A stretch of DNA of 64,000 nucleotides, taken from assembly GCA_001304015.1 (NCBI GenBank), contig LJUY01000005.1, forward strand, positions 1-64,000. Direction: 5' to 3'. This DNA is from a candidate division Zixibacteria bacterium SM23_81 (GTDB lineage Bacteria > SM23-81). Under the pieces are notes generated by a model. It made no database searches, was not told the DNA's origin, and was given only the letters and a program-made list of their open reading frames with translations. Below, piece after piece: positions 1-64,000 of the stretch. Made by a program: the position numbers and the translations under genes. Numbering within the stretch: the stretch's first letter is position 1; each line of letters opens with the position of its first letter.

Positions 1-307
1 GCCGTGCCTGGTGAGCGGCCTGGTGCCGGACACCTATGCTCTGGATCAGAACTACCCCAACCCCTTCAATCCCAAGACGGCCATTCGTTTCCACATCCCC
101 CAGGGCGGCCATGTGAACCTGCGCATCTATAATGTCACCGGACAACTGGTACGAGAACTGACCGATGCTCATCGAGAGGCCGGCTCTTACCAGGTCAGTT
201 GGGATGGACAAAACGACCAAGGCCAGCTGGTGCCCAGTGGCATCTACTTCTGCCAGATGAAAACCGGTGATTACACCACCACGAGAAAGATGGCCCTGAT
301 CAAATGA
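1..307 (+). CDS. C-terminal fragment of a secreted protein with FlgD/T9SS-type sorting domain
   Basis: Only the last ~101 codons are inside the window; the reading frame is open from base 2, so the gene begins upstream. The fragment matches the C-terminal FlgD-like Ig / type IX sorting domain found in the FCB group: a YPNPFNP start, a strand with hydrophobic alternation, IYNVTGQLVREL, a WDG turn, PSGIYFCQMK and a basic end (KMALIK). Such domains target proteins to the outer membrane or cell surface by a type IX-like route; the passenger domain is not visible. It is the only plus-strand gene in the window and is followed by a strong terminator at 329-361. The domain type is clear; the function of the whole protein is unknown. 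Confidence 0.85.
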   Translation, partial: PCLVSGLVPDTYALDQNYPNPFNPKTAIRFHIPQGGHVNLRIYNVTGQLVRELTDAHREAGSYQVSWDGQNDQGQLVPSGIYFCQMKTGDYTTTRKMALIK

Positions 308-328
308 GCCATCCGGACACACATGCAC

Positions 329-361
329 AAAGGGCGACGCCTCAAAGACGTCGCCCTTTTT
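329..361 (+). terminator. Rho-independent terminator
   Basis: An 11-bp perfect stem (AAAGGGCGACG / CGTCGCCCTTT) with a 9-nt loop runs straight into a T-run, 22 bases after the stop codon of the plus-strand gene. On the other strand only a short T-run follows, so it mainly serves the plus strand. Confidence 0.85.
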
Positions 362-442
362 CATGGGGCCTGGCACATAGGCCCGGTGCGGTGAATCTGC
401 GCACATTCCCCTGAACTCGCCGTGACCTCAACTGCTAAGATC

Positions 443-2671
443 CTACCTCTCAGCCCTCCTTTCCCTCAATCGCTCCAACTCCGCTTTGGCGGCGGCGGCG
501 ACGGGTCCCCGGGGGTCTATGCTCAGACAACGGCGAAAAAAGTCCACTGCTCGCCCCGGTTTCATGAGGCGTCGGGCATAAATGACTCCCAGGTTGTAAC
601 AGATGGCGGCGTTGTCGGGGTCCAGAGCCAGCATCTTCTCCAGCTCTCCGACCGCCTGCTCAAATTGGCCATGACCCAGATGCTCATCCGCTGTGATACG
701 AGCCAGGTTGAATTGAGCCTTCCGATTTTGGGGCCAGATGGCCAAGGCTTGTTCCAGCTCCCCCCGTGCCAAATCGGCTCTTCCCTGATCTGAGAACATA
801 TTTCCTAGATTGACGTGAATGTCCGACTGATCTCTCCGGCTCTTGTGACGACAACTCAGAGCTCTTGCGAATTCCAGCTTGGCCCCCTCAAGCCATCCCA
901 CTCGACGGAAGAAGACACCCATACTGTTGTGAATTTGAGCCTTTTCTATGCTTTCCATCTCTGCGCGGGCCATAGCGAACCTCCCCAAGGCGCCAGCAGT
1001 ATCTTCTCTGACCCATAGATCTTCTCCCCAGGAAAGGTGGTAGTTAGCCACCATCATCCGGGCCCGATAGTCCCAAAATTGCCGGTTGCCTCCGAACTCC
1101 CCCTTTCGATACCTCCGCCAGGGAAGCTGAGCTTCCCGGATTTGACGGGTCCCTTTCTGCTGGCGATAGACAAGACCGAAGGGCAGCAAAGAGAGGTCGC
1201 TTATCTGCAGGGGATCAGTGCTCATGGACATGTGCTCCTTGGCAAAATAAACCGGTTGGCACGCCTTATCCAACACCATCCTTCTCAACCCAGCTGGATC
1301 TTCCCCTGGTGGAATCAGGCTCGTACCCAGAAAACGGCGCATCCTCTCTAGAGTGCTGCCCAGGTCGAAGATGGCAACGTCGGGCCGAATTCCCTCCACA
1401 TCGTGGAGGTACATCACGGGAAAGGTCTCGTTGTCGGCAGAGGTGAACAGGATGGCCCCAGGCTCCACTGAGCTCAGAATGTTGAATCCGTAGTCGCGGG
1501 CAATGGTCATCCTCTTCTGAGAGGCCTTGGAATAATTGACCCCCAAGGGCATAGTCGTCAAGGCGACCAGAAAAACTACCAAAGCAGAGCGAAAGCCGAT
1601 TCCCCCATATCGGCACAGAAGCCATCTGAGGCCCAAGGCCAGGGCCAGGCCCAGCCACAGGGCGAAAATAAGATAGGAAGGCAGATAGTAGGCCTCGATG
1701 TCAAGGATGTCGTAGGAGGCGGCCAACAGCACGTTGCTCACCACGATCAAGATGAACAGCACAAAGAGTCCTCGCTTGCGGGCTCCCTGTAGAACTGCTC
1801 CTGCTAAGCTCAAGAGCAGCACAGGTGCGCCAAACTGGTCAGCCAGCAATCTCACGTAATGACGTATGTTGTTCCAAACATCGGGCAGGGAGCTGAACAG
1901 AAAAAATCGCCTGTATTGTCGGGCCGTCACGTGGTCCCATAGGCGACGGAGGTTCTCGGGATTGCCCCAATCATGGGGCGGATTGGCTGCCGATCTGAGA
2001 GGCAGATAAAGATAGAGGCTTATGCCCAAAAGAAAAAGCAGGGTCATTCCTGGGAGACACCTCTTTAGTTCCAGCCGGTGCCTGCCGGAAAGGGCCACAT
2101 ACAGGGCAGCTGCTGATAAGAAAATCACAGAGGTGTGGTTGCTCAAGGACAAGCCCCAGAGAAATGCCCACAGATAAGCCAGGCGACCATGGGCAGTTCG
2201 CCACCAGACCACCATGATCAGTATCAGAACGACCGTCAGAAACGCATGCAGAGCATAGACCTCAGACTGGACGGCCTGAGACCATAGTGTCTCAGAAAAC
2301 GCATACATCAGGGCGGTAACTAACGCCGTAAGTCGCAAAAAAAGTTTCTTCTCTTTAAAAATCCCCCAAAACAACTCCCGGGCTAAAAAATAAACCGATA
2401 GAGCAGCAAGAGAAGCAAAGAAGCCGGACATCACGTTCACCCTTACGGCGATGTTCTCAAAGGGTAAAGCGAAGATGAACATCCGACCCCATAGACAGAA
2501 CAGGGGATAACCGGTGGGATGTGCGATCCCCAGGCTGTGAGCAGCACAGGTGAGCTCCCCCCCATCGCCCACGGGAACTGTGGGACAGAGGGTGATGCCA
2601 TAGAGGAGCAGAGGCAAAGAAAAGGCCAGCGCCCCAAAAGGAATGTCCAGATTGGCCAGTGTTTTAGTCAT
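443..2671 (-). CDS. DUF2723 family membrane protein with C-terminal TPR repeats
   Basis: 742 aa. The first ~400 residues hold about ten or more hydrophobic segments, with the DUF2723 signature near residues 35-57 (GDGGEL followed by AHPTGYPL), a family thought to be GT-C-type glycosyltransferases or O-mannosyltransferase-like proteins. After a soluble region the last ~180 residues are TPR repeats (for example NLGNMFSDQGRADLARGEL and YNLGVIYARRL). This membrane-plus-TPR arrangement is common in uncultivated FCB bacteria; substrate and acceptor are unknown. The start ATG sits directly after a terminator U-tract and has no Shine-Dalgarno sequence, so the true start may be a little downstream or translation may be inefficient. 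A second protein of the same build is cut off at the other end of the window (63197-64000). Confidence 0.85.
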   Translation of the reverse strand: MTKTLANLDIPFGALAFSLPLLLYGITLCPTVPVGDGGELTCAAHSLGIAHPTGYPLFCLWGRMFIFALPFENIAVRVNVMSGFFASLAALSVYFLARELFWGIFKEKKLFLRLTALVTALMYAFSETLWSQAVQSEVYALHAFLTVVLILIMVVWWRTAHGRLAYLWAFLWGLSLSNHTSVIFLSAAALYVALSGRHRLELKRCLPGMTLLFLLGISLYLYLPLRSAANPPHDWGNPENLRRLWDHVTARQYRRFFLFSSLPDVWNNIRHYVRLLADQFGAPVLLLSLAGAVLQGARKRGLFVLFILIVVSNVLLAASYDILDIEAYYLPSYLIFALWLGLALALGLRWLLCRYGGIGFRSALVVFLVALTTMPLGVNYSKASQKRMTIARDYGFNILSSVEPGAILFTSADNETFPVMYLHDVEGIRPDVAIFDLGSTLERMRRFLGTSLIPPGEDPAGLRRMVLDKACQPVYFAKEHMSMSTDPLQISDLSLLPFGLVYRQQKGTRQIREAQLPWRRYRKGEFGGNRQFWDYRARMMVANYHLSWGEDLWVREDTAGALGRFAMARAEMESIEKAQIHNSMGVFFRRVGWLEGAKLEFARALSCRHKSRRDQSDIHVNLGNMFSDQGRADLARGELEQALAIWPQNRKAQFNLARITADEHLGHGQFEQAVGELEKMLALDPDNAAICYNLGVIYARRLMKPGRAVDFFRRCLSIDPRGPVAAAAKAELERLRERRAER

Positions 2672-2673
2672 GG

Positions 2674-2710
2674 CAAAAAAAGGAGGTTGGGACAGCTATC
2701 CCAACCTCCT
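2674..2710 (-). terminator. Rho-independent terminator after the PorV-like gene
   Basis: On the minus strand AGGAGGTTGGGA pairs with TCCCAACCTCCT around a 6-nt loop and is followed by seven T residues. It lies between the PorV-like gene (ending 2752) and the ATG of the DUF2723 gene (2671), and likely ends the TonB-receptor operon. Its GGAGG is sequestered in the stem, so it is a poor ribosome binding site for the next gene. Confidence 0.8.
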
Positions 2711-2751
2711 ATCACGGTTTCTCTTCCCGATCATGCCTGGAGAAAGACTGA

Positions 2752-3744
2752 TCAGTAGCTGACGGTCAAGCTAAATCGCTGGATGGCATCAAGGTACTCG
2801 TGATCTTCGTAACTATAATCGATGCCTGCCAAGACGCCTCCACCTAAGGTCACCCTGGCCCCCAGGCCCGCCGTAAAGCCCATGCTGCTCCTGCCTGTAT
2901 AACCAACCCGGGCGAAATAGGAGTCGTTGAAGCCGTATTCCAGCCCCATGTTGAAGGTTTCATCCTGATCATTGGGATGGATACCGTCCAGAACAGCGGT
3001 AAAACGGTTGGGCCCTGAGTAGAGGAGATCGTAAGCCAGGCCTACCTGAAATATCAGAGGCATGGGATAAGCCTCTGATTTGTAAGCGGCTGGAATATCT
3101 TCTTCGACCTCTTCATATTCCGGCAGACCGGTGTCAAACTCAAGGTCCTCTCCGGAATAGGAGAGGTCAGGGCCGAAGTTGCGGATCGCAAATCCCAACC
3201 TGAGATTCCCCATGCCCATCATATAGGTGCCCCCCACATCAAATGCCCAACCGTTAGCGGACACCTTGTCGATATTCTGGTTGATGAACTTGAAGGTCAG
3301 GCCGGCTGTGAATTTGTCCGTCATCATCCGGGCATAGGACAGGCCGAAGGCAAAATCATTGGCGCTAAAGGTCTCTCCCGTTTCTCCCTCCTGGTCCTCA
3401 AAGGTGGTCCGCGTAATTTCCCCTGAGAGAAAGCCCACGCCGCTCACACCCACCACCCCTCCCAGGGCCGGAGTCGCGAAGGCCACATTCTCCAGATTGA
3501 TGTCGGCGAAGACCTCGCCATGGCTGAAGCTGAAGGTGGGAGCATCCAGGTGTCCCAAGCCAGCGGGGTTGAAGTAGATGGCATCTGTCCCCTCGGCCAT
3601 GGCGACGTAGGCTCCCCCCATGCCGACGGACCGACATCCACCACCCAACACCAGAAACTGGGCACCAGAACCACCCAACCTGGCCTGGGCCACAAGGGGA
3701 ACGCAGACCAAAAGGGCCAACACGGCAATGAGTATCCTGTTCAT
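2752..3744 (-). CDS. PorV/PorQ-like outer-membrane beta-barrel protein
   Basis: 330 aa from the ATG at 3744, which has GGAGGTG six bases upstream and opens a clean signal peptide (MNRILIAVLALLVCVPLVAQA); longer in-frame starts lack this. After the signal comes the PorV/UPF0164 hallmark: GGCRSVGMGGAYVAMAEG, then YFNPAGLG at about residues 50-65, followed by alternating strands ending in an aromatic-terminated last strand (FSLTVSY), as expected for an outer-membrane barrel. PorV in Bacteroidetes shuttles type IX cargo to the attachment complex; related proteins in other FCB phyla are often FadL-like. It follows a surface protein with a sorting domain, which suits a PorV-like partner role, but transport cannot be excluded. 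Confidence 0.8.
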   Translation of the reverse strand: MNRILIAVLALLVCVPLVAQARLGGSGAQFLVLGGGCRSVGMGGAYVAMAEGTDAIYFNPAGLGHLDAPTFSFSHGEVFADINLENVAFATPALGGVVGVSGVGFLSGEITRTTFEDQEGETGETFSANDFAFGLSYARMMTDKFTAGLTFKFINQNIDKVSANGWAFDVGGTYMMGMGNLRLGFAIRNFGPDLSYSGEDLEFDTGLPEYEEVEEDIPAAYKSEAYPMPLIFQVGLAYDLLYSGPNRFTAVLDGIHPNDQDETFNMGLEYGFNDSYFARVGYTGRSSMGFTAGLGARVTLGGGVLAGIDYSYEDHEYLDAIQRFSLTVSY

Positions 3745-3797
3745 TCTTTCACCTCCATGGAAGTAATACCACATCGTCTTTTCTCGACGTGCTGGCA

Positions 3798-6700
3798 TCA
3801 GCGGATAATGGCGAATTTTCCCACCGCCGTTTTGCCGTCTTCAGCCTCTACCTGGTAGATATAGAGACCGCTCACCGCCCTCATGTTCTCGCTGGTTAAA
3901 AGATTCCACCTTGCAGAGCCATCCCCCTCGGCGCTATGGTGCTTCAAAGTCTGGATCAACAGACCAGCGGTGGTGAAGATGCGTATGGTGCAGTGGGCTG
4001 GAAGATGTTGGAAGTAAACCCACTGATCAAACCGATTGCGATCCCATGGAGCTCGGACATAGTATGGATTGGGAACGACGGTGACCCGATCCAGTGAGTA
4101 GTCGCTCTTCCACCTGTTTGAAGAGAACTGATACTCATCCTCATCGGTGAAAGGCTTATTGGTCACGATGGAGAACACAGAGCTGCTCGTAGGTGGACGA
4201 GTGTCGTCGGTGACCTCTGTGAGGAGCGTCATAATCGGTCGTATTCCATCTCGGTCATATATCAGGATTTGGTCTCCTGCGTCCCAAATGCCGTTAGGTG
4301 GATTAGGTGGATGGGGCACGTCATACCATAGAGTGGGATACTGCTCATCCAGCGAGATGTTAGTCACCAGCCAGGGAACGGTAGTTCCTCCCTTGTCGAT
4401 GCTGCCTCCCGGAGGGAAGGTTATTTCGAAGTCATAGGGATCGTTAGTCAGAAATTCTAAGCCGAGATTGAAATTGTACCCAGGCTCACCTTCGGTCCAT
4501 TGCCCAGCGAACTCACCCTCCGCTCTCACGGTGACATTCTTGGGACCCTGGACCTTCAACACGCGCAGGCCCTCCACAACCTCCGGATGGGCATCGACCA
4601 CTGCGGTATCGCTGCGTATGAGAAACATGGAATCCAACAATACCTCTCCGGTGCTCTCGTTGGTGAGCCTCCAATACCCAGCTTTGGGATACGTTTGGTT
4701 AGCGCGGATGAAGGTGATGCTGTAATCATCGCCCTGGAGGTCTACGGGCTGAGCTATCGCCACGAAAACCGATCCCGTGGCTGCCCCCGCGAAATGAATC
4801 AGCTTGCTGTTCTGGGTGGACCATTCGACCAAATCATCCACCTGTGCGGCGTTGCTTCGGGGGATGACGGCGTATTTTCTGCCGCTCGTGGCGCTCTCCA
4901 GGGATTCCAGTCCCTCCACTTGGTAACCCTTATCAAAGGATGTCACCGAGTAGTAATAGGGCAGCCCGTTGGTCAGTCCCTCGTCGGTGTAAAAGTAACG
5001 AAGTCCCACTTGGTCGCTAAGGGGTTCGCTTAGAAATGTCCTGACGGTGAACAGGTCTCCCGCTTGGGGTTGGTAAACGGTTCCCGGCGGATGAAGCTCG
5101 CTGGAGTCGCCCTTTGCGATGGAGAAGAAGAATCCATTGGTGTATATGAGACCTCCGTCAAGGTAACGGCCCAGGAAATTGTTTCCCGGAACGGGCAGGG
5201 CGATGACGGATGTATCCGCAGGATCGAATACGCCAAAGACGTTAAAGGTGTCCAAGGCATTCTCTTTATATTGATACAGAGTTTGCTGGGTGTTATTGTA
5301 CATGGTGAAGGTGGTATCGCTGGCGAATTCGATGAGGTACTCGCCTTCCACGTAAAAAGCGTTCTGCCTCGGGTAAAAGCCCTCGTGTTTCAATGTGACC
5401 ACCGAGTTGCCGCGAGCGTACTTCACTTGAACGGACCTTCCGGTGCTATCGCCGGCGATGTCGTATTCGGCTAGCTGCTCCCAGGTGCCAGCCAGCCCCG
5501 AGATGCTCCGGTAAATGCGATATCCCTCGAAGTCTTTTTCGCCGGTGATGAGATCTTCGACTTCCTCTGGGGAATCATCCCAGGTCAAAAAGGCCATCTG
5601 ATCTCCCGCCGTGGCAACTACCTCGGGGGAAGGCGGCGGCGCATCCCCCATATAGCCCATATTGAACTGCTCCTGGGCCTTGAGGGTGTTCTCCTTGAGT
5701 TCCGCCAGGCTGCGTCCCATGACGATGGCCAGGGTCCAGATGACCTGCTCGCCCGGCATCAACCGACGATAAGGACCACTGCAGCTGAGATGACGTACAT
5801 CCCGGGGCTCCTCGAAGATCTCGAAGACAGCCGGATCTGGATCGTCTGCGAAGGCAAAGCCCGATCCATCCGGATCCCCAACCAGCTCGGCGTATTTGAG
5901 GGGATCCTGTTGCTCGTTGTCTACGATGCCCTCAGGGCCATGATCTATTCTCACCCAGGTGGAAAAGGCTGTTAAACCGATCTCTTCCTCCTCGCCGGGG
6001 CGGGTGGGCGTCTCCACAAACACACAGCCGATATATCCCGCAGATGTAGGCCAGCCAGGCTCCTTCAGGTCGCTGTCATAGGTGTAGCCCAGCTTTAAGG
6101 CCTCGTCATAGCCGATAAGATCGTCGTTGGGCCCCATACCCTCGACGTCGATGTCTCCGTGACCCACGTCGTTGTCCATGAAGAAGCCGAAGTACAGGCT
6201 GTCCAGTGGCCAATCATTCATGTTCTTGATCCTGAAGTCGATAAAGACGTAGTTGCTACTGGCCCCATAGCTCCAGGAGTAAGTGCGCTGCTCCACTCGA
6301 AGGCCCAGACCATCGATATCATAGCCAAAAGAGGGCCATAGGAAATTGGCCTCCTCCTCCGGAACCCAGTCACCGTAAACGCACCAAGTGTCTTGCAGTG
6401 ATATGATATCCCCAGCTCCAGGGTCCAGAGCGTAATTGTTGTGGTCGAACGTATCCCGTCTCCTGGGATTAATGCCGGCGCTATCGGCGTAAGGCCAGTG
6501 CTCCTGGTACGGCAGCGGATCCTGTCCGGAGGGGGCATACACCAAGCTGCCGGCATTCTCGTCCGTCTCCGGAAACATCTGATCGCTGGTGCGCAACGGG
6601 CTCATGGGGGTCATGTCCGGAGTGTAGGCGCCGGTGGCCACCCGGGGCACCCAAGTGGTATCATTTCCCAGGATGACGGGGCATATGGCCCCGATCCACG

Positions 6701-7097
6701 GGCCGGTCGAGAAGTTGTAGTACTGCATTGAGCCGGCCGGAAATTCGGCGCACCATCCGTTCCAATTGGTGGTGTTTTCATCCCATGTTCCGTCGTACCC
6801 GGACCAGCCCGGCGGCTGCTCGTACAGACCCAGCAAGCCCGTGTTGGTGATGGTGAACTTGCGCAGATCTCCCACGCCGATCCATGTAGCCCTGGCCACA
6901 TCTGGTTGATCCTCATCGTCTGTGGTCTTAGCCAGCACGACCGGCGCGGAGCTCTGTCCATATCCGGTTGGGTCTTTGGGAAGCATGGCGCTGTCAGCGT
7001 TGACCATCCAGACAACAGAACAGAGAGCCAAAACCAGGATGGCCGCGCTGGCCCGCCACGTTAAAAAATCTCTTACCAGAAATCCCATCATCTTCAT
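3798..7097 (-). CDS. Large surface protein with C-terminal FlgD/T9SS-type sorting domain
   Basis: 1099 aa. An N-terminal hydrophobic segment (about residues 14-35) acts as signal peptide; GGGGAGG precedes the ATG. The first ~500 residues are rich in W, Y, D and G with no family I recognise (they read like the beta-rich ectodomains common in FCB genomes). Around residues 505-545 is a fibronectin-III-like stretch (TWDDSPE ... GYRIYRS). The final ~85 residues form a FlgD-like sorting domain (VVPNPYYVRAPWD, IRIFTTAGLLIQTL, WNLLTSENMRAVSGLYIYQVE). It lies between a TonB receptor and a PorV-like protein, probably as one transcription unit; a role in capturing or binding an external substrate for the receptor is inference. 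Confidence 0.8.
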   Translation of the reverse strand: MKMMGFLVRDFLTWRASAAILVLALCSVVWMVNADSAMLPKDPTGYGQSSAPVVLAKTTDDEDQPDVARATWIGVGDLRKFTITNTGLLGLYEQPPGWSGYDGTWDENTTNWNGWCAEFPAGSMQYYNFSTGPWIGAICPVILGNDTTWVPRVATGAYTPDMTPMSPLRTSDQMFPETDENAGSLVYAPSGQDPLPYQEHWPYADSAGINPRRRDTFDHNNYALDPGAGDIISLQDTWCVYGDWVPEEEANFLWPSFGYDIDGLGLRVEQRTYSWSYGASSNYVFIDFRIKNMNDWPLDSLYFGFFMDNDVGHGDIDVEGMGPNDDLIGYDEALKLGYTYDSDLKEPGWPTSAGYIGCVFVETPTRPGEEEEIGLTAFSTWVRIDHGPEGIVDNEQQDPLKYAELVGDPDGSGFAFADDPDPAVFEIFEEPRDVRHLSCSGPYRRLMPGEQVIWTLAIVMGRSLAELKENTLKAQEQFNMGYMGDAPPPSPEVVATAGDQMAFLTWDDSPEEVEDLITGEKDFEGYRIYRSISGLAGTWEQLAEYDIAGDSTGRSVQVKYARGNSVVTLKHEGFYPRQNAFYVEGEYLIEFASDTTFTMYNNTQQTLYQYKENALDTFNVFGVFDPADTSVIALPVPGNNFLGRYLDGGLIYTNGFFFSIAKGDSSELHPPGTVYQPQAGDLFTVRTFLSEPLSDQVGLRYFYTDEGLTNGLPYYYSVTSFDKGYQVEGLESLESATSGRKYAVIPRSNAAQVDDLVEWSTQNSKLIHFAGAATGSVFVAIAQPVDLQGDDYSITFIRANQTYPKAGYWRLTNESTGEVLLDSMFLIRSDTAVVDAHPEVVEGLRVLKVQGPKNVTVRAEGEFAGQWTEGEPGYNFNLGLEFLTNDPYDFEITFPPGGSIDKGGTTVPWLVTNISLDEQYPTLWYDVPHPPNPPNGIWDAGDQILIYDRDGIRPIMTLLTEVTDDTRPPTSSSVFSIVTNKPFTDEDEYQFSSNRWKSDYSLDRVTVVPNPYYVRAPWDRNRFDQWVYFQHLPAHCTIRIFTTAGLLIQTLKHHSAEGDGSARWNLLTSENMRAVSGLYIYQVEAEDGKTAVGKFAIIR

Positions 7098-7158
7098 TTT
7101 CGCCTCCCCTGAAGAACTGTTTTAACCCCCAACATCTCCTAGTTTGCCCTTCATGACC

Positions 7159-10100
7159 CTAAAACTGCAGGGTAGCTCCTACCCGGATGATGCGCGGATT
7201 GCTGTAGTAGGCGGGGTCCTTATAGCGTACCTCCCAGTTGGCCAAGGCTGCCAGATAAGCCTCCTCGGTACTATATCCCACTCGTTCCGGACGGTTGCCA
7301 TTGTCATCCGCCTCTCCCGTCTCAGGGTAAACTTCGACAACGTTCTCCACATCAAACAGGTTTCTCACGTCCACGAAAAAGCCGTAGTTAAGCATATCGT
7401 TGATGTGGAAAATTTTATCAACGCGCAAATCGGTAGTGTGGATGGAGGGCATCCTCTTGGAGCCCACATTCGCCGATGGTTGACCTTGAGCCGTCAGCGG
7501 GGTGTAAGGAGGCCCAGAAGCATAGTTAAACTGAACATTGCCGTTCAGATCAGAAAACGGCTTGAAAAACAGCAGTTTAGGGCCGAAATCATGGGGTAGG
7601 TAGAGGTTCACATTGGTCTTCACGGAATGGGTAACGTCGAACTCAAGCGGATATTCCCGTTTGGGCAGGGGCGTGGTGGCCGTAGAGTATCTGTAGTATC
7701 CCTCCCGCGGGGAGGAGCCAGTGCCCTGAGCATTGAGGTAGGAATATGTCACGGTCCCTGACAGAAATTCGGAGGCCCGCTTGGACAGGGAGATGTCGAT
7801 GCCCTTGACCACGGCAAAATCCTCGATGACAAACATCTCGATGGAGATGGGATTATCCCGGAAAAGTGGATTCAGGCTACGGGAAGCCAACAGATCGGTT
7901 ACATCCTTGAAGTAAGCCGTCACCTCCCCGGCCATATCGGGGGTGAAGGCGTACTTCAGGCCGATCTCGTAGGCCACCGTCTTTTGAGGGGGCAAATCGG
8001 GGTTGCCGATGAGCGGGCGACCGGTGGTAAAATCGGCGTTAAGGGATTGATACAACTCGCCCAACTCCACGGGCTGAAAGAAGTGTCCGTAGTTCGCGTA
8101 CATGACTGCTTTGTCCGTGACCGCAAAGGAGATGCCCAACCGGGGGCTGAACTTGGATTTGGGATCCACCGGCTCGGTGCCCAGGCTCAAGTCCTCCAAG
8201 CTGATGTAGTGCTCCGACTTGGGGTCGAAATAATCGAATCGTACCCCGGCATTGATCACCAGGTCCTCGAACTCGAACTTGTCCTGAATGTAGGCGGCGG
8301 CGTATATTGGCTCCTTTGTGTAGTTATCGGAGTAAGGATTACGGTTGAGAAACTGGATATCGGTCAACTCCAGGTCGCCCTTGCGGAAGTAGCCGCCCGC
8401 CTTCACCTGATTCGATTTGTTTATCTGGCTGGTGATGGAGAAGTCGCCCGTGTAAAAAGTGGTGCTGCGATCATGGTACCAGGGGACGAAGTCGTAGCGG
8501 AAATGATAGAAATCGTCATAGTCATGTCCGTAGAAATTGTGGATATCTCCATTGTACTCGTCGCTTTTATGCTGCTCGGTATTGGCCACCTCCCACAGAT
8601 AGCGGTCCAAGTCAAACTCCTTATATTCGACATCAACAGCAGTGCTTTCTCCAGCGATGACCTCATACTTGAGCTTCCATTCACCCGTATCATACCAGCG
8701 ATTGTTGAGGGCCTCTTGCTGCCAGACCAGGTAATCCCAAACCAGCTTTCCGGTGGCGCTGTCCCTATGAGCATATCCCTGCCCATCGTTGACCACCTGA
8801 GTATAGTAATACTCCCAGGCCCATTCCGGCTCCACGGGCACGTATTCCTCCTGTTCCGAATCCCACCGCTCGCTCCATGCTTGGGTCTCCGGGTCGTACC
8901 ACGACTCATAATCAGTGCCAGCTTCATTCACGTGAAGGATAGCGTAATCCACCCAGGGCAGCCCGCCGCCAACGGTTCGCCATTCCAAATAGCTTTTGCC
9001 ATCCTGACCTTTGCGCTCGCGCCAGGTGTTGAAATAGCTGAGGTTCAGGTTCCAGAAGGTGCTCTGGCTGATGGTGTGGGTGGTGCTCAAGTTAAGTTGC
9101 AGATTGCCGCTCTTATCAAGGGGGACATCCTTCAGCCAATTGCCCTTGGAACGGCTATGGCTGTATGAGTGCCACTCGCTCCTGGCCCAGTTTCCTCCCA
9201 AGGTGAACTTCAAGGTGTTGGCCGGCTTCCAGGTCAGCTTGGCCGTGCCGCTTTCCCGGCGCAAGTCGTTGTTGGGTTTCGGGATGATGCCCGGTTCTCG
9301 ATCTTCCCGGTCGTCCACGCTGCTGGAGACGAAGAACATGAAGTTCTTCACAGCGGGAACGGGACCGCCGAGACTGAGCTCCACCTTGTTGGTGCCGTAG
9401 TCGTACCGGGACTTGTTGAAGAGTGCGTCGGTGGTGTATTCCACCGTCCCGCCATAATTGGGGGTCCCCTCCTTGGTGATGATGTTGACGATGCCGGACA
9501 TGGCCTCGCCATATTCGGCGTTGAAGCCGCCGCTGATGACCGACATCTCGGCGATGGCGTTGGTCTCGATGTTCACGCCTCTCTGCATATAAACGGGATC
9601 GTTGGCGATGACCCCATCAACCACATAGACCACCTCGTTGTCCCGACCGCCGCGAATGTGCAGACCTCCCGAATAGGTTCCCCCGGTCTCCACCGCACCG
9701 GCCTGGTTGGCCACCACATCCGTGAAGCTGGTCACAGGCATTCTATCGATTTCCTTGCCGCTAAGGAGCCTGGAACTGGAGGTGACATCGCGCTCCACGA
9801 TGGGCCTTTCGGCCACTACCACCACCTCTTTAACGATATCCAACTGGGTTTCTCCAAGGGGGAAATCGATGATCGTGGTCATGTCCGCCGAGACGTGGAC
9901 ATTCTGCACCTCCAGAGGGCTATATCCCATCATGGACGCAGTCATAGTGTAAGTCCCCACCGGCACGTTGATGACGAAATACTCGCCCTTCAGGTTGCTG
10001 GCCGCGCCCATGGTGGTGCCCGTGATGATGACGTTCACCCCAGGGAGGGGAACGCCGGTGCTCTCGTCGTACACCCGCCCGGTGATCTTCCCGGTGGTGC

Positions 10101-10179
10101 CCGCCAGAGCAATCCCTGCCATTGCCAAGGTGAAACACACAAGCAGGCATATGGCTATCAAACTGTCGCGATGGTACAT
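7159..10179 (-). CDS. TonB-dependent receptor with carboxypeptidase-regulatory N-terminal domain
   Basis: 1006 aa from the ATG at 10179 (AAAGGAG eight bases upstream; a GTG three codons earlier is the alternative). Order: signal peptide (residues ~1-27), CarboxypepD_reg-like domain (~30-110, starting GKITGRVYDESTGVPLPGVNV), plug domain (~120-225, with IRGGRDNEVVYVVDGV and GGFNAEYGEAMSGIVNI), and a long beta-barrel ending in RIIRVGATLQF. This build resembles SusC/OAR-type receptors, which import ligands too large for porins using TonB energy. The ligand is unknown; no SusD homologue is next to it. It is the first gene of an envelope operon behind a strong promoter and a structured leader. Confidence 0.93.
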   Translation of the reverse strand: MYHRDSLIAICLLVCFTLAMAGIALAGTTGKITGRVYDESTGVPLPGVNVIITGTTMGAASNLKGEYFVINVPVGTYTMTASMMGYSPLEVQNVHVSADMTTIIDFPLGETQLDIVKEVVVVAERPIVERDVTSSSRLLSGKEIDRMPVTSFTDVVANQAGAVETGGTYSGGLHIRGGRDNEVVYVVDGVIANDPVYMQRGVNIETNAIAEMSVISGGFNAEYGEAMSGIVNIITKEGTPNYGGTVEYTTDALFNKSRYDYGTNKVELSLGGPVPAVKNFMFFVSSSVDDREDREPGIIPKPNNDLRRESGTAKLTWKPANTLKFTLGGNWARSEWHSYSHSRSKGNWLKDVPLDKSGNLQLNLSTTHTISQSTFWNLNLSYFNTWRERKGQDGKSYLEWRTVGGGLPWVDYAILHVNEAGTDYESWYDPETQAWSERWDSEQEEYVPVEPEWAWEYYYTQVVNDGQGYAHRDSATGKLVWDYLVWQQEALNNRWYDTGEWKLKYEVIAGESTAVDVEYKEFDLDRYLWEVANTEQHKSDEYNGDIHNFYGHDYDDFYHFRYDFVPWYHDRSTTFYTGDFSITSQINKSNQVKAGGYFRKGDLELTDIQFLNRNPYSDNYTKEPIYAAAYIQDKFEFEDLVINAGVRFDYFDPKSEHYISLEDLSLGTEPVDPKSKFSPRLGISFAVTDKAVMYANYGHFFQPVELGELYQSLNADFTTGRPLIGNPDLPPQKTVAYEIGLKYAFTPDMAGEVTAYFKDVTDLLASRSLNPLFRDNPISIEMFVIEDFAVVKGIDISLSKRASEFLSGTVTYSYLNAQGTGSSPREGYYRYSTATTPLPKREYPLEFDVTHSVKTNVNLYLPHDFGPKLLFFKPFSDLNGNVQFNYASGPPYTPLTAQGQPSANVGSKRMPSIHTTDLRVDKIFHINDMLNYGFFVDVRNLFDVENVVEVYPETGEADDNGNRPERVGYSTEEAYLAALANWEVRYKDPAYYSNPRIIRVGATLQF

Positions 10180-10333
10180 ATTCCTCACTCCTTTCCCTCA
10201 GGCTGTGGGGCTCACTTTCTTGGGAAATCACCTTCCCGCTGTTGGTCTTTCTCTGAGGAAAACTCCATCCCCCAGCCATTGGCGTAATCACACGATATGC
10301 AAGAGAAAAACCTCGCGTTAACACCCCCTTTTG

Positions 10334-10421
10334 AAAAAAAAATAGGGATTCAAAGGTCCGTCATCCAAACTCACGCGGTGAGCACGGCCTTCGTTTACCC
10401 TAAACCACTCTTGGATAGGGT
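10334..10421 (-). promoter_or_regulatory. Attenuator-like structured RNA in the TonB-receptor leader
   Basis: Read on the minus strand. A nested stem pairs TAGGG (10398-10402) with CCCTA (10343-10347), then AAGG/CCTT, CCGT/ACGG and CTCAC/GTGAG inside, and runs into nine T residues (10334-10342): a terminator-like element ~95 nt after the inferred transcription start. The same TAGGGT can instead pair with an upstream ACCCTA (10416-10421), which would undo the base of the stem. Two mutually exclusive pairings followed by a U-tract are the layout of a transcriptional riboswitch or attenuator. It does not match a riboswitch class I know by sequence; internal loops weaken the case. Confidence 0.4.
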
Positions 10422-10443
10422 ATTCCACACTATCTAACGTGCA

Positions 10444-10472
10444 AATATACCACTTTGAATTTCCTTTGTCAA
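10444..10472 (-). promoter_or_regulatory. Sigma70-type promoter of the TonB-receptor operon
   Basis: On the minus strand TTGACA (10467-10472), a 17-base spacer and TATATT (10444-10449): near-perfect consensus. Expected transcription start around 10437. Confidence 0.8.
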
Positions 10473-10537
10473 CCTCTTTTTTGAACATCAAAATTCGGTT
10501 TTGGCGAACCTCCTCAGATACAGAAAAATGTCGGTCA

Positions 10538-11506
10538 TCATGCGCCATAGAGAAGGCAACTGACGTAATGTCCTGCGCCCACATCTCGAAGCTGCGGCAT
10601 AACCTGGTCACACTGCGCCAGGCGTTCCAAGCAGCGGGGATGAAAAGTACAACCCGAAGGGGGATGCGCCGGACTGGGCACATCGCCAGGCAGGATAATC
10701 CGCTCCCGCTCCGCCCCCGGATCGGCAATGGGCACCGCCGACATCAAGGCGCGAGTATAGGGATGCTTGGGAGATTGGTACAATTCGTTGCTTTTGGCGA
10801 GCTCCACGATCCTTCCCAGATACATCACCGCCACCCGGTCGCTGATATGCTTGATCACGCTGAGATCATGGGCGATGAACAGATACGTGAGATGGAGCTG
10901 TTTCTGCAGATCCTGCAGAAGATTGATGATCTGGGCCTGAATGGAGACATCCAATGCGGAAACTGGTTCATCGGCCACGATGAATTTGGGATCGACGGCC
11001 AGAGCCCGAGCTACCCCAATACGCTGCCTCTGACCTCCGCTGAACTCATGCGGATATCTCCTGGAGTGATGGGCAGAGAGGCCGACTATCTCCAAAAGCT
11101 CGGCCACCCGCCCTTTCACGGCTGCGCCCGAGGCCAATTTGTGGATCTTGATGGCCTCACTGAGCATCCCTCCTACAGTCATCCTAGGATTTAGGGAGCC
11201 ATAAGGGTCCTGGAAGATGATCTGCATTTCCCTGCGCAGGGCACGGAGCTCATTTCGGCCCATAGCCAGCACATCGCGCCCCTCGAAGGTCACACTGCCC
11301 TCGGTCGCATCCAGGAGCCGCAGAAGAACCCGCCCCAAGGTGGTCTTGCCACAGCCGCTCTCACCTACTAATCCCAGGGTCTCTCCCCTATTGATAAACA
11401 TGTCCACGCCATCGACGGCCTTCACGTGGCCCACGACTCGGGAGAAAAGGCCCTTGCGAATGGGGAAATATTTCTTCACGTTTCTGACTTCCAAAAGCAT
11501 CTCTGT
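10538..11506 (-). CDS. oppF: Oligopeptide/dipeptide ABC transporter ATP-binding protein (OppF type)
   Basis: 322 aa; ATG at 11506 chosen because the family starts just before the [13 protein letters not shown] strand. Walker [10 protein letters not shown] (~residue 45), ABC signature [15 protein letters not shown], Walker [15 protein letters not shown], and the H-loop AHD are intact. The C-terminal oligopeptide-transporter domain is present, with a cysteine cluster ([14 protein letters not shown]) seen in Opp/Dpp ATPases that bind a [4Fe-4S] cluster. Cytoplasmic partner of OppD, energising peptide import through OppBC. Last gene of the opp operon, 21 bases after oppD. Confidence 0.93.
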
Positions 11507-11527
11507 CATGAAAAGGTCTCTCACATT

Positions 11528-12490
11528 TCAGGCCCGAATACATCGCACCCAATGACCTGAAGCCAGCGCCCGAAGCTCGGGCTCTGCCTCCTGGCACATA
11601 TCAACAGCTACAGGGCAACGCGGATGAAACTTGCATCCCCGGGGAAAGGCCAAAGGATTGGGGACAATCCCTGGGATCACTGCTAGACGGTCTCTGAACT
11701 CCGTCAGTTTAGGGATGGATTGTAACAGACCCTGGGTATAAGGATGACCAGGTTTTTTAAAAATATCGTGAACTTCCCCATATTCCACGATCTTGCCGGC
11801 ATACATCACCGCCACGCGGTCTGCCACTTCGGCGATGACGCCCAAATCATGGGTGATCATGATCACCGCCATGTGCAGCTCTCGTTGGAGATGTGCTAAC
11901 AGCTCCAGGATCTGGGCCTGTATGGTGACGTCCAGGGCGGTGGTGGGTTCATCGGCCAAGAGCAGCGAGGGATTGCAGGATAGGGCCATGGCGATCATGA
12001 CCCTCTGACGCATTCCCCCGCTGAGTTGATGCGGATATTCCCGCACCCTTTGCTCAGGCGCAGGTATGCCCACTAATCGCAACATCTCGATGGCTCTCTC
12101 CCGGGCTTCTTTTTTAGATACCTTCTGGTGAAGGATGATGGCCTCCTCAATTTGGTTACCGCAGGTAAAGACGGGATTCAGAGATGTCATGGGCTCCTGA
12201 AAGATCATGGAGATCTCATTGCCCCGAATCTCCCGCATCTCTTCCTCCTCCAGCTCCAGCAAGTTCTTACCATCTAAAGTGATTCGGCCATCTACGATTT
12301 TTCCTGGAGGATGCGGGATCAATCGCATGATGGATAGGGCCGAGACGCTCTTCCCACAACCCGACTCCCCCACAAGCCCCAGTGTTTCCCCCTTATCTAC
12401 CTCAAAGCTGACCCCATCGACAGCCTTGGCCGTCCCCTCGTCCATGAAAAAGTAGGTTTTGAGATCAAAGACTTCCAGCAGTTGGCCCAT
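11528..12490 (-). CDS. oppD: Oligopeptide/dipeptide ABC transporter ATP-binding protein (OppD type)
   Basis: 320 aa. Walker A GESGCGKS (~residue 41), signature [15 protein letters not shown], Walker [15 protein letters not shown] and THD switch histidine are all present, followed by the Opp C-terminal extension with CKFHPRCP and further cysteines. It hydrolyses ATP with OppF to drive the permeases encoded just upstream. The gene is co-directional with oppB and oppC, 36 bases after oppC, consistent with one transcript. Confidence 0.93.
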
Positions 12491-12526
12491 AACTTCTCTC
12501 CAGAATGTGATCGTCTGACCGCAAGC

Positions 12527-13882
12527 TTAATCCCTGAGTCGGGGATCTAGGGCATCGCGCAGGCCATCTCCAAACAGGTTGTAGGCCACCACCGTCAGCA
12601 CGATGGCCAAACCGGGGAATGTAGCAATCCACCAAGCCCCCAGCAGATTGTCTCGACCTTGATTGATGATGTTCCCCCAGCTTGCTGTGGGGGGCTGGAC
12701 CCCCAAGCCAAGAAAGCTCAGAGCCGCCGCTACCAGTATGGTGGTGCCCACTCGCAGGGTAGCCGTGACGATGATGGGAGCCATGGCGTTGGGCAATATG
12801 TGGCGGAAGATAATCCGCGGGATGCTTAAGCCCAGGGCATGAGCAGCCTGCACGAACTCCTGCTCCTTCAGGGACAGGATCTGCCCCCGGACCAACCTGG
12901 CCGTTCCCATCCAGCCTGTAGCTCCCAATACCGCGATGATCAGCCAGATCTTCGGGGTGAACAGAGCGATGAGGGTGAGAACCAGAAACAACCTCGGGAA
13001 GGCCAAGATCATGTCCACCAGTCGCATGATAACGTCATCCACTCTCCCGCCATAATAGCCAGCTATGGCACCAACAAACGTTCCAAAGGTGATGGCAATC
13101 CCCACGGCCACGAAGCCAATACTCAAGGATATCCGGGAGCCATAGATAATCCGGCTGAGGATGTCTCGCCCAAACTTATCGGTGCCCAACCAGTGGACTT
13201 TTTGATTCCACCACCTTGGCCTCAGAGTTTTGGCGATCTTCTGCACCTGGTCGCGAGTGACGGTGATGGCCTCGGGAACCAGCGGTCCTCCATCACCTGA
13301 GGACGGCTCGCTTATGGGCACATAGGAGATCTCCTCACCCACCTCCCGCACTTGTCGGACCCAAATCCTGCGGCCATCCTTCAGGGTCACCACAGGAGTA
13401 AAAAGCTCCGCCAAGGGCGGAAGATAGCGAGAGCGAACGATGTCCTCCTGGGCGTTTGGGTGAAAGGGGGCCAGAAACGGACCCAGGAAGGCCACCGCAT
13501 AGAGAGACAGGACCACGAGCATGCCTGCAACTGCCGGTTTGTTCTTCCTAAACTGGCTCTTGGTAATCTGCCAGTGGCTCATGCCAGTGCCTTCATCCTT
13601 ATCCCACCGGAGGGTTTTTACCAGCGAATAGAACCAGAAACCGGCCAAAACAAAGGACAAAAAGAGTGCCGCCACTAAGCGTTCTAGGTCGCCCGTGGTA
13701 AAAGCAGCCGTCACAGATGACCAGTGGTATATGGTGAAGACAAGAAATGAGGCATAGGGAATCAACAGCCATAGACCTAGCCGGCGTTCTCCCAAAGCCA
13801 TCAGACCAGTCCCCGGAAAAAAGAGAGAAGCCCAAACAGCTCTGGCTCGCTTCCCTTTGCTTTCCTCGGCTTTCCGATTCAT
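12527..13882 (-). CDS. oppC: ABC transporter permease (OppC type) with unusual N-terminal extension
   Basis: 451 aa, well above the ~300 usual for OppC. The last ~220 residues are a normal binding-protein-dependent permease domain with the EAA motif region (QAAHALGLSIPRIIFRHILP). Ahead of it come two extra hydrophobic segments (residues ~15-70; VWASLFFPGTGLMALGERR resembles small membrane-domain add-ons), then the usual OppC_N segment with the motif WQITKSQFRKNKPAVAG. Between the first permease TM and the core is a ~100-residue soluble insertion (LPPLAELFTPVVTLKDGRR onward) that would face the periplasm. ATG at 13882 fits a GAGGGAG upstream. It pairs with OppB (next gene upstream); the role of the additions is unknown. 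Confidence 0.88.
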   Translation of the reverse strand: MNRKAEESKGKRARAVWASLFFPGTGLMALGERRLGLWLLIPYASFLVFTIYHWSSVTAAFTTGDLERLVAALFLSFVLAGFWFYSLVKTLRWDKDEGTGMSHWQITKSQFRKNKPAVAGMLVVLSLYAVAFLGPFLAPFHPNAQEDIVRSRYLPPLAELFTPVVTLKDGRRIWVRQVREVGEEISYVPISEPSSGDGGPLVPEAITVTRDQVQKIAKTLRPRWWNQKVHWLGTDKFGRDILSRIIYGSRISLSIGFVAVGIAITFGTFVGAIAGYYGGRVDDVIMRLVDMILAFPRLFLVLTLIALFTPKIWLIIAVLGATGWMGTARLVRGQILSLKEQEFVQAAHALGLSIPRIIFRHILPNAMAPIIVTATLRVGTTILVAAALSFLGLGVQPPTASWGNIINQGRDNLLGAWWIATFPGLAIVLTVVAYNLFGDGLRDALDPRLRD

Positions 13883-13905
13883 CACAAACACAACTCCCTC
13901 ACAGA

Positions 13906-14871
13906 TCAATCATAGCGAATGCGTGGGTCCAAAAGTGAATATGTGATGTCTGCCAATAAGCTGCCCAGAACCACCATCACCGCCGCAATGAGATTAACCG
14001 CCAGAACCACCGGATAGTCGCGGGCGAAAATGGCCCCTACGGCCACCCGACCCATGCCCGGCCAGGCGAAGATGGTCTCGGTGATGACCGAGCCACCCAA
14101 GAGAAAGGGTATGGAGAGACCGGTCAAGGTGACGATGGGGATGAGGGCATTGCGCAGCCCATGCTTGAAGATTACCGTCCGTTCGCTCAGGCCCTTGGCT
14201 CGTGCCGTCCTGATGTAGTCCTGCCGGATCACCTCGAGAAGACTACCCCGCATGAATCTGGCCGTGCCGGCGGCCGTGGCGATGCCCAAAACGAATACGG
14301 GCATAATCAGATGGGTGATGCGATCCCACAGTCGATGCCAGAAGCCGAAGAGGTCGGCATTGATGGACTGCATTTGGGAGGCCGGGAGCCAACCCAACAG
14401 CAGGGAGAACAGCAGGATCATCATCAATCCCAGCCAAAAGCTGGGCATAGAGTAAATGAACAGAGCACTGACCGTGATGGTATGGTCCACGGCAGAGTAT
14501 TGTTTGATGGCCGCGATGACCCCGATGACGATGCCGGCAATGAGGTTCAGCAGGAGGGCCAGAAAGGTCAATTGCAGCGTGTTGGGAATAGCCTCCTTGA
14601 GAATATCCGCCACTGGCCGATGGGCCGTGAAGGAGATGCCAAAATTTCCCCGAGCCATGCTGGTCAGCCAACGGACATATTGAATGTGCAACGGTTGGTC
14701 CAGCCCCAAGTTCTTGCGCATCAGCTCCATCACCTCGGGGCTGATCTCCGGATTTCGGTACAGGGCCATGGGATCTCCGGGGGCCAGATGGATGATGAAG
14801 AAGGTGACCGTGGCCAGCCCGATGATCAATGGTATGGCGATGAAAATTCTTCTCAGGATATAGGTCCACAT
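13906..14871 (-). CDS. oppB: Oligopeptide/dipeptide ABC transporter permease (OppB type)
   Basis: 321 aa from the ATG at 14871 (GGGAGAG upstream; the frame is open further 5' but only inside the preceding gene). Begins with the OppB N-terminal helix (MWTYILRRIFIAIPLIIGL) and the PGDP motif, followed by five more TM segments and an EAA loop (RTARAKGLSERTVIFKHGLR). Forms the inner-membrane channel with OppC. It sits 19 bases after the binding-protein gene. Confidence 0.93.
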   Translation of the reverse strand: MWTYILRRIFIAIPLIIGLATVTFFIIHLAPGDPMALYRNPEISPEVMELMRKNLGLDQPLHIQYVRWLTSMARGNFGISFTAHRPVADILKEAIPNTLQLTFLALLLNLIAGIVIGVIAAIKQYSAVDHTITVSALFIYSMPSFWLGLMMILLFSLLLGWLPASQMQSINADLFGFWHRLWDRITHLIMPVFVLGIATAAGTARFMRGSLLEVIRQDYIRTARAKGLSERTVIFKHGLRNALIPIVTLTGLSIPFLLGGSVITETIFAWPGMGRVAVGAIFARDYPVVLAVNLIAAVMVVLGSLLADITYSLLDPRIRYD

Positions 14872-14890
14872 GAAATTTGCTCTCCCGCCC

Positions 14891-16540
14891 TCAGTACTTC
14901 CTTTCATCCTTGGGCACCCACCACTGTTCCGGATGTATGAAGGTGCCTCTGGTATCCATCTGCACGTTCCGAAACCGTTTGTGGATGCCGTTGACCTGCT
15001 CTGGGATATATAAAAATGTATAAGGCTGATCCTCAACGATGAGGCTTTGGGCCTCATCCCACAGCAATTTGGCCTTGGATCTGTCCATCTCCCTCTTGGC
15101 CACCTCGATGAGCGCATCGACCCGAGGATTCGAATAGGATACGTAGTTGAATTTGTCGTTGATAGACTGCGAATGCCAGATGGTGGTGAGATCAACCTTC
15201 AGGCCCACACTCCAGCCGGCCACGATGGCCTCGAACTCCTTCCGATTGGTCTGGTCAGAAAAGACGGTCCACTCGATAAGCCTGGGATTGACCTTGATAC
15301 CCAGCTTGGCCAACTGATCCTGTACGATGACGGTGATGTCTTCGCGAATACGATTGCCCTGGTTGGTCTTCAGGGTGAACTCGAACCTGCGCCCATCTTT
15401 GTCAAGCCAACCATCTCTATCGCGGTCGATCCAGCCCTCCTCGGCCAGCATCTGTTCAGCTCTACGGGGATCATATGGGAAATCGGGCATGTCGGGATTA
15501 TAGGCCCAGAGAATGGGCGATATCGGGCTATGACAGAGCCGGGCAAGCCCGAAGTAGACGGCCTCGATGAGGTTTTCGCGATCGATGGCCATGGTCAGGG
15601 CCTGACGGACCTTCTTGCTCCCGAACAGGGGATTCCTCAAGTTCCATCCGATGTACCCGTAGGCTCTGCTGGGGTATCTGACGATACGAACGTCCGATTT
15701 GCCCATGCGGAAGTCCTCTGACATACTGGCCACGTCCTTGGGCGATATAGACTCCATCAGGTCCACATCCCCACTCTTGAGCTGCGCCAGCAGGCTGGTT
15801 TGGTCGGGGATAATTCGAAAGACGATCCGATCCAAGCAAGGGCGGCCAGCATAATAACGTTCGTTGGCCACCAGCTCAATGGTCTGCTGACTGATCCATT
15901 TTTTTAGCTTAAAAGGCCCATTGCCCACAGGTTGACGGTTAAAATCGCAGGTCCTCCATTTCTCGCTGGGTAGGTCCTCCAAGAGGTGTTTGGGTAGGAT
16001 GTAGCCCACAGCAGCATCCATCAACTGATATGGGTAGACTTCCTTGAAAACGAAAGTAACGGTGGTATCATCTACCACCTCGACATCCTCGATGAACTGC
16101 TTCCAGCGAATGGCGCTCCAGGCGATGAGGGGATCGGTCTGTTTCTCAAAGGAGAACTTCACATCGTGGGCTGTGGTTTTGACCCCGTCGGTCCAAGTGA
16201 CGTCGTTGCGGAGATGAAAGGTGAGTCGAAGATGATCTTCAGAGAACTCCCAGGACTTGGCCAAAGAAGGGCTATAGCTGTCCAGATCCGGATTGATCTC
16301 CGTCAGGGTTAAAAAGAGCATTCCCTCAACGTCCGAGGCATTACGTGTGCTGGACACCAACGGATTCAGCGCGTCCACATCGCCGATGCCGCCCACGACC
16401 AAAGTACCTCCATACCGATCGTCAGGATTCGATCGGTCCGCCGACTGCTCCTTCTTCTCACCGCACGCCAGCGGCAGGAGAAACAGGAAAACGCAAATCA
16501 GCAACGCCCTTGAATTTTCTCTGCCTTTGGTCAATCTCAT
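14891..16540 (-). CDS. oppA: Peptide-binding lipoprotein, SBP family 5 (OppA type)
   Basis: 549 aa from the ATG at 16540. The signal peptide ends in a lipobox (LPLAC, Cys at about residue 26), so this is a lipid-anchored substrate-binding protein. Family-5 features: GGTLVVGGIGDVDALNPL near the start, LAKSWEFSEDHLRLTFHLR, WTDG(V)KTTAHDVKFSFE, and RQALTMAIDRENLI in the second lobe. It captures oligopeptides (or nickel or sugars, which family 5 can also bind) and delivers them to OppBC. First gene of the opp operon, with a promoter-like sequence ~115 bases upstream. Confidence 0.92.
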   Translation of the reverse strand: MRLTKGRENSRALLICVFLFLLPLACGEKKEQSADRSNPDDRYGGTLVVGGIGDVDALNPLVSSTRNASDVEGMLFLTLTEINPDLDSYSPSLAKSWEFSEDHLRLTFHLRNDVTWTDGVKTTAHDVKFSFEKQTDPLIAWSAIRWKQFIEDVEVVDDTTVTFVFKEVYPYQLMDAAVGYILPKHLLEDLPSEKWRTCDFNRQPVGNGPFKLKKWISQQTIELVANERYYAGRPCLDRIVFRIIPDQTSLLAQLKSGDVDLMESISPKDVASMSEDFRMGKSDVRIVRYPSRAYGYIGWNLRNPLFGSKKVRQALTMAIDRENLIEAVYFGLARLCHSPISPILWAYNPDMPDFPYDPRRAEQMLAEEGWIDRDRDGWLDKDGRRFEFTLKTNQGNRIREDITVIVQDQLAKLGIKVNPRLIEWTVFSDQTNRKEFEAIVAGWSVGLKVDLTTIWHSQSINDKFNYVSYSNPRVDALIEVAKREMDRSKAKLLWDEAQSLIVEDQPYTFLYIPEQVNGIHKRFRNVQMDTRGTFIHPEQWWVPKDERKY

Positions 16541-16656
16541 AGAAAAATCCCCTCCGTCAGGCTGGAAATGCATGCTGGAGTGCGTATAGAAGGAGTCCGA
16601 AGGTGCGCCTTCTCAAAATTCATTCCGATCTCTAAAACAGTGAAAAGAGCAAAATG

Positions 16657-16685
16657 AATATTGCCCTCGCTCACCGAAAAGTCAA
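16657..16685 (-). promoter_or_regulatory. Probable promoter of the opp operon
   Basis: On the minus strand TTGACT (16680-16685), 17-base spacer, AATATT (16657-16662). The -35 is 5/6 and the -10 4/6 to consensus. It lies in the gap between the LipM-like gene and oppA. Confidence 0.5.
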
Positions 16686-16699
16686 GGCTAAATTACCCT

Positions 16700-17560
16700 T
16701 CAGCGGCGTAAGGTCCATTCCTGCCGACCGTATCGTTCCCGGATCAAGCGGTGGGCCAGTTTTTCCTCGTCAGATCTCAGTTGGCCCGGTTCCATGGGAA
16801 CCTGAAAGGCTGCCTGAAAACCTAAAAAAAGGGCCTCTGCCACCTCGGTGTACGAAACCGGCCTCAGCAGCAAAGCGCCCAGGGAAATGGTTTTATCCCG
16901 TAGCTCTTGTGCCATTTTATCCCTCTCGGCCACGCCCAGGGGAAGGAACTGAGCTATTTTCAGGTGACCTTCTCCGGTCAACAGGGATCCATGCTGGAGC
17001 ACCATCTCACCGATCTGCCGTTGTGCGCTGCCCACCACCTTGCGATCACCTATGGTCACCTCATATCTACCGGAGCTGGTGAAGCAAGGCACGTGAGTGC
17101 AGGTGCCTCCATGCTCAGCATCACCAAAGCCCACTCGGCGCAGCAATGCTTGAATTCCCAGACGCTCCAGCGAGGCGATCAAACCCTGGCCGATGCGCTT
17201 ATAGGTCTCAAGAACGGAGCCGCTGGACTGGAAATGGCCTCTTTGGGCGATGACGCTATAAGTTACCTCCTGGTCGTGAAAAACAGCCCTCCCCCCGGTG
17301 AGGCGGCGGACCAGAGGTGTTCCGCTACGGGCACATGTCTCCAGGCTGACCGTGTGGTGAACTCTTTGAGAATACCCTATGGAAATGGCTGCCGGCCTCC
17401 AACCATAAACGCGCACGGTGGCTGGCCAGCCTTCTCGTCCGAAGACGGCGATAGCCTCGTCGAGGGCCATGTTATAGAAGGGATCAGCATAGCCCGTGTC
17501 CAGGAAACGCCAGGGAGTCTGGGATCGACCCTGCGCAAAACGAGCCCTCTTTTTCACCAT
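16700..17560 (-). CDS. Octanoyltransferase LipM-like / lipoate-protein ligase family protein
   Basis: 286 aa, biotin/lipoate A/B ligase fold. RRLTGGRAVFHDQEVTYS is the family's RRxxGGxxVxH motif (~residues 84-100). A cysteine in HVPCFTSSGRYEV followed by GDRKVVGSAQRQ and LQHGSLL matches LipM, in which that Cys forms the octanoyl thioester, better than classic LplA; the Lys of the ligase is also there. It would modify lipoyl domains (GcvH, E2) in the cytosol. No lipA is in the window. There is no clear Shine-Dalgarno at the 17560 ATG. LplA-type ligase remains an alternative. Confidence 0.75.
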   Translation of the reverse strand: MVKKRARFAQGRSQTPWRFLDTGYADPFYNMALDEAIAVFGREGWPATVRVYGWRPAAISIGYSQRVHHTVSLETCARSGTPLVRRLTGGRAVFHDQEVTYSVIAQRGHFQSSGSVLETYKRIGQGLIASLERLGIQALLRRVGFGDAEHGGTCTHVPCFTSSGRYEVTIGDRKVVGSAQRQIGEMVLQHGSLLTGEGHLKIAQFLPLGVAERDKMAQELRDKTISLGALLLRPVSYTEVAEALFLGFQAAFQVPMEPGQLRSDEEKLAHRLIRERYGRQEWTLRR

Positions 17561-17589
17561 AGCTTACACTGAATCAGATCCTCTCGCCC

Positions 17590-17842
17590 GGATTATTCAT
17601 GAAATTCGATATTCGTGAATCGTGATCCGAGATACGAGATTCGTGAAAGACATAGTGGCAATTGGCAATGGCAATAGCAGTGGCAGTTGGCAGCAGCAGT
17701 TGGCTGGTTTTCTCGAACCACGAATCACGATTCACGTTACCAGCTTCGAAACCGACAAACGATTCACGACTCATTTGCCCTAAGGGGCTCCTGCTCCCCC
17801 AGCCCTGTCCGCAGTGGTAGAAGCCTCTGCGGAGCGCAAAGT
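17590..17842 (-). repeat. Intergenic inverted-repeat element, copy A
   Basis: Between the acyl-CoA dehydrogenase gene and the LipM-like gene. Contains the 19-base core CGTTACCAGCTTCGAAACC (17735-17753) and an exact 13-base inverted repeat (17614-17626 against 17724-17736). A stretch of imperfect GGCAATGGCA/GGCAGTTGGCAG units occupies ~17655-17705. From 17735 to ~17840 it is colinear with copy B (30487-~30592). No credible gene; strand is nominal. Confidence 0.7.
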
Positions 17843-17862
17843 AAATTTATGAATAGATCGGG

Positions 17863-19017
17863 CTATGCGCCGGCCAGCTCTTTGATGAGGTTGCCGGCGA
17901 TGACGCTCCTCTGGATCTGGTTGGTGCCCTCATAGATCTGGGTGATTTTCGCATCCCGCATCATCTTCTCCACGGGATAATCCTTCATATACCCATAGCC
18001 GCCGAAAATCTGAACGGCATCAGTTGTCACCTTCATGGCCACATCCGAGGCCATGAGTTTGGCCATGGCAGACTCCTTGGAAAACCTTTTGGAGCCAAAG
18101 TCGATCATCCTGGAGACGGCGTAGACCAGGGCTCTGGCGGCCTCAATCTGGGTGGCCATGTCGGCCAACATAAACTGGACGCCCTGGAAGGAGGAGATGG
18201 GCTTGCCGAATTGAACTCTGCTATGAGCATATCTTAACGCCTCGTCCAGAGCTCCCTGAGCGATGCCCACGGCTTGAGCCCCCACCCCTGGGCGAGCCTG
18301 ATCCAGAGTCTTCATGGCCACGACAAAGCCCAGTCCCTCGCGGCCCAAGAGGTTTTCCTTGGGAACGCGGCAGTCCTGGAAGACCAGCTCCCGAGTGGCG
18401 GTGGCCCGAATGCCCATCTTGTTCTCCTCTTTCCCGAAGTCGAAACCCTCCATTCCTTTCTCCAGGATGAACGCCGAAGCACCCCGCCCTCCCTTTGATC
18501 GATCTGTCATGGCAACTGTGGTGTAAATCTCGGCTTCGCCGCCGTTGGTGATCCACTGCTTTGTTCCATTGAGGATATAACTGTCTCCGTCGCGGACAGC
18601 GGTGGTCTCGATCGCTATGGCATCGCTGCCGGCATTGGCCTCGGTCAGGCCGAAGGCGGCGAGCTTCTCGCCCCGGGCCAGAGGCGGGAGATACCGCTGT
18701 TTTTGCTCCTCGCTTCCGTAGAGGAGAATGGGAAACGTGCCCAGGGCGCTGCCCGCATAGCAGACGGCGATGCCACCGCAGGCCCGGCTGAGCTCCTCTG
18801 TGGCCAGAACCAGCTCAAAGATCCCGCACCCAGCACCTCCATATTTCTCTTCTATATACAGCCCGAAAAATCCGGCATCAGCCAAGATTTTCATCGTGTC
18901 CCAGGGAAACTCCCCGGTCTCGTCGTGCTTGGCGGCTACAGGTTTGATCTTATCCTGAGCGATCTCCCTGGCCAAATCCCGGATCATCTTCTGCTCTTCG
19001 GTGAGAAAATAGTCCAT
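17863..19017 (-). CDS. Acyl-CoA dehydrogenase
   Basis: 384 aa from the ATG at 19017 (AGAAGGAGA upstream; a start nine codons earlier would overlap rnc more). Full acyl-CoA dehydrogenase: N-terminal helical domain, [54 protein letters not shown], and [10 protein letters not shown] whose Glu is the catalytic base position of short/medium-chain enzymes. It oxidises an acyl-CoA to the enoyl-CoA, passing electrons to ETF or another acceptor. It follows the fatty-acid synthesis cluster directly; chain length preference cannot be read from sequence. No etfAB in the window. Confidence 0.92.
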
Positions 19018-19036
19018 GAGACGGTTCTCCTTCTGC

Positions 19037-19768
19037 TCACACATCCAAGGCCTTTAGCGCCTCCCGGGCCGCCATCCGTTCGGCATCCTTTTTGCGAAAG
19101 CCCCATCCCTCTCCAACGATGCGACGGCCGAGAGACACGCGAACAACGAACACCCTTTTATGTTCGGGACCACCCTGAAAGACCAACCTGTATCGAGGGC
19201 GCAAACCCTGAGCCTGCGTCAATTCCTGAAGCAAGCTTTTTTCATTCTTATCCGCAGCGGGCTCGTCCCTTGGATTCCACCCTGAGAGAAACTGGCGGGA
19301 GATGATCCTTCGGACAGCGCGCAATCCGCCGTCCAGGTAAATGGCTCCCATGAGCGCCTCATAGGCATCAGCCAATAGGGCCGGATTATCACGACCTCCT
19401 TGGAGGACCTGACCTTTGTCCATAAAAATATACCGGCCCAGCTGCACGAATCTGGCCCGCTGGGCCAAGGAAGCCTCACACACCAGCGCCGATCTCAACT
19501 CGGTCAAGCGGCCTTCTGGAAACTGAGGAAAGCGACGATAAAGCTCCCCAGCTATGACAAATCCCAGGACGGCATCTCCCAGGAACTCAAGCCTCTGATA
19601 GGAGCTGTCGACGGAAGGCGCCGCGCAGGATGGGTGAGTCAAAGCCTGCCGCAGGAGCTGGCTATCCCGAAACCGATGTCCGATGGTTTGTTCCAGGGTG
19701 GAGATGGCGGAAAGGGGATCGTCGGAGGAGGCAAGAGGCCGGCTGAGATTATCCCTATTTCGGCTCAA
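19037..19768 (-). CDS. rnc: Ribonuclease III
   Basis: 243 aa, normal length. The signature RLEFLGDAVLGF (~residues 59-70) carries the catalytic Glu/Asp; a second acidic pair lies in DAYEALMGAIYLDGG; the C-terminal ~70 residues form a dsRNA-binding domain (KSLLQELTQAQGLRPRYR ... AAREALKAL). It processes rRNA precursors and structured mRNAs. TTG appears to be the start, with GAGG five bases upstream, and it overlaps fabF by 14 bases, as is common for fab-rnc clusters. Confidence 0.95.
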   Translation of the reverse strand: MSRNRDNLSRPLASSDDPLSAISTLEQTIGHRFRDSQLLRQALTHPSCAAPSVDSSYQRLEFLGDAVLGFVIAGELYRRFPQFPEGRLTELRSALVCEASLAQRARFVQLGRYIFMDKGQVLQGGRDNPALLADAYEALMGAIYLDGGLRAVRRIISRQFLSGWNPRDEPAADKNEKSLLQELTQAQGLRPRYRLVFQGGPEHKRVFVVRVSLGRRIVGEGWGFRKKDAERMAAREALKALDV

Positions 19769-20999
19769 ACTTCCTCACCACCAGGGTGACATTATGACCG
19801 CCGAAGCCGAAGCTGTTGCTGATGGCCACACGAACCGGGCATTTCCTGGACTCATTAGGAACGTAATCCAGATCGCACTCGGGATCGGGGTGTTCGTAAT
19901 TGACCGTCGGGTGGATCATCTCATCCCGGATGCTCATCAAAGCAGCAATGAGCTCAACGCCAGCGGCAGCTCCCAGAAGGTGTCCAATCATGGATTTCGT
20001 AGAGCTGATGGGCACATTATGTGCATGTTCTCCGAAGACGGTTTTGATGGCCGCCGTCTCGAACTTATCGTTAAGAGGCGTGGAGGTTCCGTGGGCGTTG
20101 ATATAGTCCACATCCTGCGGATTCAGCTCGGCATCCTCCAGAGCCAATTTCATGACCCGAGCTGCGCCCTCACCCCCCGGTGCTGGGGCTGTGATGTGAT
20201 AGGCATCGGCGGTATAAGCACACCCCACAAGCTCCCCATGGATGGAAGCTCCTCTGGCCTGGGCGTGATTCAGAGTCTCCAAGACCAATATGCCCGCTCC
20301 CTCGCCCATGACAAAACCATCTCTCTGGGCATCGAAAGGGCGACTGGCCCGGTGAGGTTCATCATTGCGAGTGGATAAGGCCTGCATGGCACAGAACCCG
20401 GCCAATGCCAGTGGGGTAATGGTAGCCTCGGTGCCTCCCGCGATCATCACATCCGCATCGCCTCGCTGAAGGATGCGATAGGCATCTCCGATAGCGTGTC
20501 CGGCCGAGGCGCATGCTGAGACGGTGGTGTAGTTAGGACCCTTAAATCCGTACTGTATGGAGATCTGGCCAGGAGCCATATCGGAGATCATCATGGGGAT
20601 GAAGAAGGGGCTAATCTTCCCAGGCCCCCGGTTGAGCAATGTGGAGTGCTGTTTTTCTAAGGTAGCGATACCGCCGATACCCGAGCTGACAATCACCCCG
20701 GCTCTCGACTTGTCCAGCGCATCCAGATCCAGCCCAGAATCTGCGATGGCCTCGGTGGTGGCGGCCAGGGCATACTGCACAAAGGGGTCGAAACGCCGCG
20801 CCTCCTTCGGGTTGAAGTAGGCGCTGGGCTCAAAACCCTTCAGCTCTCCGACGATCTGAGAAGTAAAATCGGAGGCATCGAAATAGGTGACGGGCCCGAT
20901 CCCATCTTGCCCCTTCAAAAGCGTCTGCCAATAATCTTGGACCGTGAGGCCTGTGGGGGTCAATGCCCCCATACCGGTCACCACAACTCTATTTTCCAT
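19755..20999 (-). CDS. fabF: 3-oxoacyl-ACP synthase II
   Basis: 414 aa. Catalytic triad visible: Cys in VSACASAGHAIG (~residue 164), His in AHGTSTPLND and His in GHLLGAAAGVE. Elongates acyl-ACP with malonyl-ACP in type II fatty-acid synthesis. Lies between acpP and rnc in a conserved fab order. N-terminus MENRVVVTGMGALTPTG is canonical. Confidence 0.96.
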   Translation of the reverse strand: MENRVVVTGMGALTPTGLTVQDYWQTLLKGQDGIGPVTYFDASDFTSQIVGELKGFEPSAYFNPKEARRFDPFVQYALAATTEAIADSGLDLDALDKSRAGVIVSSGIGGIATLEKQHSTLLNRGPGKISPFFIPMMISDMAPGQISIQYGFKGPNYTTVSACASAGHAIGDAYRILQRGDADVMIAGGTEATITPLALAGFCAMQALSTRNDEPHRASRPFDAQRDGFVMGEGAGILVLETLNHAQARGASIHGELVGCAYTADAYHITAPAPGGEGAARVMKLALEDAELNPQDVDYINAHGTSTPLNDKFETAAIKTVFGEHAHNVPISSTKSMIGHLLGAAAGVELIAALMSIRDEMIHPTVNYEHPDPECDLDYVPNESRKCPVRVAISNSFGFGGHNVTLVVRKFEPK

Positions 21000-21076
21000 A
21001 AGTATGGCACCTTGAAGTAAAATGTGAACTTTTTAAAATATGGATACTGCCTCAAAACGGTGCCCAACGAAGTTCC

Positions 21077-21316
21077 TCACTCTCCCTCGACGTTTTTCTT
21101 CAGGTACTCGATGGCGTCGCCCACGGTGGTGATCTTCTCGGCGTCCTCGTCGGGAATCTCGATACTGAACTTCTCCTCTAGGGCCATGACTAACTCGACG
21201 GTGTCCAGAGAGTCCGCCCCCAGATCATCGACAAAAGAGGCCCCATCGGTCACCTGCTTGGCGTCAACTCCCAACTGTTCCACAATGATCTCCTTCACCT
21301 TCGTTTCAATGGACAT
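21077..21316 (-). CDS. acpP: Acyl carrier protein
   Basis: 79 aa acidic four-helix protein. [19 protein letters not shown] contains the DSL serine that receives 4'-phosphopantetheine (~residue 37). Carrier of growing acyl chains; placed between fabG and fabF. The ATG is preceded by GAGGAGGTGA, a very strong Shine-Dalgarno site, in keeping with high expression of ACP. Confidence 0.97.
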
Positions 21317-21358
21317 TCTCGTTTCACCTCCTCGTTAGGTGGACCCATATGAATCCCG

Positions 21359-22099
21359 TCACATGAGCAGTCCACCATCCACATTGATGACCTGACCGGT
21401 GACGTACCCGGCGTCCTCGGAAACCAAAAAAGAAACCAGCAGGGCCACGTCTTCTGGCTTGCCCAAGCGGCGTAGCGGAATGGCTTTCAGAAAAGTTTCT
21501 CTACCTCGATCGCCCAGCCCTTTGGTCATCTCCGTCTCGATAAAACCGGGGGCCACGGCATTCACCGTGATGGCTCGCGAGGCCAGCTCCTTGGCCACTG
21601 CCTTGGTGAAACCGATGATCCCGGCTTTAGAAGCGCAGTAATTGACCTGACCCGCATTGCCCATCAGGCCAACCACCGATGCAATATTGACGATGCGACC
21701 GCTTCTCTGTTTCATCATCTGCTTGACTACTGCTTTGGTACAGTTAAAAGTACCTTTCAGGTTGACGTCCAAGACCTGATTCCACTCCTCCTCCGACATA
21801 CGGGCTAGCAGATTATCTCGAGTGATGCCAGCATTATTAACCAGGATGTCGATGCGAGAAAATCGCCCTAGGATCTGTTCCACGGCAGAGGAAACCTGGT
21901 TAAATTGAGCGACGTCCACCCGAAAAGAGAGACCCAAACTTCCCATGGCCTCCACCTCCCTAGCAGTTTGGACAACAGACTCTTCTTCGATGTCCCAACA
22001 CACCAGAGAGGCCCCTTCCCGAGCTAACTGAAGGGCAATAGTTCTGCCGATGCCCCGTCCTGCTCCTGTGACCACCGCGACCTTGTCCTTGAGTTTCAC
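21359..22099 (-). CDS. fabG: 3-oxoacyl-ACP reductase
   Basis: 246 aa from the GTG at 22099, which has GGAGG eight bases upstream and overlaps the fabD stop (GTGA); the frame is open further 5' but only within fabD. Short-chain dehydrogenase: NADPH site VVTGAGRGIGRTIA, NNAG motif, catalytic Ser/Tyr/Lys in NIASVVGLMGNAGQVNYCASK. Reduces 3-oxoacyl-ACP to 3-hydroxyacyl-ACP. C-terminus GQVINVDGGLLM is typical for FabG. Confidence 0.95.
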   Translation of the reverse strand: MKLKDKVAVVTGAGRGIGRTIALQLAREGASLVCWDIEEESVVQTAREVEAMGSLGLSFRVDVAQFNQVSSAVEQILGRFSRIDILVNNAGITRDNLLARMSEEEWNQVLDVNLKGTFNCTKAVVKQMMKQRSGRIVNIASVVGLMGNAGQVNYCASKAGIIGFTKAVAKELASRAITVNAVAPGFIETEMTKGLGDRGRETFLKAIPLRRLGKPEDVALLVSFLVSEDAGYVTGQVINVDGGLLM

Positions 22100-23064
22100 A
22101 CAGAATCCTCCGAAGATGACATTGTGGAGATGCTGCTGCGACATCGAGCCAAGGCCGCCTCCAGTTCCTCCACCCCGTCAACGCCCAGGGTCTCCACCTC
22201 CGGCGCTATGCGCCGCATGAGCCCCTGGAGCACCTTGCCAGGCCCAACCTCCAGAAAGAGATCGGTTCCCATCTTGCCCATCTGCTCTATAGATTCAGAC
22301 CACCTCACCGGACTCACCAGCTGTTGGATGAGCAACTCCTTGATTTTCTCCGGATCCTCCGCCGGCTCCGCAGTCACATTGGCTATAACGGGAATTTTAG
22401 GCGGGCGAAATTCAGCCTCCTCCAGCGCAGCGGCCAATGGTTCCAAAGCGTCCGCCATCAAAGGGGAATGAAAAGCTCCGCTCACCGACAGGTTTATTAC
22501 TCGCCGAGCTCCCTCCTCTTTGGCCAAGGCCATGGCTTTTTGCACACCCGAGACCTCACCGGAGATGACCAGCTGCAGGGGAGAATTGTGATTGGCTAGC
22601 TGCACGACACCGGCGTCGGAGGCCGACGCGCACAGTTGCTCTACCCTGTCCGCGGGCAATCCTATGATGGCCGCCATAGTCCCCGGACGCCTTTGGCCCG
22701 CCTCCCTCATCAGCTGCCCTCTTAACTGCACAATAGGAAGGGCCTCCTCGTAAGGAAGCACGCCCGCGGCAACGAGAGCCGAATATTCCCCCAGGCTATG
22801 CCCTGCCACCACTAAGGGTACCACCTCCCCCTTGTGAAGGAGCATGAAAAGGGCCATGCTGAGGGCAAATATAGCCGGCTGAGTATTGTCCGTCTGGGTC
22901 AACTGCTCCTCAGGACCATAAAAGGAGAGATGGGCGATGTCCATATCCAGAATTTCGTTAGTGAGATCATAGTGTTCTTTAACCTCGGGATATCGATCCC
23001 ACAACGTCCTGCCCATGCCCACATACTGAGAAGCCTGGCCGGGAAAGACAAAGGCGAGATTCAT
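22096..23064 (-). CDS. fabD: Malonyl-CoA:ACP transacylase
   Basis: 322 aa from the ATG at 23064 (AGGAGGA upstream; earlier in-frame starts lie inside fabH). FVFPGQASQYVGMG at the start, catalytic Ser in GHSLGEYSAL (~residue 92), and His in SGAFHSPLM. Loads malonyl groups onto ACP. Stop overlaps the fabG start by four bases. Confidence 0.95.
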   Translation of the reverse strand: MNLAFVFPGQASQYVGMGRTLWDRYPEVKEHYDLTNEILDMDIAHLSFYGPEEQLTQTDNTQPAIFALSMALFMLLHKGEVVPLVVAGHSLGEYSALVAAGVLPYEEALPIVQLRGQLMREAGQRRPGTMAAIIGLPADRVEQLCASASDAGVVQLANHNSPLQLVISGEVSGVQKAMALAKEEGARRVINLSVSGAFHSPLMADALEPLAAALEEAEFRPPKIPVIANVTAEPAEDPEKIKELLIQQLVSPVRWSESIEQMGKMGTDLFLEVGPGKVLQGLMRRIAPEVETLGVDGVEELEAALARCRSSISTMSSSEDSV

Positions 23065-23086
23065 ACCAATCCTCCTGAGGGGATCT

Positions 23087-24076
23087 CTACCAGCGGATGA
23101 GCGCCGAGCCCCAAGTGAACCCTCCGCCAAAAGCAACTAACAACAAGACATCTCCCGGTTTCACTTTGCCCTTTCTGCGAGCCTCGTCCAGAGCTAGGGG
23201 GATGGAGGCAGCGGAGGTGTTGCCGTATCGGTCGATGTTGACGTATACTTTATCCATGGGCAAGTGAATCCTCCTGGCCGTGGCCTTGATGATTCTGGTA
23301 TTGGCCTGGTGAGGTATCATCAAATCTACGTCCTGACCATTCATGCCAGCCTTTTGCAGAACTTTCAGGGCGGCGTCGCCCATGGCTTTCACCGCAGCCT
23401 TGAATACCTCGTTACCAGACATCTTGATGAAGTGAAGCCGCTGGTCTACCGTCTCATGGGATGCCGGCTTGCGCGATCCCCCGGCGGGCATATGAAGGAG
23501 ATGCCACAGGCTCCCGTTACCTCCCAGATAGGTTTCCAGAACTCCCTCATCCTTTTCCGCGGGCCTTAAAACGGCGGCGCCGGCGGCATCTCCGAAAAGG
23601 ACACAGGTGCTCCTGTCCTTATAATCCGTAATTTTGGTGAGAGTTTCAGCGCCGATGATCAGAATAGTACGGTATTGGCCCGAGTTGATGAACGCTTTGC
23701 CCACGGTAAGGGCGTAGATAAATCCGGAACAAGCGGCCTGCAGGTCCATGGGAGCGGCGTTTCGAGCCCCGATGAGATTCTGCACCAGACAGGCCGTGGA
23801 GGGAAAAATCATATCTGGTGAGGCTGTGCCAACGATGATCACGTCCAGCTCTTCCGGTGAAATTGAGGCTTCCTTCAGGGCACGCTGAGCGGCCAGGGCT
23901 GCTAGGTCAGAGGTAGCCGTCTGATCATCGCTGATGTGGCGTTCGCGAATTCCAGAGCGAGTCACAATCCACTCATCGCTGGTCTCCACCATCCGCTCAA
24001 AATCTTGATTGGTGAGAATTCGATCTGGCACAGCGGATCCTGTGCTAACAATTTTAGTTCTCTTTTGTCTACTCAT
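23087..24076 (-). CDS. fabH: 3-oxoacyl-ACP synthase III
   Basis: 329 aa. Catalytic residues: Cys in LQAACSGFIYAL (~residue 113), His in IPHQANTRII, Asn in RYGNTSAASIPLAL. Condenses acetyl-CoA with malonyl-ACP to start fatty-acid synthesis. Overlaps plsX by eight bases and precedes fabD. Confidence 0.96.
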   Translation of the reverse strand: MSRQKRTKIVSTGSAVPDRILTNQDFERMVETSDEWIVTRSGIRERHISDDQTATSDLAALAAQRALKEASISPEELDVIIVGTASPDMIFPSTACLVQNLIGARNAAPMDLQAACSGFIYALTVGKAFINSGQYRTILIIGAETLTKITDYKDRSTCVLFGDAAGAAVLRPAEKDEGVLETYLGGNGSLWHLLHMPAGGSRKPASHETVDQRLHFIKMSGNEVFKAAVKAMGDAALKVLQKAGMNGQDVDLMIPHQANTRIIKATARRIHLPMDKVYVNIDRYGNTSAASIPLALDEARRKGKVKPGDVLLLVAFGGGFTWGSALIRW

Positions 24077-25085
24077 TGCTCATCTCGCCATTTTCTTGGA
24101 GCTGACGACGAATACCGGAATTCACATCTGCTTTAACCATCTGTTGGGCGACGGCGATGGCATTTCTGATTGCCCTGGCAGAGGAACCCCCGTGACAGAT
24201 GATACACGCACCATTAACGCCCAAAAGGGGTGCACCGCCATACTCAGCATAATCCAGTTCCCGTCTAAAGGCTAACAGGGCCGGCATCAAGAGATGAGTG
24301 CCCAGGCGATAGCGGAGTCTGGCCATGACATATCGTTTCAGCTGAGCCGTCAAGAGACCATCGATGCTCTCGGCGAATTTCAACATGACGTTACCCACAA
24401 ACCCCTCGCAGACCACAACATCCACATTCCCGCGGAGGATATCACGCCCTTCAATATTGCCCACGAAGTTGAGAGAACTCTGCGAGAGCATCTGATGGGC
24501 CAATATGGTGGGCTCGTTGCCCTTGGAGCTCTCCTCCCCAATGCTCAACAAGCCCACTTTCGGCCGTCGGCGGCGCAGGATATAGCTCGCATAGGTAGAA
24601 CCCATGACCCCAAATTGATAAAGATGCAAAGCCTTACAACTGGCATTAGCTCCCACATCCAATACCACCGCCGTGTCCCGCTCGGTGGGAAAAAAAGAGG
24701 CGATGGCGGGTCTACTCACACCCTCTAACCGTCCCAATTCCACCAGCGCCGCCGCCATAATCGCCCCTGTGTTTCCAGCGCTCACGATGGCATCGGCTCG
24801 CCCCGTTTTCACCAGATCCACGGCCACCATGATGGAAGAATCTCGTTTTTTGCGCAAGGCAATAGCGGGGGTTTCGTCCATGGCCACCACCTCTGGCGCG
24901 TGGACCACCGAAATGGGCAATCCCCTTGGCATGAAACGGCTCTGCAGATTTTTCTCGATGATGGCTTTCTGACCTACCAGGAGGATCTCCGTGCCTTCTT
25001 GGACGAGACCGGCCGCCTGGACCACACCTTCCACTATGGGATGTGGGGTGCTGCCTCCTCCCATGGCATCGATAGCGATCTTCAT
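24069..25085 (-). CDS. plsX: Phosphate acyltransferase PlsX
   Basis: 338 aa starting MKIAIDAMGGGSTP, the invariant PlsX N-terminus. Contains VSAGNTGAIMAAAL, VLDVGANASCK and a C-terminal YGGAPLLGVNGACIICHG segment. Converts acyl-ACP to acyl-phosphate for phospholipid synthesis; peripheral membrane enzyme. Conserved place between rpmF and fabH. Confidence 0.96.
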   Translation of the reverse strand: MKIAIDAMGGGSTPHPIVEGVVQAAGLVQEGTEILLVGQKAIIEKNLQSRFMPRGLPISVVHAPEVVAMDETPAIALRKKRDSSIMVAVDLVKTGRADAIVSAGNTGAIMAAALVELGRLEGVSRPAIASFFPTERDTAVVLDVGANASCKALHLYQFGVMGSTYASYILRRRRPKVGLLSIGEESSKGNEPTILAHQMLSQSSLNFVGNIEGRDILRGNVDVVVCEGFVGNVMLKFAESIDGLLTAQLKRYVMARLRYRLGTHLLMPALLAFRRELDYAEYGGAPLLGVNGACIICHGGSSARAIRNAIAVAQQMVKADVNSGIRRQLQENGEMSNE

Positions 25086-25100
25086 GGGTTCTTCTCGTGA

Positions 25101-25283
25101 TTACTTCGCTTTGGGAGCCACGGCCTCCCGCTCGTTGTAATACCCGCAATGAGGACAGGCCCGATGTGGCATTTTGGGCTGATGACAATGGGGACACGGG
25201 GTTAATGGGGGAGAGGACAATTTCCAATGCGTCCTCCTTTTATCCCGCCTGGATTTGGAAACTTTTCTTTTAGGAACAGCCAC
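25101..25283 (-). CDS. rpmF: Ribosomal protein bL32
   Basis: 60 aa from the GTG at 25283 (AAAGGAGAGGG upstream), giving MAVPKRKVSKSRRDKRR, the canonical L32 N-terminus; longer in-frame starts overlap yceD. Zinc-ribbon type with CPHCHQPKMPHRACPHCG (four Cys). Structural protein of the 50S subunit. Overlaps the end of yceD by 14 bases and precedes plsX, the standard bacterial arrangement. Confidence 0.96.
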   Translation of the reverse strand: MAVPKRKVSKSRRDKRRTHWKLSSPPLTPCPHCHQPKMPHRACPHCGYYNEREAVAPKAK

Positions 25284-25806
25284 TTCCCTCTCCTTTAGAC
25301 TTGTTGGGAAATAACTTCTGAAGGCCCGACCAGCGGGGATCCTCAACCTTCATGTGGCACTGGCATCTGCTCTGGTTCAAGTTCGTGCCGCAATGCGGGC
25401 ACAGTCCCCGACAATCTTCCCGACAAAGGGGCTTTTCCGGGATGGACAGCAGAATGGTCTGGCGAATTTCTTCTGAAACGTCCACTTCCTTGGCTCCCGG
25501 CGGAATGATCTTGACCTCGTGTTCACTGTCCTCCGGGGCTGGCCCTTGGGAGAAGGTCAACAGAATGGTCATTTCTCCTGAGATCTCCCATTCCACGGTC
25601 TCCAGACAGCGACTGCACTCTAATTCCGCGATGGCCTTCACCTCTGCCTGACAAACGATTTGATCGGCCACCTTTTGAAGGGTGAACTGGACACCTACGG
25701 GTTTCGTGAAATGGAGGTTTTCCTCTTCCAGACCCAAGGAGCTGGCCGGTTCTTGTAGAAACTGCCTATGGATTCCCTTGGAAAGATCCGTGATTCGAAT
25801 ATGCAT
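25270..25806 (-). CDS. yceD: YceD/DUF177 family protein (large-subunit rRNA accumulation protein)
   Basis: 178 aa from the ATG at 25806 (GGGAG seven bases upstream). DUF177 core with a CSRCLE motif (~residue 65) and a second cysteine set (CREDCRGLCPHCGTNLN) typical of non-proteobacterial homologues. The family is linked to 23S rRNA accumulation and is almost always upstream of rpmF. First gene of the rpmF-plsX-fab-rnc operon; the promoter at 25820-25847 lies almost on top of the start codon. Confidence 0.9.
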   Translation of the reverse strand: MHIRITDLSKGIHRQFLQEPASSLGLEEENLHFTKPVGVQFTLQKVADQIVCQAEVKAIAELECSRCLETVEWEISGEMTILLTFSQGPAPEDSEHEVKIIPPGAKEVDVSEEIRQTILLSIPEKPLCREDCRGLCPHCGTNLNQSRCQCHMKVEDPRWSGLQKLFPNKSKGEGSGCS

Positions 25807-25819
25807 GAAAGACTCCCAC

Positions 25820-25847
25820 AATATATCGATGGTAGCTCAAATGTCAA
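25820..25847 (-). promoter_or_regulatory. Sigma70-type promoter of the yceD-rpmF-plsX-fab operon
   Basis: Minus strand TTGACA (25842-25847), 16-base spacer, TATATT (25820-25825). The -10 ends only 13 bases before the yceD ATG, so the inferred leader is a few nucleotides long and would cut into the Shine-Dalgarno site. Confidence 0.65.
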
Positions 25848-25890
25848 GTGTTTTCCTAGGCCTTTTGGAATCCTTGAACAACTGCCTTGT

Positions 25891-27303
25891 TCAAGCACTC
25901 CTTTTGCCTCGCAGGTAGACATCGATGGCCCTGGCCGTATTACGACCGGCCCCCATGGCCAGAATAACGGTCGCCGCCCCGGTGACGATGTCTCCCCCAG
26001 CGTAGACCCCCTCCTTGCTGGTGACTCCTGTTAAGGGATCGGCGACGATGTACCCCCATTTATTGGTTTCCAAACCAGAGGTGGTGGCAGCCACCAGCGG
26101 GTTGGCCCCCTGCCCAATGGCCACTATCACCTGGTCAACATCCATGACGAACTCAGAGCCCTTTATGGGGACAGGCCGGCGACGCCCTGACTCATCCGGT
26201 GACCCCAATTCCATCCGGACGCACTCCATTCCCTTCACCCACCCCTGTTCGTTCCCCTGAATGGATATTGGATTGGTCAACAACTTGAATTCGATGCCCT
26301 CTTCCTCCGCGTTCTCGATCTCCTCCTCCCGGGCCGGCATCTCTGCCCGCGAGCGACGATACACACAGGTGACTTTCTCGGCTCCCAGTCGCAGGGCTGT
26401 CCGAAGAGAATCCATGGCCACGTTTCCGCCACCCACCACAGCCACCCTTCGGCCCATTTTGATAGGGGTATCGTACTCAGGAAACTGGAAGGCTTTCATC
26501 AAGTTGGAGCGTGTGAGAAATTCATTGGCCGAATAGACCCCATTATAGTTTTCTCCGGGAATGTTCATAAAATAGGGCAAACCTGCCCCGTTGCCCAGAA
26601 AGACCGCATCGTATCCGCTGTTCAGGAACTCGTCCACGGTCTGTGTCTGGCCAACGACGAAACTCAGTTTCAGCTCTACTCCCAGGCTCGTGATGTAGTC
26701 TACCTCTCTCTTGACGATGACCTTCGGCAGTCTAAATTCTGGGATGCCGTAGATCAGAACGCCGCCCGGTTCGTGTAGGGCTTCGAAGATGGTTACGCCG
26801 TGCCCCAGCTTGGCCAGGTCGCCAGCAACGGTGAGCCCGGCTGGCCCGGCCCCCACCACGGCAACTTTTTTTCCTGTGGAAGGAGCTCTTGGGGGAATCT
26901 CTACAGCCTGATGCTGAGCCTCATAATCAGCCACGAAACGCTCTAATCGGCCAATGGCCACCGCCGCGCCCTTCTTGGCCAGAATACAGAGCTTCTCGCA
27001 CTGATCCTCCTGGGGACAAACCCGACCGCATATGGCCGGCAAACTGTTGGTCTCCTTGATGACCCGAGCCCCCCCGATGAAGTCTCCCTCCTGGATGCGC
27101 CCAATAAAGCCTGGGATATCCACCTCCACCGGACAGCCGGCGACGCAGCGGGGCTTTTTACACCCCAGGCAACGATCCGCCTCCCGCTTGGCTTGATCGA
27201 CGCTGTATCCTAAGGCCACCTCGTCGAAGTTATGAGCCCGTAAATGAGGATCTTGGCGAGGGATAGGCTCTCTTTTCAAATTCAGCTTCTTTTTCTCAGC
27301 CAA
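25891..27303 (-). CDS. nfnB: NfnB/SudA-like NADPH-dependent oxidoreductase (GltD family)
   Basis: 470 aa. N-terminal 4Fe-4S region (CLGCKKPRCVAGCPVEVDIP and CGRVCPQEDQCEKLC, residues ~45-110), then FAD site VAVVGAGPAGLTVAGDLAKL (~150) and NAD(P) site VAVVGGGNVAMD (~285), and a C-terminal GDIVTGAATVILAMGAGR. This is the glutamate synthase small-chain fold. Next to an NfnA-like gene it most likely forms the large subunit of NfnAB, the bifurcating transhydrogenase coupling NADH, ferredoxin and NADP; sulfide dehydrogenase and glutamate synthase small chain are alternatives, but no gltB is nearby. Start codon is TTG with AGAGG immediately before it. Confidence 0.85.
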   Translation of the reverse strand: MAEKKKLNLKREPIPRQDPHLRAHNFDEVALGYSVDQAKREADRCLGCKKPRCVAGCPVEVDIPGFIGRIQEGDFIGGARVIKETNSLPAICGRVCPQEDQCEKLCILAKKGAAVAIGRLERFVADYEAQHQAVEIPPRAPSTGKKVAVVGAGPAGLTVAGDLAKLGHGVTIFEALHEPGGVLIYGIPEFRLPKVIVKREVDYITSLGVELKLSFVVGQTQTVDEFLNSGYDAVFLGNGAGLPYFMNIPGENYNGVYSANEFLTRSNLMKAFQFPEYDTPIKMGRRVAVVGGGNVAMDSLRTALRLGAEKVTCVYRRSRAEMPAREEEIENAEEEGIEFKLLTNPISIQGNEQGWVKGMECVRMELGSPDESGRRRPVPIKGSEFVMDVDQVIVAIGQGANPLVAATTSGLETNKWGYIVADPLTGVTSKEGVYAGGDIVTGAATVILAMGAGRNTARAIDVYLRGKRSA

Positions 27304-27342
27304 CCTCTTTTCCCACTGACGACGTGGCGCAGTCTCCTGCCA

Positions 27343-28242
27343 CTACCGAGCCTCAGCCTTTTGTTCCAGAACTTCCATGGCCTGCTGTTCCTCGGGAAGG
27401 TACATCCGCAGTCGGGCCATGAGCAAATCAAAATCTACCTGGTGACCGTCGAACTCTGGCCCATCCACGCAGACGAATTTGGTCTTTCCACCCACCTCCA
27501 CCCGACAGGCGCCGCACATACCGGTGGCATCCACCATGATGGAGTTTAGGCTGACGACGGTTGGAATATGATAGTTCTTGGTCAAATCGCAAACGGCCTT
27601 CATCATGATGGCCGGTCCTATGGCCACCACCAGGTCCACGCGAGGGCCGTCCTGGAGCACCTTGGCCAGCTCATCGGTCACGAAGCCATGCCTTCCATAA
27701 GAGCCGTCATCGGTTGTCACAAAGAGCTCATCGCTCACTGCCCGATTCTCTTCCTCCAGAACGAGAAGATCTTTCGTCCGAGCACCGATGATGGAGATGA
27801 CCCGGTTGCCGGCCGCCTTCATGGCCTGGGCAATAGGATAGACCACAGCATTGCCCACTCCGCCGCCAACGCAGACAACCCTCCCAAAGTTCTCGATCTC
27901 TGTGGGCTTGCCCAGAGGCCCCACCACATCCCACAATTTGTCCCCCTCCCGCAACATTCCCATCCTCTTGGTGGTGGCACCCACCTCCTGGACCACCAGA
28001 GTGATGGTTCCCCCCTGAGGATCTGAATCGGCGATGGTCAGAGGTATGCGCTCTCCCCTCTCATCTAGGCGAACGACCACGAACTGTCCTGCCTTTCGCT
28101 TTTTGGCGATGAGGGGTGATTTCACTTTGTACAGCTTGATCTCCGGCGAAAGGGAGCGCATCAACACGATCTCGTTCAAGGGCCCATGACCATTTCTTTC
28201 CAATGGTGTCCTCTCGCCTTTGCGGCCATCTCCATTTTTCAT
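27343..28242 (-). CDS. nfnA: NfnA/SudB-like FAD/[2Fe-2S] NAD(P)-binding subunit
   Basis: 299 aa from the ATG at 28242 (GGAGAG upstream). Ferredoxin-NADP reductase fold: AGQFVVVRLDERGERIPL (FAD), VCVGGGVGNAVVYPIAQAMK (nucleotide), and a C-terminal [2Fe-2S] region with MCGACRV and KFVCVDGPEFDGHQVDFD, the Asp/Cys pattern of NfnA. Ends 39 bases before nfnB. Together they would catalyse NADH + reduced ferredoxin + 2 NADP+ to NAD+ + 2 NADPH (or the reverse). Placed just after icd, another NADPH source. Confidence 0.87.
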   Translation of the reverse strand: MKNGDGRKGERTPLERNGHGPLNEIVLMRSLSPEIKLYKVKSPLIAKKRKAGQFVVVRLDERGERIPLTIADSDPQGGTITLVVQEVGATTKRMGMLREGDKLWDVVGPLGKPTEIENFGRVVCVGGGVGNAVVYPIAQAMKAAGNRVISIIGARTKDLLVLEEENRAVSDELFVTTDDGSYGRHGFVTDELAKVLQDGPRVDLVVAIGPAIMMKAVCDLTKNYHIPTVVSLNSIMVDATGMCGACRVEVGGKTKFVCVDGPEFDGHQVDFDLLMARLRMYLPEEQQAMEVLEQKAEAR

Positions 28243-28338
28243 CAAATACTCTCTCCGGACACTGAGCAAATATGGCCAGCTTAGAAATTCCCTCTGTTGC
28301 TGCTCTTGGACACAGCCCAAAATCCCTGTGAAGTCGGA

Positions 28339-28366
28339 GGTCCCGGCCCATCCTGTGGCCGAGACC
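28339..28366 (-). other. Hairpin between icd and nfnA
   Basis: GGTCTCGGCC pairs with GGCCGGGACC (10 bp including one G-U) around an 8-nt loop. No T-run follows on either strand, so it is not a standard intrinsic terminator; it could be a Rho-assisted stop, an mRNA-stabilising element or chance. The rest of the 212-base gap (28243-28454) shows nothing recognisable. Confidence 0.35.
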
Positions 28367-28454
28367 CCCAAGAGGAACGGCATTTATCAGCCAGTCCCTT
28401 GCGCGACACAGCCTTACTTCACAGAAATGCACTGAAGAAACGCTGAAGATTCTC

Positions 28455-29705
28455 TCAAGTCTTCATGTTCTCTATAATGGCGCTCCCAAACTCGGAGGTC
28501 TTGATGGGTGGCACGTCGCCCATCAGCCGGGCCAGATCGTAGGTTACTTTTTTCTGTTTAATGGCCAGCCCCATGGCCTCGTTGATCAAATCAGCCGCCT
28601 CCTGCCAGCCAAGATATTCCAACATCATGACCCCGGAAAGGATCAGAGAGCCGGGATTCACCTTGTCCATTCCTGCATACTTGGGAGCAGTGCCATGAGT
28701 GGCCTCGAACAGGGCCACGTAATCTCCAATATTTGCCCCTGGAGCCAGGCCCAGGCCCCCGATCTGGGCGGCACAGGCGTCGGAAAGATAGTCGCCGTTC
28801 AGATTGGGCAATGCCACGACGCTGTACTCGTCGGTCCTGGTCAGGACCTGCTGGAACATGCTGTCGGCGATCCGATCCTTGATCAAGATTTTGCCCGCAG
28901 GCATCTGGCCGTCGTGTCTCTCCCACAGCTCTTGCTCGGCTACAGTCACATCGCCAAACTCCTCACGGGCCAACTCATATCCCCAGTCCCGAAAGGCCCC
29001 CTCGGTGAACTTCATGATGTTGCCCTTGTGCACCAATGTGACGGACGGCAGCTTGCGATCGAGAGCGTATTGGATAGCCTTGCGCACCAAACGTTTTGTG
29101 CCCGTGATGCTGATGGGTTTGATGCCAATCCCGGAATCCTCCCGGATGCTCACCCCGAATTGATCCCCCAGGAGGGCGATGAGCTTCCTGGCCTCATCGG
29201 TTCCCTCCTTCCACTCTATACCAGCATACACGTCCTCGGTGTTCTCCCGAAAGATGACCACGTTCATCCGCTCCGGATGAACCACCGGTGAGGGCACTCC
29301 CTCGAAGTACTTGACGGGACGCACACAGGCATACAAGTTGAGCCGCTGGCGCATGGTCACGTTGAGGCTTCGATACCCGCCGCCAACGGGCGTCGTCAGG
29401 GGCCCCTTGATGGCCACGATGAAGTGCTCGATGGCCCGAACGGTGTCCTCGGGCAGCACCTCGCCATACTTTTCCGCAGCCTTATCCCCGGCGAACAGCT
29501 CGAACCAGATGATGCGGCGCTTGCCACCATATGCCTTCTCGACGGCGGCATCCCAGACCCTTTTCGAAGCCCTCATGATGTCCGGGCCGATGCCATCTCC
29601 TTCGATGAATGGGATGATGGGCGTATCAGTGACCACCAACTTCTCCTCAGAAATCTTAATTTTATCACCCTTGGCCGGCGTTTGAAGTTTGTCGAACTGA
29701 ATCAT
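28455..29705 (-). CDS. icd: Isocitrate dehydrogenase (NADP type)
   Basis: 416 aa, the length of homodimeric bacterial [19 protein letters not shown] at the start, substrate loop [15 protein letters not shown] (the Ser phosphorylated in E. coli is present), [18 protein letters not shown], metal-binding [19 protein letters not shown], and [19 protein letters not shown]. Oxidises isocitrate to 2-oxoglutarate, which the Kor complex (59145-62095) can use. GAGGAGG precedes the ATG. Confidence 0.94.
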
Positions 29706-29822
29706 CTTTCCTCCTCACTTAGGGGGCAGAAAAACCTCTGCCATGGAGAATACAAAACCTCCCTGACGAGATCGTGCTCTTCGCGAATGTGAAGCCAGAA
29801 TGGACAAGGATTGAGGAAGGGC

Positions 29823-30323
29823 TCACTCCAGCTTGAAATCCCCATGTTTCTGGATATGAGCCGCCAGCCCGCCGTCGTTCAGGATGGTGATCATCACCTG
29901 AGGTAGAGGCGAGAACTTAAGCTCGATGCCCTTGACAAGGTTTTTGATGGTGCCCTTTGCCAGATCCACCTCCAGCGCATCTTCCTGATCGATCTTGTCC
30001 GTTTCGCAGATGAGCACAGGCAGGCCGACATTGATGGCATTGCGAAAAAATATGCGGGCAAAAGATTTGGCCAGAACGGCGCTGACACCAGCCAATTTGA
30101 TAATGGTGGGAGCATGCTCCCGGCTGGAGCCGAGGCCGAAATTATTTCCCCCCACCACAAAGTCTCCTTTGTTCATCTTACTGGCGAATTTTTGGTCTGC
30201 ATCCTCCAGAACGTGCTTGGCCAGCTCTGGCAAATTTGATCGCAGATGAAAGTACCTTCCAGGAGCGATGAGATCGGTGCTGATGTCATCGCCGAATTTC
30301 CAGGCTTTTCCTTTCAGTATCAT
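29823..30323 (-). CDS. leuD: 3-isopropylmalate dehydratase / aconitase-type hydro-lyase small subunit
   Basis: 166 aa swivel domain: GRYFHLRS at the start and NNFGLGSSREHAP (~residue 60), the substrate-binding loop of LeuD/homoaconitase small subunits. Works with the large subunit at 30752-32005. Substrate is uncertain: no leuA or leuB is in the window and the neighbours are icd and citrate synthase, so an aconitase-like duty is as plausible as leucine synthesis. Unusually, an intergenic repeat element of ~430 bases separates it from leuC. Confidence 0.85.
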   Translation of the reverse strand: MILKGKAWKFGDDISTDLIAPGRYFHLRSNLPELAKHVLEDADQKFASKMNKGDFVVGGNNFGLGSSREHAPTIIKLAGVSAVLAKSFARIFFRNAINVGLPVLICETDKIDQEDALEVDLAKGTIKNLVKGIELKFSPLPQVMITILNDGGLAAHIQKHGDFKLE

Positions 30324-30339
30324 GCTCGACAGCTCCTGT

Positions 30340-30740
30340 TAAAAAGACTTGGTCGAATCTCGTCTGTCGGAAACCGGTTAACGGTGTCGAAGCTGGTAAC
30401 GGTATACGTGGGTCGTCTGTCCTCAATGGAATGAAAAAACCTCTGACCAGGATATCTACGACTTTCGATATCCGACAGACCAGGAACGTAACGAGCTTCG
30501 AAACCGCCAAACGACTCACGACTCATCTGTCCCTGAGAGATTCCTGCTCCTCTGGCCCCATCCGCAGAGGCAGGAGCCTCTGTGGGGCATAATTGCTAAA
30601 AAGCATTGAAGATTGAAAATTGAAGATGTGAGATGAGCCTCGCTCCCCAACACCAGCTGCCACTGCCAACTGCCACTCGTCTTTCACTGCCTCCTGCCTT
30701 CTGCCTACTAGCAGTTGCAAATCTGCGGGTAAAATAGAAA
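30340..30740 (-). repeat. Intergenic inverted-repeat element, copy B (between leuC and leuD)
   Basis: This gap (30324-30751) has no credible gene. It carries the 19-base core in both orientations: 30383-30401 and, inverted, 30487-30505. A second 9-base inverted pair (30362-30370 / 30472-30480) is nested with it. 30487-~30592 is colinear with copy A, including TTCCTGCTCC and CCGCAGAGG/CCTCTG palindromic bits. A TGCCACTGCCAACTGCCACT tract lies at ~30657-30677. Strand is nominal. Confidence 0.7.
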
Positions 30741-30751
30741 TGTGGAGACCC

Positions 30752-32005
30752 TTAAAAATACTCTCTGGGATCGGCGATTTTCCCCTCCAGGGCAGTCGCT
30801 GCTGCCGTGGCCGGAGACCCCAAGTAGATGAAAGCCTCGGGATTGCCCATGCGCCCCTTGAAATTGCGGTTCTGGGTGGCCAAGCAGGCTTCACCATCAC
30901 CAAGAATTCCCTGATGTACCCCCACGCAGGGCCCGCAGCCCGGCGCCATCATCGCGGCTCCCGCCTGGACGAAGACGGTGATGTAGCCCATCTCCAAAGC
31001 ATCCAGGTAGACTTGACGCGAAGCGGGCACCACGATGAGACGCGTCTGGTGATGTCTTTTCTTGCCCCTGAGAATCTCGGCGGCCACTTTGAGATCTTCC
31101 AGACGACCATTCGTGCAGGTGCCGATAAACACCTGGTCGATCTTGACGCCCTTGGCCTGGTCGATACTCCTGGTGTTATCGACGGTATGGGGAAAAGACA
31201 CGGTGGGCACCAGTTTGGCGGCATCGAGCTCGATAATCCGTTCGTATTCAGCATCTGGATCTGGCTCTATGACGCGAAAATCTTCCCCTCGACCGTTGGC
31301 TTCGAGAAAGCGCTTAGTCGTCTCATCGGAGGCGATAAGCCCCGCCTTGGCTCCGGCTTCCACCGCCATGTTGGAAAGAGTCAACCTCTCCGACATGGGC
31401 ATCTGTGTGATGGTCTCGCCCACAAATTCCAAGGCTTTGTAAGTTGCTCCATCGGCGCCGATGAGTCCGATGAGATGCAGGATAAGGTCTTTGGCGAAAA
31501 CCCCCTTGGGAAACTTGCCATTTACCGCCACCTTAAAGGTCTCCGGGACGCGCAGCCAGGTTTTTCCCAGAGCGATGCCGATGGCCACATCCGTGGATCC
31601 CATTCCGGTGGCAAAAGCGCCCAGAGCCCCTCCTGTACAGGTGTGAGAATCTGCCCCGATGAGGATATCACCAGGCCGAACATAGGTCTCGTTGATGACC
31701 TGATGACAGACCCCATCTCCGATATCAGAGAGGACAGCTCCCGTTTTGTGGGCGAACTCCCGCAAGGTCATGTGGTCGTTAGACAGCTCTTTACGAGGGC
31801 TGGGCGAGGCGTGATCCAGGAACAGAACCGTCCGATCAGGCTGGGCAGCTTTTTCCAGTCCAATCTTCTGCAACTGCCTCACGGCCAGAGGACCGGTTCC
31901 ATCTTGCGTCAGGCAGACGTCTACTTTGGCCACCACGATATCCCCGGCCCGGACCTCTTGACCCGCATGCTGACCGATGATCTTCTCTGCCATCGTCTTT
32001 CCCAT
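30752..32005 (-). CDS. leuC: 3-isopropylmalate dehydratase / aconitase-type hydro-lyase large subunit
   Basis: 417 aa from the ATG at 32005 (GGAGGGGAG upstream). Iron-sulfur ligands: Cys in FIGTCTNGRLEDL (~residue 280) and the pair in APGCGPCVGVHQG (~340); GADSHTCTGGALGAFATGMG is also conserved. Belongs to the archaeal/bacterial LeuC-HacA-type branch (~420 aa) rather than proteobacterial LeuC. With LeuD it isomerises 2- and 3-isopropylmalate, citrate/isocitrate or homologues. Follows the GlcF-like gene by 57 bases. Confidence 0.87.
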   Translation of the reverse strand: MGKTMAEKIIGQHAGQEVRAGDIVVAKVDVCLTQDGTGPLAVRQLQKIGLEKAAQPDRTVLFLDHASPSPRKELSNDHMTLREFAHKTGAVLSDIGDGVCHQVINETYVRPGDILIGADSHTCTGGALGAFATGMGSTDVAIGIALGKTWLRVPETFKVAVNGKFPKGVFAKDLILHLIGLIGADGATYKALEFVGETITQMPMSERLTLSNMAVEAGAKAGLIASDETTKRFLEANGRGEDFRVIEPDPDAEYERIIELDAAKLVPTVSFPHTVDNTRSIDQAKGVKIDQVFIGTCTNGRLEDLKVAAEILRGKKRHHQTRLIVVPASRQVYLDALEMGYITVFVQAGAAMMAPGCGPCVGVHQGILGDGEACLATQNRNFKGRMGNPEAFIYLGSPATAAATALEGKIADPREYF

Positions 32006-32062
32006 AATGACTCCCCTCCAGAACTGTCTGAGCGAAACTGCCCCTTGAGACAAGAGATGGTG

Positions 32063-33142
32063 CTATTTCAAGGCCTGCCACAGCCAGTACCAGATGTCGC
32101 GGACCTTCATCCGAGAGCCGCTCTCTCCGCTCGCTTGGGCCGCCGTCCGCAAAGTCCCCACACAATTGGCACAAGAGGTGGTCAGCTCCTGGACGCCGGT
32201 GGCTGCGGCCTGCTCGATGCGCTTCTTGGCCACCATTCCAGCCAGGGGCGCATCGGAAATTAACATGACACCGCCCCCTCCACAGCAACGGGTGGTCGTC
32301 TTGTTCAAAGGCATCTCTTTCACAGTAATGCCTATGGCTTCCAAGATCTTGCGGGGAGCTTCGTGGACCTCAATCCCTCGACCAAGGTGACAGGGATCGT
32401 GATAAGTAGCTTTAATATCCAGCTTTCTGATGTTCAGCTTTTTGGGGTTGGCTCCGGACAGCTTCTCCGCGACGATCTCGGTGGCATGGGTGATGGGCAG
32501 ATCGTATTCCTCCTTCAGGAACAGGGTGCAAGTGGGACAGAAGGTCACCAACTCGCGGGTGGGCAGACTGGCCAGAAATTTCTCCTTGTGCTTCTCCAGA
32601 TCCTCGAAGAAACCCAGATTGCGAAACGGAACGCCGCAGCAGACCTCCTCAAAAATTTTCGGCTTGATTCCCAACTTATTGAAGACGTTCAGGATCACCT
32701 TAACCTGGTTGGGCCTCTCCAAATACTGGCAGCCCAAAAAGAGCGTGATGTCTCCCTCCTGGGGAGGAACCCGGGTCTCGCTGGTCCCGTAAATGTTGCC
32801 CGCTTGTTTGACGGTGTCTATCATTTCCTTTTGGGCCGCAGTGGCCAGCCCCGCATCGACGATGTCCGCTCTGGCCGCCTCGACGATTTCCGGCACGTTG
32901 ACCTTGGAGGGACAGCGGCGGAGGCAGTCAAGACAGAGGGTGCATTGATACAGTCTGAGAGCAGCCACCTCGTCGGGCTCCAGCTCCTCGGTCAACATGC
33001 CATAGGCCAGAACGTTTCGTCCTCTGGCAGACCCAGAGTCCCAACCGATGTCCAGAAAGGTGGGACAGACGTTCTTGCAGTACCCGCACATGGTACAGGT
33101 GATCAGTTCATTTTTCCACTTCTTGAGGTGTTTGACTTTCAT
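32063..33142 (-). CDS. glcF: GlcF/LldE-like (Fe-S) oxidoreductase with CCG domains
   Basis: 359 aa from the ATG at 33142, which overlaps the glcD stop by one base (TGATG). Two [4Fe-4S] motifs (CTMCGYCKNVCP ~residue 16; CTLCLDCLRRCP ~70) then two complete cysteine-rich CCG domains (CQ...CCG...CPTC and CH...CCGGG...CANC). This is the electron-transfer subunit partnering the FAD-dependent 2-hydroxyacid oxidase encoded upstream, as in glycolate oxidase GlcDEF or lactate oxidase. HdrD-like roles are also possible, since the CCG module is shared; the electron acceptor is not visible. Confidence 0.85.
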   Translation of the reverse strand: MKVKHLKKWKNELITCTMCGYCKNVCPTFLDIGWDSGSARGRNVLAYGMLTEELEPDEVAALRLYQCTLCLDCLRRCPSKVNVPEIVEAARADIVDAGLATAAQKEMIDTVKQAGNIYGTSETRVPPQEGDITLFLGCQYLERPNQVKVILNVFNKLGIKPKIFEEVCCGVPFRNLGFFEDLEKHKEKFLASLPTRELVTFCPTCTLFLKEEYDLPITHATEIVAEKLSGANPKKLNIRKLDIKATYHDPCHLGRGIEVHEAPRKILEAIGITVKEMPLNKTTTRCCGGGGVMLISDAPLAGMVAKKRIEQAAATGVQELTTSCANCVGTLRTAAQASGESGSRMKVRDIWYWLWQALK

Positions 33143-34566
33143 CAGCTGGCCTCCACGGGATATCGCAGGTGAGTGACAAATCCCTCTTCCCACTCTTGGA
33201 TTTTGTGAGGATTCATGATGTTGTTAGGATCCAGGGCTCTCTTGATGGCCTTCAGGGCTCCGATGGCCTCTGATCGTTCTATGAACAAGTAGGGAGCCTT
33301 GGTGATGCCCACGCCGTGCTCGCCGGTGATGGTGCCACCCAGGCGAAGGACGGCTTCGAAAACCTCGGTCACTGCCTTTTCGGCCTGTTTCCAGTGGTCG
33401 GGGTTGGTGGGATCCATGAGCACTTTGGTGTGCAGATTCCCGTCCGCAGCATGGCCGTATGAGGGGATGATGATGTCGTACCGGTCGGAGATCTCCTGAA
33501 AGGCCTCCAGGGCATCTGGTACCTTGGACATGGGCACGGCCATATCGTCGGCCAGCATCACCGTGGCGTATTCCTCCTTCAGGGAACTCAGGGAGGGGAT
33601 CATCTGCTTGCGGCCCTTCCACAACTCTGCGATTCTGGACTCGTCCTCGGTGTAATCGATGTCCAATGCCCCCAGCTCCTCGCAGATGCGCCTTACTACC
33701 TTGACCTCATCGATCACGGCCGCGGGGTGGCCGTCCAGCTCGATCAGCAGGATGGCGGCGCACTCCTGCAGACACATCCCGGTGGCCTTATTCACGGCCT
33801 GGATACAGGTTTGAGACATAATCTCCAACTGGGAGGGCAAGATGGGTTCTGCAATGATCTTGGCCACCACCTCGCCGGCCTGTCTGAGTGTGTCGAAGTA
33901 AGGAACCACAGCCGCCTTCTTGGCCGGCAGGGGAGCCACCTTGAGGATGATCTCGGTGACGACGCCCAGGGTGCCCTCCGATCCCACCAAAAGCCGATCC
34001 AGCTGGTACCCGCTGGCGTTCTTTAAGCACCTGCCTCCCAGGTGGACGATCTCCCCTGTGGGAAGAACCGCCTCGCAGCCCAACACGTAGTCTCGAGTGG
34101 CCCCATATTTAGCGGCTTTTGCTCCCGAGGCGTTGCAAGCCATCATTCCACCCAGGGTGGCCGCCTCGCTGCTGGCCGGGCCGGGGATGAAGAACTTGTA
34201 AGGCTTCAGGGCAGCATTCAGGTGGTCACAGACCACACCAGGTTCCACCACACAGTACAGATCCGTGACCTTAATCTCCTTGATCTTGTTCATGCCCTGC
34301 ATGTCCACCACGATTCCCCCATCTATGGGCACGCTGTGTCCGCAGAGGGCCGTTCCCGCGCCGCGGGGAATTATAGGCACCTTATGTTTATTGGCCAAAA
34401 GGACAAGCTTTTGAACCTCCTGCACATTCATAGGCCGGACCACGGCGTCGGGCATGCTGCGATGGATACCGGCGTCGAAGCCGTAGACGTAGACGTCAGA
34501 CGGATTGGTCTTACATCTATCTTCCCCGAAGATCTCGTTTAATTCCTTGATGACTTCCGGTTTCAT
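33142..34566 (-). CDS. glcD: FAD-linked 2-hydroxyacid dehydrogenase (GlcD / lactate dehydrogenase type)
   Basis: 474 aa from the ATG at 34566 (AAAGGAGA upstream). VAO-type FAD domain with IIPRGAGTALCGHSVP (~residue 75) and GPASSEAATLGGMMACNASG (~135); C-terminal FAD-oxidase domain with YGHAADGNLH and GEHGVGITKAPYL, the conserved His/Gly motifs. Oxidises D-lactate or glycolate to pyruvate or glyoxylate. The LarA gene just upstream points to lactate: LarA would supply the D isomer from L-lactate. Confidence 0.9.
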   Translation of the reverse strand: MKPEVIKELNEIFGEDRCKTNPSDVYVYGFDAGIHRSMPDAVVRPMNVQEVQKLVLLANKHKVPIIPRGAGTALCGHSVPIDGGIVVDMQGMNKIKEIKVTDLYCVVEPGVVCDHLNAALKPYKFFIPGPASSEAATLGGMMACNASGAKAAKYGATRDYVLGCEAVLPTGEIVHLGGRCLKNASGYQLDRLLVGSEGTLGVVTEIILKVAPLPAKKAAVVPYFDTLRQAGEVVAKIIAEPILPSQLEIMSQTCIQAVNKATGMCLQECAAILLIELDGHPAAVIDEVKVVRRICEELGALDIDYTEDESRIAELWKGRKQMIPSLSSLKEEYATVMLADDMAVPMSKVPDALEAFQEISDRYDIIIPSYGHAADGNLHTKVLMDPTNPDHWKQAEKAVTEVFEAVLRLGGTITGEHGVGITKAPYLFIERSEAIGALKAIKRALDPNNIMNPHKIQEWEEGFVTHLRYPVEAS

Positions 34567-34619
34567 GAGTGCATCTCCTTTTTTAAGACAGACAAAGCAA
34601 GTGATACAAAGCGATTTGA

Positions 34620-35864
34620 TCAAACGATAGGCACCGTAAGGCTGCCGGCCATGAGGAAAAGCACTTTGGCATCGGGACCCTTTTCCTCTAAAGCCTGATC
34701 GATGGCCTCCTGAAGGTCGTGATAGGGCTTTAAAAAACACCCTTCCAAAACGGAGTCCTCCAGATCACAAACACCGCACATCTGGGCCCATAATCCAATC
34801 TCGGCCATCTTGGCAGCTTTATGATACCCGAGTTTATATTCTCTCTCGATTTGGTCGAGGGCATCCTGTGGGCTCTCCGAGCTGTTCAACAGCCGTGCGA
34901 AGGTCTCGTGACCCACTCCTGTCCGACATTTGGCGACCAGTATCAGAAGGCCCCCGTCATTCAGAGCCAACTTGCCGTTATCCAAGGCTTTCTGCGCCTG
35001 ATACAAATCAACATCCATGGGGAAGGGAGCCACAGTGACCACCACATCGGCCTTTGACCCTATTTTCACAGCGAAAACCTCGTTGGCCTTTTCGATGGCC
35101 GCTTGAAAAGAGTCGTGGATGTGCCCAGCGGTGGCGGCATAAATTCTATGCTCACTGTCCAAAACCGTCATGATGGCGAAGATCTCTTTGTCTTCGATGG
35201 TCTTGAGGGCATCGATCATGTCCTCATGAACGGGATTCCCCTCCAGAGCCAAGGCCTGGGCCTCCATCTTCAGGGCAAATTTGTGGTTTTGCTCTATTGT
35301 TTTGTAAGAGGCGATGCCGGGAAGAAAAGCCTTTCGGCCGCCGGTATACCCCGCGAAGTAATGGGGCTCCACAGACCCGATAATCACTATCTTATGGGCA
35401 TCCATGCCCATTCGGTTGACATACATCTCCGTGCCATTCTTGGATTTTCCGATAAAGACCATGTCCTCATCGCGCTTGGCGTCGTGGGCCACGATGCGGT
35501 CACTATACTTGCTGTACATCTCGCCAAATATCTGGTGGTACTCCTCGGGGGTGGGCGCACGGTGGATGCCGGTGGCGATCAGGAAGTTGACCTCACGACC
35601 TATTAGCCGGGGGGCTAATATCTCCAAGATTTTGGCCGTGGGCGTTGGCCGCGTGGCATCGTTGACGATGAACAATACATCTCGGGCATCTTCCAGAAAT
35701 TGGTCAAACGATTTAGAATTGATCGGGTGGCTCAACGCCTCCTCAAGGGTTTTATTTTCGTCGCCAACGGTCACTTTATTTGGATGTACTACCCCAGCCA
35801 CTCTCTCCTCATCTAGCCGGACGCTAAGCACATCATGCTGGCCGTAAGGAACTTGTATTTCCAC
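34620..35864 (-). CDS. larA: Nickel-dependent lactate racemase LarA
   Basis: 414 aa from the GTG at 35864 (GGAGGG ~9 bases upstream). Catalytic features of LarA are conserved: NDATRPTP (substrate Asp/Arg), His in ATGIHRAPTPEE, His in SVEPHYFAGY, Lys of GGRKAFLPG which binds the nickel-pincer nucleotide, and a following His in IEQNHKF. Interconverts D- and L-lactate; some homologues racemise other 2-hydroxyacids. No larBCE cofactor genes are in the window. Own promoter at 35926-35954. Confidence 0.88.
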   Translation of the reverse strand: MEIQVPYGQHDVLSVRLDEERVAGVVHPNKVTVGDENKTLEEALSHPINSKSFDQFLEDARDVLFIVNDATRPTPTAKILEILAPRLIGREVNFLIATGIHRAPTPEEYHQIFGEMYSKYSDRIVAHDAKRDEDMVFIGKSKNGTEMYVNRMGMDAHKIVIIGSVEPHYFAGYTGGRKAFLPGIASYKTIEQNHKFALKMEAQALALEGNPVHEDMIDALKTIEDKEIFAIMTVLDSEHRIYAATAGHIHDSFQAAIEKANEVFAVKIGSKADVVVTVAPFPMDVDLYQAQKALDNGKLALNDGGLLILVAKCRTGVGHETFARLLNSSESPQDALDQIEREYKLGYHKAAKMAEIGLWAQMCGVCDLEDSVLEGCFLKPYHDLQEAIDQALEEKGPDAKVLFLMAGSLTVPIV

Positions 35865-35925
35865 CTCGTGACCCTCCTTCCGCCGGTCCCGGCAATGAAC
35901 TAAGCACATGGCCCTTTCAAATAGG

Positions 35926-35954
35926 TATATAGCTCATCAGAAGGCTGGAGTCAA
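35926..35954 (-). promoter_or_regulatory. Promoter of the larA-glcDF operon
   Basis: Minus strand TTGACT (35949-35954), 17-base spacer, TATATA (35926-35931). Inferred leader ~55 nt to the larA GTG. Confidence 0.65.
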
Positions 35955-36180
35955 GCTCATACGCCGGCTTTGAGATTTCTAGCAGCTGCTCTCATCCTAA
36001 CGGCCATATCTCATGTGAGCTCCGAAACATATACCGCGGTTCCAGTGGACAAACCTCTTCCCTCTAGCTCCCTCCGGTAGGCAAAAAGCCAGAGGGAAGA
36101 ACGTGCTTGAGAAGATCTTTGCCCAATCTTCTGGTGATGGACTGAAAGATCGGCTAAAACCATCCCATGCGATCCTAGTT
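35955..36180 (-). other. gltA-larA intergenic region
   Basis: The whole gap between gltA and larA is 316 bases. Apart from the larA promoter it holds an inverted repeat CTTCCCTCT / AGAGGGAAG (36057-36099) with a small GGC-AAAAA-GCC hairpin inside. No T-run follows, so it is only a weak terminator candidate for gltA. No gene seen. Confidence 0.35.
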
Positions 36181-37353
36181 TTAGCGCTGGTCGATGGGAA
36201 CGTACTCCTTTTCCATGTCTCCTACATAGACGGCTCTGGGGCGGAAAATACGATTCTCGGGCAGGTATTCGAGAACCCGAGCCACCCATCCGGCGACACG
36301 GCTTACAGCGAAAATGGGAGTGAACAGGGGAACCTCAATGCCTAAAGCGTAGTAGATGGTGCCTGAGTAAAAATCCACGTTGGGAAAGATGCCCCTCTCG
36401 CCATAGGCGGCGATGACCTCTTCCTCCACCTTCCTGGCAATCTTGAACAGATGGGGCATCCCCATCCTCTCGGTCACCTCTTGAGAATATTTCCCCAGAA
36501 CCTTGGCCCGCGGATCATAGGCCTTATAGACTCGATGGCCGAAACCCATGATTTTCTTCTTCTTGGCGATGGCGTCCCTGACATACTCCACCGCTTCTTC
36601 CTCGTCCTTAAGAGGCAGCATTTCGGCCAGAGCGCGTTCGTTGGCCCCACCATGAAGGGGACCCTTTAGGCTGCCCACCCCGGCGCAAACCGAAGAATAA
36701 AGGTCGCTGAGGGAGGAGTTTACCACCATGCAGGTGAAGGTGGAGGCGTTCATCCCATGGTCGGCATGGAGGATCATGGAGATGTCCATAACCTTTATCA
36801 TCAAGTCGTTAGGTTTCTCCCCCAGGGCCATGTAAAGGAAGTTGGCCGTGTGATCCAAGCTTGGATCAGGTTCGACCGGTTCCTGGCCCTTGCGGATTCT
36901 GGCGATGGCCGCTGCCACAGTGGCCATCTGAGAGATCAGCTTGATGGCGATTTCCGTGTCGTTCTCCACGGTGACCTCATCCGCCTTGGTATCTTTGCAA
37001 CCAAGCACCGAGATCCCGGTTCTGAGAGCAGCCATGGGATGGCAATCTTTAGGTAAGCTCTTGAGAGTGTCGATGACCTCTTGCGGGATCTTACGGTAGC
37101 CCAAGAGCTTCCCCTTGAAATCGTCCAGCTCTTTTTGAGTGGGCAGTTTGCCGAAGAGCAACAGATAGGCCGTTTCCTCATAAGTGGAATGCTCAGCCAG
37201 ATCGAAGATATTATATCCTCGGTAAACTAACCAACCCTTTTCACCATCCACATAGCCAATTCTGGAGTGGCAGGTGATGGCGCCCTCCAGGCCTTTGCCC
37301 AACTGAATGGTCACGGGCCATTCTACCTCTCCGACAAATTTAGGTGCTGCCAT
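36181..37353 (-). CDS. gltA: Citrate synthase
   Basis: 390 aa from the ATG at 37353 (AAAGGAGG upstream). Catalytic residues: His in LHGGANERAL (~residue 250), His in GFGHRVYKAYDPRA (~290) and Asp in NVDFYSGTIYYALG (~340). Condenses oxaloacetate and acetyl-CoA. Length and HADHGMNASTF motif fit the type II/methylcitrate-synthase-like branch, so 2-methylcitrate activity is possible. Downstream of ndk behind a terminator-like hairpin. Confidence 0.95.
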   Translation of the reverse strand: MAAPKFVGEVEWPVTIQLGKGLEGAITCHSRIGYVDGEKGWLVYRGYNIFDLAEHSTYEETAYLLLFGKLPTQKELDDFKGKLLGYRKIPQEVIDTLKSLPKDCHPMAALRTGISVLGCKDTKADEVTVENDTEIAIKLISQMATVAAAIARIRKGQEPVEPDPSLDHTANFLYMALGEKPNDLMIKVMDISMILHADHGMNASTFTCMVVNSSLSDLYSSVCAGVGSLKGPLHGGANERALAEMLPLKDEEEAVEYVRDAIAKKKKIMGFGHRVYKAYDPRAKVLGKYSQEVTERMGMPHLFKIARKVEEEVIAAYGERGIFPNVDFYSGTIYYALGIEVPLFTPIFAVSRVAGWVARVLEYLPENRIFRPRAVYVGDMEKEYVPIDQR

Positions 37354-37384
37354 GAAACAACCTCCTTTTCCTAGATGAATAGGC

Positions 37385-37418
37385 AAAAAAAAGGGGCAAG
37401 AGCAAACAGCTCTCTCCC
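37385..37418 (-). terminator. Terminator or attenuator upstream of gltA
   Basis: Minus strand GGGAGAGAGC / GCTCTTGCCC stem (one mismatch, one G-U) followed by CTTTTTTTT. It ends about 32 bases before the gltA ATG, and 112 bases after ndk, so it either ends ndk transcripts or acts as a partial stop before gltA. Confidence 0.6.
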
Positions 37419-37529
37419 GCCGAACGTCAATGACGATGGCGGGCAAGGATAATTTAGCTTTCAGCAGTCCTCCTTTCTCCTCAAGTTGCCCTTCATAAGC
37501 ACTATTCCTGAAAACCTCGGGCTATTCCG

Positions 37530-37943
37530 TCACGAAAAATGAGTGGCTGGAAAGAAAAAAGCGATCTCCTCCCGAGCAGTCTGCGGTGAGTCGGAGGCGT
37601 GAACGGCATTCTTGCTCCCGTCCTCGGCGAACTCTTTTCGAATGGTTCCCTCATGGGCATCCTTTGGATTTGTAGCTCCGATCAGCCTGCGTAAGTCTCT
37701 GATGGCGTTGTCTTTTTCTAAGACGGCTACCAGTATAGGACCGGATGCCATAAATTCTATCAAATTTTTATAGAAGGGTTTTTCCCGATGGACCTGGTAG
37801 AATTGACCCGCCGTCTCCGGCGTGAGCCTTTCGGGTTTCAGAGCACATAGTCGGTAACCCTCCCGTGTGACACGATGGAGAATTTTGCCCGTCGTCCGTT
37901 TCGCCACGGCATCCGGTTTGATGATCAACAGCGTTCTCTCCAT
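37530..37943 (-). CDS. ndk: Nucleoside diphosphate kinase
   Basis: 137 aa. MERTLLIIKPDAV at the start, and the active-site His in NAVHASDSPQTA (~residue 115); GATNPKDAHEGTIRKEFA is conserved. Transfers gamma-phosphate among NTPs via phosphohistidine. In TCA-linked neighbourhoods it often accompanies succinyl-CoA synthetase. Preceded by its own strong promoter. Confidence 0.97.
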   Translation of the reverse strand: MERTLLIIKPDAVAKRTTGKILHRVTREGYRLCALKPERLTPETAGQFYQVHREKPFYKNLIEFMASGPILVAVLEKDNAIRDLRRLIGATNPKDAHEGTIRKEFAEDGSKNAVHASDSPQTAREEIAFFFPATHFS

Positions 37944-38005
37944 TCAGCAGAGCTCCACACCACATAGAGTTTTGCTCTCACATAAGAAGCAAGCATAGAA
38001 AGTTT

Positions 38006-38034
38006 ATTTTAACAAACTTTTTGATGAAAGTCAA
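38006..38034 (-). promoter_or_regulatory. Promoter of ndk
   Basis: Minus strand TTGACT (38029-38034), 17-base spacer, TAAAAT (38006-38011). Inferred start ~55 nt before the ndk ATG. Confidence 0.75.
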
Positions 38035-38103
38035 TACTTTTCGCCTGGCTGAAGTGGTTTTATCCCTAAATAGCGTATGCCTATTTTCTTCCCCTTGAAA
38101 TGA

Positions 38104-39144
38104 TCATTTAAGCTCTATACTCGGTGACTTGGAGGCAATCACATGCCCGATGAGACGGGCCGAAAGAATATCGTGGCGATGAAGGAGATCCACGAGGTCT
38201 CCGGCTTTCTCTTCAGTCACGGCCATCAACAGACCCCCGGAAGTCTGGGCATCACAGAGAAGAGTGTGGAGGACTGGGTCAATTTTGTTGAGGACCTTTG
38301 TATAAGGCTGAACATATTCGAAATTCTTCTTTGTGCCCCCAGGTACCAACCCAGCTCGAGCGTATTCCAGGGCACGACTCACGAGAGGCACTTCCTCAAC
38401 CAGGATGCGAGCTCCCACATTACTGGCCATGAGCATCTGCAGAAGATGACCCAGCAGACCAAATCCGGTGATGTCCGTGCAGGCGTTCACGCCCACCTCC
38501 AGCATGCACTGAGAGGCAGAATGATTTAACTGAGTCATCAGAGCGTTGATCTCCTTAACAGTCTGGGGCGACGCCCGGCCGGCTTTCAGGGCCGTGGACA
38601 CAATTCCCGTTCCCAGAGGTTTGGTCAACACCAATCCATCGCCTGGTCTCGCGCCGGTGGTGCTCACGATCTTGTCCCTGTCCACAATCCCCGTTACCGC
38701 TAGACCATACTTCAACTCCTGATCTTTTATGGTGTGCCCACCGATGATGACCGCTCCGGCCTCCTTGACCTTCTCTATGCTCCCTTTGATAAGCTTCTCC
38801 AAGATAGAAAGGTCCAGTTTTGTGGGAAAACCAACCACGTTAAGAGCCGTCAGTGGCCTGGCTCCCATGGCGTAGACATCGCTCAGGGAATTCGCGGCAG
38901 CGATCTGGCCAAATACGTAGGGATCATCTGCGATGGGTGTGAGTACATCGACCGTCTGGACTAAGGCTCGCCTCTCGTCCAGCACGTAGACTCCCGCGTC
39001 CCCTAGAGCTTCGTACCCCAAGATGATGTTGGGATCATCGAATGTGGGCAAATGGCGCAGAACCTGCGCCAGGTCTTTTTGACAGACCTTAGCCGCTCAC
39101 CCAGCGGCCTTGGTCATGGCGGTTAGGTGAACCACTTCTTCCAC
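38104..39144 (-). CDS. selD: Selenide, water dikinase, itself a selenoprotein (Sec16)
   Basis: 346 aa when the in-frame TGA at 39097-39099 is read as selenocysteine. The GTG at 39144 has AGGGAGG nine bases upstream and gives an N-terminus reading ...TKAAG-U-AAKVCQKDL, the SelD active-site loop in which the catalytic residue is Cys or Sec followed by a conserved Lys. Without read-through the protein would start at an internal codon and lack the active site. The rest is canonical (VQTVDVLTPI, GQIAAANSLSDVYAMGARPL, GGHTIKD). Makes selenophosphate from selenide and ATP for Sec-tRNA synthesis. Shares the locus with tRNA-Sec, selA and selB. Confidence 0.95.
39071..39099 (-). promoter_or_regulatory. 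SECIS-type hairpin and UGA codon of selD
   Basis: Seven bases after the TGA, AGGTCT (39084-39089) pairs with AGACCT (39071-39076) around a GTCAAAA loop. Position and a GU at the start of the apical loop fit a bacterial SECIS recognised by SelB. Confidence 0.7.
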
Positions 39145-39229
39145 GCCGTGACACCTCCCTGCCGAGCTGACCTTGAAGATTTCATATTAAAAGATTTGAG
39201 TTCCCCGCCGCGCCATTGAGGGCAAAAAT

Positions 39230-39324
39230 TGGCGGAGGCGTGTAGGAATCGAACCTACCGAGGACAAATATTGCCCCCAACTGGATTTGAAGTCCAGCAG
39301 GCACACCAGCACCTATCCGCCTCC
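39230..39324 (-). tRNA. selC: tRNA-Sec (anticodon TCA)
   Basis: 95 nt with encoded CCA. Acceptor GGAGGCG pairs with CGCCTCC; anticodon stem-loop CTGGA-CTTCAAA-TCCAG has TCA at 39288-39290; a long variable arm and T-loop GTAGG-TTCGATT-CCTAC follow. The length, long extra arm and UCA anticodon identify selenocysteine tRNA. It lies 85 bases upstream of selD on the same strand, downstream of a strong promoter. Confidence 0.96.
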
Positions 39325-39361
39325 GCGTTGCAAAGGAACCAAATGAAGAGAACCTTATGGG

Positions 39362-39390
39362 ATAGTAATCACTAGATTCCCTGTTGTCAA
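39362..39390 (-). promoter_or_regulatory. Promoter of tRNA-Sec (and probably selD)
   Basis: Minus strand TTGACA (39385-39390), 17-base spacer, TACTAT (39362-39367). Expected start ~39355, about 30 bases before the tRNA. No terminator is seen between the tRNA and selD, so both may be on one transcript. Confidence 0.8.
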
Positions 39391-39455
39391 TACCTTTTTA
39401 ACTGAACTTCCCTCTAAGTGATGCATTTCAAACCGTTAGTTTCGATTCCAGAAGT

Positions 39456-40952
39456 TCAGTGGGAGTACGGTGCGCCCTGAAACTTTGAATCCTTTCTTTT
39501 CGCCTCTCCTACGACCTCATCGCGCAACACCTGGTCATCATACCCAGGCATAATGGCGCGGCTGCCCTCCTCCATCAGATAGGCACCTACTCCCGAGACG
39601 GTCAGCACGTCGCCCTCCCTCACCGAATCCAGGTCGATTCCCGTCTCGCTTCGGACCAACACCACAACAGCTCCCGATCCATCGTCCAGATGCAAGCGGG
39701 TCCAGCTTTCGTCCTCCAAGGCGAATACAACCTTGCCCCGGACGCTGATCAGGGTGTTGTCCCACCGGGAGTCCTTGGCCTCTCCGGTGGACAGGACTTG
39801 AGGGGATGGCGATGGATGGCCCCTCTCCAGCACCGTCACCGATGGCCCGATGATCTCTTTGAGACCATGGTAGTCCTGGGCCATCCCCTCCACCCTGACC
39901 AAGTCACCGCGCGAGATGCCCTCCTGGAGGCGATGGTCAAAAAGCAGGATGCCCCGGCCGGACTGATCTTGAATGTAGACCTTCATACGCTGGTCATCGA
40001 GAACGCCGCTTCCCATGGTCACCACGCCTTGTACCGTGACCAGATCGAAAGTTTCGGGACCGGGCTCCAGATTTGCGATGACCTCGACCTCGGCGGGCGG
40101 TGGAAACTCCGGCTGGCCGGCATCGACCCAGGCCGTATACCATAGATCGGCCAGAACTCTGGCCGACTGGCCCAACTGGCCGATAGTGAAGGGGCCCGTC
40201 TTCTCCCACATGATTCGGTAGTATTCCGCGCTATAGGTCGGAGACCGCTTCCTGGCCTGGCGATCCGCGTTCAGAATGCTATCTACATACATCCAGGTGC
40301 CTGGGATCGTGGCGAAGATGTGTTCCAGGGGATCCTCGATATAAACGGCCAGACTGGAATCGGGCCTCAACTGGGCCAGGTACCTCTCCACCATGTGTAT
40401 CTCGTAACGTAGATGGACTCCATCGTGACCAGTGAGCTGGCCATCGTAGTTCGCGGTGGTATGAAGGGGCTGGTGACAGTCGGCCACATAGTGGCCCAGA
40501 TCTGCCGCCAGGAGGACAGCCTGACTCCATTCGCCCCCGGCCATGACCACGCTCAGGCTTTCGGTGACACCGGCTATTGTCCAGGGTACTACCCCATTTC
40601 CATAGACGTCAAGATGATGACTGTGTTGAGCCCGAAGAGAATCCAGGTCGTGGGAGAGAGACCCTGCGTAAAACTCGGGATAATTGTCGATGTCGATCCA
40701 GTGACGGGGACCTTCAAGAGGATCGGTGGCTTTGCGAGCATCTGCATCGCTCGCATGAGCAGCGATGATCCTAGACCAGCGTTCGAAGCCGGCCATCTCC
40801 ATGGGTAGATGCTGGAACGCCTTTTCGTTCACCCAGCGATGGACCCGACCACCCCAGGCCCAACTCACTGCCGGCAAGGAAAAGATCACAACAGAAATTA
40901 CGGCCGCCCAGTAGGACCGCCTGCTCCGCGAAGCCGTCATGGTAAGTCTCAC
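39456..40952 (-). CDS. S1/P1-type nuclease / zinc-dependent phospholipase C-like protein with two OB-fold domains
   Basis: 498 aa secreted protein. The signal peptide ends at ...AVSWA, exposing Trp33; in this superfamily the mature N-terminal Trp and a His five residues on (WGGRVH) bind zinc. Further ligand-like residues: HASDADA, RHWIDID and the hallmark HYVADCHQPLH (~residues 150-160). After ~residue 275 come two OB-fold-like modules (VTVQGVVTMG and ISVRGKVVFALE) as in YhcR-type surface nucleases. Probably degrades extracellular nucleic acid; phospholipase activity is the alternative. It lies between selB and tRNA-Sec with no obvious link to selenium. Start could be the GTG at 40952 or the ATG at 40940. 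Confidence 0.8.
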   Translation of the reverse strand: MRLTMTASRSRRSYWAAVISVVIFSLPAVSWAWGGRVHRWVNEKAFQHLPMEMAGFERWSRIIAAHASDADARKATDPLEGPRHWIDIDNYPEFYAGSLSHDLDSLRAQHSHHLDVYGNGVVPWTIAGVTESLSVVMAGGEWSQAVLLAADLGHYVADCHQPLHTTANYDGQLTGHDGVHLRYEIHMVERYLAQLRPDSSLAVYIEDPLEHIFATIPGTWMYVDSILNADRQARKRSPTYSAEYYRIMWEKTGPFTIGQLGQSARVLADLWYTAWVDAGQPEFPPPAEVEVIANLEPGPETFDLVTVQGVVTMGSGVLDDQRMKVYIQDQSGRGILLFDHRLQEGISRGDLVRVEGMAQDYHGLKEIIGPSVTVLERGHPSPSPQVLSTGEAKDSRWDNTLISVRGKVVFALEDESWTRLHLDDGSGAVVVLVRSETGIDLDSVREGDVLTVSGVGAYLMEEGSRAIMPGYDDQVLRDEVVGEAKRKDSKFQGAPYSH

Positions 40953-40992
40953 TGAAAGTCAGGAAATCAGCTGGCTGACCAATTCTTGTTCG

Positions 40993-42864
40993 CTAATCCT
41001 TCACCAGCTCTCTATTGTTCCCGATCCTCTTGGTAAAGCCAATCTGATCCAGATATTCCGCCAGAGGCACGGCGAACTTCCGGGATGTCCCCCAAAGCTC
41101 CCGCATCTCGCTGAGCCGCATGCGACCCTGTCGGGACATCTCCTCCCGAATAAGATGCTTCGCCTCCTCCAGGACAGAACGATGCAGGTATATCTCCTTG
41201 GTGAGCCCCACCAGAATCCCCTGTTTAGCCAGAGCGTAGAAGACCTTAGAATCATATTCCGCCAGGAGTTCTTCCCTTGTGGGGGGATTGAACTTTCGTT
41301 CCAGGAATAGCGTCTCGATCCTCTCCCGCTCCCGATCTTGCTCCGGGGAGAAACGGATCTCCCGACCCCTCTGGCGTACCTCATCACCAGAAACCTCCAC
41401 CTGGTCGAGGACCGAGAGAACCTCCTCAACGAGCTGCCCTGGGCATTGAATTTTGCCCTTCAACTCCTCTTTAGACATCCCTGTTTTAAGAGGGTGGCGG
41501 TGATGAAATTCCTGGATCTGAGACAGAATTTCACCCTGCATGCCCTCCAGAGCGTCTGATCCCATCAAAAAGGGGCCTAACACCCTAAGATGACCTTGTT
41601 TCTGCATTTGCGAAACGGTTGCATTCAAGCGTTCATCTGGCAGTCGCAAATTTCTCTTCATGTCCTCGACCAGCACGGGCCCGCGGGACAGGTCAGAAAG
41701 GAGAATTTTAGTCAGATCCCCTCCTGCCCTGGCCTCAAGGCTTTGTAGAATCGAGCCATCAAAACGTCTGTGCTTCTGGGGCTGGGGATCCAATATCGTT
41801 CCTCCGCCGAGGAGGGTTTGAGGAGAATAGGCTCGCAGGACAAAGCGATCACCGTACCAGGCCACAGTCGGGGTTTCCAGCCGTAGCTGAGCATAGACCT
41901 CCTGGCCGCTCTGAGCCTCTTTCGCAGAGAGAATGACCAGCCTGGCCAGAACTTCGGCGCTGCCCAGGTACAGGCGTACCCGAGCCCAATCTCTTACCAC
42001 AAGTTCCTGACCCACAACTTCGAGCTTGACATCCAGCCGCAGGGTGGGCTCGAAGGCACCCTCTGTGGATATGACCTCCCCGCGTTGTAGCTCGCTTTTG
42101 CCTGCACCCACCAGGTTGAGTGCCACCCGATGGCCGGCCACAACTCGGCGCATCAGCTGATGATGAACATGAAGTTGCCGGATCCTAGCCTTTAGCTTTT
42201 CAGGGTAAACCACCACCTCGTCGCCTTGAGAGAGCGTCCCGTAGGTCAGGCTACCAGTGACAACCGTGCCGATGCCCTGAAGAATGAAAACCCGGTCGAC
42301 CAGTAACCGAGGAAGATTGCCCACCTCTCGAGTTGGCAAGGCGACGATGATACTGTCCAGGAGGGCTATCAGCTCTTCCAAGCCAGTCCCGGTGACAGGT
42401 GAGACTTTCAGGATCGGGCTGCCCTCCAGATATGTCCCCCGCAGGAGATCTTGAATCTCCTCCACCACCAAGTCGGCCAGCTCCGCATCCACAGCGTCCA
42501 CCTTGCTGACCACCGCCACTAGTTTGGGAATGCCCAGAAGGCGAAGGATCTCTAAGTGCTCCTGCGTTTGCGGCATGAGGCCCTCGTCGGCGGCCACCAC
42601 CAGGAGAGCCAGGTCAATGCCGCCCACACCAGCCAGCATATTCTTCATAAATCGCTGGTGCCCGGGAACATCGACAATGCCCACCCGGCCAGCCTGGGGT
42701 AGATCCAGGGAGGCGAAACCCAGATCGATGGTCAACCCCCGCCTCTTCTCCTCAGCTAGCCGGTCAGTATCTACGCCGGTGAGGGCTTTGATCAGCTCCG
42801 TTTTACCGTGGTCCACGTGACCCGCTGTGCCCACAATAACGCCAGGATGCTCCGCTTTTTCCAT
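40993..42864 (-). CDS. selB: Selenocysteine-specific elongation factor
   Basis: 623 aa. GTPase domain: [11 protein letters not shown] (~residue 12), [13 protein letters not shown] in place of NKxD, as in SelB. EF-Tu-like domains II/III follow, and the last ~250 residues are the tandem winged-helix repeats that bind the SECIS hairpin (for example [18 protein letters not shown] and [18 protein letters not shown]). It carries Sec-tRNA to UGA codons. Starts 20 bases after the selA stop. Confidence 0.96.
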
Positions 42865-42884
42865 ATCGAATTCCTCGCTCCGCC

Positions 42885-44297
42885 TCAGACCGCTCGAATC
42901 TCCTCACACAGTCGGACCACGATGCGCTGCAGGCTGGCCAGCTCCCCGGGCATCACTGTTCTCAGGTCCAACAAGAGCCGATTGCCGGCAATCCTGCTCA
43001 GCACCGGGGGGTCACTCATCCTCAGCCTCTGCGCCATCTGGGTAGGAGAAAGAGCCCTGGCACGCAAGCCGATCAAGCAGGTGGGCACCTGAGCTCCGGG
43101 ATAGGAACCCCCCCCCACCGCCGAGAATCCATCCACCAGCTTAGCCTCCAGATCATCCCCCGACAGGGGCCGCACCTTGCCCAACAAGCGCTTTGCCCGG
43201 CGCCGGACCTCGGCAACAGGTTGCAGGATCATCTTCAGATGGGGCAATCTCGCTGCGGGCTCGTCGGCATAAGCGTAGAGTCGCAGAACTGCCTCCAGGG
43301 CAGTCAAGGTGAGCTTCCCCACCCGGATGGCCCGGGCGAGGGGATTTCTTCGTAGCCGAGTGATGAGCCTCTGGCGTCCCAGAATGATGCCACACTGAGG
43401 TCCCCCCAGAAGTTTATCGCCGCTGAAGGTGATCAGATCAACCCCGGACCTTACCGCCTCCACCACAGTAGGCTCGTCCCCTAGCTCGCTTTCCTCCAGG
43501 CCCGCCAGAAGGCCGCTGCCCAGATCCTCAACGGTCAGCAGGCGCCGCCTTCTTCCCAGCTGGACCAACTCTTGAAGGGACGGTCGCGCGGTGAAGCCCA
43601 CCACCATGTAATTTGATGTGTGGCTGCGAAACAGCATGGCGGTCCTCTCAGTGACGGCCCCCTTATAGTCCTCGAGATAGGTCCTGTTAGTAGTGCCCAC
43701 CTCAACCAGCTCAGCCTCGCTGCTGGCCATCACCTCGGGGAGGCGGAAAGAACCCCCGATCTCGATGAGTTCCCCCCGGGAGACGATCACCTCCCGCCCC
43801 TTAGCGAAGGTGTTTAACACCAGGAGCACGGCGGCGGCGTTGTTATTGACCACCATGGCGGATGGCGCCCCAGTGAGCTTGGTGACCAAGCCCTCCACGT
43901 GGACCATCCTGTGCCCCCGAGTTCCCGGCTTCAGCTCCGTCTCCAAATTGCAGTAGCCAGCGGCGACTCGACTCAAGGCCTGAACGACCTCTTCGGCCAA
44001 GGGAGCTCGTCCCAGATTGGTGTTCAGAATTACCCCTGTGGCATTGATCACCGGCCGTAGACTATTTCTGGCCATGTCATTTAACAACAGCTCTACCTGA
44101 TCGAGAAAGGCCGCACGGGAGACTCCACAGGAAGGTTCTGTCCCCTGGCGGAGGAGATTTCGCCACTGGTTTACTACCCGACGCATGGCTTCAGCCAGCA
44201 ACTTTCGTGGGAATTGACCGAAGCGCTCCCTCACGGAGCGGTCGTCTAAAAATGCTCCAATGGAGGGTAAATCTCGAAGGGAAATGGAAGAGGACAC
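42885..44297 (-). CDS. selA: L-seryl-tRNA(Sec) selenium transferase
   Basis: 470 aa. PLP Lys in TFSGDKLLGGPQCG (~residue 295); GVILNTNLGRAPL, NNNAAAVLLVLNTFAKGREV and RGELIEIGGSFRLPEVM are SelA hallmarks. Converts Ser-tRNA(Sec) to Sec-tRNA(Sec) using selenophosphate, the bacterial route. GTG start with CAGGAG upstream. First gene of selA-selB. Confidence 0.97.
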   Translation of the reverse strand: MSSSISLRDLPSIGAFLDDRSVRERFGQFPRKLLAEAMRRVVNQWRNLLRQGTEPSCGVSRAAFLDQVELLLNDMARNSLRPVINATGVILNTNLGRAPLAEEVVQALSRVAAGYCNLETELKPGTRGHRMVHVEGLVTKLTGAPSAMVVNNNAAAVLLVLNTFAKGREVIVSRGELIEIGGSFRLPEVMASSEAELVEVGTTNRTYLEDYKGAVTERTAMLFRSHTSNYMVVGFTARPSLQELVQLGRRRRLLTVEDLGSGLLAGLEESELGDEPTVVEAVRSGVDLITFSGDKLLGGPQCGIILGRQRLITRLRRNPLARAIRVGKLTLTALEAVLRLYAYADEPAARLPHLKMILQPVAEVRRRAKRLLGKVRPLSGDDLEAKLVDGFSAVGGGSYPGAQVPTCLIGLRARALSPTQMAQRLRMSDPPVLSRIAGNRLLLDLRTVMPGELASLQRIVVRLCEEIRAV

Positions 44298-44363
44298 GAC
44301 TCACTCCTGTTTTTGATAGCCACGCCAGATCTCGCCCACTGCCCAATTCATGGAGACCCTAAC

Positions 44364-44409
44364 AAAAAAACGTCCCCACCAGAGACGTGCTCGTCTCCTC
44401 TGGGGACGT
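44364..44409 (-). terminator. Terminator after the UshA-like selenoprotein gene
   Basis: Minus strand CGTCCCCA ... TGGGGACG outer stem enclosing AGACG/CGTCT, followed by seven T residues. Lies between the UshA-like gene (ends 44485) and selA. Confidence 0.8.
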
Positions 44410-44484
44410 CTAAAACACGGCTTAAAAGTCTCCCCTGCTTGATATACGGAAGGCAGACGCTACCTTTCCCAGATCGCGTGGGGA

Positions 44485-45480
44485 TCATTCCCTTTTGGCT
44501 TTTCTCCGCGTTGGGTAGAGTTCCTGGAGCGCCGTCTTGTATTCTATCACCAATTGACCGAGCTCCTCGTCGTCTGCCACATTCTGATCCAAAAGGGTCC
44601 ATTGCACCTGATGAGATGTCACCATGTTTTGGTCATCCAGGATCAACTCGATGTCGCCCAGCTCGTTGTCGGAGACCGCCGGCAGCACGAATATGGTCCC
44701 GTCGACCTCTTCGGTATGCTTTCCTTTGGCACCCTTGCCGAAAAAGAAGAGGTCAATGCCGCTCACATTTTGGGCCACTCGTGTGGCCTGTCTGAGGTCA
44801 AGATCTGAGATGATAATCACCACGTCGCATCTTTTTCTCAGCCTCTCAACGGTGGTCTGAAGCACATCCTCTGGCTTGGCGATGATCATATCCCTGGAGA
44901 TTTGTGAGCCCTTGGGACCCCCACGTATCTCGTCGACTAAACCTATGATGGCCACTTTAATGCCCCCCCTCTTAAATCCCAAAAAGCTGGATGAGCCTAC
45001 TCTTTTAATCACATAGGGGGGCACCAGCAGTTGATTCCCGTTCTTCTTATAGAGGTTGCTGGAAATCAGAGGAAGACGTTCTCTGTCCCTCATTTCAAGT
45101 ATCTGGCCAGAGCCCAGAAGAATCTCCTCCCGGGCCAAGTTAATGGCATCATATCCCATGAGGGCCATGGCTTTGGCCAGGTATTTGGCCTTCAGTTCAT
45201 TGGTCGAGCCCTTGCCCTGCGCAAAGTTACCGATGTCCACGATCAGGTGGGGAGCTCCTCTGTCAAGCTTCTCATTAATCACCGTGGCTCTCCGAGCCAC
45301 GCCGCCATAGCGACAGCCCCGTCACCCGCTGGGTTCCATCCGGCCGCTGACATTGCCGGTGAACAGCACGTGCAAACTCATAGGATCTCGAGCCTGTGCC
45401 ACCGATACGCACAAAATCAGCACTCCAGCTGCCAACAAGATCGTTAATAACTCTTTTCGTCCGAATAAGTTTCCTAACAT
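44485..45480 (-). CDS. UshA-like metallophosphoesterase selenoprotein (Sec53)
   Basis: 331 aa when the TGA at 45322-45324 is read as Sec. The ATG at 45480 opens a signal peptide (to ~residue 30, ...VSVAQA), so the protein is exported. The mature N-terminus reads LFTGNVSGRMEPSG-U-RGC, followed by RYGGVARRATVI. Relatives of 5'-nucleotidase/UshA have a CGC-type motif here; this one has S-G-U, then U-x-x-C, a redox-type pair. The frame continues cleanly as VDIGNFAQG ... INLAREEIL ... VAIIGLVDEIRG, the metallophosphoesterase core. The C-terminal 5'-nucleotidase domain is absent. UshA-like (seleno)proteins are a known but uncharacterised family. Next to selA and a Sec-HdrA gene. Confidence 0.85.
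45283..45324 (-). promoter_or_regulatory. SECIS-type hairpin and UGA codon of the UshA-like gene
   Basis: Twenty bases after the TGA (45322-45324), CGTGGCTC pairs perfectly with GAGCCACG around a GGA triloop (45283-45301). Spacing and strength suit a bacterial SECIS; the loop lacks the GU seen in the other two. Confidence 0.6.
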
Positions 45481-45583
45481 GGGAGTATCACCCCCTAGGA
45501 GGTTTATGAAAATCGATCAGCCATTTTCAGCCATTGAATAAACAGAGGCCCCACCCTGCCCAGAAGGAGACCCGCTGATGTTA

Positions 45584-45727
45584 TCATGAGTCCTTTTTCT
45601 CCTTCAGACGCCTCACACTATTGCTGTCGCACTTTGGACAGGCCCTCTCCTCTGCGACCTTAGGAGTATATGGAGCCGTGAACCCGTGGCCACATCGTAG
45701 ACATTTAAATTTGGCTTCCTCTGCCAT
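45584..45727 (-). CDS. Small zinc-ribbon protein
   Basis: 47 aa: MAEEAKFKCLRCGHGF then ACPKCDSNSVRRLK. Two CxxC pairs form a rubredoxin/FmdB-like zinc ribbon; charged Lys-rich end. GAGGTG lies five bases before the ATG, and the gene starts 20 bases after the hdrA stop, so it is co-transcribed with the Hdr operon. Similar mini zinc ribbons occur beside hdr genes; it might be an assembly factor or a rubredoxin-like carrier. Function unknown. Confidence 0.75.
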   Translation of the reverse strand: MAEEAKFKCLRCGHGFTAPYTPKVAEERACPKCDSNSVRRLKEKKDS

Positions 45728-45747
45728 GATTCACCTCGCAAGGAATA

Positions 45748-48210
45748 TCAGGCCACGGCCTCTGCCTTAGCCTTGACCTTTTTGGTTCTCTTCTTCAACA
45801 TATCTTCTGTGATGACTCTCTTGGTGTGCTCGATTTCTTTTGCTGTGACGGCTTCTCTTAACTGCTCGACCTCGCGCATCACCCGAGCCCACTTCTGGCC
45901 CTCGGCCGCCGAGACCCAGTCCAGCTGGAGGCGCTCCGGGCGGATGCCCAGGGATTCCAGTTTGTCCCACAGCTTCTCGATTCTCTTCTGTGTCCAAGTG
46001 ACAGCGTTAATGTAGTGACAGTCGGTGAAGTGACAGCCGCTCACCAAGACTATTGGAGCGCCCAGTTTAAAAGCCTTTAGGATGAACCTCTCATCTACCC
46101 GACCACTGCACATGGTGCGAATGAGCCGGGCGTTGGGCGGGTACTGCAGCCGAGAGGTGCCGGCCAGATCGGCGCCGGGATAGGAGCACCAGTTGCAGGC
46201 GAAGGCGACGATCTTGTCCTGGGCATTCTCGGCCAGGATGGCCTCGATCTGGGCCATAATCTGCTCATCGGTGAAATGCCGCATGGTGATGGCCCCGAAA
46301 GGACATTCCGCGGAGCAGGTCCCGCAGCCAGCACAGGCGGCCTCCACCACCACGGCGGGGGTCTTCTTCTTGGTGTCCACATAGATGGCGTTATAGGGAC
46401 AGACCCGGGCGCAGATCCCGCAGCTGGTGCACAGCTCGGGGTCAACCATTGAGGTGATGGCCTCCACCGTCACCTCCCCGGATCTCATCAGCCGGTTGGC
46501 CCTGGCAGCGGCTGCCCCGGCTTGGGTGACTGAATCCTTTATGTCTTTAGGTCCCTCTGCACACCCGGCGAAGAAAATCCCCTGGGTGGCCGCATCCACT
46601 GGCTTCAACTTGGGATGAGCCTCCAGAAAGAAACCGTCGGCGCTGCGTTGCAGCGTAAGCTGCTGCTGCGTGTTGTCCATATCCCCAGGAGGAACCACTC
46701 CAATGGACAGAATGACCATGTCCACCTCATGCTTCTTTAGCTCACTTGTGGTGGTGTCCTCCGCGGTGAGGATCAGGTTTTTCGTCTTTGGGTCCTCGTA
46801 GATATCCCCGGGGATGCCCCGGATGTACTGTACCCCGGCGGCCATACTGCGCTTGTACAGGTCCTCGAAACCCTTGCCAAAGGCGCGAATGTCCATGTAG
46901 AAGACCTTGCACTGGACCTCCGGCCAATGGTCCTTGATGAGCAGCGTGTCCTTGATGGTGTTCATGCAACAGATGTTGCTGCAGTACGGGTTACCTCTCT
47001 TCTCGCATCTGGAACCGACACACTGGATGAAGGCCACAGTCTTGGGCTGTTTCCTGTCTGTGAGCCTGATGAGGTGCCCCTCGGTGGGTCCTCCCGAGTT
47101 GATCAGCCGCTCGAACTCCAACGAGGTGATGACGTTTTCGTACTGTGTGTAGCCGAACTCATCGAGCTCCGTGGGATCATACACCTCCATGCCGGTAGCC
47201 ACGATGATGGTGCCCACCTCCAGCTCGATCTCCTTATCCTGATCGTCATAGTCGATGCACCGCTTCTCGCAGGCCTCCAGACACTTGCCGCAGGCGATGG
47301 GCTCATTGCCCAGACAGTCCTCCATGTTCAGGACGAAGGCGGCGGGAACCGCCTGGGGAAATTCCTGATAGATGGCCTTGCGGGTGGACAGGCCCAGGTT
47401 GAATTCATCCGGCTTGACCACGGGGCAGACCTCCAGGCAATCTGCGCAGGCGGTGCATTCCTTCTCGTCCACATACCGTGCTTTTTTCAGGACTGTTACC
47501 TTGAAATTCCCCACATAACCGTCCACCCTCTGGACTTCACTCAGGGTCAGGAGCTCTATGTTCGGATGCCGACCGGCATCCGCCATCTTGGGTCCCAGAA
47601 TTCATATAGAGCAGTCCATGGTGGGATAGGTCTTGTCGATCTGAGCCATGATCCCACCGATGGACGGCTGTTTTTCCACGAGATAGATGTGATAGCCCGC
47701 GTCGGCCAAGTCCAAGGCCGCCTGAATGCCGGCCACCCCTCCCCCGATGACCATAGTTTTCTGAATCACCGGGACCTTGGTCTCCATCTGCGGCTCAAGG
47801 AGTTTGGCCCTCGCTGCAGCCATGGCCACCAGATCCATGGCCTTTTGGGTGGCCTTCTTGGGCTCATTGATATGCACCCAGCTGCAGTGTTCCCGGAGGT
47901 TAGCCATCTCCATGAGGTACGGATTGAGTCCGGCCTCCTGTACTGCCGCCCGAAAGGTGGGCTCGTGCATTTTGGGGGTACAGGAGGCCACCACCACTCG
48001 GTTCAGGTTGTGCTCGGCGATGGCATCCTTGATGGTCTGCTGCCCGGGCTCCGAACAGGTGTACTTCTGAAAGTCGGAGTAGACCACATTGGGCAATTCC
48101 TCGGCGAATTTGGCCACATCTTCGCACTCCACTGTGCCAGCTATGTTCAGCCCGCACTGACAGACGAAAACGCCAATCCTGATCTCCTCTGGGGAGCTTT
48201 TGTTGGCCAT
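45748..48210 (-). CDS. hdrA: HdrA-type flavoprotein fused to MvhD, selenoprotein (Sec203)
   Basis: 820 aa when the TGA at 47602-47604 is read as Sec. ATG at 48210 has AAGGAGGAG upstream. Order: N-terminal HdrA domain ([30 protein letters not shown]), FAD site [17 protein letters not shown] (~163), the DCSI-U-ILGPKM segment (~199-209), 4Fe-4S motifs ([24 protein letters not shown]), second FAD half, two ferredoxin clusters ([24 protein letters not shown]), then an MvhD domain ([22 protein letters not shown]). Protein homology is continuous across the UGA, which excludes two genes. HdrA is the flavin-bifurcating subunit of heterodisulfide reductase-type complexes; Sec at this site is known from methanococcal HdrA. 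Confidence 0.93.
47563..47604 (-). promoter_or_regulatory. SECIS-type hairpin and UGA codon of hdrA
   Basis: Nineteen bases after the TGA (47602-47604), CGGATGCC pairs perfectly with GGCATCCG around a GGTC loop (47563-47582). Strong stem with GU in the loop, as in known bacterial SECIS elements. Confidence 0.75.
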
Positions 48211-48249
48211 AGCGTTACTCCTCCTTATTTTTTTCACTGTATTTTTGCT

Positions 48250-48460
48250 AAATTCGTGGTTTCCTTATCGACGCTCGTTTATGGGTATCGAAGCTGGTAA
48301 CGTTTATCGTGGATCTTCTATCGTGAATCGTAAAAGCTAAAAATCCCAACCTGCCAACTGCCACTGCCAACTGTCACTGTCATTTCTATTGCCATTGCCA
48401 TAGCCATTATTCATAATTCGAGTTTCGCTACGATCAATCCAACCTGGAAACCGTCGTTAG
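48250..48460 (-). repeat. Intergenic inverted-repeat element, copy C
   Basis: The gap 48211-48469 carries the 19-base core as GGTATCGAAGCTGGTAACG (48284-48302), then TATCGTGAATCGT resembling copy A, and a degenerate TGCCAACTGCCACTG / GCCATTGCCATAGCCAT tract (~48351-48408). It separates hdrCB from hdrA inside the operon. No gene; strand nominal. Confidence 0.65.
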
Positions 48461-48469
48461 AGCAACGGG

Positions 48470-49630
48470 CTATTTCTTTCTCTTCGATGAGGGCAGGGAG
48501 TCGGCCACCAAGGTGGCCAAATCCCGAATTTCAATGTCCAGAGATCCGCCCAGATGTGTGTCCTTCATCGCGCAGGTAAGGTGAATCTGGCACTTGGGAC
48601 AGGCGGTGACCAAAATCTGGGCCCCGGTTTGCTTGGCCTCCCGGAGGCGCATCATCTGGATCTGCTTGGAGGCCAAATCGCAGTTCATCCAGGCGCTGGT
48701 ACCACAACACAATGCAGTGTGTTTGTTGTGGTACATCTCCCTCAGCTCAAGGTCCCCGATGGACTTCAAAAGCTCTCTCGGCGGGTCGTATAAGCCCATG
48801 TGTCGACCCAGTCGGCAGGGATCGTGATAGGTCACGGCCTTGTTCAGCCTGCCCAGGGAAAGCGGGTTTTGCGACGATCCCCCAGCCATAAGCTCGCTGA
48901 GATGGAGAACTTCAAATTTCAACTTTCCGAAATAACGGGGATAGTCCAGTTTGAAAGTGCGGTAGCCCTCGGGACAGGAAAAGACCACCCTTTTGGCCCT
49001 ACTTTTCTCGATCTCCTTGAGATTGTGTTCGGCCAGCCTCTTAAAGTTATCCTCATCCCCTGCCCACAGCATATCGTGCCCACAGCATCGCTCGTTTTCC
49101 AAAAGCATCGGCTTAATGCCCAAGCCATTCATGATTCTGATGGTGCTCCGGGCGGTGTTCAGAGTGTGGACATTCAGATCTTCAAAGAAGGCGTCGAAAT
49201 AGGGAAGACAGCCGACGAAGTAAAGGTCCTCACCTCTTTTGGAAACGCTTAGATCTTTATCCAACCATCCCAGCCGGTTTTGTTTCAATTTCGGAGCAGT
49301 CATGATCCTCATCAAGGATTGAAAGGCGCCCCCATGGGAGCAAAACTCCCTCTGACCCAGATCCCGATAAACCCCTCGAATTCTCCTCTGGAACTCAATA
49401 TACTGCACGTCGGAGGGACACCTCTCCTCGCACATCTTACAGCTCAGACAGGACCACAGTAACCGCGTTTTGCCCAGCTTCTCGCCCTCTCCCAATATGA
49501 CGCTTTTGACCATCACCCTGGGGGAATAAGCCTTGTCGAAGAGGGAGACGGGGCAGTTTCCGGTACACTTTCCGCAATCCAGGCAATAATAGGCCTTGGT
49601 CTGTTTGATGGCCTCGGCAATCTCATCCAT
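48470..49630 (-). CDS. HdrC-HdrB fusion (heterodisulfide reductase-like)
   Basis: 386 aa. HdrC part (residues 1-~110): two [4Fe-4S] motifs, CLDCGKCTGNCP and CLSCKMCEERCP. HdrB part: two CCG domains; the second is complete (DPCRLGRH, ALCCGTSAW, ACPKCQIH), while the first has Cys and CCG but ends SCPEGYR, losing one Cys of CxxC, so only one noncubane cluster may be fully ligated. Such HdrBC modules reduce disulfides or pass electrons to an unknown acceptor. Fifteen bases after the GltD-HdrA-MvhD gene and upstream of hdrA. Confidence 0.87.
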   Translation of the reverse strand: MDEIAEAIKQTKAYYCLDCGKCTGNCPVSLFDKAYSPRVMVKSVILGEGEKLGKTRLLWSCLSCKMCEERCPSDVQYIEFQRRIRGVYRDLGQREFCSHGGAFQSLMRIMTAPKLKQNRLGWLDKDLSVSKRGEDLYFVGCLPYFDAFFEDLNVHTLNTARSTIRIMNGLGIKPMLLENERCCGHDMLWAGDEDNFKRLAEHNLKEIEKSRAKRVVFSCPEGYRTFKLDYPRYFGKLKFEVLHLSELMAGGSSQNPLSLGRLNKAVTYHDPCRLGRHMGLYDPPRELLKSIGDLELREMYHNKHTALCCGTSAWMNCDLASKQIQMMRLREAKQTGAQILVTACPKCQIHLTCAMKDTHLGGSLDIEIRDLATLVADSLPSSKRKK

Positions 49631-49644
49631 ACATCGACCCTCTC

Positions 49645-52029
49645 TCAGCTCCTCAACAAGTTAGGTCCCAATTTGCTCATCTTCGTGGCGAATAGCCGGA
49701 TGATTCTCTTCAGCTTGGTGCTCTCCCCGGAGGAGATGGTCTCCAGACGCAGCCTTTGCTTCTCGATTCCCAAGGTATGCATCAGCTTATGGGCCATATC
49801 GACCTGCGTCTCTGCCACTCGGTTTCCGAAACTGTAGTGACACTTTTCGGAGGTACAGCCCAACATCAAAACCCCATCGGCCCCCAACTCAAGGGCTCGC
49901 AACATCAAACCGGAGTTGACGCTTCCCAAGCACATAACGCGGATGAGGTGCAGGCCTGCCGGAATTTCAAATTCGGCTCTTTCAAGGAGGGGATACGCGC
50001 TCCAGTTGCAACCAAAACAAACGATGTGCGGCCTGGCGCCTTCACCTTTTCTTTTGCCACCGACCGAACCGGCCAGAAGATGCTCTAAGGTTTCGGTGAT
50101 GCGAGCTTCCGTGAAGTGACCCAGAATGCTGGCTCCCGTGGGGCAAACGGTCACACAGGCACCACAACCCCGACAAATGGATTGGTCCACCTGGGAGACC
50201 ACCACCCCATCCTCCCGGCTCACCATCTTGCGGGCTTCGTACTCACACACCTGGGCACATTCAGCACATCCTCGACAGAGCTCTTCCCAGACTTGACACA
50301 CCACGGGTGATGCGAGGGCCCGCAGGCTTTCACCCGCTGGCCCTTGGATGTGGACCTCCCAGGGCTCATGGCCATTGGGAAACCGATCAGAAAGCCAGGG
50401 AATCCGCACCAACACCTGCTCTCCCGTTGTCCCAGGAACGGAGAGGGCCAACAGTTTCTGGTGGCACTCGGCGATGCACTTCTCGCACTCGGAACAAGGA
50501 CCGCACATCAGGCACCGACCGGCCTCTCGTCGAGCACTTTCCTCCGAGGGAAGGTGCTCCACCTCGTGGAAGTGATTTCTCCAGGACTTGGGAGCTTCCC
50601 GTAAGGTCCGCATGCGGTTTTTGTGCTCGGGCACCCAGTCCTCGATGACCACCTCGGCCTGTCGCTCTCCAGGATCTTTTGGAGCAGGCTTCAGTTCTTT
50701 GCCTTTGAGATAATGATAGAGAGAGGCGGCCGCCTTATGGCCAACGGCGATGGCCTCGATGACCGATTTCGGTCCGCTGACGGCGTCCCCTCCGGCGAAA
50801 ATCCCCTTTGTCTTCGTGGCCAGGGTTTCCGGCTCCACCACCAGGGTGTTCCATGGGGAGATCTCAAAGCTGTGATTCTTGGGTAAAGACGATAGGTCTG
50901 GCTCTTGATGGATGGCAAAAATGACGGTGTCGGCTGGGAGGCTGAACTCAGAGCCCTTTATGGAGGAAGGCTGTCTTCTGCCCACCTCATCCGCCGGACC
51001 GGAGCGCATCTTGGCGCAGGTTACCCCTCGAACTCGACCGTTTCGTCCCAATACTTTAACGGGAACAACATGACAATGAAGCCTGACCCCCTCTCTCTCT
51101 GCCTCCCTGGCCAGATCGGGATAAGGCAGCTCCTGCTTGGAGCGACGGAAGATCACATCTACATGGCGGCTGCCCAACCTCAGGGCTGTTCTGGCCGAAT
51201 CCAAGGCCGCATACCCGGCTCCGATAATCACCACCCTGTTCCCCAGTCTTTCCCCGGAGCCCAGATGAACCCCCTTCAGGAATGTCAGGGCATCGAGAGA
51301 ATGCTGGAGTTCCTCGCCGGGAATGCCCAGCTTCAACCCTCTATGGGCGCCGGTGGCCATGAATACCGCCTTATATCCCTGGCGAAGAAGCCGACGGGGG
51401 TCTTTGACTTCTTTCTTTGTTCGGATGTCCACGCCCAAGTCTGCGATGGCGGCAATCTCCGCCTGGATTACGTCCCTGGGAAGGCGGAATGGGGGAATCC
51501 CCACAGAGAGCATCCCCCCAGCCACGGGCAACTTTTCAAAAACGGTAACGCTGAAGCCCAACCGGGCCAGATCGCTGGCAGCGGTGAGACCTGCCGGACC
51601 AGAACCAACAATGGCCACCCTCTCCTGCCCTGTTTTCCTAGCGCCTCTCACCTTGGGTTTCTCCGAGGCCTGTTTAAGCTCGTAGTCGGCCACAAAGCGC
51701 TTTAGCATCCGGATGGCCACGGGCTCATCGACCTCACCCCGGTGGCATTCGGGCTCGCACGGATGCATGCATACCCGGCCGCATATGGCCGGGAAGGGAT
51801 TCGTTTCTTTGATCAGCTCCAGAGATTTTTTAAACTCGCCCCCCGCGATGAGACCGACGTAGCCCTTCACATCAGTGCCCAGAGGACAGGCCACCTTGCA
51901 CTGAGAGGTCTTGACCCGACGGAGAGTGTAAGGACCCAACTCAGCCTGAGGAAAATGAAGAACGACTTCCTCCTGCTCTAGAAGCGCTCGAATATCGGCA
52001 ATGCTCTCTTTCTCCGCAACCTTACCCAT
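49645..52029 (-). CDS. GltD-like/HdrA-like flavoprotein fused to ferredoxin and MvhD domains
   Basis: 794 aa. N-terminal Fe-S region of the glutamate-synthase small-subunit type (CPLGTDVKGYVG; CGRVCMHPCEPECHRG, residues ~45-100), FAD site VAIVGSGPAGLTAASDLARL (~138), NAD(P) site VVIIGAGYAALDSARTALRL (~275), GGDAVSGPKSVIEAI (~415). Then CLMCGPCSECEKCIAEC, two ferredoxin-type clusters (CRGCAECAQVCE; CRGCGACVTVCP, ~590-640) and an MvhD-like end (CFGCNWSAYP, MCLGSVNSG, GCTSEKCHY). The MvhD domain has lost the second Cys of CxxC (NWSAY instead of NWCSY). Likely a flavin-containing electron hub joining the NuoEF module to Hdr. Confidence 0.88.
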   Translation of the reverse strand: MGKVAEKESIADIRALLEQEEVVLHFPQAELGPYTLRRVKTSQCKVACPLGTDVKGYVGLIAGGEFKKSLELIKETNPFPAICGRVCMHPCEPECHRGEVDEPVAIRMLKRFVADYELKQASEKPKVRGARKTGQERVAIVGSGPAGLTAASDLARLGFSVTVFEKLPVAGGMLSVGIPPFRLPRDVIQAEIAAIADLGVDIRTKKEVKDPRRLLRQGYKAVFMATGAHRGLKLGIPGEELQHSLDALTFLKGVHLGSGERLGNRVVIIGAGYAALDSARTALRLGSRHVDVIFRRSKQELPYPDLAREAEREGVRLHCHVVPVKVLGRNGRVRGVTCAKMRSGPADEVGRRQPSSIKGSEFSLPADTVIFAIHQEPDLSSLPKNHSFEISPWNTLVVEPETLATKTKGIFAGGDAVSGPKSVIEAIAVGHKAAASLYHYLKGKELKPAPKDPGERQAEVVIEDWVPEHKNRMRTLREAPKSWRNHFHEVEHLPSEESARREAGRCLMCGPCSECEKCIAECHQKLLALSVPGTTGEQVLVRIPWLSDRFPNGHEPWEVHIQGPAGESLRALASPVVCQVWEELCRGCAECAQVCEYEARKMVSREDGVVVSQVDQSICRGCGACVTVCPTGASILGHFTEARITETLEHLLAGSVGGKRKGEGARPHIVCFGCNWSAYPLLERAEFEIPAGLHLIRVMCLGSVNSGLMLRALELGADGVLMLGCTSEKCHYSFGNRVAETQVDMAHKLMHTLGIEKQRLRLETISSGESTKLKRIIRLFATKMSKLGPNLLRS

Positions 52030-52034
52030 GGACG

Positions 52035-52823
52035 CTATTCCTTTCTGACCCGTTTCAGAAACTCATGGTACGCGGACACAGATTCGAGATCGCAGTTTCG
52101 GGCCACGAATATGGGGTGAGTGTCCATGTGGTCCCGAAACCTCTGGTCCACCTCACACTGAGCGCAACGAAAACTGTTGGCGCAGAGGGCATAGGGCAAG
52201 ATGCCCATCAGCGAATAACGGCACTCCCTGTGTTCCCCCGGCCGCTCCCGAAACTGTTGAGCGGTCTCGGCTTCCATCTGTATGGCTCCCGTGGGACAGA
52301 GATAGGTGCAAACGCCGCATGCTATGCAGGTATCGGAGGCTTTGTCAAAAGGTTTGCTCCAGGTCCGGTCTGAACCGCGATTGGCAAAGCAGATGGCACT
52401 GGCACCCACCACGGACTCACAGACGCGAACGCAGAGACCGCAGAGGATGCAGTCCTCCTCTGGATTCTCAACTGGGAAACGTATCTTCTTAATTCCATAC
52501 TCCGCGGCCATGGCCCTAATGATCTTCACCTTGGGAGCGCGGGCCATAAGAAGTTCCAAGTTCATCTTGCGCGCCGCCAGCGCCCTGTTAGATTTCGTCC
52601 AAACCGTCATACCCTGCTGTACGGCGGTGTTACAGGCGGTCACCAGCTCAGATTTTCTCTCCTTGATGACCTCAACCATGCATATACGACAGGCTGCATA
52701 AGGCTCCAGGGCGGGGTGATGGCAGAGGGTGGGAATCTCGAGGCCCAGCTTTTGGGCAGCCTGAAGAATGGTCGCTCCGCGCTCAGCTTTCACCAGTTTG
52801 CCATCTATTTTCAATGAGATCAT
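52035..52823 (-). CDS. NuoG/HydA N-terminal-type Fe-S protein without H-cluster
   Basis: 262 aa. [2Fe-2S] plant-type domain (CHHPALEPYAACRICMVEV, ~residues 34-52) then two [4Fe-4S] motifs (CILCGLCVRVCE ~145; CIACGVCTYLCP ~190). The His-Cys3 cluster motif that usually sits between them in NuoG/HydA is absent, and there is no H-cluster or molybdopterin domain. The tail carries an extra cysteine set (CRYSLMG, CANSFRCAQCEVDQ) that I cannot place. It would take electrons from NuoF and hand them to the HdrA-like proteins. Ends five bases before the next gene. Confidence 0.85.
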   Translation of the reverse strand: MISLKIDGKLVKAERGATILQAAQKLGLEIPTLCHHPALEPYAACRICMVEVIKERKSELVTACNTAVQQGMTVWTKSNRALAARKMNLELLMARAPKVKIIRAMAAEYGIKKIRFPVENPEEDCILCGLCVRVCESVVGASAICFANRGSDRTWSKPFDKASDTCIACGVCTYLCPTGAIQMEAETAQQFRERPGEHRECRYSLMGILPYALCANSFRCAQCEVDQRFRDHMDTHPIFVARNCDLESVSAYHEFLKRVRKE

Positions 52824-52832
52824 CGGACCTCC

Positions 52833-54626
52833 TCAATCGATGCACACGGCCTCAAATTTGCACACATCGAAACAGATACCACATTTCACACACTTCTGTT
52901 GATCGATGAGGTGCGGCTGTTTTTTACCGCCGGAGATGGCGTCTTCGGGGCACTCCTTGCGGCAAAGGCCACACGCCGTGCATGCGTCTGGGTCAATGCG
53001 ATAGGTGTTCAACTGGCGGCAAACGTGGGCGGGACATCTTTTTTCTTTGATATGAGCCTCATATTCATCTCGAAAATAGCGCAAGGTGGTCAGAACAGGA
53101 TTGGGGGCGGTCTTGCCCAGACCGCAGAGAGATGTTTCTTTCACTTCATGAGCCAGCTGTTCGAGGGTTTCCAGGTCCTCTTCGGTGCCCTTGCCTTCCG
53201 TAATTTTTTTTAGAAGATGCAGCATCATCTTCGTGCCCTCACGGCATGGGGTGCACTTTCCACAAGACTCGTCCTGTGTAAAGGACAGAAAGTATCGAGC
53301 GATATCCACCATGCAGGTATCCTCATCCAGCACCACCATACCCCCGGATCCCATCATGGAGCCTGCCTCGCTGAGGCTTTCGTAGTCAACGGGCAAATCC
53401 AGGAGCTCGGCGGGAATACAACCTCCAGAGGGACCACCCGTTTGCACGGCCTTGAAGGCTTTTTCATGGGGAATGCCACCCCCGATGTCGTAGATGATCT
53501 CCCGCAAGGTAATTCCCATGGGCACCTCGACCAGGCCCGTGTTGTTGATTTTCCCCACAAGTGAGAAGACCTTTGTGCCCTTACTGGTTTCGGTGCCGAT
53601 CTGGGAGTACCATTGAGCGCCGCGCCTGATGATGCTGGGGACGTTAGCCCAAGTCTCCACGTTATTATTGTTGGTCGGCTTGCTCCAAATGCCATGCTCT
53701 GTGGGAAAGGGGGGACGCGGCCGCGGCTCCCCCAGGCGCCCCTCTACAGAGGCCATCAGGGCCGTCTCCTCTCCGCACACGAAAGCCCCTGCTCCTCTGA
53801 CAATCTTGATATCAAAATCAAAGCCGGATCCCAGAATATCTTTGCCAAGCAGACCGTAATTACGGGCTTGTTCCAAAGCGATGATCAACCTTTTGAGGGC
53901 CAGGGGATATTCGTTTCGGATATAGATATAACCCTGATTAGCGCCGATGGCATAGGCACCGATGATGAGGCCCTCGATCACCGAATGGGGATCGGCTTCC
54001 ACGATGCTTCTATCCATAAAAGCGCCGGGATCTCCTTCGTCCGCGTTGCACAGGACGAATTTGCCGCCATTCGATTTGGCCTTTCGGGTCAGCTCCCATT
54101 TCAGGCCGGTGAGGAAACCAGCGCCACCTCTGCCTCGAAGACCTGAATCCTTGATCTCTTGAATAATCTCCCTGGGCTTCATCTTCAAGGCCTTGGCCAA
54201 ACCAAAATAGCCATCCCTGGCGATGTACTCGTCGATGCGCTCTGGATCGATCAGTCCCCTGTTTCGCAAAGCTATCAGGCGCTGCTGCTTGAAGAAGCCG
54301 ATGTCGTTCATCTTCGGAATGGGGGTCTGTTCACCTGGAGGCGAATACATGAGCCTCTTCACCGGCCGACCCTTTAGGAAATGCTCCTCCACCACGTAGG
54401 GGATGTCTTCCTCCCTGAGCTGCTGGTAAAAGATGCCCTCGGGGTGAACGACCACCAGGGGGCCCACAGCGCAGAAGCCGTTGCAGCCCGTGGTTACCAC
54501 GGCAATCTCATCCTGGAGCCCTTGTTTTTCGATTTCACGCTCCAGCGCTTCCTTAATGTGGAAAGACCTGTTTGAGACACAAGCTGTGCCTGCACAGACC
54601 ATACAGTATGAGCGATATGTTTTCAA
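52833..54626 (-). CDS. nuoF: NuoF/HydB-type NADH-binding FMN subunit
   Basis: 597 aa, the long bacterial hydrogenase/bifurcating form. N-terminal thioredoxin-like [2Fe-2S] domain (CAGTACVS; TTGCNGFC; ~residues 10-50), FMN/NADH domain with GLRGRGGAGFLTGLKW (~155) and GAGAFVCGEETALMASVEG (~275), SLBB region, [4Fe-4S] ESCGKCTPCREG (~455), and a C-terminal two-cluster ferredoxin (CTACGLCRKECP; CVKCGICFDVCK). Oxidises NADH or reduces NAD+. Same build as HndC/HydB. Confidence 0.93.
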   Translation of the reverse strand: MKTYRSYCMVCAGTACVSNRSFHIKEALEREIEKQGLQDEIAVVTTGCNGFCAVGPLVVVHPEGIFYQQLREEDIPYVVEEHFLKGRPVKRLMYSPPGEQTPIPKMNDIGFFKQQRLIALRNRGLIDPERIDEYIARDGYFGLAKALKMKPREIIQEIKDSGLRGRGGAGFLTGLKWELTRKAKSNGGKFVLCNADEGDPGAFMDRSIVEADPHSVIEGLIIGAYAIGANQGYIYIRNEYPLALKRLIIALEQARNYGLLGKDILGSGFDFDIKIVRGAGAFVCGEETALMASVEGRLGEPRPRPPFPTEHGIWSKPTNNNNVETWANVPSIIRRGAQWYSQIGTETSKGTKVFSLVGKINNTGLVEVPMGITLREIIYDIGGGIPHEKAFKAVQTGGPSGGCIPAELLDLPVDYESLSEAGSMMGSGGMVVLDEDTCMVDIARYFLSFTQDESCGKCTPCREGTKMMLHLLKKITEGKGTEEDLETLEQLAHEVKETSLCGLGKTAPNPVLTTLRYFRDEYEAHIKEKRCPAHVCRQLNTYRIDPDACTACGLCRKECPEDAISGGKKQPHLIDQQKCVKCGICFDVCKFEAVCID

Positions 54627-54647
54627 GGTGTTCTCTCCCGCCTACGA

Positions 54648-55040
54648 CTAAAATGTCCTCTCGCTACCCAAGGCGAGGGCATACTCCATCACTATCTTCC
54701 CTTTGAGCACGTGATCGGTGAAGATCGTGCGCGCTTTTTCCGGTGTCAAATCGACGTACTTGACGGGAGCTTGGCCCGCCAATTCCACGGTAGCCATGGG
54801 CTCTCGACTGCACAGGCCGGCACAGCCAGAAGTCGTTATGATGACGTCCTTGGCATCCTTTTTTTCAATTTCATCCAGGAAAGCGACCATGATATCCCTG
54901 GCGCCTGCCGCTATGCCGCATGTGCCCATATGCACAGTGATCTTGGCTTTCCCAGCGCCTTCGCGCAACATAGTCATCCTTCGAGATTTCTCTTGGATTT
55001 TTCGTAGATCATCCAATGTCAGCTTCGGCATTTCCGACAC
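54648..55040 (-). CDS. Thioredoxin-like [2Fe-2S] ferredoxin subunit (HndB-like)
   Basis: 130 aa. Cysteines in GTCGIAAGARD (~residue 40) and TSGCAGLCSREP (~75) are the ligands of NuoE/HndB-type [2Fe-2S] domains. Small electron-transfer subunit usually sandwiched between NuoE and NuoF genes in bifurcating hydrogenases and dehydrogenases, as here. Confidence 0.88.
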   Translation of the reverse strand: MSEMPKLTLDDLRKIQEKSRRMTMLREGAGKAKITVHMGTCGIAAGARDIMVAFLDEIEKKDAKDVIITTSGCAGLCSREPMATVELAGQAPVKYVDLTPEKARTIFTDHVLKGKIVMEYALALGSERTF

Positions 55041-55085
55041 CTCTGCGACTGATGAATGCCACTTTCAGGCAATGAAAAAGAAGGC

Positions 55086-55556
55086 TCAGCTCTTCGAGCC
55101 AGCTTCTTTGTATTTCTTCAGAATCCTGGACAGCTGGGCAGGCTCCACCTGTCCGTAAAGATCTTCTCCCACTGTGACAACGGGTGCCAGGCCACAACAG
55201 CCAACGCAACGGACGGCCTCCAGACCAAAAGTTCTATCTGGCGTTGTCTGGCCAGTTTTGATCCCTAAATCCCGTTCCAGCTTTTCCAGGATGCGGGGAG
55301 CACCCTTTACATGACAAGCAGTGCCCAGACACACGTTAATGGGATATCTCGCTCTGGGCGTAAGGGAAAAGGCTTTGAAAAAGGTCGTCAGACTGTAGAC
55401 GCGGCTCAAGGGAACGTCCAGCTCCTCGGTGATCCTGATGGCAACCTCTTCGGGAATGTAGTGAAATTCTTCCTGAACATCCTGTAAGATGGCTATTAAA
55501 GCGCTGCTATCGCCGCGGTACCTCTCCAAGATTCTGTCTATAGCAGCTGTTTTCAT
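55086..55556 (-). CDS. nuoE: NuoE/HydC-type [2Fe-2S] subunit
   Basis: 156 aa from the ATG at 55556 (GGAGG five bases upstream). NuoE fold with CLGTACHVKGA (~residue 80) and CVGCCGLAPVV (~120), the four [2Fe-2S] ligands. Partner of NuoF. First structural gene after the regulatory block; 73 bases separate it from the ATPase gene, without a recognisable promoter. Confidence 0.93.
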   Translation of the reverse strand: MKTAAIDRILERYRGDSSALIAILQDVQEEFHYIPEEVAIRITEELDVPLSRVYSLTTFFKAFSLTPRARYPINVCLGTACHVKGAPRILEKLERDLGIKTGQTTPDRTFGLEAVRCVGCCGLAPVVTVGEDLYGQVEPAQLSRILKKYKEAGSKS

Positions 55557-55644
55557 CTTTACCTCCAGCAATGATGCGTTTTTCTCTTTTCTCTCTGTTG
55601 GTCACTCTCGTTCTGCTTTACCCCTGGAGAATCAGAATGAAGAA

Positions 55645-56175
55645 TCAATGAAAATCCTGTTTCAATTTTTCTCGGAGGCTGCGCAATCCCTGGGGTGAAA
55701 CAACAAGAAGATCCTCCAATCGAACCCTCAGGTCTCTTGAGCAAAGATTGAACTCCCTGACACCTCTCTGGTGACGATACACGAATTCGACGTGGGGATT
55801 TCCCACGATAAGGGTCAGCAGCGTATCCCCTATGTTTCCCAGAGGTTGTCTATCGATATGGCTGTATTGAAAGACCGCTTTGACCTTCGTTCCTCTATAG
55901 GGTTCAGAATGGATGGTCAAGCTCCCATTGCTCATTCTGGCTGCTTGGGCCAGCAGGGACAGGCCAAACCCTACCCTCCTCTCCGTTCTGGTCGATACGA
56001 AAGGACTCGTTGCTTTTTTTACAAAGCTCTTGTCCATTCCTTTGCCGTCATCCATGATCTCGATCGAAAGAGAATCTTTTTCCAAGTCCTCCGTGATAGC
56101 GATCTCCACATGCTTTGCCCCGGCAGTAATTGAGTTCTCCACGATGTCCAATATATGTAGCGAAAGGTCCTGCAA
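55645..56175 (-). CDS. HATPase-domain (GHKL) regulatory protein
   Basis: 176 aa. Histidine-kinase/anti-sigma-like ATP-binding motifs: HILDIVENSITAGAKHV (N box), IEIMDDGKGMD (G1), RRVGFGLSLLAQAA (G2). No phospho-acceptor His domain or membrane segment, so it acts alone or with a partner. Such stand-alone ATPases accompany sensory [FeFe]-hydrogenase genes. Start is a TTG with GAGG seven bases upstream. Confidence 0.82.
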   Translation of the reverse strand: MQDLSLHILDIVENSITAGAKHVEIAITEDLEKDSLSIEIMDDGKGMDKSFVKKATSPFVSTRTERRVGFGLSLLAQAARMSNGSLTIHSEPYRGTKVKAVFQYSHIDRQPLGNIGDTLLTLIVGNPHVEFVYRHQRGVREFNLCSRDLRVRLEDLLVVSPQGLRSLREKLKQDFH

Positions 56176-56182
56176 GATTTCC

Positions 56183-56917
56183 TCAATGAATGACCATTCT
56201 ACCCTCTACCCCTCGCAGGGCTTTTTCGATCTCGCTCAAATAGGGGCCTTTCAGAAGAAAGCCGGTGGTCCCTTGACCAATCTGCTCTAAATGATGAGCA
56301 TCCGAGGATGAGATAAGCGCATAGTTAGAAAGACGGTCAAATTCTTCTCGCCTCCCGTCCAGAGGGCTCCTGGGCGATATCTCAAGAGCATCAAATGCCA
56401 GATTCTCCGGAATGAACCCCAGCTGTCCGATAATTCCAAATCCCTCTCGATCGATGTGCGCCGCTATGGCCAGCCCGGCATGGTGATGGATGTAGCGAAC
56501 AACATCATCGATGGAAAGATCCGCGGCACCTATCAGAAGCCTTTTGTTGAAATCCAACACCTCAGAGAACTCATTGACCACCACCTGCATGCCAAATGCT
56601 TCCTCGTCATTCTCCCCGGACAGGTGAGCGTAGACAACACTCTGCATGGCCAGAGCATCTTCCAAATTCTCAAAGAGCGCGATGATGTGAACTTCTTCCT
56701 GAGACGTCACCTCCATTCCCGGCAACACCCTTAAATCCCTCCCCACAGCCGCCCGCATGACCGCGATGACGTTCTCGCAACTATTATGATCGCATATGGC
56801 GATGATGTCGATATCTTTTTTCAGCGCTGTCTCCACAATTTTTCTTGGAGACATCTGGAGGTCGCCGCAAGGGGAAAGGCACGTATGCACATGCAAATCT
56901 GCCACATACCTTTTCAT
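56183..56917 (-). CDS. PHP-domain phosphoesterase
   Basis: 244 aa. PHP metal ligands: ADLHVHTCLSPCG at the N-terminus, CDHNSCENV (~42), later AHIDREGFG and SSDAHHLEQIG. Trinuclear-metal phosphoesterase fold; substrate unknown. Overlaps the DRTGG gene by four bases. Recurrent member of [FeFe]-hydrogenase regulatory clusters. Confidence 0.87.
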   Translation of the reverse strand: MKRYVADLHVHTCLSPCGDLQMSPRKIVETALKKDIDIIAICDHNSCENVIAVMRAAVGRDLRVLPGMEVTSQEEVHIIALFENLEDALAMQSVVYAHLSGENDEEAFGMQVVVNEFSEVLDFNKRLLIGAADLSIDDVVRYIHHHAGLAIAAHIDREGFGIIGQLGFIPENLAFDALEISPRSPLDGRREEFDRLSNYALISSSDAHHLEQIGQGTTGFLLKGPYLSEIEKALRGVEGRMVIH

Positions 56918-57264
56918 CGCCCCGGCGCCCTAGAAACCCCCAACTGATATAGCCTGCCCACCACATCAAAGGTGGGCAGACTTGTGACCATGATGGGAAT
57001 TCCCTCCTCCTGTGCCCTCTTTAGGGTCTCCTCATCCGGCTCCCTTCCATTCACGATGACGATCCCGGCCAGCTCCCTCACCACAGCGACGCCCACGACG
57101 TTCTGATGAACCTGTAAGGTCACCCAGAGGTTCCCCGGCTGGGCATTGGCCAGCACGTCGCTCAGCAAATCACTAGCATAGCCCCCGTTAACCTCCACTG
57201 CGAGTTTCTCAGAAGCTGTTCTTTCCTTTAAACCGAGTTTCTCGACGACGTCCTTGAGAATCAT
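56914..57264 (-). CDS. DRTGG-domain protein
   Basis: 116 aa from the ATG at 57264 (GGGGGGAG upstream), overlapping the preceding gene by 56 bases. MILKDVVEKLGL and NGGYASDLLSDVLANAQPG match the DRTGG domain also found in phosphotransacetylase and pyruvate-kinase-like regulators, thought to bind a ligand. Conserved companion of sensory hydrogenase genes. Confidence 0.82.
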   Translation of the reverse strand: MILKDVVEKLGLKERTASEKLAVEVNGGYASDLLSDVLANAQPGNLWVTLQVHQNVVGVAVVRELAGIVIVNGREPDEETLKRAQEEGIPIMVTSLPTFDVVGRLYQLGVSRAPGR

Positions 57265-58579
57265 CGGCTTTCTCCCCCCCATGCTCCGCAGATTGGCCGG
57301 AACCACCAGATGACGCTGACTGTCTTTCCAGAAGTACGAAGATGCAGTCGGTCAGTTTGGCCTCTTTTCGTACCACATCTTCGGCAAAGGCCATACAGTT
57401 GGGAGAACCGCAAGCACCACAATCTATCTTGGGCAAACCTTCGTAGATCCCCTGCTTCTGCTTCATCAACTGAATGGCCTGGGAAACATCCTCGGCCAAA
57501 GGCCGAACAGGTCGTAGCTGTAATTTCTCGTCTAATAAGAAGTATTTAGCACGGTAAAGCTTTTTGATGTAATCGGTATTCTGTTGAGGTTGTTCTCCGA
57601 AAATTTCCAACAGCTTCACGATCTTGCTCCGAGCTACATAGGGATTCTCCACGGTCAGAGATCCACCGATGCAGCCGGCTGGGCAGGTGCGACATTCGAT
57701 GAACTCAACGTCCCGGAGCTTCCCTTTTTCGATCTCCTCAAAAATTCTGATCACCTCGCTAAGCCCCGAAACCGCCAAACAATTCTTCAATTTTAAAGAT
57801 TTGATCACCCCACCCAATATGGGCCATCCCAGGCCTATACCGCTCACCTTGCGCATCTCCCTACCCTCGATGACGGCCTCCTGATCAGACATGGCCGAGA
57901 GAAGGGGTCCATAGACATCCGCTATGGAGACGGCCCCGTCCAAAAATGATTTTTTCTTTCTGGGGTGACGCCTGATGGCCACCATCTTGGCAGGGCATGG
58001 AGTCACGTAGATGGCTCCGATGCGACTCTGGCTCAAACCTAGCTCTTTAGATTTTTTTAACTTCACCTCTCTAGCTGCGATCTCCATGGGAGATTCTATC
58101 GGCAGCAACAGCTCCGAGAGGTCTGTGAACCTTACCTGTATCAAGCGGACGATAGTTGGACAGAAGGCAGAGATGACCGGCCTGGGACCCTGATATTGAG
58201 CCCAAAACTCCTCTATGGCCATGCTCACTAATTCACAGGCCTGAGCCACATCGCCGACATCGTCAAACCCGATCTTCCTTAAGGCGCTCAGGATGTGGTC
58301 GGGAAGCACGATATCTGAAAATTGCCCATAGAGAACAGGCGAGGGAATGGCAACCACGTGCTGGAACTTCGAGAAGTCGGTGAAGGAATCGGTCAGGGGC
58401 ACGATGGCGTTGCTAGGACAGGTGGTGATGCACTCGCCACAGTCGATACATCTATCCTCCAGAATCCGTGCCTTGCCCCCTCTTACTCGAATGGCCTCTG
58501 TGGGACAGACACGAAGACAGGCCATCCGACCATCGCACTTTCCCGGATCAATATACAGTGAATGAATTCGATTGCTCAT
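57209..58579 (-). CDS. Sensory-type [FeFe]-hydrogenase-like protein (HydS-like)
   Basis: 456 aa. Two N-terminal [4Fe-4S] motifs (CDGRMACLRVCP; CIDCGECITTCP, residues ~14-53), then an H-cluster-like domain with modified loops: L1 AFCPTIVRLIQ (~138), L2 VTPCPAKMVAI (~190), L3 IECRTCPAGCIGG (~295). All four [4Fe-4S]H cysteines are present, but the catalytic TSCCP, MPCxxK and GGGxxP features are altered, as in sensory group C/D enzymes. A PF04060-like 4Fe-4S domain (CGACGSPNCMAF, ~400) precedes a Ser/Gly-rich tail. Probably senses H2 or redox state and signals through the ATPases, PHP and DRTGG neighbours rather than making H2. Confidence 0.83.
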   Translation of the reverse strand: MSNRIHSLYIDPGKCDGRMACLRVCPTEAIRVRGGKARILEDRCIDCGECITTCPSNAIVPLTDSFTDFSKFQHVVAIPSPVLYGQFSDIVLPDHILSALRKIGFDDVGDVAQACELVSMAIEEFWAQYQGPRPVISAFCPTIVRLIQVRFTDLSELLLPIESPMEIAAREVKLKKSKELGLSQSRIGAIYVTPCPAKMVAIRRHPRKKKSFLDGAVSIADVYGPLLSAMSDQEAVIEGREMRKVSGIGLGWPILGGVIKSLKLKNCLAVSGLSEVIRIFEEIEKGKLRDVEFIECRTCPAGCIGGSLTVENPYVARSKIVKLLEIFGEQPQQNTDYIKKLYRAKYFLLDEKLQLRPVRPLAEDVSQAIQLMKQKQGIYEGLPKIDCGACGSPNCMAFAEDVVRKEAKLTDCIFVLLERQSASSGGSGQSAEHGGEKADDSQGRRRETRFKGKNSF

Positions 58580-58594
58580 GCGACATGGCAGAGA

Positions 58595-59023
58595 TCAGAT
58601 TTTGACAGAAAACCGGACCGTGGTACCAAGCCCCACCTCTGAGCTGATCTCCAGCTCATCGGCATTCTTTTTAATATTGGGGAGCCCCATGCCGGCACCA
58701 AAACCCATCTCCCTAATCTCCCGCGATGCTGTGGAATATCCCTCCTGCATGGCTAACCCGATGTCCGCAATACCCTGGCCTTCATCCTCGACCACGATGG
58801 TGATCTTCTCGGGGGTAACCATAAAGCTCAATGTCCCTCGCCGTGCATAGAGCACCACGTTCATCTCCGCCTCATAGGAGGCAGTGGATACTCGCCTGAT
58901 GACCAAAGGGGAAATGCCGATCTGTTTGAGTATGTTCCTCAACCTGCTGGAAGCCCTCCCGGCGTTGTTGAAATCACCTCCCTCTATGGCAAATTCCTGT
59001 TGGAACGACGTTTCTGAAGCCAT
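58595..59023 (-). CDS. Anti-sigma-factor-like ATP-binding protein
   Basis: ~142 aa. RsbW/SpoIIAB-like: RRVSTASYEAEMNVVLYA (N box), VEDEGQGIADIG (G1), GFGAGMGLPNIKKNAD (G2). Cytoplasmic kinase-like ATPase that may switch partner proteins. Directly upstream of the HydS-like gene. Start uncertain: ATG at 59023 has only GGTG upstream, and in-frame ATG 59035 or GTG 59062 are alternatives. Confidence 0.8.
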   Translation of the reverse strand: MASETSFQQEFAIEGGDFNNAGRASSRLRNILKQIGISPLVIRRVSTASYEAEMNVVLYARRGTLSFMVTPEKITIVVEDEGQGIADIGLAMQEGYSTASREIREMGFGAGMGLPNIKKNADELEISSEVGLGTTVRFSVKI

Positions 59024-59144
59024 AGGACACCGCATCAAAGATCGATACTCGTGGGAACTCACTCAACTACAGATCGTTAGACTTCATCCGGAATCCCGTT
59101 TGTCCCTGTGCACGGCAAAATAGATCATCAATCGGCAGAGAACC

Positions 59145-59723
59145 TCAACAGCGACCAGCCGTTCCCGCTTTGCCCCTTTTTTCCTTACCTCTTAGCTCAA
59201 GGCCATATTCATAACCTTTGTCGAAGGCTTTCAGGTTTAACTCCACAAATCGAGAGGGTACTAAAGTGGGAATGGCCTTTTTCATCGCCTCCACAGTCAC
59301 CACTTCGCTGATGGCCGTGAAAAAGCCCAGCATGACCACATTGGCGATGATTCGATTGCCCAGTTCTTCGGCGAACCGTGTGGCGGGGACGGAATAAAGC
59401 TTGATGTTTCCCCGCAACGGTTTTGGGCGGACCAAGTCCTCGTCGATGAGCAGCAATCCCTCGTCGCCGAGCTCAGGTTCGTATTTACTATAGCCTTCCT
59501 GGGACATGGCTACCATGACGTTGGGCACCGTTACATAAGGATAGAGAACCCTGTCGTCCGAGACAATCACCTGGGCGCTGCAGGCACCTCCCCTGGCCTC
59601 GGGGCCAAAGGACTGATTCATGGTGGCAAATTTGTCATCGTAGAGGGAGGCGGCTTTTCCGATGATAATGCCCGATCGGATGATCCCTTGACCTCCGTAC
59701 CCGGCAAATCGAATCTCGATCAT
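59145..59723 (-). CDS. korC: 2-oxoacid:ferredoxin oxidoreductase gamma subunit
   Basis: 192 aa. IRFAGYGGQGIIRSGIIIGKAA at the start and NQSFGPEARGGACSAQVIVSD are the CoA/gamma-domain signatures. Part of the four-subunit 2-oxoglutarate (Kor) type enzyme; start overlaps korB stop by four bases. Confidence 0.93.
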   Translation of the reverse strand: MIEIRFAGYGGQGIIRSGIIIGKAASLYDDKFATMNQSFGPEARGGACSAQVIVSDDRVLYPYVTVPNVMVAMSQEGYSKYEPELGDEGLLLIDEDLVRPKPLRGNIKLYSVPATRFAEELGNRIIANVVMLGFFTAISEVVTVEAMKKAIPTLVPSRFVELNLKAFDKGYEYGLELRGKEKRGKAGTAGRC

Positions 59724-60613
59724 GCCTTCCCTCCATACGGCTTAAATTTGTCGCCTAGTATCTCACTTAACCTCTGATTGTAAGCTTGCAGAAATGTAGG
59801 TCTCTCCCGATCGATGAACTTGCCCACCACGATGGGTTTTTTGAATTCGATGTCCAGGTTCCGGGTGTCCTCACCGTGTTTGATAATTGAGTTTTCGTGA
59901 TAGAACCTCATCAGGTCCAGGCCTGTCCCCAGCCTGTTGATCCGTCCCCAGTAATTAGCACATGGAGTGATCACCTCCACTACGGAGAAGCCCGGTTTCT
60001 GCAAGGCTTCCATTATGGAGTTGGTCAACCGTCGAACGTGCAGGGCTGTCCACCGAGCGACATAGACCGCCCCACATGACTCTGCCAGATGAGGGATGTT
60101 GAAGGGTTTCTCGAAGTTCCCGTATGGAGATGTGGTGGCATACCCTGTGGGAGGTGTGGTCGGGGCCACCTGTCCGCCGGTCATGGCGTAAATGAAATTG
60201 TTTACGCATATGACCGTCAGGTCCATATTTCGCCTCGCTGCGTGAATGAAATGATTCCCGCCAATGGCGATGAGATCGCCATCTCCCGAGAACACCACCA
60301 CCTTAAGCTCAGGATTGCCTAGCTTCACTCCGGTGGCAAAGGCGATGGGGCGCCCATGGGTGGTGTGAAAGGAATCCAGTCTCATGTATCCCGCCACCCT
60401 ACCAGTACAGCCGATCCCTGAGACGATACAGACTTTATCCAGATCCCAATCCAATTTCTCCAAAGCCGTGGCAAAGGCGGTGACAGTGGTGCCGATTCCA
60501 CAAGTAGGGCACCAGATGTGAGGAATGCGCTCCATACGAAGGAGCGATTCCATGGGATGAGGTTCTTCCTTCATTTTCGGGCGCGGTCTCTCAGCGACTT
60601 TTGGGGCACTCAT
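59720..60613 (-). CDS. korB: 2-oxoacid:ferredoxin oxidoreductase beta subunit (TPP-binding)
   Basis: 297 aa. WCPTCGIGTTV (~residue 34) and GIGCTGRVAGYM bind the proximal Fe-S/TPP region; VVFSGDGDLIAIGGNHFIHA is the TPP/Mg motif; VNNFIYAMTGGQVAPTTP follows. No separate ferredoxin domain, consistent with a separate delta subunit. Oxidatively decarboxylates a 2-oxoacid to acyl-CoA with reduction of ferredoxin; 2-oxoglutarate is the likely substrate given icd and sucD. Confidence 0.94.
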   Translation of the reverse strand: MSAPKVAERPRPKMKEEPHPMESLLRMERIPHIWCPTCGIGTTVTAFATALEKLDWDLDKVCIVSGIGCTGRVAGYMRLDSFHTTHGRPIAFATGVKLGNPELKVVVFSGDGDLIAIGGNHFIHAARRNMDLTVICVNNFIYAMTGGQVAPTTPPTGYATTSPYGNFEKPFNIPHLAESCGAVYVARWTALHVRRLTNSIMEALQKPGFSVVEVITPCANYWGRINRLGTGLDLMRFYHENSIIKHGEDTRNLDIEFKKPIVVGKFIDRERPTFLQAYNQRLSEILGDKFKPYGGKA

Positions 60614-60615
60614 GC

Positions 60616-61824
60616 TCAGCCTCTTTTTTTACGTGGATACTCAATAACTCCCTTCCCAACCCCTTTCCCCTTTGCGGCCTGTCGTATTGTGTGCAAGATG
60701 TCCTCTGGGTCATGAACCCAACCGCCGCCATGGGGAACGAGCGCGACTTCAGCCCGACCGCAGGCGCATCTGTCCACCTCCAGAACCATCTGACCGTAGT
60801 TGATCTCGGGCATTACAAAAGCTTTTACCTTACCAGCCAATTCCCGGATCCTTTTCTCCGGAAAGGGCCATACCACGATCAGGCGCAGGATCCCCACCTT
60901 GATACCCTCCTGTCTGGCCAGATCTACGGCTCGGAGGGCAACACGAGAGGTGATGCCATAAGAGATGACCACCACATCAGCTCCATCGGTTTGCTCTTCC
61001 TCATATTCCACGATATGATCAGCATTCTTACGGATCTTATTAACCAGCCGGCGCACCAACTCCTCTTGACAATCCGCGCTCATCACCGGATAGCCACGAT
61101 AATCGTGGGTCAGCCCGGTGACGTGAAAACGAGTGCCACTTCCAGCATCCACCATGGGAGGCACGAGATCCTTATCAGGCTTGAAGGGCAGATATTTGTC
61201 TTTAGGGCCTTTGTAATACCTTCTGGGCTCAATTTCGATCTCATCCGCCGGGGGGATAACCACCTTCTCAGTCATGTGTCCGACGCACTCATCCAGCATC
61301 ACCAGGACGGGAACACGATATCTCTCAGAAAGGTTAAAGGCCTTGATGGTAAAATCAAAGGTCTCCTGAGGGGAGTTGGGTGACACAGCGATGATCTCGT
61401 AGTCTCCATGAGAGCCCCACCGGGCCTGCATCATGTCCGCCTGGCCAGTCAAAGTGGGCAGGCCGGTCGAGGGACCGCCCCGCTGCACGTTGGCCAGAAC
61501 CAGAGGTGTCTCCAACATGGCAGCCAGCCCTATGTGCTCCATCATCAGCGAAAAACCCGGGCCAGAGGTGACGGTCATGGCTTTCCGTCCCGTCCAGGCG
61601 GCCCCGATGACGGCCGCCAGGGAGCCCAGCTCGTCTTCCATCTGGATGAAGATCGCCTCCACCAGGGGGCATCTTTGAGAGAACCTCTCGGCCACTTCCG
61701 TCGATGGGGTGATGGGGTACCCTCCAAAAAAGCGGCAGCCCGCGGCCAGAGCACCTTCGGCACAGGCATGGTCGCCATCCAGGAAGTGGGAACCGGTCAG
61801 CACCCCTTTGGGATCAGCCTTCAA
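60616..61824 (-). CDS. korA: 2-oxoacid:ferredoxin oxidoreductase alpha subunit
   Basis: 402 aa. DGDHACAEGALAAGCRFFGGYPITPSTE begins the pyrimidine-binding domain (quoted ends only as motif DGDHACAEGAL and GYPITPSTE); TVTSGPGFSLMMEHIG and NVQRGGPSTGLPT are KorA hallmarks. Overlaps korD by 11 bases. Confidence 0.94.
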   Translation of the reverse strand: MKADPKGVLTGSHFLDGDHACAEGALAAGCRFFGGYPITPSTEVAERFSQRCPLVEAIFIQMEDELGSLAAVIGAAWTGRKAMTVTSGPGFSLMMEHIGLAAMLETPLVLANVQRGGPSTGLPTLTGQADMMQARWGSHGDYEIIAVSPNSPQETFDFTIKAFNLSERYRVPVLVMLDECVGHMTEKVVIPPADEIEIEPRRYYKGPKDKYLPFKPDKDLVPPMVDAGSGTRFHVTGLTHDYRGYPVMSADCQEELVRRLVNKIRKNADHIVEYEEEQTDGADVVVISYGITSRVALRAVDLARQEGIKVGILRLIVVWPFPEKRIRELAGKVKAFVMPEINYGQMVLEVDRCACGRAEVALVPHGGGWVHDPEDILHTIRQAAKGKGVGKGVIEYPRKKRG

Positions 61825-62095
61825 CTTTTGCCTCCTTATCCTCTTTCTCAGTCACGAATATGGCAAAGTCCGGGCATAGCATCTCACAGAGCTGACAGTG
61901 GACACACGCCTCTTCATCCTTGACACGGGGAGGATGGTATCCTTTTACGTTAAACTCCTCCGACATCTCCAGAACATCCTTGGGGCAGTACTCCACGCAA
62001 AATCCGCACCCCTTACAGCGATCTTTGATGATGTGAATCTCTCCCCGGGGAACCTTGACCTGATCGCTATCCAGGGGCCGCCGCCAATATTTCAT
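61814..62095 (-). CDS. korD: 2-oxoacid:ferredoxin oxidoreductase delta (ferredoxin) subunit
   Basis: 93 aa from the ATG at 62095 (GAGGTGG upstream; a GTG three codons earlier is possible). Two [4Fe-4S] motifs: CKGCGFCVEYCP and CVHCQLCEMLCP. Passes electrons from the TPP site to free ferredoxin. First gene of korDABC, behind a near-consensus promoter. Confidence 0.93.
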   Translation of the reverse strand: MKYWRRPLDSDQVKVPRGEIHIIKDRCKGCGFCVEYCPKDVLEMSEEFNVKGYHPPRVKDEEACVHCQLCEMLCPDFAIFVTEKEDKEAKVEG

Positions 62096-62153
62096 CTCTT
62101 CCACCTCGCCGATGGGTATTTTTACACTGAGAAATATGAAAAGTTATCTTTTT

Positions 62154-62182
62154 ATTGTACCTAATGACCTAATACTTGTCAA
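62154..62182 (-). promoter_or_regulatory. Promoter of korDABC
   Basis: Minus strand TTGACA (62177-62182), 17-base spacer, TACAAT (62154-62159). Inferred start ~50 nt before korD. It may also serve the downstream regulatory/Hdr genes, since no terminator is seen after korC. Confidence 0.8.
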
Positions 62183-62286
62183 GGCTTTTCTCCTTAAGTC
62201 ACACAAAATTTCTCAGGGTCATTCTTCGCTAAATCTTTCTTCTTGGCAATATCGATCTTCTGGACTATTTCTCCAGACAGATCTCC

Positions 62287-63156
62287 TCACTCCATGGCCT
62301 TTTTGACCAGCCCTACGATATCGGCTGGCTTAGAAGCAACCGGGATGCCCGCTGCTTCCAGGGCCTCGATCTTCTCCTCAGCCGTCCCTGAACCGCCGGA
62401 GATGATGGCCCCGGCATGCCCCATGCGTTTTCCGGGAGGGGCTGTCAGGCCTGCGATGAAGGCCACCACCGGCTTGCTCACATGCTGAGAGACATAATCA
62501 GCGGCCTCCTCCTCATCCGTGCCGCCGATCTCGCCGATGAGCACCACCACATCGGTCTCAGGATCGGCCTCGAAAAGCTCCAGGCCATCCACGAACCTGA
62601 ATCCAATAATGGGATCTCCCCCCAGCCCGATGCTGGTTGACTGGCCGATGCCAGCCTGAGTCAGCTGATAAACCACCTCATAGGTCAGAGTACCGCTTCG
62701 GGAAAGCACTCCCACCCGTCCGGGCTGGAAGATGTGGCCCGGCATGATGCCCACCTTAGCCTGCCCTGGAGTGATAATTCCCGGGCAGTTAGGCCCGATG
62801 AGCCGGGCCTGTCCAGCGGACAGATACTGCATCACCTTGACCATCTCCAGGGTGGGAATGCCCTCGGTGATGCACACGACGAGCTGAATTCCGGCATCGA
62901 CGGCCTCGTAGATGGCGTCGCTGGCAAAAGCACTGGGCACGTAAAGAACAGACGTGTTGGCCTTTTCCTCCTCCGCTGCCTGCCATACGGTGTTGTATAC
63001 GGGAATACCGGCCACCTCCTGTCCTCCTTTACCTGGAGTGACTCCGGCCACCACCTTGGTTCCATACTGGGCCATCTGTTGGGCATGAAAGGCCCCATCT
63101 CTTCCGGTAATTCCTTGAACCACCACCCGAGTTTGGTTATCAACGAGTATGCTCAT
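62287..63156 (-). CDS. sucD: Succinyl-CoA synthetase alpha subunit
   Basis: 289 aa. CoA-binding N-domain ([18 protein letters not shown]), [26 protein letters not shown], and the phosphorylated His in [13 protein letters not shown] (~residue 245). Makes ATP (or GTP) from succinyl-CoA, the product of Kor. The beta subunit gene sucC is not in the window, which is unusual since the two are normally adjacent. GGAAAGGAG precedes the ATG. Confidence 0.95.
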
Positions 63157-63196
63157 AATTTGGAGCTCCTTTCCAGCCGGTTTTTCATCTTTTTTC

Positions 63197-64000
63197 TCAC
63201 TTATCTTCCAGCAGAATCTTCATCCGCCGAATTTCGTCGGCGATCATCCCTTGGTCCTCGTCCTGGGGTTTTAAGTATAAGTACTTCTCCCATAGGGATA
63301 TGGCCTTGGAATAGTCCACCAGATGATAGGCATAAACGACGCCTAAATTCCGCAGCGGATCGCCATAATCCGGATCCAGCTCCATGGCCCGCCTGTACTC
63401 CACTGCGGCTTGGTCATAGAGGCCGGCGGCCTTATATGCGAGCCCCAGATCGTTGTGGGTTTTAGCCACCAGGGGCTCCACAACCACGCTGTGCCGATAG
63501 AGCTGAATGGCCCCATTCACATCGCCCATCCGCAGGCTGGTCAAAGCCAGATTATTCATGACCTCAACGTTCTCCGGGGCCCAGTTCAGAGCATGGCCAT
63601 AAGCCCTTGTGGCCTGGTCGTAATCCCCCTTCTGAAAGTATATGTTCCCCAAGGCCAGGTGTGCCCCAAAGAAGGTGGAATCCATGGCTAAGGCACCACC
63701 TGCCTCCCTCAAGGCGAGCTGAAACCGGCCCTCTTGAGCTAATTCCTGAGCCAGATTGCCCCGAGCTGTGGCGTAGTTCCTGATCAGCTCACACAGGAAA
63801 AAATCCTGCCTGTGACGACTCTCTGCCACTCCTCTCAGGTTGTAGCGATCCCAGATTCTAAGCCGCTCGTCCGTCTCTGCTGGGGCTTTGCGCAGCTGAT
63901 ATACGATCCCCACTTGATATGGTGCCAGTCCTGGAATTTTGGGTAAATCAGCGGGGATGGTGCCGTAGATGGCTCTGGTCGATGAGCTGAGCGGTTTGGC
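63197..64000 (-). CDS. C-terminal part of a DUF2723-TPR membrane protein (5' end outside window)
   Basis: The frame is open from the window edge at 64000 (reading [20 protein letters not shown]...) to the stop at 63197, ~267 aa. The first part resembles the region after the membrane domain of DUF2723 proteins ([10 protein letters not shown] compares with PFGLVYRQQ in the protein at 443-2671). The rest is about five TPR repeats ([50 protein letters not shown]). The GTG at 63913 is internal, not the start. Overlap of build with the 443-2671 protein suggests paralogues. Confidence 0.78.

Follow-up and report, generated by a model that had tools for sequence, protein, structure and literature searches.

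Among 64,000 nucleotides of candidate division Zixibacteria bacterium SM23_81 (the whole stretch is called the window below), genes for NuoE, NuoF and NuoG are followed by genes of the Hdr type. Which enzyme, or enzymes, do they encode? The initial annotation proposed a hydrogenase operon in which the H-cluster subunit is replaced by Hdr modules. The explanation we favour, at just short of an even chance, is that the operon would encode Kor, a candidate 2-oxoglutarate:ferredoxin oxidoreductase, and a soluble Bfu-Hdr complex that bifurcates or confurcates electrons.

Gene order and extent of the operon

All open reading frames of the block are present on the minus strand, and profile matches assign the named domains to them. 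The order is NuoE, an HndB-like protein, NuoF, NuoG of 262 aa, a GltD–ferredoxin–MvhD fusion of 794 aa, HdrCB, HdrA–MvhD with TGA readthrough, and a zinc ribbon (Table 1); thus the succession of NuoE, NuoF and short NuoG followed by Hdr-type genes is as first described. The intergenic gaps, in gene order, are 45, 21, 9, 5, 14, 232 and 20 nt. Gaps of 5–20 nt had been reported, and most are of this size, but those between NuoE and HndB, between HndB and NuoF and, above all, between HdrCB and HdrA are longer. A separate promoter could sit in the longest gap, which counts against a single complex.

The operon bounds given initially, 44485–55571, do not hold. The unit continues upstream past 55571 through the genes of the HATPase, PHP, DRTGG, HydS and RsbW proteins into korCBAD, so that RsbW, HydS, DRTGG, PHP, HATPase and NuoEFG all lie between korC and GltD. 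At the other end, the zinc ribbon indeed follows HdrA–MvhD at 45584–45727, but the region 44485–45480 is a metallophosphoesterase-like ORF. The genes from korD to the candidate terminator are predicted to form one transcription unit. That korDABC heads this predicted unit, which carries the Bfu and Hdr genes, had been overlooked.

Genes for citrate synthase, an aconitase family protein, NADP-dependent isocitrate dehydrogenase, SucD and NfnAB are also found in the window. The context of sucD, citrate synthase, aconitase and isocitrate dehydrogenase points to 2-oxoglutarate as the probable substrate of Kor. These citric acid cycle genes and nfnAB are consistent with a role in electron transfer between the ferredoxin that Kor reduces, NAD(P)H and a couple of high potential.

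Table 1. Features of the predicted transcription unit, in the direction of transcription
Feature	Position	Strand	Evidence
Candidate sigma-70-like promoter upstream of korD	62154..62182	-	TTGACA-17-TACAAT, consensus scan 11/12; such matches are no commoner here than in shuffles
korD, 2x[4Fe-4S] ferredoxin subunit	61814..62104	-	ORF of 96 aa, two CxxCxxC motifs; heads kor in relatives too
korA, 2-oxoacid (2-oxoglutarate):ferredoxin oxidoreductase alpha	60616..61824	-	NCBIfam PRK08659 over cut-off
korB	59720..60613	-	Best NCBIfam match 2-oxoglutarate ferredoxin oxidoreductase beta, below cut-off
korC (gamma)	59145..59723	-	NCBIfam PRK08537, below cut-off; 75% identical in same-phylum genome G002
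RsbW-like ATPase	58595..59062	-	Homologues in other Bfu clusters
HydS-like protein, PF02906 domain, sensor-like	57209..58579	-	PF02906 4.5e-28
DRTGG-domain protein	56914..57306	-	Homologues in other Bfu clusters
PHP-domain protein	56183..56917	-	
HATPase_c protein	55645..56175	-	PF02518
NuoE / BfuC, [2Fe-2S]	55086..55571	-	PF01257 3e-48
HndB-like thioredoxin-fold [2Fe-2S] subunit	54648..55040	-	Weak PF01257, below cut-off; 70% identical to HndB of G004
NuoF / BfuB: NAD(H), FMN, five FeS clusters expected	52833..54626	-	Full-length match to 7t2r_B, E 8.8e-268
Short NuoG / Type 2 BfuA, C-terminal CRYxLMG...CANSFRCxxCEVDQ extension	52035..52823	-	9mqx_A 5e-41
GltD-ferredoxin-MvhD fusion	49645..52029	-	Pfam Fer4_20, Pyr_redox_2, Fer4, FlpD
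HdrC-HdrB fusion	48470..49630	-	PF02754 + Fer4
HdrA-MvhD selenoprotein, Sec212 at Cys197 position of M. wolfeii HdrA	45748..48237	-	HdrA2 NF040770 over cut-off; alignment to 5odc_A
SECIS-type hairpin, GGUC apical loop, about 20 nt past TGA	47563..47582	-	Folding; conserved across Sec-HdrA loci
FmdB-like zinc ribbon	45584..45727	-	PF09723 / TIGR02605, below cut-off; after HdrA in several relatives
Metallophosphoesterase-like ORF with in-frame TGA	44485..45480	-	Last gene ahead of terminator
Candidate rho-independent-type terminator closing the unit	about 44370..44410	-	Strong, long hairpin followed by a run of T; folding of 71 nt gives -35.7 kcal/mol

NuoEFG, GltD–MvhD and Hdr modules

Over its full length, NuoF aligns with the BfuB protein of 7t2r (NiFe hydrogenase subunit B), and it contains all iron-sulfur cysteine sets of A. 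mobile BfuB. The bifurcating core is defined by the BfuB cluster set (PMC9304861), and the aligned cysteines provide the ligand sets B1–B5 beside the FMN domain; the [2Fe-2S] subunit BfuC adjoins BfuB in the form of NuoE. The short NuoG has three ligand sets, one for [2Fe-2S] (C34/C45/C48/C64) and two for [4Fe-4S], which probably correspond to A1, A2 and A4. Domain search and alignment revealed no H-cluster domain, His-Cys3 motif or C-terminal catalytic domain in it, in agreement with the initial description of this subunit. However, a short BfuA of this kind is the norm in Type 2 Bfu enzymes, which lack the A3 and A5 clusters and have additional subunits as here (Schut et al. 2022, PMC9304861), and the chain matched by NuoG in PDB, 9mqx_A, is a NuoG-like protein of 247 aa. 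Judged by sequence, NuoE, NuoF and short NuoG are a Type 2 Bfu module in a known state and not a truncated hydrogenase, and the idea of a replaced H-cluster subunit finds no support. The module may bifurcate electrons among NADH, ferredoxin and a third substrate.

The 794-aa protein had been described as a GltD-HdrA-MvhD fusion. It does contain GltD, an HdrA-type ferredoxin and MvhD, but the match to HdrA is confined to the ferredoxin part and the HdrA FAD domain is absent. Of the two flavin hubs suggested for the block, the second HdrA-type one is missing; the flavins would be one of the HdrA type, the FAD of GltD and the FMN of NuoF. The nucleotide-binding motif of GltD, GAGYAA (GXGXXA), may favour NADP(H) by the rule quoted in PMC12054007, but this is a weak hint. 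An AlphaFold model of GltD–MvhD built from four sequences was too poor for use (mean pLDDT 50.7).

In an alignment of 12 proteins, the second CCG motif of HdrCB is complete and the first lacks its last cysteine (SCPEGY); in relatives the first motif reads SCPECY or SCPEGY. Since one usual cluster cysteine is missing, the chemistry of HdrCB is uncertain, and this counts against the explanation we favour. On the other hand, the residues named as needed for flavin bifurcation in HdrA, E356 and K409 in M. wolfeii numbering (PMC12054007), are both retained in the HdrA of the window, as E376 and K429.

The case for selenocysteine in HdrA is very strong, as first proposed. Firstly, codon 212, at the CxxU position, is TGA (47602–47604). 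Secondly, all 58 split HdrA homologues (58/58) are split at the TGA. Thirdly, the hairpin GGAUGYC-GGUC-GRCAUCC behind it is nearly invariant across Sec-HdrA loci and shows paired changes. Finally, tRNA-Sec, selA, selB and a Sec-type selD are encoded just downstream of the block. In M. wolfeii HdrA the corresponding residue, Cys197, is a ligand of the N-terminal cluster in the partner HdrA (PMC9012536), which would place selenocysteine at a cluster ligand bridging two HdrA copies.

Gene neighbourhoods, fusions and trees

An alignment-based scan of genomes yielded 438 relatives of HdrCB, and the best 80 were mapped. Their loci come from Stahlbacteria/WOR-3, Cloacimonadota, KSB1, Neomarinimicrobiota, Zixibacteria, Eisenbacteria, Chloroflexi and others. 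As in the window, where the Hdr genes are clustered with those of the 2-oxoglutarate:ferredoxin oxidoreductase, kor precedes the HdrCB/Hdr block in 33 of the 36 related Sec-HdrA loci whose upstream sequence spans 6.5 kb or more, and in only one of 11 other loci, on a contig that ends just past HdrCB; drawn from the best 80 of 438 relatives, these fractions are not unbiased frequencies. In gene neighbourhood, the conserved partner of the Hdr block is Kor, not NuoEF. NuoEFG beside the full Sec-Hdr block was observed only in the window, in L043 (Cloacimonadota) and in L094 (Stahlbacteria) among the same 80 of 438. A search with a short-NuoG profile in 147 genomes of the Stahlbacteria phylum, 125 of the Cloacimonadota phylum and 386 others retrieved no further complete case. 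Partial cases are L203, whose short contig carries NuoE–NuoF–NuoG–GltD and ends before Hdr could appear, and L087, where NuoF and a molybdopterin NuoG stand ahead of a Cys-type Hdr block. G002, from the same phylum as the window, has a kor–GltD–HdrCB–HdrA run without NuoEFG. As most Kor-Hdr operons, including that of G002, have no NuoEFG, the latter could form an accessory part or an enzyme of its own. The expectation that the hdr genes stay next to nuoEF thus fails in most relatives, but the pairing recurs in distant lineages.

Gene fusions suggest a closer relation. The loci fetched contain 28 NuoG-HdrA fusions, three HdrA-NuoE fusions and one NuoF-GltD fusion (G004, locus L206), and coupling of Bfu and Hdr is still likely for this reason. 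The genome of the window itself encodes a NuoG-HdrA and an HdrA-NuoE fusion on contig C70, where the neighbours are MvhD, HdrB/C-like proteins, a TfrA-like flavoprotein, a likely fumarase and a NiFe hydrogenase. HdrA-GltD combinations also occur in relatives. In L043, L094 and L203 the NuoG and GltD genes overlap or abut, and these loci share with the window the C-terminal cysteine extension of NuoG, which the ordinary short BfuA proteins compared do not have. Of the bifurcating NADH/ferredoxin complex with Hdr proposed initially, the hydrogenase origin is not supported, but it is plausible that a Bfu core for NADH and ferredoxin is coupled to HdrA, given the cysteines of NuoF, the equivalents of E356/K409 and the fusions.

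In the NuoG tree, where the bootstrap is not settled, the NuoG of the window is sister to the NuoG-HdrA fusion of G004 (99/99). The operon of G004 shares with the window the order RsbW–DRTGG–PHP–HATPase–NuoE–HndB. The idea that the NuoEFG–Hdr arrangement arose only once was considered and rejected, as both this tree and that of NuoF set the window apart from L043 and L094; the association probably arose, or was reshuffled, more than once. A GcvH-like domain fused to NuoG in L204 and L205 was also considered as a lipoyl carrier and discarded, as no lipoyl lysine was seen by eye.

Candidate electron routes and known systems

The sequences show the gene content, the conserved domains and ligands, selenocysteine, the linkage with kor and the fusions in relatives; a physical complex, the order and direction of electron flow and the acceptor are our inference. 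NuoE, NuoF and short NuoG would exchange electrons with NADH and ferredoxin. Mid-potential electrons would pass through the NuoG clusters to the GltD–ferredoxin–MvhD protein, which may also exchange with NADPH and would feed the bifurcating FAD of Sec-HdrA; the MvhD fused to HdrA itself could be a second port. From HdrA, low-potential electrons would go to, or come from, ferredoxin of the Kor pool, and high-potential electrons would be exchanged with HdrCB and a couple of the disulfide type or another high-potential couple, a TfrA-type fumarate reductase being one candidate. In the oxidative direction, reduced ferredoxin made by Kor and high-potential electrons would be confurcated into NAD(P)H; in reverse, reduced ferredoxin could be made for carboxylation of succinyl-CoA. 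A bolder version is doubtful: a single supercomplex with two bifurcation sites, the FMN/FeS core of NuoF and the FAD of HdrA, bridged by GltD–MvhD, would serve 2-oxoglutarate oxidation or carboxylation. With it, anaerobes of several candidate phyla could take the 2-oxoglutarate step of the citric acid cycle both ways, exchanging ferredoxin, NAD(P)H and a couple of high potential, either thiol or succinate.

One alternative, rather unlikely in our estimate, is that the operon encodes two enzymes: NuoE-HndB-NuoF-NuoG, with or without GltD, as a stand-alone NADH/ferredoxin enzyme such as a split Nfn-Bfu transhydrogenase, and Kor-HdrCB-HdrA-MvhD as an independent complex. Nearly all kor-bearing Sec-HdrA loci are without NuoEFG, a gap of 232 nt precedes HdrA, and Nfn-Bfu, in which BfuA is fused to a GltD-type domain, works without Hdr (PMC9304861; PDB 9n5u). 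However, GltD is fused to MvhD and directly precedes MvhD-HdrCB-HdrA in Kor-Hdr operons that have no NuoEFG, and thus probably belongs to the Hdr part; moreover, Bfu-HdrA fusions are found in many genomes, and the nearest relative of the window NuoG is itself fused to HdrA.

Another reading keeps the same complex but takes succinate/fumarate, through a TfrA-type flavoprotein, as the high-potential partner, so that Kor-made ferredoxin and succinate would be confurcated to NAD(P)H. TfrA/SdhA-like genes are found a short way ahead of the kor operon in G002, L063 and L080, and elsewhere tfrAB is interspersed with kor and hdr (PMC6315080) or clusters with OGOR and Hdr (PMC8542988). TfrB is the best NCBIfam match of HdrCB, but all such matches are below cut-off, the window contains no TfrA, and in this organism a TfrA-like gene and the fumarase accompany a different Bfu-HdrA cluster, that of contig C70. 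We regard this reading as improbable.

It is very improbable that the operon encodes an [FeFe]-hydrogenase (HydABC) with HydS as its H-cluster subunit. An H-cluster subunit encoded nearby had been named as an argument against the initial interpretation, and HydS, with its PF02906 domain in the same cluster, formally is one; but it is sensor-like, and no HydF over cut-off was found in the genome, which is 93% complete. Cys140, 195, 299 and 303 of HydS are retained, and the usual SCC motif has only one cysteine. The genome encodes two PF02906 proteins, both HydS-like and both adjoining Bfu clusters; the second, on C26, holds a like position in a Bfu cluster with a molybdopterin NuoG, as expected for a sensor or regulator. 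An aryl-CoA reductase of the Bam type has the same kinds of modules, Bfu and HdrA (PMC9304861), but is the least probable reading of all, given the linkage to Kor and the absence of any AOR-family match (PF01314, tungsten BamB) from the genome.

Electron-splitting machines made of NADH-dehydrogenase-like and Hdr parts are known in outline. Bam-Bfu (class II benzoyl-CoA reductase BamBCDEFGHI) also has MvhD- and HdrB/C-like subunits. Its Type 2 Bfu trimer, BamGHI, was purified in one complex with an HdrA-type module (PMC9304861); the system described here differs by the Kor linkage, the GltD–MvhD fusion and the lack of a BamB homologue. Kor genes are interspersed with flx-hdr in tubeworm symbionts (PMC6315080, PMC11636981), and Hdr is clustered with Kor in Ca. 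Celaenobacter (PMC8542988); direct electron shuttling has been proposed for such clusters (PMC6315080, PMC11636981, PMC8542988). The Hdr-Flx systems with korABCD/tfrAB (tubeworm symbionts, Thioflavicoccus) and the Hdr-OGOR-TFR cluster of Celaenobacter receive electrons through FlxABCD and Mvh hydrogenase, respectively, and not through NuoEFG and GltD–MvhD. Por-Bfu of Dehalococcoides combines a Type 2 Bfu and a 2-oxoacid:ferredoxin oxidoreductase in one operon (PMC9304861), but its substrate is pyruvate and no Hdr modules are described. In Nfn-Bfu/Stn (PDB 9n5u and relatives), BfuBC works with a GltD-type domain for NADP(H) that receives its electrons from BfuA, but this domain lies within BfuA; here it is carried, fused to MvhD, by another chain. 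HdrABC-MvhD (M. wolfeii, 5odc) and MetVF-HdrABC-MvhD share an HdrA with bifurcating-FAD residues and input through MvhD; the present operon has NuoEFG and Kor instead of Mvh hydrogenase, formate dehydrogenase or MetF. Finally, Type III HdrA of methane-metabolizing archaea, with NAD(P)H as the proposed mid-potential partner (PMC12054007), has GltD inserted into HdrA, whereas here GltD–MvhD is a chain of its own.

No description of Kor, NuoEFG, GltD–MvhD, HdrCB and Sec-HdrA together was found in open-licence papers, and the combination, linked as it is to the citric acid cycle, seems to be undescribed. If the explanation is correct, 2-oxoglutarate oxidation in many uncultured anaerobes would be connected straight to a bifurcating hub. 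This would help to explain how they operate a citric acid cycle that is reversible and needs no external electron acceptor. The pairing of Bfu and HdrA, parts that are fused in many genomes, would extend beyond benzoyl-CoA reductase. As regards selenocysteine, HdrA is given as CxxU, with a single Sec, in a 2026 review (PMC13188914); nine of the HdrA relatives contain two (UxxU).

Selenocysteine in HdrA and beside the operon

The HdrA genes of nine related loci (L038, L041, L043, L063, L067, L072, L080, L094, L099) carry two in-frame TGA codons, three codons apart (DUAIUILGPRM), and their products are predicted to be of the UxxU type. A 2026 selenoproteome review lists CxxU with one Sec as the sole form of HdrA (PMC13188914).

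The selenoprotein operon of the window is adjoined by a complete Sec island, in which selA and selB lie close to selD and tRNA-Sec. The metallophosphoesterase-like ORF, which had no match in Pfam, is possibly a further selenoprotein: it has an in-frame TGA, at a position presumably occupied by Cys in relatives. A hairpin lies 3' of this TGA, but it does not contain the GGUC loop.

Positions of selenocysteine-related genes, motif-bearing proteins and further Bfu clusters
Feature	Location	Strand	Remarks
selD	38104-39114	-	Sec within own motif, AAGUAAK
tRNA-Sec	39234-39324	-	adjoins selD
Metallophosphoesterase-like ORF	44485-45480	-	TGA at codon 53, context EPSGURGC
NuoG-GcvH-like domain fusion	L204:8769-10058	-	
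NuoG-GcvH-like domain fusion	L205:3905-5188	-	
Response-regulator protein	L088:3545-4612		two copies of C...G...C...Y.C..CEF(D/G)Q type motif
Bfu-HdrA cluster (L207), window's genome	contig C70, 58000-74000		
Second HydS-containing Bfu cluster (L037), window's genome	contig C26, 18000-36000		

The cysteine motif of NuoG

The linker of both NuoG-GcvH-like fusions contains the motif CR..MG..C.N...C..CEVDQ, common to the window NuoG; their GcvH-like domains lack the lipoyl lysine. The motif type of the response-regulator protein is also present in the window NuoG.

Further Bfu clusters of the same genome

The cluster on contig C70 encodes NuoG-HdrA and HdrA-NuoE fusions together with MvhD, HdrB/C-like proteins, a TfrA-like flavoprotein, a NiFe hydrogenase and, probably, a fumarase. 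The cluster on contig C26 contains a 959-aa molybdopterin NuoG and nfnAB.

Follow-up and report, generated by a model that had tools for sequence, protein, structure and literature searches.

UshA-like selenoproteins (COG0737) with CxU or CxxU motifs have already been listed, without a function, in the literature (PMC2398784, PMC9312934, PMC13188914), and such listings go back to 2008 (PMC2398784). They belong to the few major selenoprotein families that lack a Cys-based redox motif of known role (PMC2398784). No biochemistry of the family was found in the literature searched, and the open-access literature searched contained no description of UshA-like fusions or of a redox role. Two profile models describe these proteins, NF041198 (UshA_like_PCGU) and NF049981 (UshA_like_Sel_2).

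In this work, a stretch of 64,000 nucleotides from a Zixiibacteriota genome (the window) was analysed, and its UshA-like gene was compared with these families. The gene (44485-45480; all window features described here lie on the reverse strand) encodes 331 residues with Sec at position 53, and its sole domain is of the N-terminal 5'-nucleotidase type. Alignment with the UshA-like families, which the sequence-only reading had proposed as a check, placed the protein as homologous in its N-terminal part and below the cut-offs of both models. In the tree, it was nested among the Sec members, in a six-member set together with proteins from the genomes G001, G002, and G105 (SH-aLRT 95). Judged by its sequence, it belongs to the known UshA-like selenoproteins as a divergent member without a cytochrome. 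The family itself is known; what is new is a variant of it, in which this arrangement of the motif is combined with an architecture lacking the cytochrome.

The UshA-like gene and its Sec codon

The frame runs from the ATG at 45480 to the TGA at 44487-44485 and contains a single internal in-frame TGA (45322-45324). It had been claimed that this TGA interrupts one continuous frame, and that reading it as Sec restores a signal peptide and the motif EPSG-U-RGC; the 331-residue frame and both elements were found as described. The sequence around residue 53 is MEPSG-U-RGCRYGGVARR, and in the alignment Sec53 pairs with the second Cys of the EPCGC of the relatives, in agreement with the proposal of an exported UshA-like selenoprotein in which Sec replaces that Cys. 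The signal peptide covers approximately residues 1-31 (45388-45480), with a cleavage site between AQA and RD assigned by eye, and it predicts that the protein is exported.

The start and the N-terminus of the protein were conserved in G001, a genome of the same family as the window genome, whose protein shares 63% identity and carries the same in-frame TGA. Two tandem copies, each with the TGA, were present in G002, from the same phylum, and the TGA at the Sec site was also kept in many more distant relatives; no copy of the gene was found in G003. When the codons downstream of the TGA were compared between the window genome and G001, dS was 1.38 and dN 0.24 (dN/dS approximately 0.18), and the differences at codon positions 1, 2, and 3 numbered 79, 48, and 121 over 270 codons.

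Furthermore, the 8-bp hairpin that had been noticed 20 bases after the TGA was confirmed at 45283-45301. It reads CGTGGCTC-GGA-GAGCCACG (45301-45283), begins 20 nt past the TGA and has its loop at 28 nt, and it agrees with the rules described for SECIS elements of bacteria, namely a loop of 3-9 nt, a G in one of the first two loop positions, and a distance of 16-37 nt from the UGA (PMC13188914). Across the family, the stem at this place averaged 7.4 bp in Sec-coding members (n = 50) and 5.1 bp in Cys-coding ones (n = 17; p ~1e-5), and the energies were -17.3 and -11.1 kcal/mol, respectively (p ~1e-5), genome G+C being a possible confounder of both comparisons. Taken alone, the window hairpin was only modestly unusual: a stem of this length with the loop G arose in 6.6% of synonymous recodings, and stem, loop G, and energy were all matched in 2.7% of them.

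The genes for Sec insertion were all present within the window: selA (42885-44297; TIGR00474), selB (40993-42864; TIGR00475), the gene for tRNA-Sec (UCA) (39230-39324), and selD (38104-39114, start tentative). The selD frame also contains a TGA (39097-39099, in the context AAGUAAK), which makes SelD a selenoprotein as well. The sel cluster also contains a gene for an exported protein that resembles S1/P1 nucleases by eye (39456-40952), and a gene resembling this one was observed directly 3' of a Sec UshA-like gene in G069 (L045:8711-9733).

Because the TGA is conserved, the codons beyond it are under purifying selection, Cys homologues exist, the hairpins of Sec-coding and Cys-coding members differ, and the Sec machinery is encoded nearby, the TGA is almost certainly read as Sec, the selenium in the protein being a prediction. 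The opposite reading, in which the TGA truly terminates translation or stems from an assembly error, the locus being a pseudogene or two separate proteins, could appeal to the modest rarity of the window hairpin taken alone, but is scarcely credible given the same TGA in G001 and G002, the selection acting beyond it, the Cys homologues, and the machinery.

The motif around Sec53 and the phosphoesterase scaffold

Family-wide, the rule at this site was E-P-C-G-(U or C)-x5-G-G-x-A-R-R, with somewhat variable spacing. The window protein carries PSGU, which is neither C-x-U (PCGU) nor CxxU: Ser51 (45328-45330) stands in for the Cys of the C-x-U found in most relatives, and a partner Cys at +3, Cys56 (45313-45315), creates a lineage-specific U-x-x-C. 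This arrangement was restricted to the window and G001 among the genomes examined, while U-x-C was found in two other lineages, represented by copy A of G002 (PSGU-GC) and by G177, a member of the Thermodesulfobacteriota (PTGU-GC). Five members had neither the upstream nor the downstream Cys, namely those of G118 (PVGU), a deltaproteobacterium (PSGU-GASR), and two Eisenbacteria (PTGU), and the Cys form of G107.

The distribution of the two cysteines was then counted in 67 members, collected by a motif search that demanded Sec or Cys at the Sec53 site. A downstream Cys was absent from all 61 members having the upstream one and present in four of the six lacking it (Fisher p 2e-5); with three further members devoid of both, the proportion among those that had lost the upstream Cys became 4/9. 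The tree showed seven losses of the upstream Cys and three gains of the downstream one, the gains falling only on lineages with the loss. These patterns are suggestive of compensation of the upstream loss by the downstream gain, three gains and seven losses being too few for a phylogenetic test. The sequence-only reading had described U-x-x-C as a redox pair; the pair is real in the window and in G001, but it does not extend to the family, where C-x-U prevails and a second thiol is missing from some members, and U-x-x-C was rejected as a family rule. Since the five members mentioned above lack both cysteines, the invariant feature of the aligned sequences is the Sec/Cys itself and not a Cys pair, and the moved partner thiol suggests that selection keeps the Sec and not a fixed pair.

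In a homology set collected without demanding Sec or Cys, the members lacking both were mainly ordinary 5'-nucleotidases, plus one paralogue in G038 that lies in tandem after a Sec member (L048:7221-8498). Sec and Cys copies occur in tandem in G164 (L107, L071), which makes this genome useful for a Sec/Cys comparison.

An AlphaFold2 model of the window protein, built with 44 sequences, reached a pLDDT of 92.3 and a pTM of 0.88, and its best PDB matches were 5'-nucleotidases (E 3.6e-22, TM about 0.7). The predicted fold around U-x-x-C was that of a metallophosphoesterase and not of thioredoxin, so that, on this model, the protein is not a thioredoxin-fold oxidoreductase. Judged from the secondary structure of the model, two short strands are predicted here (51-53 and 56-58), and U53 and C56 occupy the ends at which they face each other.

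The metal ligands, whose inspection had been proposed, turned out to be lost. The nine metal-binding and catalytic positions of 5'-nucleotidases were considered (D41, H43, D84, N116, H117, D120, H217, H252, and H254 in E. coli numbering). None of the nine was kept in the aligned window protein, two ordinary relatives in the same alignment kept all nine, and the 44 Sec/Cys members tested kept at most five, His117 being kept in none of them. Phosphoesterase action by the window protein is consequently very unlikely on sequence grounds. Retention of phosphoesterase activity, with the Sec in a structural or metal-related role, would fit the clear 5'-nucleotidase fold, but the residue counts in the window protein and in the other members make it highly improbable. 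The absence of a C-terminal nucleotidase domain was also borne out, since the protein has 331 residues and no Pfam match; the longer relatives, however, end in a tetraheme cytochrome and not in a 5'-nucleotidase domain.

Gene neighbours and candidate electron-carrying partners

The upstream genes on the same strand in the window encode a small FmdB-like zinc-ribbon protein of 47 residues (45584-45727; PF09723, E 5e-7, below the gathering score), a heterodisulfide reductase subunit of the HdrA2 type, whose reading frame continues across a TGA at 47602-47604 (45748-48237; NF040770, 1214.7 bits, cut-off 1100), and further Hdr/Nuo-type subunits. The upstream neighbours in G001 differ and encode a 2-oxoacid:ferredoxin oxidoreductase. 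On the downstream side, selA was conserved in G001. A strong terminator-like hairpin of approximately 18 bp with a U-run lies between the two genes (44368-44411), and an equal structure of altered sequence was found in G001 (L033); it would be a terminator, or possibly a leader element of selA. As it intervenes in both genomes, selA is probably transcribed separately, co-transcription with the UshA-like gene was set aside as unlikely, and the adjacency says little about function. Hence, of the two neighbours named in the sequence-only reading, the Sec-HdrA was upheld, and selA does adjoin the gene but probably in a unit of its own. Across 53 loci, no neighbour family was dominant apart from tandem UshA-like copies.

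Additionally, the architecture of the relatives was analysed. A C-terminal tetraheme domain with three or four CxxCH motifs was present in 41 of the 67 members, and it corresponded to PF13435 (cytochrome c554) where tested. Another 24 complete members had no C-terminal heme domain, and in six of these (five loci) a unit of thioredoxin and a CcdA/DsbD-like membrane part was fused or adjoining; the cytochrome domain and the membrane relay were found together in none of the 41 tetraheme members. In G002, the two Sec copies are followed after 25 bp by a gene whose product combines two thioredoxin-like domains with a membrane part. The Cys form of G041 is fused to the thioredoxin-membrane unit in one 730-residue frame, and in G070 and G075 a Cys form with an N-terminal AhpC/TSA-type thioredoxin domain adjoins such a unit, which is preceded by DUF1573. 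In G102, a DsbD_TM (PF02683) gene lies immediately upstream of the UshA-like member, which is a Sec form. DUF1573 was observed fused to thioredoxin and a CcdA-like membrane part beside UshA-like genes (L052:8349-9875 and L123:3398-4921), and this domain is itself known as a selenoprotein family.

The relay units aligned with invariant CxxC, NPC, and CTG cysteines. Their membrane part matched neither PF02683 nor any other Pfam family, and its naming as CcdA/DsbD-like rests on these cysteine motifs. UshA-like and relay matches occurred together in 14 of the 116 genomes searched and touched each other in four, where well under one would be expected by chance (arithmetic from the sizes of the genomes).

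In the window genome itself, the G002 relay has a full-length orthologue on contig C23 (43% identity, E 5e-122), in an apparent operon with ArsR, an ArsP_1 permease, and two thioredoxin-3 proteins (L155, G000:C23:5000-22000, 5555-9557). Its location on a contig other than that of the UshA-like gene counts against a relay partnership. Furthermore, G001, a 92%-complete genome, has the UshA-like selenoprotein but gave neither a relay nor a DsbD_TM match, which either speaks against a strict requirement or stems from missing sequence in that genome. A cytochrome c554 partner in the window genome was rejected, PF13435 giving no match in this or in three other genomes of the phylum.

The arsenic-related genes bear on a different reading, in which the Sec, together with a Cys close by, is no redox catalyst but coordinates a soft metal or metalloid; the protein would then be exported to bind arsenic, mercury, copper, or the like, or would serve an exporter as its delivery protein. 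This idea draws on the operon of the relay orthologue just described and on G102, where the family member lies beside both the DsbD_TM gene and an ArsP_1 permease (L047), and CxC and CxU are plausible soft-metal sites. We consider it unlikely, since no metal-resistance neighbour recurred in the loci examined, five members have no second thiol, and a fused tetraheme domain is better suited to electron transfer.

As electron carriers are fused to the relatives or linked with them, the most likely function of the window protein, predicted from these sequences, is to move electrons and not to cut phosphates. With moderate confidence, we favour an exported redox selenoprotein that is built on a phosphatase scaffold with a dead site and receives its electrons from a thiol relay in the periplasm. 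Insertion of Sec at position 53 would depend on SelB and the SECIS-like hairpin, as the comparisons above indicate indirectly, and the exported protein would fold as an N-terminal 5'-nucleotidase domain whose old metal site, to judge from the alignment, is dead. Sec53, in a predicted beta-hairpin, would be the active group, and Cys56 may serve as the resolving thiol in the window lineage in place of the upstream Cys of the family. The oxidised selenium would then be re-reduced by a periplasmic electron source. The fusions point to the tetraheme c554 domain as this source in most relatives; fusions, neighbours, and presence in the genome point to thioredoxin and a CcdA/DsbD-like membrane protein elsewhere, including the phylum of the window.

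A wider proposal is put forward tentatively. The exported Sec/Cys proteins on this dead phosphoesterase scaffold might constitute a widespread redox class of their own with a modular electron supply, either a tetraheme cytochrome or a thioredoxin/CcdA-like relay, in which the partner thiol has moved from C-x-U to S/T-x-U-x(1,2)-C in Zixiibacteriota and in one lineage of Thermodesulfobacteriota. The fusions, the shared neighbours, and the dead metal site make the UshA-like proteins a redox class open to testing, for which candidate electron donors can now be named.

Comparison with known systems

Among enzymes of described activity, the window protein has the fold of the catalytic domain of 5'-nucleotidase/UshA/CD73 (TM about 0.7, as above) but lacks both the nine metal and catalytic residues and the C-terminal substrate-binding domain. 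SoxB thiosulfohydrolase shares the 5'-nucleotidase-type fold and acts on Cys-bound sulfur. Its model (TIGR04486) gave the second-best family score and matched 31 of the 33 members of set A1, so that SoxB is among the closest annotated families, and the Sec could by analogy carry sulfur as a persulfide or thiosulfonate, with electrons given or taken up by the heme or the thiol relay. Such a role is quite improbable, because SoxB requires the metal site that the window protein has lost, and the score of 52 bits is far below the SoxB cut-off of 550. Among the neighbouring genes inspected, moreover, none was noticed to be a sox gene.

For the favoured redox selenoprotein, the closest parallel to the proposed electron supply is the periplasmic DsbD/CcdA-thioredoxin relay. 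The candidate partner unit likewise has CxxC thioredoxin domains, along with a membrane part in which two cysteines are invariant and which, in contrast to that of DsbD/CcdA, is not recognised by PF02683.

Of the selenoprotein families, NF049981 (CxxU family 2) is a short model of 262 positions, to which the window protein is homologous across the N-terminal ~90 positions; the window protein differs in having no CxxU and scored 50.3 bits (cut-off 140). Copy B of G002 has the CPTU form, yet it was also under this cut-off. NF041198 ("COG0737 UshA-like, CxU") gave 138.1 bits (cut-off 275) over model positions 8-240 of 519. The window protein shares with it the N-terminal domain, the Sec position at the second Cys of EPCGC, and the GG-x-ARR that follows, and differs from it by a Ser for the upstream Cys, an extra Cys at +3, and the lack of the tetraheme C-terminal domain.
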